From Bolinopsis microptera (taxonomy: Eukaryota; Ctenophora; Tentaculata; Lobata; Bolinopsidae), in assembly GCF_026151205.1 (NCBI RefSeq), contig NC_087077.1, positions 806,001 to 870,000 on the forward strand: 64,000 nucleotides of DNA, written 5' to 3'. The first letter of the stretch is position 1. Every line of letters begins with the position of its first letter. Position numbers and translations under genes: made by a program. Under the pieces are notes generated by a model that was given only the letters and a program-made list of their open reading frames with translations, did no database searches and was not told where the DNA came from. Positions 1 to 64,000 of this stretch are shown piece after piece.

Positions 1-1326
1 TAGTTTTTTGTTGCTAGATCCCAACAATTCAACAAAACCTTCAGTGCTAAGTTAACTGTTTAACTGTAGCGCTGTTCTATATTACATGTATTTTATAATG
101 AATAAAGTATGTTTATATTGCTCCTTCCTGACACCAGCCTGTAATGTTTTCTCATACTATTTATTCCAAAATTCAAATAAATTTTACATCAATGTATTAC
201 CATCGTATTATTTTTAATGTTATTATTAATTATTATCATAGCATTTGTGTCCAGGAAACGAAGGAACTTGTGGTCAATACATTACTTATTATATCATATT
301 ATAACTAAATTACCTCACTCCTCCACGAAGGGGTGTTAGTGTACTTTTGTAACTTTATTGTACTTCTCAAGTATTAATACTTAATTTTTATGTTTTTCTT
401 GCATATACAGTATACATATTTAATCTTAAATTATCATTTTAGTGGAACTATGTAAAAGGGGATCGTTGCTAGCGTTAAAACTGTTTTAACCCTGCCATAG
501 TCAGTTGAAAGTCTGATAGCATATGTTCCGTTTGATTTGACCAAACTAATGCCTTTCATTGCTTTATAATAGTGCTAGTAAAATACCACTTGAAATCCGA
601 TTGTGAAACGCTCGGGTTGCTAGATAATTAGACAACTCCTGGCTAAAATATGACTTTATATTGTTTCTGGATGCGGAACTGACTCTTCCACATTCGTAAA
701 TTGCTAATTAATATTTAGAAGAATACACACTTAAACAGTTGATATGTTCGATGGAAATTGGAGTTTGACATCTGTTGCCGACAGTCTTAACGAGATTTAA
801 CCAGCATCTAATAAACATTTTTACAGTTACCAAAGCTTGCTTTTAAATACTTGATTTATATTTTGTTTCTAATCATTACCGAGCGTGCTAAATCAATTTA
901 CACTCGATTTTCGAGATTTCTGAAAGGACCCCCGACAGTTGAAACCAACTTGAATCGATGTATTTTCGGACGCTGATTATGAATCAACCCCCATGACATA
1001 GGGTTAAAATGCTCCCCTAGCAAGATATTGGCGATCGTTAGGGTTAGGGTTTCAGCATATGCTTTTTTAAGGGATTGGGTTAGGGTTAGGGTTGGGATCA
1101 GATTAGAGGGTTAGGGTTTCGAATAGTCGTTCAGGGCCACCTAGAGAACGGGTTGAAAAAGTCACGTGACATTCGAGTGTAGAGTGATAAATCATCATCC
1201 AATCATTACGCTTGATATTACCGCCTTTGTGATTTATATCATTCTTAACCACTTTTCGTTCACAAACCCATAAACATTTTAACTTCCCCACAAAACCGAC
1301 TAACGAGAGTCTTTCCTTTTACTCAC
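1..1326. other. Non-coding sequence left of the PLC exon
   Basis: No exon with coding character was found on either strand. The remaining catalytic X/Y and C2 exons expected for the phospholipase C gene at 1327-3454 (-) are not visible here, so they probably lie beyond the left edge. This stretch would then be the 5' part of an intron of more than 1.3 kb. The only structured feature is the telomere-like repeat at 1037-1119. Confidence 0.5.
1037..1119 (+). repeat. Degenerate interstitial TTAGGG repeats
   Basis: Several short runs of the metazoan telomere hexamer (GGGTTAGGGTT) are separated by diverged bases. This is an interstitial telomere-type tract inside the putative PLC intron, not a chromosome end, because unique sequence continues on both sides. 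Confidence 0.75.
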
Positions 1327-2587
1327 CCATAAGGTAGGTGTTGTGAGAGGAATTAATCCAATAGTAGTTTAGCGAGTAAACCATGTTGTCACTTTTCTTT
1401 ATGTCGAATATATCGTTCTCTCTTGAGAACAACATTGTGTAGAAATCTCTGATTGGAACTTTAGACTCCTTTTTACTGACCTTCTTGCCGGTTACCCTCT
1501 TGCTCATCACGAATGTACGTTTCTCGGTGGAGATTTCTTGCTTCTGAAGGTTTTTAATGTCGTCTAAAGTTGCAAATATCATGTTGTTGTAGAAACCTAA
1601 AGTAAGTTATTGTCTGCCTATTGTTATGATTACCACTCATTAGGTTTTCTTGAATTTGCTAACATTTATCAAGTTTTTTAACTGTTCGTTTTGATAAGTA
1701 AAGGTTACCTGAATCCTTTTGCAAAACTTGTTGAACTGGTCAACGCTAAGTCCATGTTTTCCGTAGTTGTACCCTTCCAGAATAACTTTACCTAGAAGCC
1801 ATGTTTCGAGCATCTGGGGAACAATGTTGGCGGTCTATGTCATTGACTTTCACAAGTGAAAGGACTTTCAATGCAAACTATAAATACGGTCTTTCTGGCC
1901 CTACTGTCATAATCACTACCAAATCAAGTCTTGAAGTACATGTATAAACATTCAGCAACTCACAAAAGCATGGAAGAATTCTTGGAGCTGCTTGAGGTTC
2001 ATAGTATTTGCAGAAGTGTTAGAAAACTCCTGCCACCAATCTTTGTACTTTTCAGGCAGGTTGATGTTCAGGTAATCAGATAGTATGAGCTTGAAATCTA
2101 GTTAATATATTTAAATGTAAGCGGGAATATTAATTTTGAATGAAAGAAAGAAAGCGCTCGTTATATGTTATAGGATACTCCCTTCAAAGCGAACAAAAAT
2201 CTAAATCTCATCTGAACAGTAAGACATCAACCCAAAACAAAATGTTCACCTCTGAAATGGAAGTCTTGGTTCCGGTCCGTGTCACCCAAAGCCTCAACCA
2301 TTTTTCTGTGGACCCATCTGTCGTACCGAACATGTGTCGCAAACTTACCCACATTCTCGTCACTATTGAGACTGAATATGAGTTCCTTGAGGGACTCCAG
2401 GTCGTTTGGTAGTGCTGAACAGGAGAGAGTGTGATTAATGGTAGTAGTGTAAAAACTAGCGGTGATTAATTGTTAGTAGCAGATACTGGGTACTCTCCTT
2501 AAAGAACAGAAAGTGATAAGTCAACCTGACAATTAGAGAAAGTGAAAGTAAAAAGAAGTCGACCTGACAGGAAAAGAACCAATAGTG

Positions 2588-2684
<97 letters not shown>

Positions 2685-2695
2685 AAGTGGAAGTG

Positions 2696-2738
<43 letters not shown>

Positions 2739-3454
2739 AAGAAATCAACCTGATATGTAAAGAACAGAAAGCTCGAACGTGTTCCCATATCTGATTTCGG
2801 CAAGTTTGTGTCCCTCTTGAAGCTTGATATAAGAGGCGTTACCTCCAAAACTGTCAATCTCGTTCTCTCTTAGATGAGGATATCCCATGATCTCGTCCTA
2901 AAAGAGTCTGGGTTGTTTTTGGCCGAGATATTATGGCGAAAAACTATTGATAGAAATACGTACAATTAAGACACTGAACATCGCATTTTGGATAAATCCA
3001 TAAACTCACCGGTGTTGGTTCTTTTCTTTGGACCTCCTGAATGTCCACATGTTTAATTGAGGAGTATTCAACTGAAGTGTAAAAACTTAGATTTTATTTA
3101 GCGTTTTTTAATGTTATATCATTCGTTACATAAGCACTAAAATTGATAATGCTATAGGCGTTCATGGCTTTATTGGAGGCTGGAGCCATTTCATGATCAT
3201 GGTGACAATAGATTTATTCATTTAATTCATTGGTAGAAAGGAAATCGCTGAGGAGAGTTTTACTTATTATGCCATTGGACCCATCTCGACACAAACTTTT
3301 AATTTTAAGTGAATTCCGTTATCTTACTGTAGATAGGGTTGAGATCGTTGCGAGAAAGTCGTAGAGCGAATCTGAGAAGGTCGTGGTCGAAGTCGAGGTA
3401 GCAAGGATCTGATCTAGAGTTGACACCAGTAACTCGGTACCTGGTCACTGTGAT
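1327..3454 (-). CDS. Phosphoinositide phospholipase C, delta-like (partial)
   Basis: Hydrolyses PIP2 to IP3 and diacylglycerol at the plasma membrane (family knowledge). Seven minus-strand exons join in phase: 3454-3328, 3071-3010, 2897-2750, 2414-2250, 2097-1964, 1813-1709 and 1543-1327. The first three encode a PH domain (IKHVDIQEVQ matches the conserved PLC PH strand). The next three encode EF hands (WVHRKMVEALGDTDRNQDF; LSVDQFNKFCKRIQ). The last opens the catalytic X domain at WINSSHNTYL, which contains the first catalytic His. The final exon ends at a GTGAGT donor and no following exon is in the window, so the 3' part is missing. 5' exons upstream of the PH domain were also not found. 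PH plus EF plus X without long inserts fits the delta class best. The start of the 1543 exon is chosen for phase; an AG about 75 bases upstream (near 1618) would break the frame. Confidence 0.85.
2585..2743 (+). repeat. (GTGAAA)n microsatellite in PLC intron
   Basis: About 26 copies of a hexamer, with one G variant near 2690. On the gene strand it reads (CTTTCA)n and begins within ten bases of the 5' splice site of the exon ending at 2750. The same hexamer recurs at 40446-40485, also just inside a donor. Long open frames over it (SESE, VKVK, HFHF) are repeat artefacts. Confidence 0.95.
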
Positions 3455-3858
3455 CTGTGACAGGGTTATCAGTTTTAATTTTATCTATCGTCACTTCTTC
3501 TCTTCAAATTGTCCTCGCCTGTCAACGTGTAACCTTGATTTCGAACCAACTTCAGTTTTCACACTTACTAAATTAGTACTGACCCCTAATTAATACTTAA
3601 CCCTAGTCCTAGACTGTATTCTTCTATGGTCATAGCATTAGCAGTGATTCCATGTTAAGTATCCATATGATATAGATTTTGAGTAAAAGAACATCAAATT
3701 AGGTATGATAACGTGATTCACCTAATATAAATCAGTGATTCGCCTATAAAAGCCATAATCTGTAAAAGTGCAATCGTTGGGATCATTAGAATACTTATCT
3801 ACTAACTACTCACCACAGATTTTGAGGATCATGATTTCCAATTTGATTACCTTTATAT

Positions 3859-3880
3859 CCGAAGAATGTACATTCTTCGG
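3859..3880. repeat. Perfect 22-bp palindrome
   Basis: The two 11-base arms (CCGAAGAATGT and its reverse complement) meet with no spacer. Confidence 0.9.
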
Positions 3881-4317
3881 ACCAGTTATTGGAATTTTGA
3901 TCTCAGTCAAAACAATTCAAATTAAATAACAAGACAGCCGAAAATTAACCTCAATTATTACTCAATCTTAGTTTTTGACTATTTCCAGTACATTTCACTG
4001 AGCATTCACTTCAAGATTCTAGTCGTGCTCAAGGTTGAGTCTAGTCCGAGTGTGAGTTTTTACTTTGAGGTTCGTACTCGAGTTTTATGAATACCAAATT
4101 TGAATCTCAGGAAAACTTGAATAAAATAAACACGTATGTACTCCGCAAAAGTAGTAGCATAGAAATGTAAAAATAAGGTGGTACATACAGAGAAAAGAGG
4201 TGGAAAGTTTCCGGCCCAGGTCTTTGGTCGTGTCTCAGGTGGGACGTCTGGCCGAGCAGACCGGAAAAGAGGGGTCGAGTCTGTGTGGTTCAGACGACGC
4301 ATCACGTGTCAAAATGC

Positions 4318-4438
4318 CACAACGTCACGTGTAAAACTGTCACAACGTCACGTGTAAAACTGTCACAACGTCACGTGTAAAACTGTCACAACGTCACGTG
4401 TAAAACTGTCACAACGTCACGTGTAAAACTGTCACAAC
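4318..4438 (+). repeat. 23-bp tandem array containing CACGTG
   Basis: Five near-identical units, each with an E-box palindrome in the context GTCACGTGT followed by AAAACTGTCACAAC. A variant partial unit precedes the array. Confidence 0.9.
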
Positions 4439-4799
4439 GCTTCACTATTGATCAGATTTAGAGCCAAGAAAAGAAAAGAAAGTTACATCGAGACTTTCAT
4501 TTTCATTTCTTGGAAGTTGTGAAATTGTAAATGTAAGTACTCAAAGTTTAGAGACTCTACATTCAACAGTCAGATAAAAAGACGTAAAGGTTGGATAGGC
4601 ACCGTTTGGGTCATAAAGGACTTTGTTTACGAGGCAATGAATTCTTTAAAAACATGTTATACGTTTTTAAAGATTTCAGTTTAACTTATTTAACTTTTAA
4701 AGAATTCTTTAACGTTACTATTTTCTATCTATTACTGTTTGTATTATAATTTTGAGTAAACATTAATCGAGTAAACCGCTCGATTCCCAATCAATCAGC

Positions 4800-4827
4800 T
4801 CCGATAGTCTATATATAGACTATCGGA
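4800..4827. repeat. Perfect 28-bp AT-rich palindrome
   Basis: The arms TCCGATAGTCTAT and the complement flank a central AT. It could extrude as a cruciform or hairpin. No target-site duplication was recognised. Confidence 0.9.
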
Positions 4828-5099
4828 ACTATATATAGAAGGTCTGCGAGATCAGATTTCACTTAAACGTTAACAAAACTGCAATAACTTCACAGTTACG
4901 TACAGAATTAAGTTACGTCCAGGATTAAGTTAAGTACAGAATAAATACTGTAAAATTAATCGTGAAAATAATCGTGTAATTCGAAATTGATTGTAAAATT
5001 GTTCGTAAAATAAATATAAAAAGAGTCGTTTAATCAAGTGTCCAATGGGTTGCAAAATGAATTGTAAAATGAACAATTAATGCAGGGTAGAATATGATC

Positions 5100-5171
5100 G
5101 TATAACCAACTAATTGAATACTGCATGTACTAGTAGTATAACCAACTAATTGAATACTGCATGTACTAGTA
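5100..5171 (+). repeat. Exact 36-bp direct duplication
   Basis: Two adjacent identical copies, 5100-5135 and 5136-5171. Confidence 0.9.
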
Positions 5172-6090
5172 TCAACAGCTTATAAAAACAAACAATATAG
5201 TGCAATAACCACATGCATATTGTATAAGGTATCATTCACACTCACATTAGTTAACATGTGCGACTTAGTACAATCTGAATAGATCGAGCTTTCTTGAGGG
5301 AGGTTACTTATAAGTTATAACTTGAGGATATTTGGTTTTGAGGATAAGGTATCTTAACAAACAGGAACATTGAACAAGTGCTCATAAGAGTTACACATTC
5401 TAAATACATTTATAGACACTAGACAGTATACACATATTGTATAGCGAATAGTAACACATTGTTACATTGTACAATGAACACTGTTATTATGTATGAGATA
5501 AACTTAAAAACAAGGGAGCAGCAACACGAGAAGGAAGAGAATCAAAATGTAATCGAGTAGGTGTGTGTAACCTGCAGTAAACTTCGGAAAAAGAACTTTT
5601 GCTTCTGAGTTTTTGGATTCAGATTAGCTGCGTTCCGGTAGGTAGAAAGTAAGAACACGGCAGGATGAAAAACAGTTGCGCTCGTTAGTAAGTACCTATG
5701 ATGATACTACATTAGCCTAGCTATTAAGTTACACTTAAAGTATAGTATTACAGATCAGCTAGAATTTCACATCCTTCACAGAGGATCTTCATTACAGCCC
5801 TAATAATAAGTACCTATTTTACATTTCAGTGTACTACTGAACCTCCCTGTAAATGGTTATAATACCTATTGTACACTGCACAGTTTGTCAACTTCTAAGA
5901 ATCAAGAAATTCGATAGACAATTCACAATTGGGTCAATAGTTGATATGCTTGACTGGGGCTTGATTCAGCAGATCATCATATTTTACCAAATGCTACGAG
6001 GATAAGTTACAATTGACTCGAATATTGGTTGACCGACGTGTTGGGGTGAAACATATAAATGATACGATAATTTATTTGAAACAGAAGCTT

Positions 6091-7535
6091 TTAAGGGGAC
6101 ATACACCAAAACCTTTTTTGCCGGGACCCGGGATTTGACTTCATATTATGAAAGTATAGATTACAACTGTAAGATTTGAGGCATTGAAAAAAATTTTTGA
6201 GAGTACGCACATTCGGAAAAAAAATTATTTTCTTTTTCGAAAGTTTTGGAAATTTTCAGAAGTCTGTCACTGTAATACCGATATTTCAGTCATTTTAAAC
6301 GTTTTTTGGCTGATTTTTTAACTGAAAATTATTTACAATCCGTACAAGAAGCCCTTTAAAGGTTTTTATAATTAAAGAATAGATGAAGAAGTTACAGACC
6401 AAACAAGGTCGAGAGAAGCAAAATTGAAATTTTTGTAAAAATCAAAGTTGTATATTTTACCATTCACCCAGGTCATAAGATATCGCTTCACAAATTCTTG
6501 TGAGTGTAGCTGATGATCATATCCAACTTTTTGAAACAGGATTTCTCACAATTTTGAGTTTTAAGGAAAGAAATGTGGCCTTAAACGACTTAGTAAAATT
6601 CATCGTAAAAAAGGGCCAAACATGGCAGATTTAAGGCTTAAAATGCCTATAACTCAAAAAGCATCAATTTTTTTGAAATAATTTTTACAGAATCGTAATC
6701 AGCTTGAGAAGACAAATCTTTTTAGTACCAAATTTATAATAATTTAAGACACCAAATTTGTAAAAAAATGTGTACAAATTGTACAAAATTTATACAAGGG
6801 GGGACCCTTGTGTTCAAGCTAGAAAATTATTTAAGACAATTTGTCTTCTAAAATAACCTATTTGGTACTAAAAGATTCGTCTTCTCAAGCTGATTACGAT
6901 TCTGTAAAAATTATTTCAAAAAAATTGATGCTTTTTGAGTTATAGGCATTTTATGAACCGTACTTTTAAAAGTACCGTGGAAGAATATGGGTTAAATCTG
7001 CCATGTTTGGCCCTTTTTTACGATGAATTTTACTAAGTCTTTTGAGGCTACATTTCATACATTCAAACTCAAAATTGAGAGAAATCCTGTTCCAAAAAGT
7101 TGGATATGATCATCAGCTACATTCACAAGAAGTTTTGAAGCGATATCTTATGACCTGGGTAAATGGTAAAATATACAACTTTGATTTTTACAAAAATTTA
7201 AATTTTGCTTCACTCGACCTTGTTTGGTCTGTAACTTCGTCATCTATTCTTTAATTGTAAAATCCTTTACAGGGCTTCTTGTACGGATTGTAAATAATGT
7301 TCAGTTTAAAAAACAGCCAAAAAACGTTCAAAATGATTGAAATATCGGTATTACAGTGACAGACTTCTCAAAATTTCCAAAACTTTCGAAAAAGAAAATA
7401 ATTTTTTTTTCGAATGTGCGTACTCTCAAAAAAATTTTTCAATGCCTCAAATCTTACAGTTGTAATCTATACTTTCATAATATGAAGTCAAATTCCGGGT
7501 CCCGGCAAAAAAGGTTTTGGTGTATGTCCCCTTAA
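6091..7535. mobile_element. Long-arm foldback element with TTAA ends
   Basis: The sequence from 6091 is repeated in inverted orientation up to 7535. Both ends read TTAAGGGGACATACACC outward to inward. The arms are roughly 650-700 bases each with scattered mismatches, and an asymmetric centre lies near 6745-6830. The right arm has a small extra segment near 6955-6990. No transposase is encoded; the 70-codon frame at 7042-7254 is within the right arm and is not convincing. TTAA at both termini is the hallmark target site of piggyBac-type transposons (established knowledge). The family assignment is inference. Confidence 0.8.
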
Positions 7536-8639
7536 AAAACATGTGCTTACTGTTTTTCCTGGCATTAAGCCTCATCAGAAGTCGTTTAGCAGGTTAATTT
7601 CTAATTCAAAGATGACAGGAATAAACGTAGTTCTGTGGTGATTTTTAAGAAATGTGAGCAAAATACGCGCCAGCATTGTTATACGAAATTCGGTAAACAC
7701 CCCAAAATCGCCATATTGAATATTCAGGTGCCTTAAAATTAAAATCCATGTTATCGTTAAAATTGAGTTAGAGATCTGAAATTTTGCAGGACGTCTAGAC
7801 GTTGACCAAATCGACTGCAAAAACACCTTTTCAGGAGTATTGGGAAACGGGTTTTCTGTGACCCCTGTTTTGCGACAGATTGTCGTGAACTAGTGCCCAA
7901 TTGTAAATGATTGGAAAAGCGAGCGACCGATTTCATTCTCGGTATCATTTTACATTTGAGAACGGTCATTCAAAAATTAATACCATTCCCATTTGTTTGG
8001 GAAAGAGAGACACTGGCAGCAGTCCACTCTACCCAATTATGAGTTTTGGTCAAATTTTATAAAAAACGGAATTAAATAAAGTCACGTCCAAGGACACGAA
8101 TTTCACTTGCATTTTGGACTTTTTATCTTCTTTTTTTAGCGATAAATTTGTGATAAGCTTCAGTATACCTAGATATTACTAATATTAACTCTTCATGGTA
8201 GTATGCCAGTAAGATTGAATCAGGAGTCCTCTGACTGAAATCAATCAGAACGGGCAGTCGGACGGTAGGTATAAATTACAGTTAACAAAAAGCAGAGTCT
8301 CGCTTATCAGACTACAAAACATTATACTGATAAGGGAAATTTGTCGATATGACTTTCATTTCATAATGCATGGGTCGGCACTGTTGCTTATAATGCCAGA
8401 TTTTTTGAGATAAACGTTGGATTTCATAACATCCTTTCTTGCGTTAGTGTCCAAGGTAGCATATATGCTTTTATATATAAAACCCCCTCTTTTTATTATA
8501 ATCGTTTCTATTTTTGTAGCATCTCGTTGCATAACAACTAAAACTTGTCCTTCTGTTACTACTAGCATAAGAAATTCGTCACATCCGAAATATCACGGTC
8601 AACGTTTGTTGTTACTTATAATTATACTTTCACAGCAAG
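7536..8639. other. Non-coding stretch before UNC93-like gene
   Basis: No exon was recognised. Short frames at 7575-7969 (-) and 8356-8716 lack domain features. The promoter of the UNC93-like gene at 8640 should lie here, but I see no clear core element. Confidence 0.4.
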
Positions 8640-11056
8640 ATGACGGAAACTTTGTGTTCCCGCTTCATCACCTCCCTCAAAAGATGTCTCCCCAGACTGT
8701 CACCTCCTCGAGGTAAAGACTTAGCTTTTCACAATGTGCTGGTTAACGCTTTTGCCGTCATGTTGATCTACTCCGCACACTTTGGGAGTTGTGCTATCGC
8801 GGTGAGTAAATAGTCATGTAGTCAGTAGTAATAGTCATGTAGTCAGTAGTAATAGTCATGTAGTCAGTAATTACTGTAGTTACTATAGTTACTGTAGTCA
8901 GTAGTAATAGTCATGTAGTCAGCAGTTACTGTAGTTACTATAGTTACTGTAGTCAGTAGTAATAGTCATGTAGTCAGTAGTTACTGTGTGTATATTGTAG
9001 CTCATTCCATATTATCTTAACTAAAAAAAGACCTTATCCTTGCAATGAGTTTATTCGCTTCCCCACCGGCTTTTCTTGAGAAAAATTTCAATCTACTAAT
9101 CAAATTCCTTTAAATTTGGCACTTAATTAAGTTGGCTAAATTAATAATTAATAATACCCCAATCTCACGATATACTTCAATTCAAACAAATCTGTCCTCA
9201 GCCGATAGTTATAGAGTCAATGAAAGGGGTTGGAGGGATAGACACACATCTCCTGTTCAGTGGAATGGCAGTGTCCAGTGTAGCTACCGTTCTCTCTACT
9301 AGCTTCATCTCTCCTGCTGTGAGAAATAATGGTTCCGCCATGGACCAACAATCGTCTGGGATGTGAACTATTTGGAATATTAGATTTTGTAGACAGTGGT
9401 AACTTGTAACCCACTGTCCTCATATTGTCCACCCATTATCTCAACAGTTTTAACATTTTCAGATAGACAAACTGGGCACCAGATTCTGTCTGATCCTAGG
9501 AGGTATCTTCATCATAACACTGCCTTCTTCCCTCTTTTACCCAATCCCTGCTGTTTTTCTCACCTTCCAGGTAACTTATATTACAAATTGTGTGACGGCA
9601 CGTCATATTGAGTGGTGTAACGTCACTTAATTTCAAACTGGAACTTTCAGTTTTCGTTATAAAGTTCCCTGATTTTTTATCGATAATTTGCTGACAAAAG
9701 TATAAATTAACTACACTCCGTGATTGTGTGACCAACATCTCAACTTGCCCACCAGGCAGTAAACGGAGTGGGTTGTGCTATTCTGAGAGCCGCCTCCCTT
9801 AAATTCCTTACGGACAACACTCCTTACGATAAGCTAGCAGAGTATAACGGCCTGCACTGGTCCATCTTCATGTCCTGCATCTTGGTGGGGAATACATTGC
9901 TTTTCATTGCTACAGGGAGTAATGATACCATCGACAACGATTTGAGGTAGGAAACTGCGGTCAAATTATCAAACCTTGACAGAATGATTTATTCTTGGCA
10001 CATTGATTCAAGTACGCTCTAAAGTTATTTTGAAACTATACAATCATCTAGCTGTTCAGGAATCATAACTGAAAATATCCCAGGTTTCGGATTTGCATCT
10101 GTCTGACAACAATTGGGACGATTGGAGTGATACTGTACATAACAGCACTCAGAAGCGCAACAAAACCAGCACTGAAAACTCTTTCCTTCTAACTGACAAG
10201 GACACCTCCAACAGTGCTTCCCTATTTGGAGTTGAAGATTCGAAACAGAAGTCTGGTTTACAACTACAAGAGTCCAGACCTCAGAAAGGAAAGTTATTCC
10301 AGTCAGCGATGCTGCAGCCACTGGCCAGTTCTCCAATCAAAGGTCAGGACAGATATTCAGTAAGCGGGGAGTGGGCAGGTGAGATCAAGCCACCATCAGT
10401 TGACGAGGAATATCTAACCAGAGAGTCCGAAAAAGTTGGGTTCTGGGACTCCACTAAACATCTGTTGCAATGGAGCACGATTAACTTGGTGGTGGCAATG
10501 TGGAGCTGTGCTGTATTCCCCGCTCTATTCACCACTCTAGGGCCCATGTTTATTGGAAGACTCCTCCAGGATAAACGGTACGTGGCCCTGTTTGGGATCT
10601 GTGCGGGTGTAGGAGAGATTGGAGGGTCTCTGATCGCAGGCAAAGTGGTCTCCAGGTTTGGAATCAAGAAGTCAGCAGTGCTGATAGCAGTAATCGCCGG
10701 CTTATCTCTATTGTTATCAGCTGTGGCGTTCCCTCTGAAACCTGCTCAAGCCCCCTCTTCTCCCTCCCTCTCCAGCTCTCTTTCTCTTTCTGGGAATTTG
10801 TCTGGGAATTGGGGATTCCTCAACCGGGGTTATCCTATCCACTTTGATAGGCCGAGTTTACAAAGAGATGTCTCAGGCAGGGTATGCCTTGTATTCTTTG
10901 GTATTCAACGTAGCATGCACAACACTCTACTTGATCAGTAGTTACTGTGGGTTTGAGGTTGTGGTATGGGTAATGGTGTCTATTGTGTGCTCTACTTTGC
11001 TTTCCATCCTCCTGATGAGGAAAGGTAACATTGCGGCCGAGGAGAAGAACAGCTGA
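8640..11056 (+). CDS. UNC93-like MFS membrane protein
   Basis: Polytopic membrane protein of the UNC93 branch of the major facilitator superfamily. Members act as ion-channel regulatory subunits or trafficking factors (family knowledge). Exons are 8640-8801 (start ATG, KDLAFHNVLVNAFAVMLIYS), 9202-9318 (SGMAVSSVATVLSTSFISPA), 9463-9570 (IDKLGTRFCLILGGIF), 9756-9946 (VNGVGCAILRAASLKFLT), then 10084 onward; phases match. The layout of short loop, LSS-like helix, KLG loop, then an A-x-L-x-FLT segment followed by a Trp-containing helix parallels UNC93A. After a TM helix at 10085-10134 the frame changes. An 80-bp intron (10135-10214, GT-AG) restores it. A second frame change near 10730-10790, in a pyrimidine-rich stretch, has no phase-compatible intron. 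It separates IKKSAVLIAVIAGLSLLLSA from LFLFLGICLGIGDSSTG. The stop is at 11054. Total length is about 490 residues. The gene is either genuine with an indel error or recently damaged. Confidence 0.8.
8812..8995 (+). repeat. Complex minisatellite next to UNC93-like exon 1 donor
   Basis: Repeats of GTCATGTAGTCAGTAGTAAT alternate with TTACTGTAGTTACTATAG units. The array begins about ten bases after the exon 1 donor at 8802. Confidence 0.9.
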
Positions 11057-11234
11057 ACTACAAATCACGACTCGTAACGATGACATCGTGCAAACTCAAA
11101 AGCGGCTATAGAGACTTTAAAAGTCAAAACTTATCATTGCATTTCCGATGGATAATATAAATTTGGTATCCTTTGTATCAAAATTTTTGGTATCATTTTT
11201 AACATTTTTGTGTCGATTATTAAAACAATTATTT

Positions 11235-11240
11235 AATAAA
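11235..11240 (+). terminator. Poly(A) signal of UNC93-like gene
   Basis: AATAAA lies about 180 bases after the stop codon at 11054-11056, in an AT-rich 3' UTR. Confidence 0.55.
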
Positions 11241-11613
11241 ACGATCATTTATTTTTACCGAAAAAATTAAATAATATAAATGTATTAATCATGCAGCGGC
11301 TGCTGCTTAACAATAAACATTACATGGTAAATAAATCCGTGGATGCTTTCACCCAGTTCCAGTTCTCTTGTCAGGTAGTTGATAGTTCGACAGTCGAAGT
11401 TCTTTTGTTGAACTTCAGTATGTGTCGAACTTAAGTCCAGGTAGCGTGCTCTAGTTCGAAAGAGTCGAAAGAGTCGAACTTTAGGGCTTGTCGGACAGTA
11501 CGTGTCGAACCGTTTTCGGTCCAGTAGATAAATCACCAGACTGGTCGTCGGTTTTTAGTCGATTATGTGTTATGTGGTACATGGTATATATCGTCAATAT
11601 AGTGCATTCTATA

Positions 11614-12423
11614 TACCTTATCGGACCTTATTTGGACAGACATTACTTGAGCGCTGGAGGCCCTAGCGTTCATTTTAATGTCCGTTCAAATAAAGTCCGT
11701 TCAATTAATGTCCGTCCAAGTTAAAGTCCGTTGAATTTTCAAAAAATTTTTCAATTCGAACTTTTTGTCCAGAATATGACAACTTTTTGATTTCAGTCAA
11801 TTTCAATAGCTATCATTAGACTAAACTATATCGTTAAATTAATAAAAACAAGGTATTATAAAATTTTAACAATCAGAATTGTAAATATCACATTATTGCA
11901 TGATCACTATACTATCTTGAAGTTGATCTTCGGCTTTTTCTACCTCCACATTTTCTCTTACAACTGGTTGTCTGTCCAACTCGTAGTCGTACCGGGCAAT
12001 GAACGATCCCAACTGCCCTACTAGAGAGATACTTGAATGCCTAAAGTACAGCTTAAGCTTTATCTCTAGCCCCCCACTTGGTATAGGCGACCTTCGGTGG
12101 CTTATGTCAGCTACGATACCTTCTACCATACCACCCATCTCGATAAAGTAGAAGACAAACCGGGATATCTCCCTAAGTATGTGACCGCCGGCATCTAATC
12201 TAGTCCTGTAGGTACCTTCGTACCTTATCTGCACAGCGCAGATAAGCTTACTGTATGAAAAATGGATTTAAAAATCATTTGCTAAAATTAACAAAACGTC
12301 AAAAAAAGATGACAAAAATTAGGATTTTTGATGGTTTTGATTGCCTTCTAGCGTTCATATTAATGTCCGTTCATAATTATGTCCGTTCAAGTAATGTCCG
12401 TCCAAATAAGGTCCGATAAGGTA
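11614..12423. mobile_element. 810-bp inverted-repeat DNA element with TA ends
   Basis: The terminal inverted repeats are about 37 bp with one or two mismatches, each beginning TACCTTATCGGACCTTATTT when read inward. Just inside both ends, short spaced copies of AATGTCCGTTCA recur. The TA dinucleotide at each edge fits a TA target-site duplication, as in Tc1/mariner-type elements (inference). No transposase is present. One small ORF lies inside (11893-12234, -). The outer flanks share a further imperfect copy of TCAATATAGTGCA. Confidence 0.75.
11893..12234 (-). CDS. Hypothetical 113-aa ORF inside inverted-repeat element
   Basis: The frame is open from ATG at 12234 to the stop at 11893, entirely inside the 810-bp element. 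I do not recognise the protein. It has mixed hydrophobic and charged composition, an alternating strand-like middle (GGLEIKLKLYFRHSSISLVG) and an acidic C-terminus (VEVEKAEDQLQDS). It is too short for a transposase and has no DDE signature. It could be a captured host exon, a fragment of a larger element protein, or a chance frame. Confidence 0.35.
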   Translation of the reverse strand: MQIRYEGTYRTRLDAGGHILREISRFVFYFIEMGGMVEGIVADISHRRSPIPSGGLEIKLKLYFRHSSISLVGQLGSFIARYDYELDRQPVVRENVEVEKAEDQLQDSIVIMQ

Positions 12424-12560
12424 CTCAATATAGTGCACTCTACTAGTACTATCAGGATGTATAATTATAATTTGGAATCACCGGGGTGCTATGATGCAGC
12501 CTTTCATAACTCCGCATATTTCCAATTGTGCTAGCTAACAATGGAGTCTGAGGTCAGCTC

Positions 12561-12910
12561 AACGGCTTAGTGGCTCAGTTGGTTAATCTGCCTGGCATTG
12601 CTTGAGGCACCAGGTTCGATTCCCGACTCTGTCACTAGCCGTGGGGTGAGCGTCGTCGACGCTCAGCTAAGAATCCTGAGTGGTCTATGCAGCCCCCCAG
12701 TCCACTCAGCCAAATACTCGAGAAATCGGGTGTGAGGGTTAAATGAGGAGCTGCCCATTGCAGCAAAGTCTCGGACGAAGAAAGTATGGTACACACTACC
12801 TTAACCGTCACTGACCTAATGTATAATTGAATCCTTCGGCTTCCTGTAATTGGCTGGTTACACACTTGTGTAACAATGTGGCTGTTGAAATGTCCGAAGT
12901 AAAATAAGTG
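12561..12910 (+). mobile_element. tRNA-derived SINE
   Basis: A tRNA-like head carries an A box (AGTGGCTCAGTTGG at 12569) and a B box (GGTTCGATTCC at 12613) at the usual spacing. A tRNA-unrelated body of about 280 bases follows and ends near GTCCGAAGTAAAATAAG. RNA polymerase III promoter logic and a non-tRNA 3' half define a SINE. No clear A-tail or target-site duplication was identified. Confidence 0.75.
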
Positions 12911-13770
12911 TTGAGATTAACACTAACTTGTAGTGATCAATTGTATCGATCAGCTCCCATTAAGTTCAAATTTTACATTCACACAGCATGAGATAAGTGA
13001 ACAACAAACGACCGAATAGACTTCAAGTTCGTAAAGGATCGTCGCTTGAGATATTCGGAGATTTCAAAACTTTTAGGAAAATGTTAATTTTCTGACATTA
13101 AATCAGAGGTTGGAAATTTGATATTCCAAACCTTTTAGATAAATTTGATAACCATCGATCATACACTACACATTCTCGAGAATTGCCAGTCACACTTATA
13201 GTCACTACACATCTTAAACAATAATCTCAGAATGTGTGTCTGTGTGTGTGTCTGTCTGTCTGTGTGTCGGTCTGTCTGTGCGCGTGTAATTTCCGAGCGG
13301 CTTAATCAAGAAAATGGTTAGAGCCACTAATGCATGTTTTCAAATATAATAGGCGGGTGTGGTGTGGAGTTAATAAGGGTTAATTTCTAAAACGATTTAA
13401 ATAAAAATGGAAAGCGGTTCATGAATTGCTCACCTATTCCTAATGCGGGTTTTGACTCAGTGGCCGGTAAATACTCCTACCCTTTCTAACTGCGCCAGCG
13501 AGGCCGGGTTACACTAGTTCTTACATTCCATATGTTCTCAGGAGTCTAAACGTACTCCATGTGATGTAGGAAAATAGAACAATGATCTGACGACGAATGC
13601 CTGAAATATCAACACAACTTTAAGAATAATAACTTTCCATTTACCATACTTTATTGAAAACCGATCCACTCGTGAGCGCCAGTTAGAATTAGAATTTCTT
13701 GATAATGCTTTTGATTTTGTAAATTTTATTTGATTGTGGAATGAGTGTAGAGTAAAACATAATTTTCTAG
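12911..13770. other. Intergenic sequence without recognised genes
   Basis: Nothing coding is recognised. A TG/TCTG microsatellite occupies 13232-13287. Confidence 0.5.
13232..13287 (+). repeat. TG/TCTG microsatellite
   Basis: Interrupted runs of TG and TCTG dinucleotide or tetranucleotide units. Confidence 0.85.
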
Positions 13771-13890
13771 TACAATTTCAATTTAACGATACAAGACTTA
13801 GTGGCTAAATATGTACTACAGAAACCACGGTAATTTAGCATTTTGACCTACATAATGTAGGTCAAAATGCTAAATCACCGTGGTTTCTGC
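13771..13890 (+). repeat. Upstream paralogous block, copy 1 left half, with local palindrome
   Basis: 13771-13813 closely matches 17829 onward, upstream of the second MACPF gene. Copy 1 additionally carries a near-perfect inverted repeat: arms 13819-13853 and 13855-13889 around one base. Copy 2 has only the right-arm counterpart. The palindrome therefore arose after the duplication or was lost from copy 2. The block resumes at 15076 after an insertion. Confidence 0.8.
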
Positions 13891-15075
13891 GGTGACCGAC
13901 AACTAAGGACCCCTCATTCAGGCCCCTGCAGCTATCACATCACATGGCCCAATCAGTGACATTTGTGATGTGATCCATATTCGAGCCGGACAACCAAGAA
14001 CCTAGTGGTAGGGTTCACATGACAGTTTAGTAAGTAGCTGTGTATTATGAAGTATAATATTAAGAAGAGTTCATCTCTCGGCATGTGTTCACATAACGGA
14101 CGTGAGCCAGGGTCGAAAGGGGCTGGTTCTCGTATCAGCCACTGCAGTACCATATTCACCGTGATTGGTTCTGCCTATTGATTATTCGACTGCTTTTGGA
14201 CGGTTATAGTTGGGTTAGCTAGTTAGAATAAGATGTCGGCCCCCTATTGTTAATGATATGGTTTAATTATAATCATACATGGTTTGTAAGCTGTGGTCAG
14301 TTTACTACCACCCTCATCAGATAAACATTTCACGTGTGGCAGTGCAATTGTTTCATATTCTAGCTCAAACTTAGCTCTCCTTCAAAGTTTTATTGGTTTT
14401 CAAGAAAACAACAATTTCAAAGTTTGGCACCGGTAGTCTCTTAATAAGTTTCACGTCTTTGTGTTTTCAGTCTCGACTTTACCTCATCGCATCGGAGTTT
14501 GTTGACATACCACCACTAATTGTGCACCAAAGAAATAAATCCATTATATTGGTTCGATGTAATGAGAGACAGTCTAAACATCAAAAGTTTGAGAGCTGGA
14601 AGATTAAACAATTGGTTAGCTCCTCAAATTCAGCCCTCGGTGCAAGACCGACGATAATGAAACTTCTAGATAATTAAACAATGTAGTTGAGATTTGAATC
14701 TAAAGGATTGTGACATTCAGGGCAAATGAACGAGCGAGGACTATTGTTATGCAGCTGTTACGTACCGACTCAAAAACGGCTGAATCCCCGCCTAGAAAGA
14801 AAACTCATCTCACAGTTTTCTTAGTTATAAATTACTTCGACTTGGCGATTCAAATTTGTTTACTCCTATCAACTTAATCCTCTCGAGCAATGAAACATTT
14901 CTGTCCGGATCTGCACAGCACACGGAATGTTTAAAGTATCTCCAGAGGTTCTTAGTTGTCAGGGATATGTAAATGAAATGATTGGTTCTTAGTTGTCGGA
15001 GCTGATTGCATTTCCCAAGCTAGCATGTTAATTAGTTAACTAGTTAAAATTGACAGGTTCTTAGTTGTCCGTCAG
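13891..15075. mobile_element. About 1.18-kb non-autonomous insertion (polymorphic with paralogous block)
   Basis: The ends are inverted: CCGACAACTAAGGA near 13897 and its near-complement TTCTTAGTTGTCCG ending near 15072. Extra internal copies lie near 13986 (right arm sense), 14948 and 14985. The paralogous block at 17829-18238 lacks this segment, and its sequence runs straight from the palindrome arm into the CTG-rich stretch. That is a natural empty site. No transposase ORF is present; the 94-codon frame at 14393-14677 has no recognised domain. Confidence 0.7.
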
Positions 15076-15300
15076 CAGTTGCTGCTGAGTGCTGCTGCTG
15101 CAATATGTGTCTGCCTGCAGTGGTGTCTTTAGTTTTATTGGTTGTATGATTATAGTGTCAGTGATGGGCTCACTTAAAACAATTCTCATTTATCTTATTA
15201 ATAACTATGATGCAATCTTGAGGCAATCTTTGGTAGTATTTAAAATTAAATACAATTAATCCACTCTATCTAGGATGTCTAGTTTTAAATTTTGTAAATT
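15076..15300 (+). promoter_or_regulatory. Conserved 5' region of MACPF gene 1
   Basis: Closely similar to 17910-18245 upstream of MACPF gene 2, from the CTGCTG stretch through AATCCACTCTATCTAGG. Gene 2 starts translation directly after this motif. In gene 1 the equivalent ATG (15279, ATGTCTAGTTTT) opens only a 13-codon frame, and the real coding start is 15445. About 130 bases present in copy 2 (near 18045-18180) are absent here. The region probably carries the shared promoter and 5' UTR (inference). Confidence 0.55.
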
Positions 15301-15444
15301 TCATGTTGATTGTTGAAGTTGAACGATTGTGGAACCTTTTGGTGAGCTGGATACCGAAACATTTGGCTGAATTTTTGTGAAACTTGATTTTGATAAAGCA
15401 GTTGACCCACATTGATAAATAATCTAAAAGAAATTACCAGGTAA

Positions 15445-16995
15445 ATGGCCGAAGTAAATATGGGCGACCTCTTCGGTGGTCTCAAGGTCGGTGGTGGGTG
15501 GTCTCCTGATGACAAAGAAAAGCTCGAGGGTGTTTTAAATGGTGTTGTAGGTGGTGTAAAGGAAATCTATGATCATATTCACGATCACGATGAAGTGGTT
15601 TACAACGAAGAAAATAAATACTTGTTCAGCTATCTCTCAAAACTTCGTTTTTCTTATAGAGTCGATCCAAAAGAGCCGTCCCTGCTGTCCTATGTTAACC
15701 AAATCTTTAAGAAATCTCAAGATTTGGATATGGAGGACAAAAAATATCATGAAAATCATTTCAAGATAATGAAGGAGGATAACACGCACAGCAAGTCGTA
15801 CTATTTGGACGATAGTCACAGTTTTGCCAAGGACGTTGCTACTGGATTCAACGTTGGAGGATGTTACGGAGCATTTTGTCTGGGAGCGCTGTTGTCAGCT
15901 GACTACAGCTCATCTTCATCGTATAAGTATAAAACAGCTCGTTATGAGAGATTAGTAGTTGCCCAAAAATACATTTGCCTCGCGAAAAAGGATTTCAAAG
16001 AATCTCCTACTGAGTATCTCACGACAGGGTTTAAGGAAACTGTTGCAAAATATTCTGATCCTAAAGATCTTGAGGAGCATTTGGGGACGTTTTACGCGTG
16101 GAAAATAAAACTTGGTGGGTGCATCAAGAAATCATTCGTAATGGAAATATCCGAAGATGACGATCAGGAAAAAATAGAAGCGGAGCTAATACTTCACTTT
16201 GGGCCAAAGTTTTTAAGTCCGGGGTCAGCAGCTAGCAGTACCAAGTATATCAAAAGAAAAAGCAATAAAACAGCAAGCTTGAAAATGGAAATGTCAATGA
16301 AAGGGGGTAAACCAGAGCTTTGGTTGGCTGAATCAGACGAATCAGACGAATCGTCAACAAAGACCGGGAACTCGGACTCAATCCAACAGCAATGGGCAAA
16401 TTCGTTTGACAATACCAATTTATATCCAATAGCATATGAACTGAAGCCAATATGGGAGCTTGTCAAGATACTCGACAAAGACAAAGGTGAACAGTTTGAA
16501 GTTTATTTGAAAGAAAAGTGGGAGAAACTTGAAATGGAGATTAAGGGGGCTTCTTTCTTGAATTCTAAAAGTGGACACTCGCTGGAAAATGTCAAAGAAA
16601 TCGTCAAGTTTTGTAATGATTATGTGAACACATGCGAGGAACATCTGGTTAGAGCTCAAAACAAAATAGAACAATTTTCGTTCATCATCCGCTTATTCGA
16701 CTTCAAAAGATATGATCATTGGAAAGATGCAGCCGAGGAGGGAAAAGAAGTTTTTACTCAATTGATTGTTGATATCGATAATCCTTCGAAAACGATCAAG
16801 GATCTCATTGAATTCGCAGAGAAAAAAAGTTCATACTTCAGAATTCATGCGGAGGAGAACAAGGGCCCATACTGGTCTGAGCTCTATAAAAACCATTCAG
16901 AAAGGCTGATGGAAGTTTGTAAAATGATAGAAGAGGGTAGGGCAAAGCTTACATCCACAAACCCTGTTGAATGCAGTGAAGACACAACTAATTGA
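15445..16995 (+). CDS. MACPF-domain protein 1
   Basis: A single open frame of 516 codons. The MACPF (membrane attack complex/perforin) signature is visible as HLGTFYAWKIKLGG at residues 212-225, matching the family's Y/F-G-T-H-Y...LGG pattern. It is followed by a GG at 287-288 and the conserved end-of-domain pattern W317 ... YPIAYELKPIWELV (327-340). Upstream, residues 133-160 (TGFNVGGCYGAFCLGALLSA) form the glycine- and small-residue-rich strand region. The His of the classic GTH triplet is replaced by Phe (GTF). The C-terminal 170 residues are helical and charged. No N-terminal signal peptide is evident, unusual for secreted pore formers; the protein may be cytosolic or released unconventionally. 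It is a paralogue of the gene at 18239. Pore formation is a family property, not shown here. Confidence 0.8.
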   Translation: MAEVNMGDLFGGLKVGGGWSPDDKEKLEGVLNGVVGGVKEIYDHIHDHDEVVYNEENKYLFSYLSKLRFSYRVDPKEPSLLSYVNQIFKKSQDLDMEDKKYHENHFKIMKEDNTHSKSYYLDDSHSFAKDVATGFNVGGCYGAFCLGALLSADYSSSSSYKYKTARYERLVVAQKYICLAKKDFKESPTEYLTTGFKETVAKYSDPKDLEEHLGTFYAWKIKLGGCIKKSFVMEISEDDDQEKIEAELILHFGPKFLSPGSAASSTKYIKRKSNKTASLKMEMSMKGGKPELWLAESDESDESSTKTGNSDSIQQQWANSFDNTNLYPIAYELKPIWELVKILDKDKGEQFEVYLKEKWEKLEMEIKGASFLNSKSGHSLENVKEIVKFCNDYVNTCEEHLVRAQNKIEQFSFIIRLFDFKRYDHWKDAAEEGKEVFTQLIVDIDNPSKTIKDLIEFAEKKSSYFRIHAEENKGPYWSELYKNHSERLMEVCKMIEEGRAKLTSTNPVECSEDTTN

Positions 16996-17189
16996 TCAAG
17001 GAAATAGGAATCTGACATTTTAGTATTTTAGTATTATCTTAGTATTATTTTTAAATTATGTCAGTAAGAAACAGATCTAGACATTTTTAATTTTTTCCCA
17101 TTTTTAATTTTGTAACATTTTAATGTACAATTTAGAATGATTCAATAAGCAAGTATTTGCAGAAATGCATGAAAAAACTGCATGGATAT

Positions 17190-17340
17190 CTTAAAAATTA
17201 TGCAGAAAACGGTTGGAAGTTTTTAAATGACAGACGAGGACAGAGCAAAGCATAGACCCACACAAGTTTTGAACAGCGAAGATAAATCTTATTGATCAAG
17301 GAAACAGAAATTTCAGTATGTTAGACTTTAGTAGGAAACA
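17190..17340 (+). pseudogene. 3' relic of a third MACPF copy
   Basis: The segment closely resembles the 3' end of MACPF gene 2: the codons for VLNSEDKS, the stop context TTGATCA and the following GGAACAGA-like 3' UTR. The preceding bases align only with indels. No MACPF core is present. This indicates at least three ancestral copies at this locus. Confidence 0.65.
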
Positions 17341-17828
17341 GACATTTTTATCATTAATAAATTACTCTTCACTACTTAATGAATGAAAGTAATTTGGTTT
17401 TATTTTCTTACTCAAACCATAAATTAATAAATCGGGTCAACTCGCTAAAAGGAATTGTGCATGTGACAAACAATCAGTATAGCAGAGTCTGGCAAAGCTC
17501 CAAATTTGTCTGCGGAAGCTCCATCGATACTCTGTGAACCATGAGTGAACACTAAACATTGGTAAATTAAAATTTATTGGCGAGCGCTATTTCTGTTTTT
17601 ACTCGCCCTTGTTAAACAATTGCAGATCAGAAGAGACTTAAGGAATTAAGGGACAATAGATTAAAAGAGACTTAACCACAATGGCCAGATTTATCTACAA
17701 ATACAACTTGTGAAGCGATATCAGTTTTACAATTAATCTTCTAATACATAATAGCTGATAGTAATAAAAATTTACCTGGAAAAAATACTATTTCCAGGTA
17801 ATGAAGCTGAAACCCGAACTGATGTGAG
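17341..17828. other. Intergenic between MACPF copies
   Basis: No coding sequence was recognised. AATAAA at 17356-17361 could be the old poly(A) signal of the relic copy. Confidence 0.4.
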
Positions 17829-18238
17829 TACAATTTCAATTTAACGATACAAGACTTAGTGGCTAAATATGTAGGTCAAAACGCAGTGGGGTGAAATTAC
17901 TAAATTACCGTGGTTTTTGCAGTTGCTGCTGCTGCAAATGTGTCTGCAGTGGTGTCTTTAGTTTTATTGGTTGTATGATTATAGTGTCAGTGATGGGCTT
18001 ACTTAAAACAATTCTCATTTATCTTATAAATAACTATGATTCAGATAAAGGTAATCCAAAACGTGCTGTGAGCTGCTTTGTTAAGAATGTTTGCAATTTT
18101 GCATTGCTGTCGTTTTATTGTAAAATTATATGGTGCCGTTTTATATTGACTTTTAGTTTCAATTCTGTTGAGTAAATGAAAAGGTAACGAGGCAATCTTG
18201 GGGTAGTATTTAAGTACAATTAATCCACTCTATCTAGG
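17829..18238 (+). promoter_or_regulatory. Conserved 5' region of MACPF gene 2
   Basis: The uninterrupted version of the block split at 13771-13890 and 15076-15300. A TATTTAAG element lies about 30 bases before the ATG. The block lacks the 1.18-kb insertion found upstream of gene 1. Confidence 0.55.
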
Positions 18239-20191
18239 ATGTCTAGTTTTTTGATGAATTTTCGAGAAATCATCTTTAAGAGCGGCGAATTGGAGTCAAT
18301 TATTGGAGATGAAAGATCAGCAGCAACATTGCCGCCTGAACCAGATGACGGCCCAGACTTTGAAATAGAACCAAGGGATGAAGATGAGCTGTCAAATAGG
18401 GAAGGTTATCATGACTTGGTTGAAAATGTGCAATCCATGGAAATGGTTTACCATAAAGCTACTCCAGTCACACCAACAACATCCGATAGACGGCTAACAC
18501 CTCCACCCGAGCCGAGAGTCCAGGCTCATGAAATTGATTATCATAAATCTAAAAATTATGGGAGGACGAGTAGGGCCGAAATCCCTTTTGAATATGGTGA
18601 AAGCAAGCAAAGAACATCCGATAGTGTGCTTACACCTCCACCCGAGCCGAGAGTCCAGGCTCATGAAATTGTTTCTGATTATCATAAATCCTCAAAATAT
18701 GAGCGGAAGGGTAGGGAAATCCCTTTTGAATATGGTAAACGCAAGCAAACAAACAACGTGATTTTGAAGCCACCTGCAACGTTTCATCAAGTTGGTTTTA
18801 GAGAAGTCCATTCTAACCAAGAAGGCACTGAAATCTTGTTTAACTATCTTTCAAAACTTCGTTTTTCTTATCGGATTAATCCGTCAGAACCGACTCTCCT
18901 CTCCTATGTTGACGAAATATTTATGCGACCCGAAGATACAAAACTTGACCATGAAACGTATTATAGAAAATATTTCACTATCATGGAGGAGGATAACAAT
19001 TATAGCAAGTCGTACTATTTGGACGATAGTCGCTGTTTTGCCAAGGACGTTGCGACTGGATTCAACGTTGGAGGATGTTACGGAGCATTTTGTCTGGGAG
19101 CACTCATGTCAGCTGACTACAGCTCATCTATATCCTATAGGACTGCTCGTTATGAGTCCTCAACTATCATCGAAAAGTACATCTGCTTTACGAAAAGGGA
19201 ATTCAAAGAACACCCTGACAATTTTCTCACAGCAGGGTTCAGGGAAACTGTTAAAACATATTCTGATCCAAAGGATCTTGAGGAGCATTTAGGGACGTTT
19301 TACGCGTGGAAAATAAAACTTGGCGGGTGCATCAAGAAATCAGTCGTAATGGAAATATCCGAAGATGATAATCAGGAAAATATAAAAGCGGAGCTAAAAG
19401 GTCAGTTTGGAGGAAAACTTTCAAGTCTGAACTTGGGATCAGCGGGTAGTAGTACCGAATACACCAAAAGACAAATCAATGAAAAAGCAAGCATGAAAAC
19501 GGAAACGAGAACTAAAGGGGGTAAACCTGAGCTTTGGTTGGCTGAATCAGACAAATCATCTTCAAAGCCCTCGAACTCCGAGTCAATCAAACAGCAATGG
19601 GCCAATTCGTTTGACAACACCAATTTATATCCAATAGCATATGAACTGAAGCCAATATGGGAGCTTGTCAAGAAACTTGACCAAGACAAAGGTGAACGGT
19701 TTGAAGTTTATTTGAAAGAAAAGTGGGAAAAAAATGAAGTAGAGATAAACAGGGCAACTTTTTTGAATTCCAAAAGGGTAAGCTCACTGGAAAATATCAA
19801 AGAAATCCACAGGTTTTGTAAAGATTATGCTGAAACATGTGAGGAACAAGAGGTTAAAGCTCAAAACAAATTAGATATCTTCTCTTTCATTATCTGTTTC
19901 AGCGAAAGGTTTGAGAACTGGAAAGAAGCAAGCAAAAATGGAAGAGAAGTTTTTAATCAATTGATTGCTGATATCAAAAATCCTGAGAAAACAATCAAGC
20001 AATTCAGAGAATTCGTAGAAAAAAAAAGTTCGCACTTCAGAATTCATGCGGAGGAGAACAAGGGCCCATACTGGTCTGAGCTTTATAGAAACCATGCAGA
20101 AAAACTGACGGAAGTTTGTAAAATGATAGAAGAGGGCAAGGTACAGCGCAAACTGACAAAGGTTTTGAACAGTGAGGACAAATCTTCTTGA
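18239..20191 (+). CDS. MACPF-domain protein 2 with N-terminal extension
   Basis: 650 codons, one open frame. From about residue 198 to the end it is closely related to MACPF protein 1, with the same HLGTFYAWKIKLGG signature and the same YPIAYELKPIWELV motif. The first roughly 195 residues are unique: acidic and proline-rich, with a tandem duplication. TSD-x-x-LTPPPEPRVQAHEI occurs at 81-99 and again at 126-144, each followed by a DYHKS and an EIPFEYG segment. No signal peptide or transmembrane helix is seen in the extension. The ATG at 18239 follows the conserved upstream block directly. The paralogues differ mainly in the extension and in scattered charged residues of the helical C-terminal region. 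Confidence 0.8.
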   Translation: MSSFLMNFREIIFKSGELESIIGDERSAATLPPEPDDGPDFEIEPRDEDELSNREGYHDLVENVQSMEMVYHKATPVTPTTSDRRLTPPPEPRVQAHEIDYHKSKNYGRTSRAEIPFEYGESKQRTSDSVLTPPPEPRVQAHEIVSDYHKSSKYERKGREIPFEYGKRKQTNNVILKPPATFHQVGFREVHSNQEGTEILFNYLSKLRFSYRINPSEPTLLSYVDEIFMRPEDTKLDHETYYRKYFTIMEEDNNYSKSYYLDDSRCFAKDVATGFNVGGCYGAFCLGALMSADYSSSISYRTARYESSTIIEKYICFTKREFKEHPDNFLTAGFRETVKTYSDPKDLEEHLGTFYAWKIKLGGCIKKSVVMEISEDDNQENIKAELKGQFGGKLSSLNLGSAGSSTEYTKRQINEKASMKTETRTKGGKPELWLAESDKSSSKPSNSESIKQQWANSFDNTNLYPIAYELKPIWELVKKLDQDKGERFEVYLKEKWEKNEVEINRATFLNSKRVSSLENIKEIHRFCKDYAETCEEQEVKAQNKLDIFSFIICFSERFENWKEASKNGREVFNQLIADIKNPEKTIKQFREFVEKKSSHFRIHAEENKGPYWSELYRNHAEKLTEVCKMIEEGKVQRKLTKVLNSEDKSS

Positions 20192-21542
20192 TCATATGGA
20201 ACAGACATTTTAGGATGTACATTGTACAGTAGAACCTCTATCATCTAGATAATATAGTAATTATCGGGGGACAGTGAACACAGAAAATGCACGGTATATA
20301 AAAACCGGTTTAGAGCGGTTCGCATAATCCCGTTCTCCAGCCTCTGATCACAAATTTAGCCCTTCAAGTGTCTCATATTATATACTCCATACGCACGTAT
20401 TTTGTCGTATTGTGATGGGACATGCAGGTCGATAAGTGCTCAAATCACCATAATATATGGGCTATCATAAATCACAACTGTAGCACAACACGAGCCAACG
20501 TTGACTAAAAGTTTGGGAGAAAGGAGGAGGCCCGGTATATCGAGGCACCCGGTTTAAAAAGTCACGGCATATAGAGATTATAATGCATTATGGCGTGGCA
20601 AATATTCTATACTACTTCATACGTGATTTGATTATGTTTATTCTCCCACTTGAATCATAAGCGTACAATCTGTATTCTGTAGAGGAGATAGGCTGACCAT
20701 GTGGTTAAATTACGCGCGCGCGTCAGCTTTATGTCACGGTAATTGCTGAAAAGTCAGTCTTTTTATGATGATATGCTCTAGCGCCTTCCTTATAGCAAAA
20801 CATTATTTTACACTTTTTGTTTCTCAAAAAACTGCGCTAAAAAACTATGAGATATTACGAGGATTACTCTGTTCACGTCTTCAGGAGAGAGGTAAGACAC
20901 AGCAATTCAGTTTATCAATAGTTTATGTCAACAATTTATTATCAAAGCAAATACAAATTTTGTCATATTGGTCAAACTTAACACTGTAAAAAAGTCACAA
21001 CTTAGGTCCATCAAATATCAAAAAGCAAAACAATTATATTCCACTTTAGAAACACATCATTACGAGTTCAATACATGATCAAAAAAGTTGTTTTCTCTAT
21101 AAAATTCTCAGTTCTAAAGTACAAAGGATCTTTTGAAAATGATTCTGGGGAAATTCTATTTTTCAAAGATTTGCGTTGTTTAATAACACGATGACTTTTA
21201 ACAAAGCTTACTATATACTATACTACTAAATTGCCCCATGAAACACGATACACAATAGTAAACCATACAAATATGATCTGTACGTGTTTTTAGTTTCAAA
21301 TCAGCCGGGTTTTTTCAAAAAATATAAAAATTTATGTAAATGGCAAATAGTAAAATAACGATCACACAGGTCACAATTTCATTTCACATAAAAATAACAA
21401 CACCTAAACGCTATTTTCTCTCGCTCTTGAATACGATCCATTGTATTCACATAATAATTATCTCAGAGATGCGCATTGCTCAAGTTAAGTTAATCAAAAT
21501 ACAATTCAAGTTCACTTTTCTAATGACTATTAAATATTATAC
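20192..21542. other. Intergenic stretch between MACPF genes and ankyrin/SOCS gene
   Basis: No gene was recognised. 20229-20245 (CAGTAGAACCTCTATCAT) resembles the terminal repeat of pogo/Tigger-type elements. A possible inverted partner near 20570-20590 is weak, so no element is called. Short frames at 20765-20989 and 21340-21546 look like chance. Confidence 0.4.
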
Positions 21543-24500
21543 CTAGCGATATCTCGCACTGCCAGCAGCAGCAATAGCGAATATTTTGTTTTTCTTTCTC
21601 ATCTCCCACCACATTTCATACTCCTCTACATGTAGGAGATATCTCCTGATAGGACCTGGGATCAGATCCGCAGAATCCACCATTCTCTCACAAAACCCAA
21701 CTTTCGTAGTAACAGTCAGATACTTGGTTTCCTGGTCCAAGTTCTCGTTTTCCAGAAGCGCGCGCCGCGCGAGACACGACGTTTTGCGCTTGATGTGCGG
21801 TATTGAGTCGTCAGTGTTGGAGGGTTTGTCGCCGCGGTGTGTTAGAAAGCCGCTAGAAGGAGGCTGGGTCAGCTCTAGTAACTTGCGGAGGTTGCTAGGT
21901 CCGGTGAGGCGGCGTATAGCTAGTCGGCACAGAGATTGCAGGCTGGGAACTGTACCTGAAATGGGAGGTGGGTTAGTAAGTCATGTGGTGTGACGTCATG
22001 TCACGTGGTGTGACGTCATGTCACGTGGTGTGACGTCATGTCACGTGGTGTGACGTCATGTCACGTGGTGTGACGTCATGTCACATGGTGTGACGTCATG
22101 TCACGTGGTGTGACGTCATGTTACGTGGTGTGACGTCATGTCACATTGTGTAACGTCATGTCACGTGGTGTGACGTCATGTCACATGGTGTGACGTCATG
22201 TCACGTGTTGTAATGTATGTAATTTGTACACAAACCACAGTAAAGTGGCTAATAATTGTCCAAGACAAGAATTACTGAGAAGTGATGGTAATTGTGGGGT
22301 GGTAGCCGAGGATTGCTTGCGCAGTTTTAGTACACGTAAATACCAGATCTCTATAGTGACTTAATGCGTTGGTATGCCACGTGACGCAACAGCAAATACC
22401 ACATTCCTGGCAAGGCACATGATTTGGTGTAATGTTTAACTAGCTGTGCTGCAACATCAGGTCACTCCCTGTATATTAAAGTCACTATTGTATATTAAAG
22501 TCACTATTGTGACGGTACATTACAACTAGACAGAAACAAAGTGCGAAGGGCCTGAACGGAACCCCTCAGTTTCAGTTCCTTGTTTAACACTGCCGTACAG
22601 CAAGGACATTCGCATATTATATAGTACAGCAGACAGTATTTGTATTGTAGATATAAATAATAAACAAGCCTGATATTTGATAGATCAGAAGATAAATTGG
22701 TCTGAAAAATACAGTCCGTTACAGACACTAAATACTTCTCAAATAAGTCGACAAATACTAATTGTGTACTCAGAACACTGGTTATTAGTTGTGTACTGGC
22801 TATACTACTGGTTATACTGGTTATACTGGCTATACTGGCTATACTGGTTATACTGGCTATACTGGTTATACTGGCTATACTGGTTATACTGGCTATACTA
22901 CTGGTTATACTGGCTATACTACTGGCTATACTGGCTATACTGGCTATACTGGTTATACTGGCTATACTGGTTATACTGGCTATACTACTGGTTATACTGG
23001 CTATACTGGCTATACTGGTTATACTGGCTATACTACTGGTTATACTGGCTATCACAAACAGTTGTTATACTGACATAATATCTCCGATTGTTGTGTTACA
23101 TACTGTACAATAGATTTACAGATCATCCCAGTACTTGGTATAATATTCAGTATCATAAACTCTGAGTATACTCACTAAACTAGTACAACAACACACTCCA
23201 CAATCCTAACATTCCATAATACTGTGTCCAGACACTATCTTTTAAAATTACACGTTCCCCGTCATATTTTAGGGGCGGAGGAGACCATTACAGTCGGATT
23301 TGCGGTGCCTTCTTAAAATACTAGCCTTGATCTAATCGTATTATTAACATTAAAAGCAGTAAGATAATATTTAAGATTCCTAAGAAACGTTCAACAAACT
23401 CTTTACTCTACCCAGATGCTTATTTTCTAAACAAGACCTGTTTGTAGACATCGTTAATTTTTAACTATGTAATATATTAAATCATCAACATATGGCAAAT
23501 ATTCAAGGGTTTTTGAAGCAATGACTGTTTGCTTACCTTACAACTCTACTCTACCCTACTCTACTATAACTCCTGTAATTAGAATGTTAGTAGTAAGTCA
23601 AGTCAGGAGTTACACTTATTTACACTCAGTTACACTCAAATACACTCGATACCAGAGCGTTACACTCAGTACCAGAGCGCTTACATCACCACTATTTTAA
23701 ACGTGGCTAGCCAGTGACGAGCTGGTAAAAGCACAAGTGTTGTTTCTTGAAAAAGAAAGACATTCCAAGAGGAGAGCCGTCTGTTGGGAGTTTTTAAACT
23801 GTAGTATTATTATATTCAGTCACAACACTGCGACACCTGTATTCTGTAGTCATCACCTTGTAGGTGCAATATTAGAAGATATGCAGACAGAAAGGTTAAA
23901 AAGTGAAACTAGAAACCCTACCAGAGTTTACAGTCATTGTTGCAATGTCTGATCTAGATACATGTGTCTTAAAATAGGCATGATGAGAAAACCAGCACCC
24001 ACTTAAACTTCACTCCATAAATATTAATCTTTGCCATTAAATCAATCTATAAGAACTTGCATGACCATTATATCGCAAGCCTCTCTCTCTCTATTCAGAA
24101 CAACACCTGGGGCCTGAATGAAAGATCAGTAATCAGTTCCGCATGACATCAGTTCTAATAACTATATCTCTGTAACCAGATGTTTCAGTTCTAATAACTA
24201 TATCTCTGTAACCAGATGTTTCACCCAATTAACAAACATACCAGTACTAATTGTAGTTAGCATGCCATCCAACGTCCTTATATTGGTTAAATACATTGCA
24301 GAAGCAGAATCCCATGCGGGCTGGACAATTACATCACTCCTAACTAAAGTGCTTATTCAAGTACTCCTGAGGTTATAACTGTGGTTATTGCTCCAATTAC
24401 ATCATTTAACATGATCCCCTTGTTCCCCTTGTTCATTTTCCTATAATGTTACCGACAAAGAGAGAGAGAGAGTTACAAATTTGAAACTTAAGGGATACGT

Positions 24501-27500
24501 GAAATAGGAGTGAAGGAAATGTACAGACGGATATTGCACGTTCATATTATAGTGATTGTAGCAATCTTTTATCAATGATCATCTTTTATTTCTCCCACTG
24601 ATTATCATCTGTAAATTGCTTATTTATTTATTCCTTATTGACTTGGATTTCCGACATCTCCTCAAGGCTAGGGTAGAGATAATAACAGCTTCTAAATAAT
24701 ACTTAACATGTGATAATATCATACACTAACTGATATCAAGAGTTATAACATTTCACTATTAATATTCTATAAATAGCAGATAAGATAAAATGACATCAGG
24801 AGATATATTGTCTGTTAAACTCAGCACTGCAAGGAGCAAGGGAGTGACAGATTCTGCAACGTTTCCTTCATTTCTTCACAAATTAATTACTTCTCTACTA
24901 CTTCATGTGGCCTAGGTATGGTGAAGTAAATTGACAGTGGCACAATTTAGATCGATTAAAATTAGAATAAGTAGTATATTCACATAATATTCAACCTTAT
25001 AAAGTACTGTTTGACACACCTTCAAATTGTACATGATAAAAAGAGTCAAAGATAGACACACCTTACTAAAGTCCTTATAGAACATGTTAGAGTTTGTTGT
25101 TTATTACATCATCAACTACTGATACTACTAATGTAACAGATTTACATTTGTTATGATAACTGTGACAACTTTAAAATCATGAAAACTATTGTAATATCAC
25201 AACATCTTTTATCAATATTTGATAGATCGGCGAGAGACTAAACCAGCTTCAATTTCAACTGACATGAACTTAATTAAATACAGATCACTGGAATTCGTCT
25301 ACTTGCTTATACAACTTCTCAAAAATGTGAATACAATTTACAGAAATTTGAAAGTATGCGTTTTTTGTGTGTCAGATCCTAGTAGACAGCTACAATTGCA
25401 TTGTGAGTAGTATTCGCTGTCATATTGCAGCATGTCTTTGAAGAAAATGTCAACATAAAGAACTGCACTCTGCAGGCTCCTGCTAGATCCTGCTGGGTGT
25501 GATTATTGTGATCATGACAAAAAGTCTAGACACACTATCAGAGAACATTGCACAAGATCGCCCCTACACTCAACTAGTAGCTACACCAATACATTTAACA
25601 GTCTACAGCAGCTCAGAACCAGTGTTTTAGGACATGTCATAACATGCCCAGATCAACTATTCCATAAGATCAACCTGATACTCCTGACAAGAGTTGGGGA
25701 GATGTGATATGTCTAGGTAGAATAACTTCGCAGCATGATAAACGGCTACATGGCACAATGCACATGTGTATTGTTCTCACTGTGGATTTAGTGGCTAATT
25801 TGAACTAATAGATAGAGGAAAATAACGGGGATGTTTACTTACCCAGATTATATGACTGGAACTTCAAATCTGGGAGGGTATGACGTCACAGGGTATGACG
25901 TCACATTCCTCTCAAGTGTACTGTTTTACTCCAGGTTTTGACAAATTATTTCCCGTTAGTAAAAGACAGATGTCATACCCAAAATCACACTATTCTATCT
26001 ACATAACACTTGGTAGGCGTGGTAGTGGCAAAGTAAACAACTTACAATTGTCTTGTCAGGATACAAAGCATTTGAAATACCGCCACATTATGTACACATG
26101 ATTTATTAATTAGATTTAGAGATGGTATATAAGGCGCCATTAACCATTTACAAACGTAGAATAATTATATTATCCAAATTTGTGAACTTTCCTAAACTGA
26201 GGCTAAACGTAAGTAACTATAGTTAAACTTATGGTAAACATGGTGATGATTGCCGACTGCGGCTTCTAGTAGACGTGATGTGGCTGCTCTATTTTATTTA
26301 TTAGGCAGTATTTTTGGCTGGACTTCTCGAAATAATTTTGAGCATGTTTATGGCGTGGGAATTGTCTGCGGAAACCTCACACGGGACGTAAATAGAAAGT
26401 TCAAGGTTTAAGTCACCTCATATGAACGTCATTCTATGTCTAACATTATTTTCTCAGTCACAACATTAAGAGTAGAAAACATTATAATTATTCACAAGTA
26501 ATGTGCCAACAACACTCGGTGCTTTACAGTACAATCCCACACACTTATCATCCGTTATTATATTGTAACATTTGGTATGCCGTCTGTAACTTCTTAACAA
26601 CAACATTTCCGCTCCAACATAATTACAAACACCCATCAACCCGCCAATCAAAAGCCAGGAAACACTTCGTTAACCAATCAAATGTATTGGTCAAAACCAC
26701 GTGACACTAAAAAGTTTATTGTGTCTGTAATGAAAAGCGGCTGCTGACCAATGGGAAGGACATGAAGTGTATGCCACAGTCACGTGGTCTCGTTTTCTAT
26801 GCGTATTTTATGTGCAGTTTCCGGTGATGGTTTTTGCTCGCCAACACAGCCACACGACCTTAGACCAAATAGCCCGGCAAAAGTGATCTCTCCCAAATTT
26901 CAGGTGACGCCCAAAATTGATTTCCTGCTTACTCAAAGTACCAGATTCCTTCTACACACGGAGCTATCAGGGTTGCCTCCCAGTTCCTGATTTGTCTAGA
27001 GAGATTTCCCGCTCAAACAGGAAGAGAGTAGTTTGGCTGGGTATGGTAAGGTATAACAAGTGCGAACATGTCCTCCTTCTCTCGTGTTCTGGAACAATAT
27101 CTTCAAGGACACACTACTCACGGTACGTTTTGGATGAAGGCTGGAAATGAGACCCACAAAAGGTTTTGAGCTTAGTTCAAGTCAGAAACACAGTGTTCCA
27201 GAATAGTTCCAAAGAATCACCAGGCCATAACCCTGGTATTCAGTGATTATGAATATTAATGTTATAGTTGCCAGCATTGTGCAACTGCAAGTTGACCGCA
27301 CGGCGCACTGTATTTTAGTTAACTATAATCTTATAATGTGTCAGGAGCTAATATTTTAGCTAGAAAACTAGTCCAATACTGAGTAACTTTAAATTAATAT
27401 ACACTGTTCAGGATGTAAAATATAGCCCCTTAGTAACATGAACACACTCAGTAGCACACATCTACATCACTTATTATAGTTCAGGAGGAACCACAGAAAA

Positions 27501-30500
27501 TGGAGATTGAGAAGCTAAAAGTTCAGCATATCTGGAATGTACTCACTTTCAGAGGCTGCTGAGTGCTGATTTGACTGTATTCAAGTTAGATCCTACAATC
27601 CTGGGATTTGGTGATTCTAAGAATTGCGAGTTCAGACAACACCTCCATCTGTAACTAGTCAGCACTCCTGGGCACAATCCCGAGAAGCTAACCAACAAGT
27701 CAGCCTTGTTGACAATCTTGTTAACAACAGGAGGGAGACGGCTCACTACAATAACACATCACACCAGCTCAGTGTGACCTATAGTGTGACCTATAGTGTG
27801 ACCTATAGTGTGACCTACAGTGTGACCTATAGTGTGACCTATAGTGTGACCTATAGTGTGACCTACAGTGTGACCTATAGTGTGACCTATAGTGTGACCT
27901 ATAGTGTGACCTATAGTGTGACCTATAGTGTGACCTATAGTGTGACCTATAGTGTGACCTATAGTGTGACCTATAGTGTGACCTATAGTGTGACCTATAG
28001 TGTGACCTATAGTGTGACCTATAGTGTGACCTATAGTGTGACCTATAGTGTGACCTATAGTGTGACCTATCAGCAGTGCAGCTCAGAGGTCAACATGATA
28101 GAGCTCCTGTTAAACACATTTCAAGAGACCTCTCTCTCTCTTGACTAACTGACTGGCTGGTTATGACATTGTGTTCAGTGTTTTATTATATGCTTTTGAA
28201 TGGCAAAAACCTTTCATAACGTTGAAGTATGGAATTAAAGATAGGTAGGTGACGTGAGTAGCTTCTAAAATTGGAGAATCGCCCAAAATGTGAGAACATT
28301 TACGTCGACACCCACCAGTCACCACCGGCCCAGTCAAGTGTTTTCAGTCAAAACTCTGTAATGACAGGCTATAGATAAGTTGTAGGTTTAGGAATTAGGA
28401 GCTAGGACACTGCAGTGCTGGTGTTGTCAAATAACAGGGGATATCTAGTGTGAGGTGTTAAACCAACATGTTGTAGAGATTGTAGACAACAGTAGATACT
28501 GTCAACAGTCTGCACTTCAAAGTGCCGGGCACGACTCTGTAGAATCGTAGACTGTATAATGGTATCTAGCAGTTAGCTTTATCTCACTGTGTACTGACTA
28601 CTGGGGTATATATATCAAACATAATACTGGTAATATATTCTGTTTGTCTCACGATAGGACTACAAACATTGTACTGTTATTATTATTATTTACTATTGTC
28701 AATGGTTCATGAAATTTACATTAGATTTGTGAAATGAGCTATTTTGGTATCTATCGTGTGAGCAAATTTGAATCGAGAAAATTCCAAAAATCCAAGAATT
28801 TGTTCCAGTCATCACTTACATGACAGCTCAATTCATTACCAGGTTGAAACATGCAGGTAAAATTGGTAAAATTGTTGCGCCGCTTGGTAATTCCACTTCT
28901 GCGGGCTCTGAGTATGCAGTTTTAGATTTTTATAAAACTATCAGCTAAGTGTCATCTTTAAATAGCACCTAACTCACACAACATAACCACACGGCTACTA
29001 TATTCACCATAATTTGTGGTGTTGTCAACAATTATGTGCAAATAATGCGGTTCACAAGATAACACTTTGACACTGTCTCTACATTCGCCAGACAACATTC
29101 CACACTGTGTGTTGTTCTGGTTTAACCACAGTATTTTTAACCACAGTATTTTTAACTGGCACAGTATTTTTAACCACAATTATATTAACCACTTTTTATA
29201 TTATATCTCAACATGTTATAAGGCTACTTTCCATTGTAGTTTTTAATGTAATAAAGAGTGAGGTCAGTGAGGCTGAAATACAAACCAATCAAGTGGCTCA
29301 GTGCTTGATAAAGCTACTTCAGCAATGGAATGATAAACGTATCTTGAGACACATATCGTGTGTTACCTGATACATTTATTAAATAATGAAATGGATACAG
29401 TTATTGTATCTCTGTTACCTGATACATTTATTAAATAATGAAATAGATACAGTTATTGTGTTATACTGTTAGATACAGTTATTGTATCTGACAAAAGTTG
29501 AGGCTGATATAATAAGATAATTACCAAGATATCCGGATATCTGATACTCCAGATAACATCTGTAATTTATCTAAAAATATCTCTTCACAGACAGTGAGAC
29601 CTTACATTTTAATAATCCCTAAGAAGGGGTACCCCCCCTCCCTAAGCTAAGTTCAGGCTTGAGATCGATAATTAACATTGTTACAAATTTATTATATTTT
29701 AAATCCAGCGAAGTGTTAATATAAGAGACTTTCTGCAATAATAACGCCGGGATTCTTTTGAAACTGTGCCAGTATATTCCCTGTAGCACACGTGTGTAAC
29801 AAATTAGAAAGTCGCTAAAGTACAAGTTTACTACAAGTCTCAGTTTTACTTTATGTTACAGTAGGGGGTGAAACCTGTAATCGCTGTAACTCAGGTGATC
29901 TCAGTAATATCCTAACACGTGACACCATGTGACACCACGTGACAGGAAGACTCATGTCACATGTGACACCACGTGACATGTCACATGTGGTACTTTGTCT
30001 GCTCCGCTGCGCTGTAACAATTTCAATACATATATACGATTTTATCCTTGTAAAAAGTAGAAGAAACTATTCAATTAGTAACAATTATTGGCTGAGCTTT
30101 CTATTTTGATATACGTCAGTTCTATCAATCTCCCATCTTTGATCGGGTTAGATAGTTAGTGCAGTTTACCGAGTACCCAGTAGTAAGCAGATCCGGTAAT
30201 TTAACCCAAAATATACATCACTCTCTTCTCTCGTTACTTCTTATGACTAAATCCAACAGTTCACGCTAAATTAGATTAGCGAAAAGAATTTCGTTTTAAA
30301 TTTAGCTACATTTTACACAAGCGGCTGCACGATGTAATGATATCTAAATAAACACTGAAGATAATAAGTAACTGAACAGGCCATGTGGTAGTTACATTTC
30401 CAGTACACTGCTCAGTACCTACTTTTTCCCTTTATTCCAAACATATCGAGTCAATGACGTAGGCTGCAACTTGCACTCTGTTGTTATTTTTGGCAGGAAA

Positions 30501-33500
30501 GTTACTCAAGCTGGCCTTTGGTACCTAGACTTCCTTATTTGGCCGTTTGAGTGACAGGATCCTCATTCGAATGATAGAGTTCAAATTATCGTGTATCTAC
30601 TTGACTGCTTAGCAAGGATGTGTTTCTACGAAAATCAATACTTTCCTTGAACTAGAATTTAGAGTAATTAACATCAATAAATTCAGTTAAGAGGTTACAC
30701 CGTTATTTCAGTGACATTCGAGCATGGTATTGGATGCCTACCAAAACCTCAATCCCAATTACTACGAGAATTCATGGCATTAATATGACATAACATTCTC
30801 AAAATACCAAAGTTTGTGGGAATACCATTAATATATGCATTCCCCTGATCGTTTTGGTGGGGTTTGTATCATTTAATCATTTAATTATATAAGCATGAAG
30901 ACCTTATAGTCTTCCGTAAGGGCTGCAATCACCTTCGAATTGTAGGTTGCATGTCTAGGTTTTTTTCTTTTATGTCAAGGCGGAAAAGGTGCAGGAGACC
31001 ACCTACTCCACGATGGCATCTGATACAATTCAATAAGAGGTTACACAGTTATTTCAGTGACATTCGAGCATGGTATTGGATGCTTACCGAAACCTCAATA
31101 CCAATTACTAAGAGAATTCATGGCTTTAATATGACGTAACATTCTCAAAATACCAAAGTTTGTGGGAATACCATTAATATGCATACCCCTGATCGTTTTA
31201 GTGGGGTTTGTATCACCTGATGATAATGTAGTCGCGTCAACCTGATGAAGTAGCTCAAAGTACCGGGTATTAGTACGACTAGACCACAGTAAATCAAGAT
31301 ATCAGGAGGGAGTACTGCGGAGTAAATTACCCTAAATTACCCTGGCTCAATTACCCTGTCTTTACTTCTGTCTCCACTGTTCAATATTCAATACTGCATG
31401 GGTATTAATATTACGATATTATATGGGCTTATGCCCAATACAGTAACCAGGCAGTTACATTGGATTAAATCACATTTTCCAAACGGAGAAGTTGTAATGA
31501 GCAAAGGAACTGACTGATCGACCAAGGATAGCTTGGAGATCTAGGTCGTTTCCACAGAATCATGAGATATTATCTACAGTATGACCGGGGCGGGAAAAGC
31601 CGGTAAACGGGATGCAAAGTCTATTATATGTGACCATGTAAATCCCTCTGGTGCAGTGCCAAGTGAGATTTCAAGCTCATTTCAAATCCAGCTTCCACGC
31701 TTGCCAGACTGCTCAATACCTAAATAGACTGATAACTACTAGAAATACTAGGCAGGGGCTACCACACCAAAATTACATCATCTTTTAAAAGCAAAATCTC
31801 ATTAACATTCGTCATTCACGACTTCACTGATACTAGAGTACTGGTGAGTGATATGAATCAAGTTATACTCAACAGTCAAATTTACCAAAGGGGTCTGTCA
31901 AGAACAACTTAAGATAACTTGCCTCTCGCTTAAAACTAACAGCTAAATTAATGGGAGACTTTCTTAAAGTAGTTTATGAGAAACCAAGAAATTTACAAAG
32001 TATTAATAAAGTAACTATGAGTAGTAACTATAGTAACTATGAAGTAGTAACTATAGTAACTAAGTAGTAACTATGAAGTAGTAACTAACCGATAGCATTA
32101 GCGACTATAAGTTGGGAGGCAGTGAGGAGTGAGGGAGTGTCCTCAGTGTTAGCTTGTCTCAGGGAACTACGAGACATACAGGAAGTGTGACGAACACAAC
32201 ACGATCTCCTGCAGCTGAAATTGAGAGTAAGTTACTGAGGAGTAACGTGATTAAGGAGCAGTGAGGAGTAACGTGATTAGGGAGCAGTGAGGAGTAACGT
32301 GATTAGGGAGCAGTGAGGAGTAACGTGATTAAGGAGCAGTGGGGAGTAACGTGATTAAGGAGCAGTGAGGAGTAACGTGATTAAGGAGCAGTGATGAGTA
32401 ACGTGATTAAGGAGCAGTGAGGAGTAACGTGATTAAGGAGCAGTGAGGAGTAACGTGATTAAGGAGCAGTGAGGAGTAACGTGATTAGGGAGCAGTGAGG
32501 AGTAACGTGATTAGGGAGCAGTGAGGAGTAACGTGATTAAGGAGCAGTGGGGAGTAACGTGATTAAGGAGCAGTGAGGAGTAACGTGATTAAGGAGCAGT
32601 GAGGAGTAACGTGATTAGGGAGCAGTGAGGAGTAACGTGATTAGGGAGCAGTGAGGAGTAACGTGATTAAGGAGCAGTAAGGAGTAACGTGATTAAGGAG
32701 CAGTGAGGAGTAACGTGATTAAGGAGCAGTGAGGAGTAACGTGATTAAGGAAAAGTGAGGAGTAACGTGATTAAGGAACAGTGAGGAGTAACGTGATTAA
32801 GGAACAGTGAGGAGTAACGTGATTAAGGAACAGTGAGGAGTAACGTGATTAAGGAGCAGTGAGGAGTAAGGTGATTAAGGAGCAGTGAGGAGTAACGTGA
32901 TTAAGGAGCAGTGAGGAGTAACGTGATTAAGGAGCAGTGAGGAGTTATGTGATTAAGGAGTAGGAGGCTAGGAGCTGGCCGGATTGCTGATAAATTTTCG
33001 TTTTAAAGGTTCCGGGGTCCTCCTTTAAAAGGAATGGTAAAGGAAGATTAAATATTTTTTGATTTTGTTTATTGGCGACCTCTCTCAGATCATGGTGACA
33101 GAAAATATTATCATCAAACTGCTAAATTCCTAGAGAATCACAAGATCAACTCGTTTTAAATCTAAAGCGTTCTTCATAAAGAACTTAAATTCGGGCCAAA
33201 CCTAATTTGGTAAATTCTGGTTTAAAGTCCATAGTTGTTAGCATGTACTAACAAAGAATTGTGGCTTTATAATGTTCTACAATGTTCGAAATTCCTCTTT
33301 ACTGCATTCTTTGCTAAAAGTTTGGTCAAAACCCACGATTTTCACAATAAGAAATAGGATTGAGGTAAACATGGAATACGTGTCAAGTAGGCATGAATAC
33401 TGAAAATCTTTTTGTAAGTTCCGTAAGTTTCGTACTAAATGACGCAAAATTCTGAAAGCAGCTAAATTTCATTTTTTAAACACTAATGTGTCAGGTCATC

Positions 33501-36500
33501 ACAAAATTCAACCCACAACCTTCTGACTCATAACACAAGAATTCGAAATATGATATTATATATTTAGAACAAATTTCCAATAAAAATTATGCTGGTGAAA
33601 CTCTTTTATTAAATTCAAACTTTTATTTGAACAATTCCAGACAATTTAACATCTTGCCCAGGGTTCAGAGGTAGAGATAATAAGAAGTCGAATTATTAAT
33701 GAACAATTAAATTACTGTGAGTCCACTAAAATCATTCGCATTATCACGGTTCTCTCCTAACATAGCAGTGTGCAAATACTTAACGTATCTTATCTTTTAT
33801 CTACATTATGTAAAATTTGGGTTGTTGCCAGTTTTATGGGTTTTGTAACGTTAATACCTTAATACTCTCTGTAAACCAGTGCAAAGACTTATTATTACTA
33901 AATAACGCTCCACCTTCAGGAGGATACGCTGGGATGGAATGCGGTGTAATATTATTGAAATGGAACTACTACTAACTGATAACACTTGAATAAGTTCAGG
34001 GTTTGAAGTGATAATTTGAAGAGGTCCAGTGAGAAGAAACATGGAACAAGATAAGCGGGCTCCAGTACGTTGTTTATCGGTTCACTGGCTCGTTGGACGG
34101 CTAATCATATGCTCTAATTGCTAGCATGTCTTGTACAATCGGCGTGAATTTGTTATTCAATAGGATGAAGATCTCCTAGGTGATAGGATAGTTGAGGGAC
34201 TCTTAACGCATGTTTCATGGAATTATACTACAGTAGGGAGTTAGTACCTGTTTATTAGCGACTTGAAATATGAAAGAAAAACTAAACACAAAGCTACAAA
34301 AGCAAATCAGAATTCCTGACATCATTAAAGTGTGTCACTGATCCGCAAATCAGCCAATTTAAGATTAATAACTCACATATCATAGCTAGGGGACTGAGTG
34401 ACAGGTTTAGCGCCGTAATGTAGCAACAACCGCACACTAGCCACATTGTTGTGTTGGACTGCTAGCTGGAGTGCAGTGTAGCCGGAGTTACCTGACTCGT
34501 AGTCCGGCTCTGCTCCTGAGAGGGAATCGTGTGTCACGTCATGTCACGTGGTGTGACGTCATGTCATGTGGTGTGACTTCATCTCACGTGGTGTGACGTC
34601 ATGTCACGTGGTGTGACGTCATGTCACGTGGTGTGACGTCATGTCATGTGGTGTGACGTCATGTCACGTGGTGTGACGTCATGTCACGTGGTGTGTAATT
34701 TCATATTCCATGGTGTGATATCCGGTAAGGTTTGCCAAAAGTTTTAAAGTTTCAAGTACGTGCTAAATGCTAATTGAATCTAGATGAGGAACCAATACGC
34801 TACTGGAAGGTTTAAAATGTGAATGTAACACACCAGCATTAAGAAGGATAGCCACACAGCCCTCTCCTCCCCTCCTTCTGCTGGCGAAGTGTAGTGGGGT
34901 CATTCCATCATAGTCTGCTGCATCTACTACTCCGCTATTCCTCAGCAACATCTGGTGGGAGGGGCATGTGAGGGGTATGTGAGGGGTATGTGAGGGGTAT
35001 GTGAGGGTTATGTGAGGGGCATGTGAGGGGTATGTGAGGGGTATGTGAGGGGTATGTGAGGGGCATGTGAGGGGTATGTGAGGGGTATGTGAGGGGTATG
35101 TGAGGGGCATGTGAGGGGTATGTGAGGGGTATGTGAGGGGTATGTGAGGGGTATGTGAGGGGTATGTGAGGGGTATGTGAGGGGTATGTGAGGGGTATGT
35201 GAGGGGTATGTGAGGGGTATGTGAGGGGTATGTGAGGGGTATGTGAGGGGCATGTGAGGGGTATGTGAGGGGTATGTGAGGGGTATGTGAGGGGTATGTG
35301 AGGGGCATGTCAGGGGTATGTGAATTGTGAGGGGTATGGGAGGGGTATGTGAGGGGTATGTGAGGGGTATGTCAGGGGTATGTGAGGGGCATGTGAGGGG
35401 TATGTGAGGGGCATGTGAGGGGCATGTGAGGGGTATGTGAGGGGTGTGTGAGGGGTATGTGAGGGGTATGTGAGGGGTATGTGAGGGGTATGTGAGGGGT
35501 GTGTGAGGGGTATGTGAGGGGTATGTGAGGGGCATGTGAGGGGTATGTGAGGGGCATGTGAGGGGTATGTGAGGGGTATGTGAGGGGTATGTGAGGGGTG
35601 TGTGAGGGGTATGTGAGGGGTATGTGAGGGGTATGTGAGGGGTATGTGAGGGGTATGTGAGGGGTATGTGAGGGGCATGTGAGGGGTATGTGAGGGGTAT
35701 GTGAGGGGTATGTGAGGGGTATGGGAGGGGTATGGGAGGGGTTTGTGAGGGGTATGTGAGGGGTATGTGATGGGTATGTGAGGGGTATGTGAGGGGTATG
35801 TGAGGGGTATGTGAGGGGTATGTGAGGGGTATGGGAGGGGTATGTGAATTGTGAGGGGTATGTGAGGGGTATGTGAGGGGTATGTGAGGGGTATGTGAGC
35901 TAACTGTCACAAGTCGGCATTATACCTTACATTATCCAACTTTTCTCTGTGTGTCAGTATAAAAAAGCGGACCACCAAATTAATTGTAAATGATTCAACT
36001 TAGTGGCACTTGGGCACACCAAATAGTCAAAATTCCATGGTTTCTGACATTCCTGACTTACTCACGTGGTTAAAAAAACATTTCTAACGAGCAATTTCTT
36101 CCATTCTCTTTCTATTGCACTATTTTATTTGTACGCTAGAAGGCTGTTATGCAGGTCGGTTTGATTGGATAGAAATTACAACGTATCCTTGTCAATACAG
36201 CAAACTTATTACTGACTTGTTAGTGTTTAATTAAATAATTAATTGATAAATTAATGACGTAAATGTTCTGAGAGTTATATCCTTTGCATAACATTAATGT
36301 AATGGCTCCATGGTAACGTATCAACTATCCAGTCACCTAACACAATTTCTAGGCTGATGTTTGAGAAGACACAGCTATTTGGGGATTAGGAGGGAATTTG
36401 TAAATGAATTTAAGAAATTTGCAGAAATTGTTTGCAACCGCTGACCTGGTTCAATAAGCCGCAATTGACGTCAACGCTGGTAAATAAAGTAAAATAGTTG

Positions 36501-39500
36501 ACGTACATTTTCAGCAAATCGCATTAAAAATCTATCTTTAACTTCATGATGATGAAGACACTGTTCTATAAATATCCTATCAGGTAGTGTCACGTGTTGT
36601 TGTATCAACTCTATTTACAAACACGGCTGTAAAACGGTTGTATATATTGGGTACATCGCCATGAATATTGTGCAAAATAATACACGCTAATTTTATCTTG
36701 CCCAACAAACTAGTGACCTTATTTACTGAGCTGGTTAAGCATGTATTATCCCTGTTCATTACAAATTCATCCTGGTCATGGTAAACGCACATCTTAAATA
36801 AATAAGTTTGGTGAACAATCTCAAATATAATACAAGTTAAACTATCGTATCACTTATATGTTTTTAACCCAACTCCAATCAGTTTCAAATATAATACGCT
36901 TATCAATATTAATATTGATTAATGAATGACATTGTTTAAATGTTATTACTCAATGTTACGCTCGTTATCTTTAAATGTACTCGGTTTCTACAGTGGGTTC
37001 TAATAGTTACAGTGGGTTCTAATAGTTACTTTTATATTAAGCTGAGTAACATGCCTAGTTTTATAATCTATGAAACGAACGTTAAGTTGGAACGAGAAAT
37101 AACAATTTTACTCAGTTATCGCCATTATTACCGGTATCTTTATGTTTATAAGTTATCATTTAAAGTTAACCGCATTCTGATAACAAGTTATACATTGAAG
37201 TCTCCAGAGTTTTATGGGTCCTAAATCTGATGGCACCCTGTACAGTGTACACCACTACTACCGGCCTGATGGCACCCTGTACAGTGTACAGTGTACACCA
37301 CTACTACCGGCCTGATGGCACCCTGTACAGTGTACACCACTACTACCGGCCTGATGGCACCCTGTACAGTGTACACCACTACTACCGGCCTGATGGGCGA
37401 TGGCACCCTGTACAGTGTACACCACTACTACCGGCCTGATGGCACCCTGTACAGTGTACACCACTACTACCGGCCTGATGGGCGATGGCACCCTGTACAG
37501 TGTACACCACTACTACCGGCCTGATGGCACCCTGTACAGTGTACACCACTACTACCGGCCGGTTCTAGACCGCAACCTGCCGGTTACCAACCCTTATCAA
37601 CCAGTACAACTGTATAAGGCGGATGGTAATGGTAAATTAGACCAGAGGCCAGGGTTCCTGGTTGCGGTTTTAGGTCCGGTAGTTGATCTGAAGTCAAGAT
37701 GCTAATTCTGCAGTTACAATGATTACTGGTACAGTAATGATTCGGGTTATAAACCTCATAAAGCTCAATGATTATAATATTTACCTACTTATGTTAGTAC
37801 TCCTTAAAAGTGGAACTGTTATATTATGAAATAATTCCAACGTAAAGTATGAATACTAGCGGATCCCACCAAACAGGGTTCCTAATATGATCGGTTTATA
37901 ATCCTGATGATTGTGACGTCACAGTCAGGTTATATAACCTGTATGTTACGACTCTGTGCATTCCTAAATGTAGCTGTGTAAAATGGGATCTGTCAGAAAT
38001 CAGAATACCTATTACCAGAATACCTGTTACCTTGTAAGATAAGACAACAGGTCCTGGGAAACACATTGTTAACTGTGGTAACATGTTCCTGTCAGATCAT
38101 ATTATACAGAGTTATTATTAGTGCCGTTGTCAGGAGACTGTCAAGTATAATAACAGGTAACAATGTAAATTTATATGGTATTTGGTATTTGACACCAAAA
38201 AGGGGCGCGTATTATTATAAGTCCTATCAGGTTTGGGAGTAGCAGCTTTTTTAAATGAACCCATACAATTCATGATAGAGTAACCGTTAAGAATAATAGG
38301 TTATGAGTGTTATGATAGAGTAACCGTTAGGAATAATAGGTTATGAGTGTTATGATAGAGTAACCGTTAAGAATAATAGGTTATGAGTGTTATGATAGAG
38401 TAACCGTTAAGAATAATAGGTTATGAGTGTTATGATAGAGTAACCGTTAGGAATAGGTTATGAGTGTTATGATAGAGTAACCGTTAAGAATAATAGGTTA
38501 TGAGTGTTATGATAGAGTAACCGTTAAGAATAATAGGTTATGAGTGTTATGATAGAGTAACCGTTAAGAATAATAGGTTATGAGTGTTATGATAGAGTAA
38601 CCGTTAGGAATAGGTTATGAGTGTTATGATAGAGTAACCGTTAAGAATAATAGGTTATGAGTGTTATGATAGAGTAACCGTTAAGAATAATAGGTTATGA
38701 GTGTTATGATAGAGTAACCGTTAAGAATAATAGGTTATGAGTGTTATGATAGAGTAACCGTTAGGAATAGGTTATGAGTGTTATGATAGAGTAACCGTTA
38801 AGAATAATAGGTTATGAGTGTTATGATAGAGTAACCGTTAAGAATAATAGGTTATGAGTGTTATGATAGAGTAACCGTTAGGAATAGGTTATGAGTGTTA
38901 TGATAGAGTAACCGTTAAGAATAATAGGTTATGAGTGTTATGATAGAGTAACCGTTAAGAATAATAGGTTATGAGTGTTATGATAGATTTTGCAAGTAGA
39001 CATTCCAACCATTCCAATAATGGATTAGCTAGTGATGAATATATGGTATTTGGTATTTGACACCAAAAAGGGGCGCGTATTATTATAAGTCCTATCAGGT
39101 TTGGGTGTAGCAGCTTTTTTAAATGAACCCATACAATTCATGATAGAGTAACCGTTAAGAATAGGTTATGAGTAAGTAGTAGTAAGTAAGTAGTGAGTGT
39201 TATGATGGATTTTGCAAGTAGACATTCCAACCGTTCCAATAATGGATTAGCTAGTGATGAATATCACTACTACTACTAATAGCCCTGAATTTGACAAGGA
39301 TCTTTTAATTTAACAAGCTTTCGTCGTGACATTTGGGGAGAAATTACATTAAAATCAAATAGGATGTCTATCTGTTTGATTAATTGTACTCCTCGCAGCT
39401 CCATTAAATTTGATTACAACAAAGCGACATAAAAACCTCTATTTGCCTCTTTTTTCTCAGGGGACAATAAAAGACAAATCGTAGAATCTATTGAACACGA

Positions 39501-42500
39501 TCTGGTTAAGTACATTGCTACACTGACCTAGTAACCTAGGCGTGTCTATAATAACAGCAAGGTAATAAGTATACACACTGTACGAAACCATTAAAGAACA
39601 TTAAAATTAAATTCCTTGCCGTACGTGGGTACTGAGAATGGGTATGTGCCAGCGATACAACGAGGCCCCAATCTCCCAAATACTTGTCAAGGTATTGGGG
39701 ATCTTGAAGTAAGAGGCCCCATCTCCCAAATACTTGTCAAGGTATTGGGGATCTTGAAGTAAGAGATTTGAGCAGAGTGAATGAATACTTGTCAAGGTAT
39801 TGGGGATCTTGAAGTAAGAGGCCCCAATCTCCCAAATACTTGTCAAGGTATCGGGGATATTGAAGTAAGAGATTGTAGCAGAGTGAATGATCTCCCAAAT
39901 ACTTGTCAATGTATTGGGGATCTTGAAGTAAGAGATTTGAGCAGAGTGAATGATCTCCCAAATACTTGTCAAGGTATTGGGGATCTTGAAGTAAGAGATT
40001 TGAGCAGAGTGAATGATCTCCCAAATACTTGTCAAGGTATTGGGGATCTTGAAGTAAGAGATTTGAGCATAGTGAAAGATCTCTTCTTTTGAGAGAAGCA
40101 CGGGGTTTTGTTAAAACAAAACCATTTCGTTCGGATACATTTAAATGAAGAGCCCTGTAATTTATGAATAATTAACTTTCCTTCCGTAAAATTGGCTATT
40201 AAGTTCCACGCCATTGTAGCTCAAAGAACGTACAATTATCTCATGTTTTAAACTTGTAAACATCACAATATGATATATTGCAGGAAATGAACATTTACAC
40301 ACAAATGTCTCTGTCGTTACCACATTACATGGGAACATTTGGGGAAGTTTAAATTCTTAACATTCCCATGCTTAACATTCAATAAAGGGTGGACACACTA
40401 TCTTTGGATTTTTTATAAATTCGGAGTATTCCATCTGTTGAGATAGAAAATGAAAATGAAAGTGAAAGTGAAAGTGAAAGTGAAATTTTACCTGAACGCA
40501 TTCCTCGTTAGAGTGAGCAGCCGCCAAGTGAAGAGCCGTTCTACCGTTGTAATCTATCTTGTTCACATTACAACCTGAAAATCACAACGATTCAATTTAA
40601 CTCGATTTAATTTGTTAATTTTAATTCCGTTTCAAAAACTTTTGGTGAATTAGGTCAATATAATAGCTGTTGAACAACAATGGAGAATATTCCTAATCAG
40701 TACAGCTTAACATTCCATTGAAGTACCTGCAGGGGTTTTGTAACACGCCCACCCAACCAGTTCAGTGTATATTAAGGACAACTACAACAGATAGCAGTAG
40801 TGTTTAAGGGGGCAGGAGCACATTACAAACATGCAATCAGTAAACGGTATTTATATTTCATATTTGGTTGAGTGATGTAGCGAGCATGTTAAATTGCCAC
40901 GTTATGGTTAGTAAAATGTAGAGTGTATTCATGTGACAAGCTTTAAGTGACATCATTCCCTTTAAACGTTTAACTAATCCCAGTTAAGGGCTGTGATCAA
41001 GTGCCTTTGGTAAACACTTGATAACAAGCATTAATCATCTGCCCACTGGATTCAGTTTTACGATTTAGACTGAAAAACAGTCGGTCTATGAATCTTTGTG
41101 AAGTATAAAATATCAAATCCTCGACTTTCCACAGCAAATTATTTTCAATCCAACGTGTTTTGTAATTGATGGGGTAGGGTCATGTTATTTAGTGTCTACT
41201 TAAGTATTGATGTCGATTGTCGAAATTAACAATTGCTTGTTGTTGATACAACACTAATGTGATGTTTTGTGTTTACTGCTGCTTACTTTCAGTAGACAAA
41301 CGATTCATATATTTTTATAGATCGTGTGAAAAATAAAACTTGAGGAGTTACATACGCAGTTGTGTTTTAAAATGTAATAGTAAGCCTTAAAGAATTAAGC
41401 ATAACGTAGGAAAGGGCTCTTAGTGAATATTATTCTTACTGGAAATAATATGAGATCATCAACTGTTACGAATAAAATACGACAACTTTGTGAATCTTTA
41501 TCCCATCCAGAATGCAGACAACAACAAGCTAAGTTACCTAATTATGTGAACATTTTAAAAGGCTATAATTTGTTTAATAAGTCCCATGTTAGATATAGGC
41601 CACCGATCAATCTGCTTCCAAAATAAACTGTTTAAGTTAACACTTTGGACCAACAGCTATAAACCACACCCTCTTTAAGAACAAGACAGAGCACCAGATC
41701 TACCAGACTTCAGATCTAGAATCTATAAGTCTGATATTCAAGTTACGCTGAAGTGCTAACACTGCCTCCTGGAAACTAGTGTCTGTTATCTGACAGTTTG
41801 GCACGTACTGCACGTGCTAAGCGCGCCCATTAACCCTGTTAGATCTCCCCACACTTCCCTCACTGCCCCACTCATCTCCCCCTATTGTTCGCTATCTTCC
41901 TACTCCAACATTCCCTCACCCTGATTGGGTGAACTGTGACACGTGATATGTTATCGTGTAATCTGATTGGTTAACAGCAGCATGGTGCAAGTGCAGACAA
42001 TTTGTCAGGCTCGTGCGGAGACTTCCTGGACGGATTTGAGAGTGAGTGGGGTGCAAGACAATAAGGGAGAAGAAGGGACTAGAAGGGACAGCACGGCAGA
42101 CAGAGTGTTAACTGCACTCCAATTACCAACATCTCATAAAGTACAGGGAGACTTGTATAATATAATTTAAACGTTAGAAAGTATTCTGGTCACATAACAT
42201 AGTAGATACTTTTCTCAACAGAATCATTTAAATTCTAACTGCACAGAGCTGAGTGAGGTATTACCATTTTCATTGAACAACATTCCCCAATATAACACTG
42301 GAACAAAGTAAATTGTATCTAATAGACCACACCTCAACTTACTGACCGTTCTTAATACAGATGTTTAGCGCCTTGGATCTTTGAAGGGTGTCATTGCTGT
42401 AACTGCACAGCTTGTGTATTGATGTCTCTCCTAATCTGTTCGTTACATCAGCTTTAGCTCCACATTGGATCAAAAACCGGTACTGAAACAGAGCCTTGTA

Positions 42501-43616
42501 ATGTAAAATAGCACGGCATAAACGGTTCTGGAGGACTTAAATTTACTTTTTAGGAAGAAACTAATTACTTTACATGTTCTCGCGAGTTGGGACCAATACT
42601 TTTAGTTTCACAATAAACTGGCAAGTTTGTTCTAACCTGGAGGTAAGAGAACTGCTCAGTTCTAGCAGTGTAATGTAACACACTGTTCCCTTCAGAGTCC
42701 ACAGCGTTTACGTTAGCTCCAGCTGCTAGGAGCAGTCTTGTACATTCTGAGGTGGACAGTTATTTTAGCATTAACATGTTCTCAATATTAGACAGCAATT
42801 GTATCGTAGATGTTAACAAACTTGAGACCATGCTACTTGTATATAATTGTATCTAGTAAAAGATGATTTTGGAGTTGAATAGGCGAAATATTAACTAGCA
42901 CTATTATGAAACTGTTGACTATTGACTGACCTATGTTATCAGAGCACTCTAAAAGAGGAGTGCGCCCACTCCATGTTCCCTTAGCATTGGGATCAGCTCC
43001 AGCTTCTAGCAGTAGCTTTAGGAAGTTAGCATTACCACGTGATGCAACCCAGTGGAGTGGTGTTTTAGAGTCTAGATCACCTGAGCATTAATGTGATATT
43101 ATCAAGTACACTTTTATTATTTGTCCAAGCATGGAAGTAAGTGCTAATGAAAAAATATTTCATGCTAAGACATTTCAAGATAAAGTTAGTTTAGCTGATT
43201 AAAAAATCTTTACCTGCAACAGATGTGTCTTCAAGATCAATGTGTGAATTAAGGGGGGCTCCTGCTTTAATAGCTGACAGAAGGCATGCCTCATCTTCAT
43301 TCATTACAGCGTACATAACACCGTAATGGGTTTTCTGAAATAGTTTGACCCTCTAAAACTTGAATTGAATTTAAAGATGCATTTACAGAGTTTACTTCAA
43401 TCAGCCTAAAAGTATAAAAAATGCTTGTATAAAGTATAAAAAATGCTTTTACTTCAATCAGCCTAAAAGTATAAAAAATCCGTAAACAGGTAATGATAAT
43501 AACAATCGTTATAAGTTAATTTACAGCAACATACGTTTAACACATGTTTTCTCTTTCGCTTCGAAAATCTCTTCAGCAGAGTTGGAACTATATTTTTCAT
43601 TACCATTTTGGTTCAT
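21543..43616 (-). CDS. Ankyrin-repeat and SOCS-box (ASB-like) protein
   Basis: Likely substrate-recognition subunit of a Cullin5-Elongin B/C ubiquitin ligase (family inference). Ten minus-strand exons join in phase: 43616-43542, 43334-43214, 43080-42931, 42746-42637, 42482-42347, 40574-40492, 34951-34834, 34515-34377, 32214-32090 and 21955-21543; about 489 codons. Exons 2-8 encode ankyrin repeats, e.g. KTPLHWVASRGNANFLKLLL, LLLAAGANVNAVDSEGNSVL, DYNGRTALHLAAAHSNEECV and DYDGMTPLHFASRRR. The last exon opens with a SOCS-box BC motif, SLQSLCRLAIRRL. The Cul5-box part (LELTQPPSSGFL) is degenerate. About 95 residues follow the box, whereas SOCS boxes usually close the protein. The first exon is least certain: it uses a weak GTTAAA donor to keep phase, and the stronger GTATGT site at 43534 would break the frame. 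Introns reach 10 kb and are minisatellite-rich. Confidence 0.85.
21972..22210 (+). repeat. 20-bp minisatellite of fused CRE and E-box
   Basis: About twelve units of TGACGTCATGTCACGTGGTG. Each holds the CRE palindrome TGACGTCA and the E-box palindrome CACGTG. A few units are mutated to CACATG. The array ends about 17-20 bases from the last-exon acceptor at 21955, after a TACTAAC branch-point-like motif. The same repeat recurs at 34532-34695. Confidence 0.95.
22788..23052 (+). repeat. 9/12-bp minisatellite
   Basis: Alternating GGCTATACT and GGTTATACT units, with occasional extra ACT triplets (CTATACTACTGG) giving a mixed 9- and 12-base period. It is open in several frames purely because of its period. 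Confidence 0.95.
24151..24222 (+). repeat. 36-bp direct duplication
   Basis: Two adjacent copies beginning AGTTCTAATAACTATATC. Confidence 0.85.
26640..26790. promoter_or_regulatory. CCAAT-box and E-box cluster inside intron
   Basis: Within 150 bases there are CCAAT motifs in GCCAATCA, ACCAATCA, reverse TATTGGTC and ACCAATGG contexts, plus two CACGTG(A/G) E-boxes. Such spacing resembles NF-Y/USF-type promoters (established knowledge). No matching transcript could be recognised, so an alternative or nested promoter is only a possibility. Confidence 0.35.
27772..28069 (+). repeat. 12-bp minisatellite (AGTGTGACCTAT)n
   Basis: About 25 nearly identical units; two carry CTACAG in place of CTATAG. 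The 174-codon open frame (SVTY repeats) is a product of the 12-base period. Confidence 0.95.
29360..29460 (+). repeat. About 45-bp direct duplication
   Basis: Two copies of TGTTACCTGATACATTTATT followed by the same AAATAATGAAAT and GATACAGTTATTGT stretch. Confidence 0.8.
30690..31212 (+). repeat. About 180-bp direct repeat pair
   Basis: 30690-30872 and 31034-31212 are highly similar, sharing AAGAGGTTACAC, TTTCAGTGACATTCGAGCAT and CCCTGATCGTTTT in order, with about 160 unrelated bases between them. Confidence 0.85.
32005..32089 (+). repeat. AGTAGTAACTAT-type array abutting a donor
   Basis: Imperfect 12-17-base units of AGTAACTATGA/AGTAGTAACTA run directly into the 5' splice site of the exon ending at 32090 (gene on minus strand). 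Confidence 0.85.
32222..32965 (+). repeat. 26-bp minisatellite abutting an acceptor
   Basis: About 28 units of GAGGAGTAACGTGATTA followed by AGGAGCAGT, with AAGG/AGGG variants in blocks that suggest higher-order duplication. The array begins about ten bases upstream (gene sense) of the acceptor at 32214. Confidence 0.95.
32966..34376. other. Remainder of intron 8 of ankyrin/SOCS gene
   Basis: AT-rich, with no exon, array or mobile element recognised. Confidence 0.5.
34532..34695 (+). repeat. 20-bp CRE/E-box minisatellite, second locus
   Basis: About eight units of the same TGACGTCATGTCACGTGGTG repeat as at 21972-22210. Orientation relative to the gene is the same, and it again ends about 17 bases from a 3' splice site (acceptor at 34515). 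Confidence 0.95.
34957..35899 (+). repeat. 12-bp minisatellite (GAGGGGTATGTG)n
   Basis: Nearly 80 units with GGCATGTG, GGTGTGTG and GGTATGGG variants. The AATTGTGAGGGG interruption appears twice (35322, 35848), which points to internal duplication. On the gene strand it is (CACATACCCCTC)n, a pyrimidine-rich tract ending five bases before the acceptor at 34951. The 300-codon PLTYPSHTPH frame is a repeat artefact. Confidence 0.95.
35900..37227. other. Intron 6 of ankyrin/SOCS gene, unstructured part
   Basis: No coding or structured feature was recognised. Confidence 0.5.
37228..37562 (+). repeat. 36-45-bp minisatellite rich in GTACAGTGTACA
   Basis: About eight or nine units of GGCACCCTGTACAGTGTACA followed by CCACTACTACCGGCCTGAT. 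Length variants come from an extra GTGTACA or GGGCGAT. Each unit holds two overlapping GTACA palindromes. Confidence 0.9.
38173..39264 (+). repeat. Tandem segmental duplication with unequal minisatellite content
   Basis: Flanks beginning ATATGGTATTTGGTATTTGA recur at 38173 and about 39039. Flanks ending TTGCAAGTAGACATTCCAAC recur at about 38988 and 39212. Copy 1 holds the expanded 40-bp array (38270-38985). Copy 2 holds about one unit plus a short AGTAAGTAGT run. Confidence 0.9.
38270..38985 (+). repeat. 40-bp minisatellite with higher-order periodicity
   Basis: About 18 units of GATAGAGTAACCGTTAAGAA followed by TAATAGGTTATGAGTGTTAT. Shortened GGAATAGG units occur after every two or three long ones, so blocks of several units have been duplicated together. 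Confidence 0.95.
39265..39655. other. Intronic sequence between arrays
   Basis: Nothing recognised. Confidence 0.4.
39656..40085 (+). repeat. About 60-bp minisatellite
   Basis: About seven or eight units containing CAAATACTTGTCAAGGTATT, GGGGATCTTGAAGTAAGAG and, in most, ATTTGAGCAGAGTGAATGAT. Unit lengths differ by deletion of the last part. The open frames across it are repeat artefacts. Confidence 0.9.
40446..40485 (+). repeat. (GTGAAA)n microsatellite just inside a donor
   Basis: A short copy of the hexamer array seen at 2585-2743, again starting within about ten bases of a 5' splice site (exon ending at 40492, minus strand). Confidence 0.9.
40575..42346. other. Intron 5 of ankyrin/SOCS gene
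   Basis: No exon was recognised. Two reverse CCAAT motifs (TGATTGGGTG, CTGATTGGTTA) flank an ACACGTGAT E-box near 41920-41975, a promoter-like arrangement that I cannot tie to a transcript. Confidence 0.4.
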
Positions 43617-44680
43617 GTGTTCCTGAATAATATTTAATATTCATAGTTATCATTAAAATTTAAACTCAAATAATAAGTAATATCCATTGATTGAACTTTT
43701 CCCAATTTAGTAGACATTGAATGGAATCGAAATATTTAGCAAGATCGTAGACACATTTTAACTTAAAAAAGTAAAGATATTGTTATTTTACCCCAATTTG
43801 CTTCTTCTGATATAATAAAGATGTAAACATGTTGCTTAAAATAGCTTTTTGGATGTGCTAACTTTCAGTACAAACTACAACTGTTTCTCGTAATAGTACT
43901 GACCAACCCTAACAAACCCCTCTGATCAAGCATTTCAAGGCGTGAGAGTTGTTACTCATTCTATTTTTCTATTTAAGAGTATGCTTGATCCATAGTTATT
44001 GTACGCATTGATGGGACAATCTCTTACTAATCGGTTTCAGTCATAAATTCAAAAGGAGAAGAATTTCACGATTAAATTCAGTGTCCTCAGTGCAGAGAGG
44101 TATTGGAAAAAGTAGGGTGATCACACCCATTTAAGTAAAACAAAATTTAGGTAAAACAAAATTTAAATTTTATTGCCATTAATTCATTGAATAGAAAAAC
44201 CAGATTGACGAATCTAAAACTTTTTAAAAGATTTTGTGGAACAGTCATTAATGTAACAAAGAGATGTTACCAGGATAAGTGTTCAACAGAACAGTTAAGC
44301 TCTCTGAATGTGATGTACCAAGAATCAATCCAAATCAAATCAAGAATAATGACATAAACATCATTACTTATTCTTAAAACAGTCGTCCTAATCATCTGGC
44401 TGTTATAGTGCCAGACAATGATTACTTCAAATATTACATAATTATATTGGTTAAAGAACTAGCATATTATAACCAATGCGAAATCATCATTTACAAATAG
44501 TCTAAAGAAATCCACTAAGCAAAACAATTTAAGTAGCAGCAAGAGACTAACTACTTAGTAAAAGTACTTAGTCAAGGACAGTGAACTGCTCCTAGACAGA
44601 AATAATTTCCTCTTTTGGTACCGTACAAATTGTATGTCTATTATATAACCTACCAAGACGCGCGCCGAATTGGACTCGTC
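43617..44680. other. Region upstream of ankyrin/SOCS first coding exon
   Basis: Presumed 5' UTR, intron and promoter of the minus-strand gene. On the minus strand, ATGGGTAGACGAG leads to a good donor (GTAGGT near 44652), but joining it to the next exon candidate gives a stop. It may be a 5' UTR exon or nothing. Confidence 0.35.
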
Positions 44681-47600
44681 TACCCATGAAAAGTTACCGG
44701 CTGGTGGTGGTACTAGAGTTGGTTTAATTTAAACAGACGGCTTGACCTCGCGCGCAACAACAAGCATGATTTGCACGCGTGGCGTATTCCAATGTTCAGG
44801 CAGCTACCACGTGACACAATTCAGCCAACCAGAGTACAGGAATCCGCAAAGTTAAAGTTGCAAACTTTTGATCGGCCCGAAAGGGGACTTTTCTGGAGAT
44901 TTTGATATAACTCAACAATTACGTTGTCTTGAATTTTCCTCCTGGAGAGGTAACGTTACTTTTAAAAGAGGAACATGTTACAAAAAACCGGAAGTCTCCA
45001 ACTCTTTTACTTTCAAAGTTAAGCCCCATCCGGTCAGGGTTCCTGGGTGTAGCTGGCTGACGCCGAATAGGGTGTTTTGGCCGTTCTAACTTAAGACTTT
45101 TAAGAATTAAAGCAGCCGTATTGATCTTCCAAACCTACAACTTTCAAGGGCTAGAATTCGCTGTATTTTGCCGTTAAAACACAACTTGAACTGTTTAACT
45201 TCATGATTGGGCCGTAGTTCAAAAGCAAATTGGCAAGAAGTGGTGCTCACGGTCTCACTTAACGTCACTTATCGCTCAGTTAAGAGCGACCATGGTCTTA
45301 AGCGACAGACAGCCTGCAGGCATATGATCCGAATACGAAATATCCTTGTGTTCGGCATTTAATAGCCCTAATTGGTTACTTCGTACATGTAGCTGGCTGA
45401 CGCCGAATAGGGTGTTTTGGCCGTTCTAACTTAAGACTTTTAAGAATTAAAGCAGCCGTATTGATCTTCCAAACCTACAACTTTCAAGGGCTAGAATTCG
45501 CTGTATTTTGCCGTTAAAACACAACTTGAACTGTTTAACTTCATGATTGGGCCGTAGTTCAAAAGCAAATTGGCAAGAAGTGGTGCTCACGGTCTCACTT
45601 AACGTCACTTATCGCTCAGTTAAGAGCGACCATGGTCTTAAGCGACAGACAGCCTGCAGGCATATGATCCGAATACGAAATATCCTTGTGTTCGGCATTT
45701 AATAGCCCTAATTGGTTACTTCGTACCCATGAAAAGTTACCGGCTGGTGGTGGTACTAGAGTTGGTTTAATTTAAACAGACGGCTTGACCTCGCGCGCAA
45801 CAACAAGCATGATTTGCACGCGTGGCGTATTCCAATGTTCAGGCAGCTACCACGTGACACAATTCAGCCAACCAGAGTACAGGAATCCGCAAAGTTAAAG
45901 TTGCAAACTTTTGATCGGCCCGAAAGGGGACTTTTCTGGAGATTTTGATATAACTCAACAATTACGTTGTCTTGAATTTTCCTCCTGGAGAGGTAACGTT
46001 ACTTTTAAAAGAGGAACATGTTACAAAAAACCGGAAGTCTCCAACTCTTTTACTTTCAAAGTTAAGCCCCATCCGGTCAGGGTTCCTGGGTGTAGCTGGC
46101 TGACGCCGAATAGGGTGTTTTGGCCGTTCTAACTTAAGACTTTTAAGAATTAAAGCAGCCGTATTGATCTTCCAAACCTACAACTTTCAAGGGCTAGAAT
46201 TCGCTGTATTTTGCCGTTAAAACACAACTTGAACTGTTTAACTTCATGATTGGGCCGTAGTTCAAAAGCAAATTGGCAAGAAGTGGTGCTCACGGTCTCA
46301 CTTAACGTCACTTATCGCTCAGTTAAGAGCGACCATGGTCTTAAGCGACAGACAGCCTGCAGGCATATGATCCGAATACGAAATATCCTTGTGTTCGGCA
46401 TTTAATAGCCCTAATTGGTTACTTCGTACATGTAGCTGGCTGACGCCGAATAGGGTGTTTTGGCCGTTCTAACTTAAGACTTTTAAGAATTAAAGCAGCC
46501 GTATTGATCTTCCAAACCTACAACTTTCAAGGGCTAGAATTCGCTGTATTTTGCCGTTAAAACACAACTTGAACTGTTTAACTTCATGATTGGGCCGTAG
46601 TTCAAAAGCAAATTGGCAAGAAGTGGTGCTCACGGTCTCACTTAACGTCACTTATCGCTCAGTTAAGAGCGACCATGGTCTTAAGCGACAGACAGCCTGC
46701 AGGCATATGATCCGAATACGAAATATCCTTGTGTTCGGCATTTAATAGCCCTAATTGGTTACTTCGTACCCATGAAAAGTTACCGGCTGGTGGTGGTACT
46801 AGAGTTGGTTTAATTTAAACAGACGGCTTGACCTCGCGCGCAACAACAAGCATGATTTGCACGCGTGGCGTATTCCAATGTTCAGGCAGCTACCACGTGA
46901 CACAATTCAGCCAACCAGAGTACAGGAATCCGCAAAGTTAAAGTTGCAAACTTTTGATCGGCCCGAAAGGGGACTTTTCTGGAGATTTTGATATAACTCA
47001 ACAATTACGTTGTCTTGAATTTTCCTCCTGGAGAGGTAACGTTACTTTTAAAAGAGGAACATGTTACAAAAAACCGGAAGTCTCCAACTCTTTTACTTTC
47101 AAAGTTAAGCCCCATCCGGTCAGGGTTCCTGGGTGTAGCTGGCTGACGCCGAATAGGGTGTTTTGGCCGTTCTAACTTAAGACTTTTAAGAATTAAAGCA
47201 GCCGTATTGATCTTCCAAACCTACAACTTTCAAGGGCTAGAATTCGCTGTATTTTGCCGTTAAAACACAACTTGAACTGTTTAACTTCATGATTGGGCCG
47301 TAGTTCAAAAGCAAATTGGCAAGAAGTGGTGCTCACGGTCTCACTTAACGTCACTTATCGCTCAGTTAAGAGCGACCATGGTCTTAAGCGACAGACAGCC
47401 TGCAGGCATATGATCCGAATACGAAATATCCTTGTGTTCGGCATTTAATAGCCCTAATTGGTTACTTCGTACCCATGAAAAGTTACCGGCTGGTGGTGGT
47501 ACTAGAGTTGGTTTAATTTAAACAGACGGCTTGACCTCGCGCGCAACAACAAGCATGATTTGCACGCGTGGCGTATTCCAATGTTCAGGCAGCTACCACG

Positions 47601-47837
47601 TGACACAATTCAGCCAACCAGAGTACAGGAATCCGCAAAGTTAAAGTTGCAAACTTTTGATCGGCCCGAAAGGGGACTTTTCTGGAGATTTTGATATAAC
47701 TCAACAATTACGTTGTCTTGAATTTTCCTCCTGGAGAGGTAACGTTACTTTTAAAAGAGGAACATGTTACAAAAAACCGGAAGTCTCCAACTCTTTTACT
47801 TTCAAAGTTAAGCCCCATCCGGTCAGGGTTCCTGGGT
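44681..47837 (+). repeat. Nested tandem duplication A-B-B-A-B-B-A-B-A
   Basis: Module A (about 367 bp) starts TACCCATGAAAAG at 44681, 45724, 46767 and 47470. Module B (336-340 bp) starts TGTAGCTGGCTGACG at 45048, 45388, 46091, 46431 and 47134. A-to-A distances are 1043, 1043 and 703. Copies look identical by eye, so the duplication is very recent or an assembly artefact. A carries GCGCGC and CACGTG motifs. The repeated 73-codon frame is shared by copies and shows no known domain. Confidence 0.95.
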
Positions 47838-49109
47838 ACGGTCGACCAAGATCTTGGAATAATATTTAAGGGAGTAGCTCAGTAACTATAAAATGATGTA
47901 CTAGGATATGTAGTAATTAATAAATGTGTTAATTTAAAGTTTAGCTTAGGAATGATTGTCATACGTTGTATGACCCCCTGCGCGGCTCCCCTGTATCGTA
48001 GAAACCCTTCACTATAGTTGATCGTTGATAGTGAAACAACCATGAGGGTCACAATATACAACGTGATACAAAGAAATGATGATTTTCTAAATTTTTACAA
48101 AATAGCGCGCCTCGGGATTTTAAAAAGGTTTTTAAAACAATATTTTTAAAATTGTTTTTCACTTTTGCCTAACCATTTAAGTGATAACTGATAAGAACAC
48201 CCTCACTGTTCACGTACTACGCGTCACACGAGCTGAGTTAGTTGTGAGTGCAGACGCCGCGCTTTTGCCTTTGTTTCACAATTACTGATCAAGTTTTGCA
48301 CTATTGCAATTGTAAAAGAACCAGGGCTTCAGTTAAAACAAATTTGTTTTGAATCATGAATGAGGTATTAGAAAAAATTAAAAAAACTATTAATGCAATT
48401 ATGCCATTGCATGCTTCTTCATAGCGCATAAAGGATGTCAACGCGCCACGATAATTATTAGTTTTGCTTTGCTTTGAAGCGAAACTAAAATCTGGAACAG
48501 ACTAGATTGGCGTTAATCGATGTTCCTCGATCCATTTTTAATATACTGACCCGATACTAGCATTTTACTTTACGATCATATCAGTTATTTGTTTGGTAAT
48601 AATTCCTGCAACTCAAACTAAATTATCGAGCCGCGCAACAAGTCGTAATTTCAAATATTAATATGTATACCAGTCGGATCGAGCGCTATTTTTGATATTT
48701 TCAAACTTTTGTAACATCACATCTATTTATTTCTTTACTTATGCTTGTTGGTGTTAAATATTTTGTTGTCGCATAGGCTAGGCTGTTTTTATTCATTGAC
48801 TCTTTTATTAATAATTGTATCCATCTTGTCGCTGTATTGTGTATTCCACCACTATACTACGTCTATTAAATTAAAACAATTTATTGGCTATATTTTCTGC
48901 GTTCCGTATTCAGTTACACGATTGAGTTCACCTTTGATCGTAAACTTGAGGATAAGCATAGTTAAAATGTTCTCTGGCGTTCAAAGTCGTATGTTGTGCA
49001 GGATCTTCCAGATCGTTTTTTGCAGTAAACTCAAAACTTGGGTTTCCTATGTAATGGACATGAGTATAGATTTTTTAGCTTCTGTTCACGGAATAGTAGG
49101 GAAGTAGGT
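47838..49109. other. Unassigned sequence between tandem array and LINE
   Basis: AT-rich. A 120-codon frame at 48745-49107 (+) begins with hydrophobic stretches but resembles no family I know, and I do not call it. Confidence 0.4.
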
Positions 49110-50108
49110 TTTGATTGAAATAAATTTTCGTGCACATACAGAATGAATGGTTAATAATTTAATATATATGTAGACCAAGCTCTGTGCACGGGATGCTTCC
49201 TGGAAGAATCCAGTTCTTTTAGCGGGGCACCCTACCTAAAGCCAAATTGAGATATAATAATCATATTCCTAGGGAAATAATCAGAAATCGAATACCAATC
49301 AAATAATATGATATATAGGAGTAGTAACCATATTTACTATGCAAAATGCCCCAACCTCATAGTGTAAATTTATATAAAATTCAAATTCCATACCACCACT
49401 AAACCCCAACATAACAGTCAACACAACATCCCAAGCAAAATTAAATAACTTCTTATATACTATCATACTACAAATTAATTAAACATTTGAAATCTGTTAA
49501 CCAGAGAATAAATTTCTAAACCTAATGCAAGTGAAATAATTTAGATGCAATAATGAATGCCTAATATGAGTATCATCTGTCAATGTCCTTGTAGAACAGT
49601 CTGTACAAGAGATATGAGTAACTAATATAGAAGGGAAAAAAAACAAAAAAAAAAACAGGAAGTTGTCGTCTGTTGGAAAATAAATAAAATATCTAGTATA
49701 TAAATTAGAATATAAAATAACATTCGGTCAATGTGTCGTCAATAAACTGTACAATTATCAAATGTTAAAACTGTACTGGGTGATACAGTCACCAAAAATA
49801 AATACTAAGTATAATAAGTTAATAAATTAAATGTGGTCTGTAAAACTACCACTAGGTATAATAGGTCAATAAATTAAAAGTGGTTTATAAAACTACCACT
49901 GTGCAAACCCCTTCTCCAGTTAAAACATGTCAGTCATGTGCAGAATCAATCAGAATGGTAAGGTGGTAAAAAAGGGAATATCCTTTCGACACTTCAATTA
50001 TATATGCCTCAGATTTAAAAGAAATAGAAGATACTTAGTTATCGTCGACTATGATTGCAGTGTAAAATTTGTCATATGAATTGTCGACGGTATAATTAGG
50101 GTCTGTTG

Positions 50109-52628
50109 TTATAGATGAGAGTAGCTGTTTCTTATACGAATCACTAAAGCTTTTAACATCGGGCAGATTTCGTAGATCTGTTGGAACATTATTCCAACAT
50201 TTTGCCCCCAAGTATTGAAAGTTTTTATGTGATGTTGATCTATTAACATGAATAGGTTGCAGCTTTCGCCGCTCCTACTACCTCCTGATATGTAACTAAA
50301 TTTGTTCATAAAGTTTGTAGGACAATTGTCATGGATGATTCTAAACATATAATTTGACAGATGGAGTTGTCGTCTAAGATGGAGTGGTAACCATTTCATG
50401 TCTCTATAAACATTAAGGCTGCTCTCTGTTTGTGGAACGTTGAGAGCTATTTTGGCTACCTTTTTGTACAGAGTGTCAAGTTCAGCAAGTTTTGTCTTGC
50501 CAGCTCTACAATAGATCGTGTCTAAATAATCGAATTGTGGCAACATGAGTGCATTGGCAAACATTTTCCTATATTTAATGGGTAGCAGTGCTTTACTTCT
50601 ATACATGGCACCAATTCTCTTCATGACCTTCCTAATAATATAATCTACATGGCTTTTGAAGTTTAATTTACTATCTAGAATGAGGCCAAGATATTTTGTC
50701 TCTTTGCACTCCTTGATTGTGAAAGTAACCTCATCACATTCAATGGTTAATTCATCATGTTTATCAACAGAATCAAATAATAGGAATTCAGTCTTCTTTT
50801 CATTGAGTGATAACTTATTAACACTGAGCCATTTAAAGATTGTCATAAGTTCTATTTTCATGTTTATAAATGTGCTTCTGCAGGTTTGATCAAAGAATAG
50901 TGCACCATCATCTGCAAATAGAAAGGGCTTAGATAGGTTACAGGCATAAATGATGTCATTTATGAAGATACTAAATAATATAGGCCCAATGATGCTTCCT
51001 TGTGGTACACCACTCAGAACTTCTAAAAATGAGCTTAGTTTGCCATTAATCCTTGTGCATTGATATCTACAAGATAAGAAGTTCTTAAACCAGGTTAAAG
51101 CAATGCCACCAATTCCATAATATGCCAATTTTTGAAGCAATATTTCATGATTCACTGTGTCAAAGGCCTTCTTAAGATCAAGAAAGATGATTCCTGGTTT
51201 ATAAGACTTAGATTTACTCATATATATTTCGTCCATCAGATCGTACATCAAATAAGTTGTGGAGTGATTTTTCCGAAAGCCATATTGATGCCGGATGAAA
51301 AGTTTGTTCTCTTCCATGTAATCAGTGAGTTGCTTGCCGACAAAGTTTTCTATAAGTTTTCCTACAAGTGGAAGGATGGATATTGGCCTGTAATTATTAG
51401 GATCATCTTTCATTCCTGCCTTATGGATGGGAGTTACTCTAGCTTTTTTACAAAGGGTTGGTACAACACCTGTATTAAGGCTCAAATTGACAATATGGGT
51501 CAGTGGCTCAACTATGTGTGGTACAGCTTGCTTAAGTAAAAATAGAGGCACATCGTCATATGAGGCCTTGTCATTCTTGAGCGTTTCGACATACATTAGG
51601 ATATCAGTTTCATTTATTTCTTGGAATCTATCAAATGAGATGTTAGAAGTTCTAGGAGGTAAAAAATCAGTAAAACTAACTCTTTCAATATTGGGGGCCT
51701 GATTTTGTAATCTTGATCCAACATTTGCAAAATGAAAGTTAAATAGCTCAGGATCATTCTCATTGATAGTTTGACAATTAGTTGTACCAGGGGTCATATT
51801 TGATGCCAGTTTGATAGTTTTCCATATCCCTTTAAGATCATTCTTGGCACTTTTAACTTGTAGATCATCGATTACATTAGCCTTTTTGCAGGTTTTAGCT
51901 AATTTATTTCTAATATTTCTCTGAATCTTGTAGCAATCCCAGGCCTCATTACACTTTATACATTTGCTACATGTACCACATTTATTGCAATTTCCATTGT
52001 CTCTCTTATCCTTCTTTTTACGGAATTTCTTTAGAAGAAAATGTGTATGATTAATGGCATTTAAAAGTTCAGTAGAAGGTTTATGTATGAACTTTTCATG
52101 CCTTTCTATGGTCTTGCAAGGGAAGAAGGTTGCATATGCCTGTTCAATATGATGACAAAGGCCAGCAGTGATAGCTTCAACATCTGTACTTTCCAATAGT
52201 GGACTGTAATCAGAACAGGTATCTAGATAGTCTAAGAATTGTTTAACATTACGTTTACAATGATTTCTAATTTCAACCTTTTCAAATTTAGGAGCTATAG
52301 GTACTTTACAATCTATCTCACACATAATAGCTTGATGATCCCCAATACGTTCATCAAGAACAGAAGATTGAACAAAATCTGCATAACAGTTAGTGAATAT
52401 TACATCAATAGTAGTCTGGGTAAAATTGTCTCCACGTTTAGCAACTCTAGTTATCCCTTGAATGGTTTGAACTAGATTGTAACATCTCAAGGTCATATCT
52501 AATTTTTTTCCCTGCTCTTGCCGAAGGCAAAAAGATCGTAGGGAATAAGTAATGGGGTTTGGATATATGAGGTGGCCCGACGGTCCTACGGTGATGACAA
52601 AAGTCTGCTCCTTCGCAATATAGACCAC
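50109..52628 (-). CDS. LINE ORF2: end of APE endonuclease plus reverse transcriptase
   Basis: 839-codon frame. The first roughly 40 residues come from the inserted segment and are not element sequence. Residues about 40-105 hold the C-terminal half of an APE-type endonuclease (TTIDVIFTN and IGDHQAI, carrying the conserved D and H). The reverse transcriptase follows: NNYRPISILP, YGFRKNHST, IIFLDLKKAFDTVNHEIL, GVPQGSIIGPILFSIFINDI and the catalytic FADD at residues 571-574. A C-terminal region with a CxxC-rich linker between EN and RT (NKCGTCSKCIKC) precedes the palm. The RT core is intact by eye. Because the endonuclease is split, this copy probably cannot retrotranspose autonomously. Confidence 0.85.
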   Translation of the reverse strand: MVYIAKEQTFVITVGPSGHLIYPNPITYSLRSFCLRQEQGKKLDMTLRCYNLVQTIQGITRVAKRGDNFTQTTIDVIFTNCYADFVQSSVLDERIGDHQAIMCEIDCKVPIAPKFEKVEIRNHCKRNVKQFLDYLDTCSDYSPLLESTDVEAITAGLCHHIEQAYATFFPCKTIERHEKFIHKPSTELLNAINHTHFLLKKFRKKKDKRDNGNCNKCGTCSKCIKCNEAWDCYKIQRNIRNKLAKTCKKANVIDDLQVKSAKNDLKGIWKTIKLASNMTPGTTNCQTINENDPELFNFHFANVGSRLQNQAPNIERVSFTDFLPPRTSNISFDRFQEINETDILMYVETLKNDKASYDDVPLFLLKQAVPHIVEPLTHIVNLSLNTGVVPTLCKKARVTPIHKAGMKDDPNNYRPISILPLVGKLIENFVGKQLTDYMEENKLFIRHQYGFRKNHSTTYLMYDLMDEIYMSKSKSYKPGIIFLDLKKAFDTVNHEILLQKLAYYGIGGIALTWFKNFLSCRYQCTRINGKLSSFLEVLSGVPQGSIIGPILFSIFINDIIYACNLSKPFLFADDGALFFDQTCRSTFINMKIELMTIFKWLSVNKLSLNEKKTEFLLFDSVDKHDELTIECDEVTFTIKECKETKYLGLILDSKLNFKSHVDYIIRKVMKRIGAMYRSKALLPIKYRKMFANALMLPQFDYLDTIYCRAGKTKLAELDTLYKKVAKIALNVPQTESSLNVYRDMKWLPLHLRRQLHLSNYMFRIIHDNCPTNFMNKFSYISGGSRSGESCNLFMLIDQHHIKTFNTWGQNVGIMFQQIYEICPMLKALVIRIRNSYSHL

Positions 52629-53450
52629 TCCCCTATAATTATGTGTATAAAAGGAGGCAATTTTGCGCGCGCGACGCCAGCTATGTGTTAATTAATTACA
52701 GGCATAGCAACCAGTTTTAGGTGCTTGACGACTGTTACACAGGTTTCCATCGGGTTGCAATTTACTCTAATTCATTAATATAGCATATTAGTCATCTGAG
52801 CGGATCAATCATCAATACAAGTGTTTAGTTATTTTGTTGAAACAAGCTTAATAAATTACCGAGTGATAAAATTCAGCAAGTCGAAACAAATTAAATTATT
52901 ATATCAACTGATAAACTCGTGGCTGATTATTTAACAGTTTATCGAAACTGAATGGTAAAAAGCGATTACATATTTAAGAACAGATGTTACTTTACATTTA
53001 CATTCAAGAAGCAACTAAGATCAAGATTGCGGTATAGTATGCTTTTAAAGAATCCTATATAGTCGATGGTGCTGTAGATGTGTCGAGTAAGCATCAACAT
53101 GTATTAGTTTATGTTAGATACAAATAATAACTAAGATTAGACAGAATATTTTATTACAGTCAATAAAGTTGGCATACGATGCAGTATAAATATGACGTGA
53201 CATGATCATACGCATCGTTAACAGTAACACGAAACAAAACCGCGCAACATATGAAATGATCTACAACCAAACCACATATAGAATATAGATCGACGGCGAC
53301 ACCTAAGATGCGCGCAGAATTTTCAAGTTCTGCACGCCTAATATAATGAAAACGATTATCACGTGCGCCAAACACCACTCTGGGATACAAGTAGAACAAT
53401 TACATTGTAGGCAGTAGGGAAATTTAATCGTGCGTGGTGTTACCGCGGCG
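52515..53450. mobile_element. Foreign segment splitting the LINE endonuclease
   Basis: The endonuclease reads through NISSTQYKQEF near 53450 and resumes at KKLDMTLRCYNLVQ near 52505, where a continuous protein is expected. The roughly 0.93 kb between has no recognised ORF and is rich in GCGCGC at 52660 and 53310. Near its left edge is a small hairpin, TCTTGCCGAAGGCAAAAAGA. Clear terminal repeats or target-site duplications were not identified, so its class is unknown. Confidence 0.6.
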
Positions 53451-53966
53451 AAATTCTTGTTTGTACTGGGTGGATGAGATATTATTCTGGTCAATGTTTA
53501 TATCCCCAATCCAGATAACCTTTTTCCCATTCAATTTTTTCATGCAAAAATGAATGTATTCAATAAAGTTATCAACACTGCAATAATTTCCAGAGCGATA
53601 GAAGCAGCAAACATTGATCTTGCTATTCTTAAGCTTCACCCATAATGCTTCAATGTTATCAAGCTTACTATCCATAATTAATTCTGTGTAAGCTAGTTTT
53701 TTGTTTATCATTAAGCCACAACCACCCCTAGAACTGTTTGGCCTGTCGCATCGCATAAGGTTGAAGGAGGAAGGAATATTTATGGTGTCTGTGTCAATAG
53801 TTTCCTTAAGATTCATCTCATTTAGGGAAAGTATGTCTAATTTATGATCTCTAATAAGTTGGGAAAGTTCATTACTTTTACCTAAATTAAGAAGCCCTCC
53901 TTGAATGTTACAATGACCAATGCAGAGGTTGTGAAACCTATCAGCTGCATTATTAAAATTTGTCAT
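53424..53966 (-). pseudogene. LINE ORF2 start: APE endonuclease N-terminal half (interrupted)
   Basis: The 180-codon frame gives the first half of an apurinic-type endonuclease: GHCNIQGGLLNLGKSNELSQ (conserved N), DILSLNEMNLKE (conserved E), RGGCGLMI, a Y-R segment and WIGDINID (the GD-N motif). After YKQEF the frame runs into the inserted segment and stops. It starts 155 bases after the ORF1 stop. The remaining catalytic residues are in the ORF at 50109-52628. Confidence 0.75.
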
Positions 53967-54121
53967 CTTGTAAATCTTATTAATTCACAATGGAATGAAT
54001 AAAAGTTGTAAAGTTGTGTTTAAACTGAAAAACAGAATAAAAGCAGGTTGTATTTGTCTGGATGTCGTACTGTAAAAATAAAACTGATGGTAGGAGTGTT
54101 ATGTCAGTATTCAGCAGTATT

Positions 54122-55774
54122 CTAATGGTGTGCATGATACTTCAAGTGCCTTGCTAATTTAACTATGCCATAATCATTGAGATGGACATTATCCTCTCCA
54201 TAACTACTAAAAAATGACGATTTTCTAAAGCCTTTCTTATCACTAAACAAGAAACGATTTGTCTCGGTTGAGAGCAGTTTTACATAGGTGTATTTTCTTT
54301 GCAGATTTGATATACATTCATTGATATCTGTTATAACCTTGTTTCTGGAGAAACTCTCCCGAGGTAATAAGTTAACAATTTTAATATCAGCTCCAGGTGC
54401 CCACTTGTGAAGGAAAAGTACAAGTTTTTCAATACAATTGTTTGTAAAGTCAAGAGCTCTAGCATCACCAGAAAAACTATCAGGGCACAGAAGTTTAGTT
54501 CTCATGTTGCGAGGGCTGTTCAGGATAGAGTCCACGTCATTTGTACCACACATAAGTACAATGCTTTTCACATTATTGGTATTAAGAGTGTCTTTTCTTA
54601 CATCTGATTGAAACCGTTCATTGATTGCATTGGCTGTGGCACCAGGGTAGCTGAATACATGTGCCTCATGATGTTTGGACGATAGCTTTTCTCCCTCTAA
54701 TTTGGAGAACATACTAGAGCTAATGTAGACACACAAAGATTTACCAGAATGTTCTATTGATCTAGTCTTAGGGGCCGAGGGTTCAGTGTTCTTAACTTGA
54801 CTGGAAACATCAGACAGAGTAGATAAGGTTGCGCTGCCATCAATTAGGCGCAGAGTAATGCTTATTCTCATGGTTTTAGACTTGTCCTGGATGAGGCTGT
54901 GTTCAAAGCTGGTCTGGGATTGTCTGGTCATATTCATTATGTCACCATGGGAGAGGGTAAGGTCAGCAATATGAGCTCTAAGTTTGGACCTGAAGCTTAG
55001 GACTCTAGTAGCCCCTAAAGAGATGGTGGAGATCATGGAGCCTGGCGAAATTGACCTCTCGTCATCCGAGTGAAAGGGAATTCCTTGCTGACCATTTCTA
55101 TACTTGGTAATCATAGCACTATTGAATTTCAACTTTGGGAACTGTGAGCGTAAGTGTTCTAAAATAGACTTTAGGTAGGGATTGTCTGCTACTGGCCTTG
55201 TGTTATGAAAGCCTCCATTGTAAGCGTATGGAAAGTCCCCATAATATGCAACTGTCCTATTCTCAAACTCATGAGTATAGTGGGTTTCTATATCTAACTT
55301 GGCAGTGTCAACAAACTGAAAAACTCCTGGACTCAAATCTTGGTATGGATTGATAGAGTTGGTCACACCATTGACACCATTTACAGAGTGTTTGGGATTT
55401 TCCGAATTGATAATTTCTGCTGAATGTTCACTGTCTTCTGCTAATTTGGATAGCTCTTGGTTTAACTCAGAAACAAGATGCGAGGATGAGCTATTACTGA
55501 GGGGAACATTGATAGAATTTTCACAGTGATCAGGTACCTGGGGCAACACAGGGATAAGTGAACCACCGCTGAGGGGAACTTTGAGTGCACTGTCACTTTC
55601 TGATAATTGTTTATAGAGAATAGAAATTTGACGACGAAGACTATCATTCTCTCTTAATAGAGTTAAGCAATTTGAACATTTATCAGTAGGACGAGAGCCG
55701 TTACTGGGGAATTTAACAGAATTCCCTCGATATCTCAGATTGTAATCTCTTGAGCCAACTGGTATTCCAGACAT
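54122..55774 (-). CDS. LINE ORF1: AlkB-like dioxygenase fused to SGNH esterase
   Basis: 550 codons, intact. Residues 1-60 carry a basic start, a CxxC (33-36) and a short coiled coil. Residues about 170-312 match the AlkB 2OG-Fe(II) dioxygenase fold: FNSAMITKYRNGQQGIPFHS, with the iron-binding H235-x-D237, ISTISLGATRVLSFR, then H292 (SFEHSL) and R303-x5-R309 (RISITLR). All iron and 2-oxoglutarate ligands are therefore present. Residues about 345-550 are an SGNH hydrolase: a serine block at 352-354 (ISSSMF, with the usual GDS altered), GTND at 410-413, and D528-x-x-H531 (EDNVHLNDYG). AlkB enzymes remove alkyl groups from nucleic-acid bases. SGNH esterases are known in ORF1 of CR1-type LINEs. 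Their fusion suggests repair or demethylation of the element's own RNA or cDNA (inference). Confidence 0.85.
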   Translation of the reverse strand: MSGIPVGSRDYNLRYRGNSVKFPSNGSRPTDKCSNCLTLLRENDSLRRQISILYKQLSESDSALKVPLSGGSLIPVLPQVPDHCENSINVPLSNSSSSHLVSELNQELSKLAEDSEHSAEIINSENPKHSVNGVNGVTNSINPYQDLSPGVFQFVDTAKLDIETHYTHEFENRTVAYYGDFPYAYNGGFHNTRPVADNPYLKSILEHLRSQFPKLKFNSAMITKYRNGQQGIPFHSDDERSISPGSMISTISLGATRVLSFRSKLRAHIADLTLSHGDIMNMTRQSQTSFEHSLIQDKSKTMRISITLRLIDGSATLSTLSDVSSQVKNTEPSAPKTRSIEHSGKSLCVYISSSMFSKLEGEKLSSKHHEAHVFSYPGATANAINERFQSDVRKDTLNTNNVKSIVLMCGTNDVDSILNSPRNMRTKLLCPDSFSGDARALDFTNNCIEKLVLFLHKWAPGADIKIVNLLPRESFSRNKVITDINECISNLQRKYTYVKLLSTETNRFLFSDKKGFRKSSFFSSYGEDNVHLNDYGIVKLARHLKYHAHH

Positions 55775-55800
55775 AGTTTATCACAAAAAGATGCTACTGT

Positions 55801-56355
55801 TCGAAATTTAGTTAATGATTACAGTACCTTTGTAGCACTCCGGAGGATAAGGATAAGTGATGTCTGATAATCTTTAGGTGATAGATGGGAGTAAACTGCT
55901 TTAAAAATCGATGTCAGATCGGGTTTACAGATAGGGTCACAGGTGACAGTATAGAACCAAATTCATTCGTTGGGTCTCTTTTGAGTAGTTGACCATGGAG
56001 ACTTGATAAGGATGTTGTTGTTTAGTCGTTGTTGTTGTTGATCAAAATGTTTGCCGAAGTCTGATAAAATCAATTTTCTTTACATTGCATGATGTGGACT
56101 GATCTTGTAAGGTAATTTAAGGCACCTAACCTAACAAGCTCGACACTGTTGAAATTTGTGTGCCACGTCTACTTTACTTTGCCAGTTCATGAACTGGGTG
56201 TGCACCAGGCTTTTTGGATACAGCGTGATTTTATATAAACTCTTTCTCTAGCCAGTTGAGTTGATATCAGTTGATCATATTTCTATGTGCTTAGATTTAT
56301 GTGTAATGCTCTTCATTTATAAACGAAATTAACATCAGGTAGGTAGTCATTAATT
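55801..56355. other. Shared intergenic region between LINE 5' end and HAUS8
   Basis: Probably contains the LINE 5' UTR (55800 to about 55950) and the HAUS8 promoter. A GTTGTT run lies at 56018-56040. No clear TATA box is seen. Confidence 0.4.
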
Positions 56356-59300
56356 ATGTTAAAACAGGGCCAGCTCACCACAGAAATGAGGTATGTTATG
56401 CACCAAGTATTAATCAGCATTCCTAGTTTGGTCATTTTTGTTGTAATTTATTTCAGTTAATTGTTAAATCTTAACAGTTAATAGTAAATCTTTCATTTTG
56501 TACTTTTTGATGGCTTCTAAATTTATTTATTGCAAATTGTAATGCAATGTCACTGATGTTTTCATTTCAGCCCAACAAAGCGGATAAAAAGCTGTCAGAC
56601 ACCAAATGCAGGTTATCTTAACAACTTATTAATCTTTTAGATAAGATTAAGTATTCAATTATGTTTTCATAGTGTATCCATGTGACAATGTCAATAGCTC
56701 ACACTTTTAAAGTACAGGATATCAAGTCAACTCTCAAACTTTACCCAAATTATTTACGATATTTTTTGTGTATTTAACAGAAAAGCTTAAATCCCAATTT
56801 TTAATCCAGCTGGTGCCAACATTACTTTCTTTCAGTTCATGCTTTGTCAACACCAGCGAGCTTCTCCAAAGGGGGGATTTCCTCTGGCATTCCTCCTTTG
56901 AACTGGGATGAATCAATGTTGGTAACTTTCAAATAATGATTGATTCTGATTCAGGCAACATCTCACATATATTTGAGAAGCTGATTTGATTTGTTATGTT
57001 GATGCCAAGCTGCAGTGAACTTTAACCTGGATTTAAAATTTAAAGTTTTATAAATAATTCCGATTTAATTCAGGATAGGAGACAGCCTAATCAACAAGTC
57101 GGATGAAAACAAAGAACCCCAAAAAGTCAGTGCCAGCGTTAGGAAGTCCAGGAGAAAACCAGGTATACAACTAGAATATTGAAGAGAGAAATTTGATGTA
57201 GATGAGTGTCATTAAAAATCATTTTAATTGTTATAATTGTTTCTGATATGATTCTTTGTTGAAAATTAATCATTCACAGTTCCTATAAAATCAAAGTACT
57301 TGCAAAGTGCTGCAAAGAGGAAGACTCCTGCGGTGGGTAAGACTCCCAGCACTATTGGACAAACACCAGCTGCCAACAATTTATCAAATCGGCAAAAGAT
57401 AGAAGAGGTTTGTCTTTATTTTCCATCGAAATCTGAGGCAAACACCAACTTCTAACAGTTTCTATTCTCATCTACCATTAAAACGTTGGTGCGATTAATT
57501 GTTTTCTTTTAAAAAAACTAAAGATGAATGAAAAATCAACATTATACCTCAATAAGCAGACGTAGACACTTAGAAGAAAACAGTTAATCACCCTCTTTTA
57601 ATATCTCATTCATTTATTCCGTTTAATTTGCAGCACGATTTTGCAGCTATCATGATCACTATATTTCAATAATCAGAATACAGTTCCATGGCTATCTAAT
57701 GATTATTGATCAATCAGTGTTGTTGAAAAGTAAATGATTTCAGAATCCCAGCACTCCACATCGTGTCACTCACACACTCTCTTCATTTGTTAGAAGACAG
57801 GTAACATCTCCTCACTGGAGGATCCTAGGCAGCATGTACTAAATGTCAATACAACGTTGTAAAACTGACACTGTCCACCAACTTCAATCGTAATGAAGTC
57901 AGGATGAAGCGTTAGTATTGACACTTAGTACCTTTGCTAAGGTCCCTTGTTTCACTAGTTGGTATATAAACTCACACTTTTAAAACAGTTTATGTGTAGA
58001 AGTTTCTTGACGTCGTTCCGGAAAATTCTACAGGGTGACCCGAGAGTCTCGAAACAAACGTTTCAATGTTAAAACTCAGTCACTGATGACCAGATTTGGA
58101 TAACTCTTTGTGATATGACTAATTGCTTTCATCGCTCAATCGAGAAATGAACGTTAGGAGATAACACATGTGGTGAATTAATGGTTTTAGTAAATTCTGT
58201 ATGGAATGACATCAATTAATTCACTAATTATCTATGAAAATGTCTCACAATTTTTCATCTTCAGCTGAATCGAGAAGACACGTTCACATTCGAAAAGAAG
58301 GAACCGACCCCAAAACCGACCTCTAAGACCACTCGACCCGTCACCCCAAAAACAGCCTCGAGACCCACTATTAAACAGTCTATCGGCGGTAGTGAGAGGA
58401 AGGCTCTGAGGATGGTTTCTAAGGAGATATCAGCTACTCCCAAGTTTGCAAGGAAAACTGTTCAGAGCTCTAACGAGTAAGAATTACTTCTAGCTCGTAC
58501 TCTCTTGCACCTTTCGAAAACATTATAGACAGATTGCTGGCATTTTTCAGTTGATTATATTGCTCGTTTGCTGTTCACAATACTTTTCTAAGATCAGGAT
58601 GGGGTCGACTGTAGGCTTAAATCTTTGCATGTATGCACAATTTTACACCTGCAATTTGAAGCATGTTTCTGTGAACTAATCGTGATATTCAAGTTTGTTT
58701 AGCTACTCAAGTGAGGAGAACAAATCAATTGGAAGTAGAGTTGAAACGGAAGTGCAACCCAATGCATCGACCGACAACAAGACAAAAGAAGTATCCGAGA
58801 CGGATCTACATATTTTAGAGCACCAGAAACTTCAAATGCTCTATATCTTGGTACGTTACTAGTTTTCTTTTTAATTTCATCACTTTTTACTTGACTACCG
58901 CAACCGTGCATTGTTGATCTTTATCCTACATCGTTCTTTTCTCTGCTTCTCTCGCCTTTGTCACTTCTCACAAACACTGAAAAATCCGTAAGTTAATATT
59001 TTCACTGTTAGTTTCAACTTAAAACTCGAGCATTATACTTGATATGGAGTACTCAGAGCATTTCTTTGTAAATGACATTAACCTGGAAGCCCATATACCT
59101 TGAGTAGTTTTATATTCTGACCTCGCACAGAGTAAATTGGACACTACACAAGAAGCCCTCTCAAACGAAGCCAGCCGCCAAATGTACCAGATGTGGAAAG
59201 TTCAGGAGAACATGCGGTCTGAGTACCATACTCTGGAGGTAGAGTGTTTGGTGAAGGAGTATATCTGTGAGGTGAACGATATCTGTGAAAATCTTGTGAG

Positions 59301-62300
59301 TCATTCTTAAGATTGATGCTGAGATACTTTTTCATTCAAAATACGGTATCTTCTAAATTTTTCACTCAACTTACTAGAAAATACTTTATGTAACATTTTA
59401 AATTTTTGGAAGCATTCAATATTCAGTATTCACATATCTGAATGATGAAGTATGAACCCAAAAAGTTAGTAAAACCCTACATTAATGTTGAATACCGACA
59501 TAACTGACTATTCCTCAGTTACCAGTTTGTTCAGAGTTGATGGAGTCACTGCCCAAGTTTGATAAACAGTTTGTCACCTTGTGCAGCATGTTAGATAGTA
59601 CCCGACATCACATGACTACCGTCAACATTGCCAGGTTATTATTACGTTTTACTTTGTTTTACTTATGTGTAAAGTATTGTTGTGTAATGTGTAATGTGTA
59701 AAGTATTGTTGTGTAATGTGTTATGTATTGTTGTGTAATGTATTGTTGTGTAATGCGTAAAGTATTGTTGTGTAATGTGTAAAGTATTGTACCATAGTTA
59801 ATATCTGTATTAATATCAAAACCGGTTGTAAACCTTACATTCTTCCCATTCTTAAATGTTTCTACATTTCTCCGCACATGTAAACTCTACACGAAATGTC
59901 AGTAAATACACTATCTATATACTCTTATATTTGATCCTTCGAACAGCTGTTGAGCAATGAAACGCAAACATAATCTTAGCAAAATGAATATATTTCTTTT
60001 ATCTTCAGCATTTAATCAGTCACATAATCTGAGAATATCAATGGTTAGTTTGAAAATGTCAAAAATTCTCATCAAAAATGTAGTAAAGTCTCAAAAAATT
60101 AATTTAGCATCTCGTAAAAATGGAATAGTTTAAAATCGGAACAAAATTAATCGCATATACTATAATAATGTGGAGTCTGCAGTAGTTCATTAAATCAAAA
60201 AGACGCAATTCAAAAATTGATAGACTGCATATATAAACAAAAAATGGACGATTTAAAAATAAAATTCGGGACACCATGAAAAATTAACTTCCAGAAACGG
60301 AATTCACATTGTTCAGGCCAAACGGATAAAGTGTCTTCAATTTGTTAATATAAAACTGTTCTGACTTTCTAATATTATCTGGGGATGTAGAACACAAAAT
60401 ATCAAAATGGAAACTTTCATTGAAAACAGATCTCTCCCTCAAATTATGAACTGAAAAAAGATGTGCCCCTAAAACATTCTCGTCATCAAAATCTCTGTGG
60501 CTCTCAACATTCCCCTTACTACTCGCCTCTAAAATCTCATAATATTTACTGCGATGACCATTCACACGTTGGCTGAGGCTGGTGACTGTTTTTCCCACGT
60601 ATACGTTATTAACAGTACAAAGTTTGCATGTCGCGCCGTACACAATGTTGCGTGTCTTACAGTTACCACCTTGAGTTCTGACTGAGTGTCCATTATTGGA
60701 GACCATGGAATTGCCACTAACAAGGTGACAAGTTTGGCAGGGTCTGCCTTTCTTCTTCTCACCAGGTTTGGTGCATGGGTCAGTTGTTCTTGACTCTGAA
60801 CCTAAGGCAAGCTTCTTTCTCTTGAATAAAGTGTCCTTTAAGTTAGGGGCTCGCCTGGTCACCACTTGGAGTTTAGGGATCCTTTCAGGGTTCTCACTGC
60901 TCCATGTACGGCTATTTGAGATGATGTTACTGGCCTCTTTAGCCTTTTCCTTGGTTTCCTCATAGCCCGCACCGAATGTAACAATCCATGGTGTGAAAGA
61001 AGGGGGACCCTGATCCTTTGCCTTGTACTGTAAAGTTCTTGGTATCGATCTGACATCACTGATGACCTCTCTCACCATATCAGTAGGATATGAAGACCGT
61101 TCAAAAAACAACTGAAGCTCTGCCAATCTCTCATCCAGCAAGACGTCATCATTGATTATCCTTCTGTATCGAAGTGCCTGTGAGAAGACTATACTCCGGA
61201 AGGTATGTCGTGGATGGAAACTTGAGAATTCTAGATACCTGTTGGCGTCAGTAGGTTTCCTAAACAGATCTGTTGTGAGTCTCCCTCCAACAAACTTGTA
61301 CTGAATGTCCAGGAACTGAGTGAACTCCGTGATTGGTTTCACTCCGTATGTAATATCTAAGCCATAGTTATCAACCATCTTACTGCGTAATGACCCTACC
61401 CATTCTTCAAAACCAATCATAGAACCTCTCCACATACCTTGGCCCGAAATATCATCCACAAACCGATCAAGGTTCTTGAGCTCCTCTGGTCTAACAACCG
61501 GGTCGTAAACCAGACTCTTTAGGACAAAGAACAAAGCAATGTTACCGCAATCCACTGAATTGATACCTCCAGTGGGTACACCGTTAACGACCTCATACCA
61601 GTTGTCTGCATTCTTCAAGACTGCCGAATCAAAACTAAGCTGTATCAGTCCCTTCAGCCAAGTCCTGAACTCCTCAGACCAATCTGGTCTACACGACTCC
61701 ATAGCATCATCTAAGGCTGACATCACCAAGCTATGTTGCAGAGAATCGTATAGAGAAACAATATCAATACTGAAGCTGATCCAAGTATCGACTACTTGTC
61801 CGGAAGCTGCCAATTCCTCGAGTTTTATGAGAGCTGCAGTTGAATCTTTAACAAGATCTATACAGTAATCCCTGGCAAGAGGTCCCAACCACTTCCAAAC
61901 AACAAACTTATCTGATCTTGCAGTTACTCCTCTAGAGAGATCAGTCACGAATCGACTGGGTGGAATCTTTTTCTCTCTAATTTCAGTCTCAGTCAGCTTG
62001 TGAATTTTCAGTAATGGGTAACCATACGGAATATCGGGCTTGACTAGATCTGAAGTGCTCTGTGAAAGAGTGTCCCGATCAGACTTCTGAATCAAACCAA
62101 CCACACAATTAGACTGTTCACCACTTACATACTTCCGCTCCAAACCAGATGACCACAGCTCTAACAACCTCCCTCTCAAAGATCCAGTAGGATCAGTTTG
62201 CAAAGGTCTGTATCTCAAAGGGTCCTCAACTTTGGCAGAAGTGATATCCTTGATTATCTGAGGGGTGACAATGATTATCGCACCGCCCTTATCAGCCGAT

Positions 62301-63903
62301 GTTATGGCTATTAAGCCATCCTTGACAGCCTTCTTCAACCACATATACCCTTCACTCTCATAGCGGTTCATATTAGATTCAAGTTTTCTGGGCTTGAAGT
62401 TGTCTACAAAATTGACAATGTTGTCTTTTGCAGACTTGATGGCTGGGTCTTCAAAAGAAGTACAAGGAGCTGTTACTGGTTTCTTCAGTAGCTCCATAGG
62501 AACTTCGTTATCCCGTGCTGAGTTCTTAAAAACAGCTTTCCATGCTTGTTTGTTGGCAGCATTGTACCCATCTACTTTGAACTGCATCTCATCAAAATCC
62601 GGGCAGGGTATCCATCCAGGACCATACGAAAGGACCGCAATGCTATAATCCGGAATATCAATGTCTGTCAGGTTAACAACAAGATTTCTCTCAAGAGCTT
62701 CCTTGGCTTTCTTCCTCATTGCCTGCTCTTTCTTCCTGTTCTTCCTGGCTTTTGCTTTGAGCTTTCTCTTGAGCTTCTTAGCTGTGACCTTCCTTGTAAA
62801 CTGATTCACTGAAACTGCTACTACCTTCTTCTTAGGCTTCCATTCTGAAAATTTAGTGCCATCACACTCCTCTAAAAATTTCATCTTCTTTAAAAGCTTC
62901 TTCTGTTGGATGTGAAGCAACTTGCTATCTTTGATAAGTTCAGGAGAGTCAGGATAATCTCTCTGAATATCAGCAATCTGTTTCTTCAAGATGTTAATCT
63001 GCCTTGACTTGTTCTCGATAGCACGGAGGGTTGCTTTTGTTTCCACCTCCTGGAGGAGCGCACGAGCCTGTTCCTCAGGGAGAGCTTTCAAGCCACTGGC
63101 CCTTAAGGATTGGACAGGGCGCTTGGTCAACAGGCATTTCCGCAGAAGACTTCTATATACTGTGTATATACATATATCGCTATTTTGTAGAGATGGTTGG
63201 TGTTTGATTTATAATGTACTAGACATTACTGGTGTTGTGCGAGTTGTGTTGACAGGGGCGGGGCACGGAACGTTCTAGAAAATTGCAAGATCACGGATAA
63301 ATGATAGTGTTATTGACCGGTTATCATAGTTCATGAAGTGTACCTTGTACCAATAATTGACGGGTGGGTCTGGAGTGCATGACTTTAAATCAGCAGTGAA
63401 CACTGAACATGTCTGTAAAGATGGAATAATAACTTATTTAATTGTTCAGGTTAAACGACCAGCAAGTTCAGGAACTTCAATCTTCGTTAAAGCAAGTTCT
63501 AGAACTACTGAAGTCTATTTGCTGCGAAGTTTCAGACGAGAAAGGTAAAGGTCTCACTAGTATAATACAGCTGGATGTCGTTATATTATGGTGACACTGC
63601 CCTAATTCCCATCTTTTCACTGCACTTTACCTCCTGGATTGATTAATTTACACAATGAATTCTATTTTTAGACTTTAAGAATCCTGTCAAATTCGTTACA
63701 GTGCAATTTCTATTACAGAGAACATTCTGGAAAACGCACAAGAGCTCGCCCTTCTGAAGACTTGTTTCGAGGAGTCGTGCCAACAATACGAGAAGGCCTC
63801 TCGACTTGCTCGCCAGATTAAAGTTACTACCGATGAGAACTTGTTCTTAACTTCTACCTTCAGTAAGCTTGACCTCAAGGCTGATTTAGGGGAGGATCCC
63901 TGA
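56356..63903 (+). CDS. HAUS8: HAUS augmin-like complex subunit 8
   Basis: Microtubule-binding subunit of augmin, which nucleates branching microtubules in the spindle. Eleven exons join in phase to 421 codons (human is about 410): 56356-56390, 56571-56611, 57079-57162, 57280-57407, 57744-57800, 58265-58476, 58703-58850, 59131-59295, 59519-59634, 63450-63544 and 63719-63903. The N-terminal 180 residues are basic and S/T/P-rich, as in the microtubule-binding region, with PIKSKYLQSAAKRKT matching the vertebrate SRYLQYEKKT motif. Coiled coils follow. LPKFDKQFVTLCSMLDSTRH corresponds to the vertebrate segment ending LDTTRH. Alternative start of exon 3 at 57074 keeps the downstream frame but changes exon 2's frame; the phase from the ATG at 56356 favours 57079. 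Exon 1 is short and less certain. Intron 9 hosts a Penelope-like element. Confidence 0.87.
59661..59795 (+). repeat. GTGTAAAGTATTGTTGTGTAAT-type array
   Basis: Irregular tandem copies built from GTGTAATGT and AAAGTATTGTT segments, about 30 bases after the HAUS8 exon 9 donor. Confidence 0.85.
59796..63449 (-). mobile_element. Penelope-like element within HAUS8 intron 9 (outer limits approximate)
   Basis: The PLE ORF (60284-63130) occupies most of the 3.8-kb intron 59635-63449. The extent of its terminal sequences within the intron is unknown; about 490 bases precede and 320 follow the ORF. I found no obvious terminal repeat. Confidence 0.6.
60284..63130 (-). CDS. Penelope-like element protein: RT plus GIY-YIG endonuclease
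   Basis: 948-codon intact frame, antisense in HAUS8 intron 9. The N-terminus is lysine-rich (residues about 95-150). Next come ITSADKGGAIIIV (the upstream conserved PLE motif) and YPLLKIHKL. The RT core has SIDIVSLYDSL (catalytic D456), GVPTGGINSVDCGNIALFF and RFVDDI (D559, D560). A Cys/His linker follows (GRPCQTCHLVSG). The GIY-YIG nuclease is NIVYGATCKLCTVNNVYVGK (Y831 and Y844) followed by R855 and GHRSKYYE. Arrangement and length match GIY-YIG-bearing Penelope-like retroelements, which act by target-primed reverse transcription. No frameshift or stop was seen, so this copy may be young. Element ends beyond the ORF were not located. Confidence 0.92.
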   Translation of the reverse strand: MTKRPVQSLRASGLKALPEEQARALLQEVETKATLRAIENKSRQINILKKQIADIQRDYPDSPELIKDSKLLHIQQKKLLKKMKFLEECDGTKFSEWKPKKKVVAVSVNQFTRKVTAKKLKRKLKAKARKNRKKEQAMRKKAKEALERNLVVNLTDIDIPDYSIAVLSYGPGWIPCPDFDEMQFKVDGYNAANKQAWKAVFKNSARDNEVPMELLKKPVTAPCTSFEDPAIKSAKDNIVNFVDNFKPRKLESNMNRYESEGYMWLKKAVKDGLIAITSADKGGAIIIVTPQIIKDITSAKVEDPLRYRPLQTDPTGSLRGRLLELWSSGLERKYVSGEQSNCVVGLIQKSDRDTLSQSTSDLVKPDIPYGYPLLKIHKLTETEIREKKIPPSRFVTDLSRGVTARSDKFVVWKWLGPLARDYCIDLVKDSTAALIKLEELAASGQVVDTWISFSIDIVSLYDSLQHSLVMSALDDAMESCRPDWSEEFRTWLKGLIQLSFDSAVLKNADNWYEVVNGVPTGGINSVDCGNIALFFVLKSLVYDPVVRPEELKNLDRFVDDISGQGMWRGSMIGFEEWVGSLRSKMVDNYGLDITYGVKPITEFTQFLDIQYKFVGGRLTTDLFRKPTDANRYLEFSSFHPRHTFRSIVFSQALRYRRIINDDVLLDERLAELQLFFERSSYPTDMVREVISDVRSIPRTLQYKAKDQGPPSFTPWIVTFGAGYEETKEKAKEASNIISNSRTWSSENPERIPKLQVVTRRAPNLKDTLFKRKKLALGSESRTTDPCTKPGEKKKGRPCQTCHLVSGNSMVSNNGHSVRTQGGNCKTRNIVYGATCKLCTVNNVYVGKTVTSLSQRVNGHRSKYYEILEASSKGNVESHRDFDDENVLGAHLFSVHNLRERSVFNESFHFDILCSTSPDNIRKSEQFYINKLKTLYPFGLNNVNSVSGS

Positions 63904-63969
63904 ACAGTGAAATCAGTATACACTATATACACTAGTGTACACTATACGGCAGATATAATATGACAAGTT

Positions 63970-63985
63970 GGGGGGGGGGGGGGGG
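63970..63985 (+). repeat. Poly-G run
   Basis: Sixteen consecutive G shortly after the HAUS8 stop. Confidence 0.95.
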
Positions 63986-64000
63986 CAAAGTTTATATTTT

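Follow-up and report, generated by a model that had tools for sequence, protein, structure and literature searches.

An AlkB dioxygenase and an SGNH hydrolase combined in ORF1 of a LINE retrotransposon of Bolinopsis microptera

What is an AlkB dioxygenase doing next to an SGNH hydrolase in the first open reading frame of a retrotransposon, and is the combination a conserved feature or an accident of one copy? The question was raised by an earlier note on the 64,000-nucleotide stretch of Bolinopsis microptera DNA analyzed here (the window), which had described a frame of 550 codons at 54122..55774. We found the frame at exactly this position, intact, on the minus strand. As a control, stop-free runs reached at most 202 codons in 60 order-2 Markov sequences of 64 kb. 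The LINE assignment, the domain calls and the unusual domain combination proposed in that note hold, as judged by Pfam, fold and motifs. The analysis confirms that ORF1 is an esterase-type LINE ORF1 plus a second enzyme, and that the combination is genuine and conserved and belongs to a broader pattern.

Domains of ORF1 and the LINE that carries it

The ORF1 protein has the order helical N-terminus, AlkB dioxygenase, SGNH hydrolase. The N-terminal part contains a C-x2-C motif and a leucine-rich, coiled-coil-like helical stretch recognized by eye and in the model (residues 33–65; 55580..55678, minus strand); its helices (35–42 and 44–61) belong to a region of low model confidence and the heptad-like leucines were read by eye alone. 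The AlkB 2OG-Fe(II) dioxygenase domain spans residues 166–312 (54839..55279, minus strand), with H235, D237 and H292 as ligands and R303 and R309 for 2-oxoglutarate, all at the positions previously given. The SGNH hydrolase domain spans residues 343–550 (54125..54748, minus strand), with the catalytic residues S354 (in SSSMF), G378, N412 (in GTND, 410–413) and D528 and H531 (in DNVH, 528–531); GTND and the D-x-x-H motif had likewise been read correctly.

The AlkB domain was identified by Pfam, PDB, PHROG and fold searches and by alignment. The profile PF13532 (2OG-FeII_Oxy_2) matched residues 191–309 with an E-value of 5.5e-18 and 66.3 bits, compared to a curated cut-off of 31.2, and the PHROG family "alkylated DNA repair" matched at 1.2e-13. 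The best PDB sequence match was ALKBH2 (5e-14), and ALKBH2/3 were the sole PDB sequence matches at E-values up to 1. The NCBIfam AlkB equivalog model scored 17.3 bits, far below its cut-off of 231, and the domain is therefore not a plain bacterial AlkB. For the AlphaFold2 model of ORF1, the alignment contained 22 AlkB rows from IMG/VR contigs, chosen from 31 loci after exclusion of nine (four very long frames, two duplicates and three partial). Among the IMG/VR loci, the unaligned L010, L012, L015 and L016 have AlkB matches in frames of about 780–820 aa that are open to the end of the stretch.

The model showed pLDDT values of 83–93 per 10-residue block over residues 171–320 and a confident helix near residues 100–120, most of the remainder being of low confidence. 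In a Foldseek search with the AlkB model, human ALKBH2 was ranked first (3rzh, E 2.0e-13, rmsd 1.4 Å over 147 columns) and ALKBH3 next, with E. coli AlkB and ALKBH5 lower. The HxD...H iron site and the R-x5-R pair for 2-oxoglutarate are present on the predicted fold. Thus, both the profile match and the AlkB fold for which a check had been proposed were found. Compared to ALKBH2 and ALKBH3, which are lesion repair enzymes, the ORF1 domain has the same fold, HxD...H and R...R residues and general motif order, but the identity is only about 33% and neither ALKBH2 nor ALKBH3 has an SGNH domain. Furthermore, ORF1 has T223 in place of the N of the N-x-Y motif, a 2OG contact in ALKBH2, and lacks the proline of the PR motif. 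The substrate or the rate of the enzyme may therefore differ.

The SGNH domain is indicated by a weak Pfam match, a profile, motifs and the fold. PF13472 (Lipase_GDSL_2) matched residues 366–536 with an E-value of 2.3e-4, below the curated cut-off, and the isolated domain with 4.6e-5. A PDB search with the domain as a single sequence gave no match; a profile of four SGNH-domain sequences matched the PAF-AH-like protein 2hsj (E 8.8e-5). Modelled alone without an alignment, the domain reached a pLDDT of 50 and a pTM of 0.54, which is low confidence. A fold search with this model placed 2hsj (PAF-acetylhydrolase-like) first (E 1.1e-4). Eight of the ten top titles name a PAF-AH or PAF-AH-like protein, a GDSL esterase or an acetylesterase, one title is uninformative and one is something else, and two matches alone reached an E-value of 0.001. 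The fold search of this poor model supports, but does not prove, the SGNH identity of the C-terminal domain.

With an SGNH domain that retains the catalytic S, G, N, D and H, its Pfam score being below the cut-off, ORF1 is of the esterase type. As depicted in the main texts of PMC3905857 and PMC4120745, the esterase-type (type IV) ORF1s of CR1/L2/RTEX LINEs, such as ZfL2-1, share with it the N-terminal helices, the C-terminal SGNH domain with these five residues and the APE/RT ORF2 behind. The window ORF1 differs in having an AlkB domain in between and in block I, which reads SSSM rather than GDS. The word "oxygenase" is missing from these two main texts.

The LINE copy extends over 49115..55919 on the minus strand according to blastn breakpoints, which is the part alignable with the intact relative L040+L072, so that 55919 need not be the true 5' end. 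The two are 97–98% identical, the insertion described below excepted. ORF2 starts with an ATG at 53966, after the 155-base spacing reported earlier. The APE/RT ORF2 that had been claimed beside ORF1 is indeed there, but it had gone unnoticed that a frameshift and an insertion of about 948 bp break it. On the minus strand, its first part, the N-terminal portion of the APE endonuclease (PF03372, E 3.4e-7), is located at 53457..53966, followed by the foreign insertion at 52509..53456 (blastn breakpoints; approximate coordinates) and by the end of APE, the reverse transcriptase (PF00078, E 4.1e-36) and the C-terminal part at 50036..52508, with the frameshift near 50240. The 3' untranslated part is at 49115..50035, and its 3' end is common to two relatives. 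The L066 and L072 copies of ORF2, which are intact and matched by PF03372 and PF00078, lack the insertion; intact ORF2s in relatives are 991 aa long. An AATT target duplication was rejected for the insert, since the joined reading differs from the intact relatives and the blast breakpoints are elsewhere. Due to the insertion and the frameshift, the window copy is nonfunctional as it stands, with ORF1 open. Self-comparison of the window gave no long direct repeat around the LINE copy. With APE and reverse transcriptase in ORF2 and no LTR, the element is an APE-type LINE of the CR1/L2/Jockey superfamily; its position is presumably within CR1/L2, based on the C-terminal motifs of the reverse transcriptase.

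Copies, selection and exchange of ORF1

We searched the genome assembly (264,652,675 bases, 264.65 Mb, in 232 contigs) with the ORF1 protein and obtained at least 82 matches (79 of 812 candidates scored). Sub-family 1, which includes the window copy, contains 22 full-length open ORF1s and another full-length one with a single stop, all 96–100% identical. Sub-family 2 contains 16 full-length open ORF1s that are 64–66% identical to the window ORF1, and older, broken relatives are present at 42–49% identity. All 46 scored matches to ORF2 (of 6554 candidates) were at least 97% identical. A complete open ORF2 adjoins 15 of the 22 and 8 of the 16 full-length ORF1s in the two sub-families, at least 23 of 38, with a spacing of 158–159 or 138 bases, stop codon included. 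The broken ORF2 of the window copy would agree with a one-off chimera or pseudogene, but together with an assembly error these readings are ruled out with near certainty by the at least 82 matches, the 22 and 16 open frames, the two sub-families and the purifying selection.

Conservation was analyzed in an alignment of 27 open, full-length ORF1s, which comprised the 22 of sub-family 1 and five of the 16 of sub-family 2; the choice of open copies favours conservation. All 27 sequences share H235, D237, H292, R303, R309, Y225 and R173, together with the GTND and DNVH motifs, and 26 of them retain the three final residues of SSSMF (one gap). Between the window copy and L066, the AlkB domain showed a dN of 0.110, a dS of 1.03 and a dN/dS of 0.106, as compared to a dN of 0.234 with saturated dS for SGNH and a dN of 0.48 for residues 1–165. 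The pN/pS values of AlkB, SGNH and the N-terminal part were 0.17, 0.33 and 1.06 within sub-family 1 (231 pairs), and 0.32, 0.47 and 2.0 within sub-family 2 (five ORF1s, 10 pairs), respectively. Since both dN and pN/pS are lowest there, AlkB is the most constrained part of ORF1 in the window family. Copies that keep both domains with dN/dS below 1, which had been named as a check, thus exist in number. Between the two sub-families, the dS of AlkB is lower than that of the rest of ORF1, and past exchange within AlkB is therefore possible.

The ORF1s and ORF2s have different histories. Across ORF1, the identity between L040+L072 of sub-family 1 and L066 of sub-family 2 is 52–85% per 150-base window, but it rises to 96–100% at some point in the first approximately 140 bases of ORF2 and stays at that level as far as the 3' end; for ORF2, dS is 0.03–0.16 by region and the amino acid identity is 98%. 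The ORF1 pair thus diverged long ago, whereas the common ORF2 is of recent origin, and the ORF1/5' module has therefore been swapped between elements. Similarly, the same ORF2 start adjoins the ORF1s of L079 (646 aa) and L095 (613 aa), which are 53–68% identical by domain. Reticulate evolution of ORF1 is known in LINEs of the CR1/L2/Jockey superfamily, according to the available part of PMC4120745. No relatives were found in viral_contigs and genome_contigs with the whole ORF1, nor in viral_contigs with SGNH or ORF2, and phage and plasmid records (3 and 53 records) matched the AlkB domain only, at less than 60% identity.

AlkB and SGNH in other mobile elements of the genome

The search of the genome with PF13532 gave at least 151 matches (150 of 587 candidates scored). 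Among the 149 rows listed, which include window-family copies and host genes, the frame is at least 300 aa long in 145, at least 500 aa in 113 and at least 1000 aa in eight. We examined 30 loci, three further AlkB stretches (L105–L107) and three flanks (L103, L104 and L108), and derived the layouts by reading motifs and by scanning the main AlkB frame at 18 loci with Pfam. In layout (a), L079 and L095 have a helical N-terminal part, AlkB and SGNH as in the window, and L079 is followed by an open APE/RT ORF2 of 998 aa (L104). L105 also has AlkB followed by SGNH (PF13472, E 0.001), and the stretch covered ends before the downstream frame. In layout (b), a PHD-like finger precedes AlkB and SGNH (L086, L106 and L107), every PHD match being below the cut-off. 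The following APE frame of L086 and L106 also starts with a PHD-like finger, for L107 the downstream APE was recognized by eye, and the stretches covered stop short of the reverse transcriptase; the SGNH domain of L106 was recognized by motifs, with no Pfam match. In layout (c), a second LINE type, AlkB is followed by a coiled coil and SGNH (L089, L092 and L099), the latter identified by motifs plus a PF13472 match of 0.0078 in L092 only. Behind L099 lies an APE/RT ORF2 of 1191 aa that belongs to another type (L108, RVT_1 9.5e-28).

Layout (d) is found in a Helitron on contig C10 from approximately 16874343 (L094, 1–3399, and L103, 1–7601). A single frame of about 3,400 aa encodes SGNH, a proline-rich part and AlkB before DUF6570, Helitron_like_N (3.6e-22) and PIF1 helicase (7.3e-22). 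Its SGNH and AlkB part is also present in L077, L091 and L096, the downstream parts of which are outside the stretch covered. L101 has AlkB and no SGNH within the stretch covered, and L097, a short frame, has AlkB alone. Two loci are host genes, namely ALKBH2 (L073, PDB E 3.9e-60) and ALKBH3 (L074, 2.5e-39). At L075, an ALKBH3-like frame (1063–1950, plus strand; 1.6e-27) lies about 700 bases upstream of an SGNH frame (2662–3438, plus strand; PF13472 3.3e-4), and the two represent either a host gene or an element in decay.

Selection on AlkB extends to these elements, although dS is near saturation in several of the dN/dS comparisons. The AlkB dN/dS was 0.127 between L079 and L095, and in the second LINE type (L089 versus L099) it was 0.055, as compared to 0.128 for SGNH. 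Two comparisons of Helitron copies gave 0.177 and 0.155 for AlkB and 0.15 and 0.117 for SGNH, which is thus slightly more constrained there. In an alignment of AlkB domains, the distal H is present in 17 of 17 element rows; HxD and R...R are also in all 17, but the rows were cut by those motifs, and the distal H is the unforced check.

The ligands bear on whether catalysis matters. AlkB might serve for nucleic-acid binding, taking the place that an RRM has in other ORF1ps, with catalysis incidental. Such a binding module would fill a gap, since esterase-type ORF1ps in RepBase are described in the available part of PMC3905857 as having no structural RNA-binding domain. However, binding alone would not need iron and 2OG ligands, and these are invariant in all 27 open ORF1s of the window family and recur across the element rows. 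We consider this reading quite unlikely.

A tree of 29 AlkB domains, from which four near-duplicate rows (three Helitrons and one LINE) had been dropped, placed layouts (a) and (b), L105 and the Helitrons in one clade with a support of 100/99, apart from host ALKBH2 and ALKBH3. In this tree, LINEs and Helitrons can be said to share one AlkB lineage. The window AlkB is separate from the host genes and not an ALKBH2 orthologue, since host ALKBH2 groups with human ALKBH2 and the window AlkB elsewhere (100/99). The rows of layout (c) are outside the LINE–Helitron clade, and several branches are long. The trees suggest an independent AlkB capture by the second LINE type; a single clade of all element AlkBs was not rejected by the AU test (p 0.753; constrained tree 4.7 log units better). 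For Helitrons outside the LINE AlkBs, as opposed to nested among them, the AU test gave p 0.453.

SGNH domains were already known in LINEs, in LTR and Penelope-like elements and beside fish Helitrons, as reported in the available parts of PMC3905857, PMC5408684 and PMC4021074. The fish texim genes (PMC4021074) resemble the Helitron described here in that an SGNH hydrolase is associated with a Helitron, but texim is a neighbouring multi-intron gene, whereas here SGNH and AlkB are in one frame of some 3,400 aa with Rep and helicase. The GDSL ORFs common to bdelloid LTR and Penelope-like elements (PMC5408684) likewise indicate a pool of accessory enzymes across unrelated elements. The term "AlkB" is missing from the available parts of both papers, and among the open-access papers listed for our queries, none reports an AlkB domain in LINEs or in Helitrons. 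It is possible, if on balance doubtful, that AlkB and SGNH constitute a two-enzyme accessory module, perhaps a nucleic-acid "eraser" pair, found in different domain orders in at least two LINE types and in Helitrons and spread genome-wide because the two activities cooperate on single-stranded RNA or DNA intermediates of transposition.

Candidate roles of AlkB and other features of the window

The explanation that we tentatively prefer, at somewhat less than an even chance, is that AlkB removes methyl groups that block copying from the element's own single-stranded intermediates. The ORF1 protein would coat the RNA of its own element, and an ALKBH2/3-like AlkB would oxidatively strip methyl groups from the pairing face of the bases (m1A, m3C and the like). 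Such groups, from damage or host enzymes, would halt reverse transcription; nascent cDNA may also be cleaned. The SGNH domain would act as in other LINE ORF1ps, in a membrane or acyl-ester step, and the Helitron AlkB would perform the same cleaning on single-stranded DNA. cDNA synthesis by reverse transcriptases is hampered by modified bases, according to the available part of PMC12140624. The presence of AlkB and SGNH in a Helitron fits the cleaning idea, since Helitrons move through single-stranded DNA. We count in favour the ligands in 27 of 27 ORF1s, the low dN/dS of AlkB, the likeness to ALKBH2/3, the intact ORF2 partners and the Helitron pair, and against it T223 and the missing PR proline, the near-saturated dS, the possible exchange within AlkB and the Helitron SGNH domain, which is at least as constrained as AlkB. 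A further point against is that LINEs and Helitrons, to our knowledge, normally move without AlkB.

AlkB could instead act as an anti-silencing eraser, taking off a regulatory mark of the host (m6A on element RNA or 6mA on DNA) that would otherwise lead to decay or repression of the element. An AlkB domain from Ty3/Gypsy elements of Phalaenopsis orchids binds RNA and demethylates in vitro, and m6A reduces endogenous retrovirus RNA in mouse stem cells (both from the available part of PMC9289625). The orchid elements are thus retrotransposons with an AlkB of demonstrated demethylase activity, but they are plant LTR elements with a separate ORF of the m6A-demethylase type, in contrast to the ALKBH2/3-like domain fused to SGNH in a LINE ORF1. 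In human cells, the m6A writer METTL3 aids L1 and ALKBH5 suppresses it (available part of PMC7873242), so that erasure of m6A need not benefit a LINE. The window domain is nearest to ALKBH2/3 by both sequence and fold, not to ALKBH5. The earlier note had proposed that methyl groups are removed from RNA or cDNA of the element, which is plausible; of the two functions it offered for this, repair suits ALKBH2 and ALKBH3 as the nearest named relatives better than anti-silencing does. The eraser reading appears unlikely.

Repair could also be directed at 3mC, a by-product of host cytosine-5 methylation on silenced elements, in DNA copies or in single-stranded replication or cDNA intermediates. DNMTs yield 3mC as a by-product, and 3mC is linked to ALKBH2 repair. 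The ALKBH2-like fold is consistent with such a role, as is a CpG observed/expected ratio of 0.51 over the window element (49115–56075) and 0.37 in ORF1, compared to 0.61–0.83 in five other stretches of the window, which may include mobile elements. Among the 22 ORF1 copies, C>T/G>A differences were found at 14 of 1056 site-copies at CpG and at 58 of 13487 elsewhere (odds ratio 3.1, p 6e-4, with shared ancestry ignored). The low CpG content and the approximately threefold excess of CpG transitions provide a hint that the elements may be methylated at cytosines. However, CpG depletion alone is weak evidence of methylation, the Helitron stretch L103 is little depleted (0.615), and the ORF1 protein is expected on the RNP rather than on chromatin. 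We regard 3mC repair as improbable.

Under the preferred reading, cleaning of single-stranded intermediates, as under the others that involve catalysis, strong purifying selection on an accessory enzyme in unrelated elements would mean that methyl groups on intermediates or host targets matter to transposition. The elements provide a natural system for identifying the kind of nucleic-acid methylation that keeps LINEs and Helitrons in check in an early-branching animal. AlkB joins the short list of enzymes common to mobile-element classes, and it is repeatedly paired with an SGNH hydrolase, an enzyme of so far obscure role in LINEs.

The window contains other features. An open frame of 948 aa at 60284–63130 (minus strand) is Penelope-like by eye, with reverse transcriptase motifs and a GIY-YIG-like C-terminus, no clear Pfam match and a CpG observed/expected ratio of 0.46. 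An Rfam search gave no match. Two neighbouring MACPF genes on the plus strand (15445–16995 and 18239–20191) represent a tandem duplication, with an identity of about 80% over 1.4 kb; the MACPF protein had no match in a PDB search. Repeat arrays are located at 44681–47837, with stretches identical over hundreds of bases, and at 32236–32967, 38272–38987 and 35008–35910, the last of which is a reading frame born of repeats.
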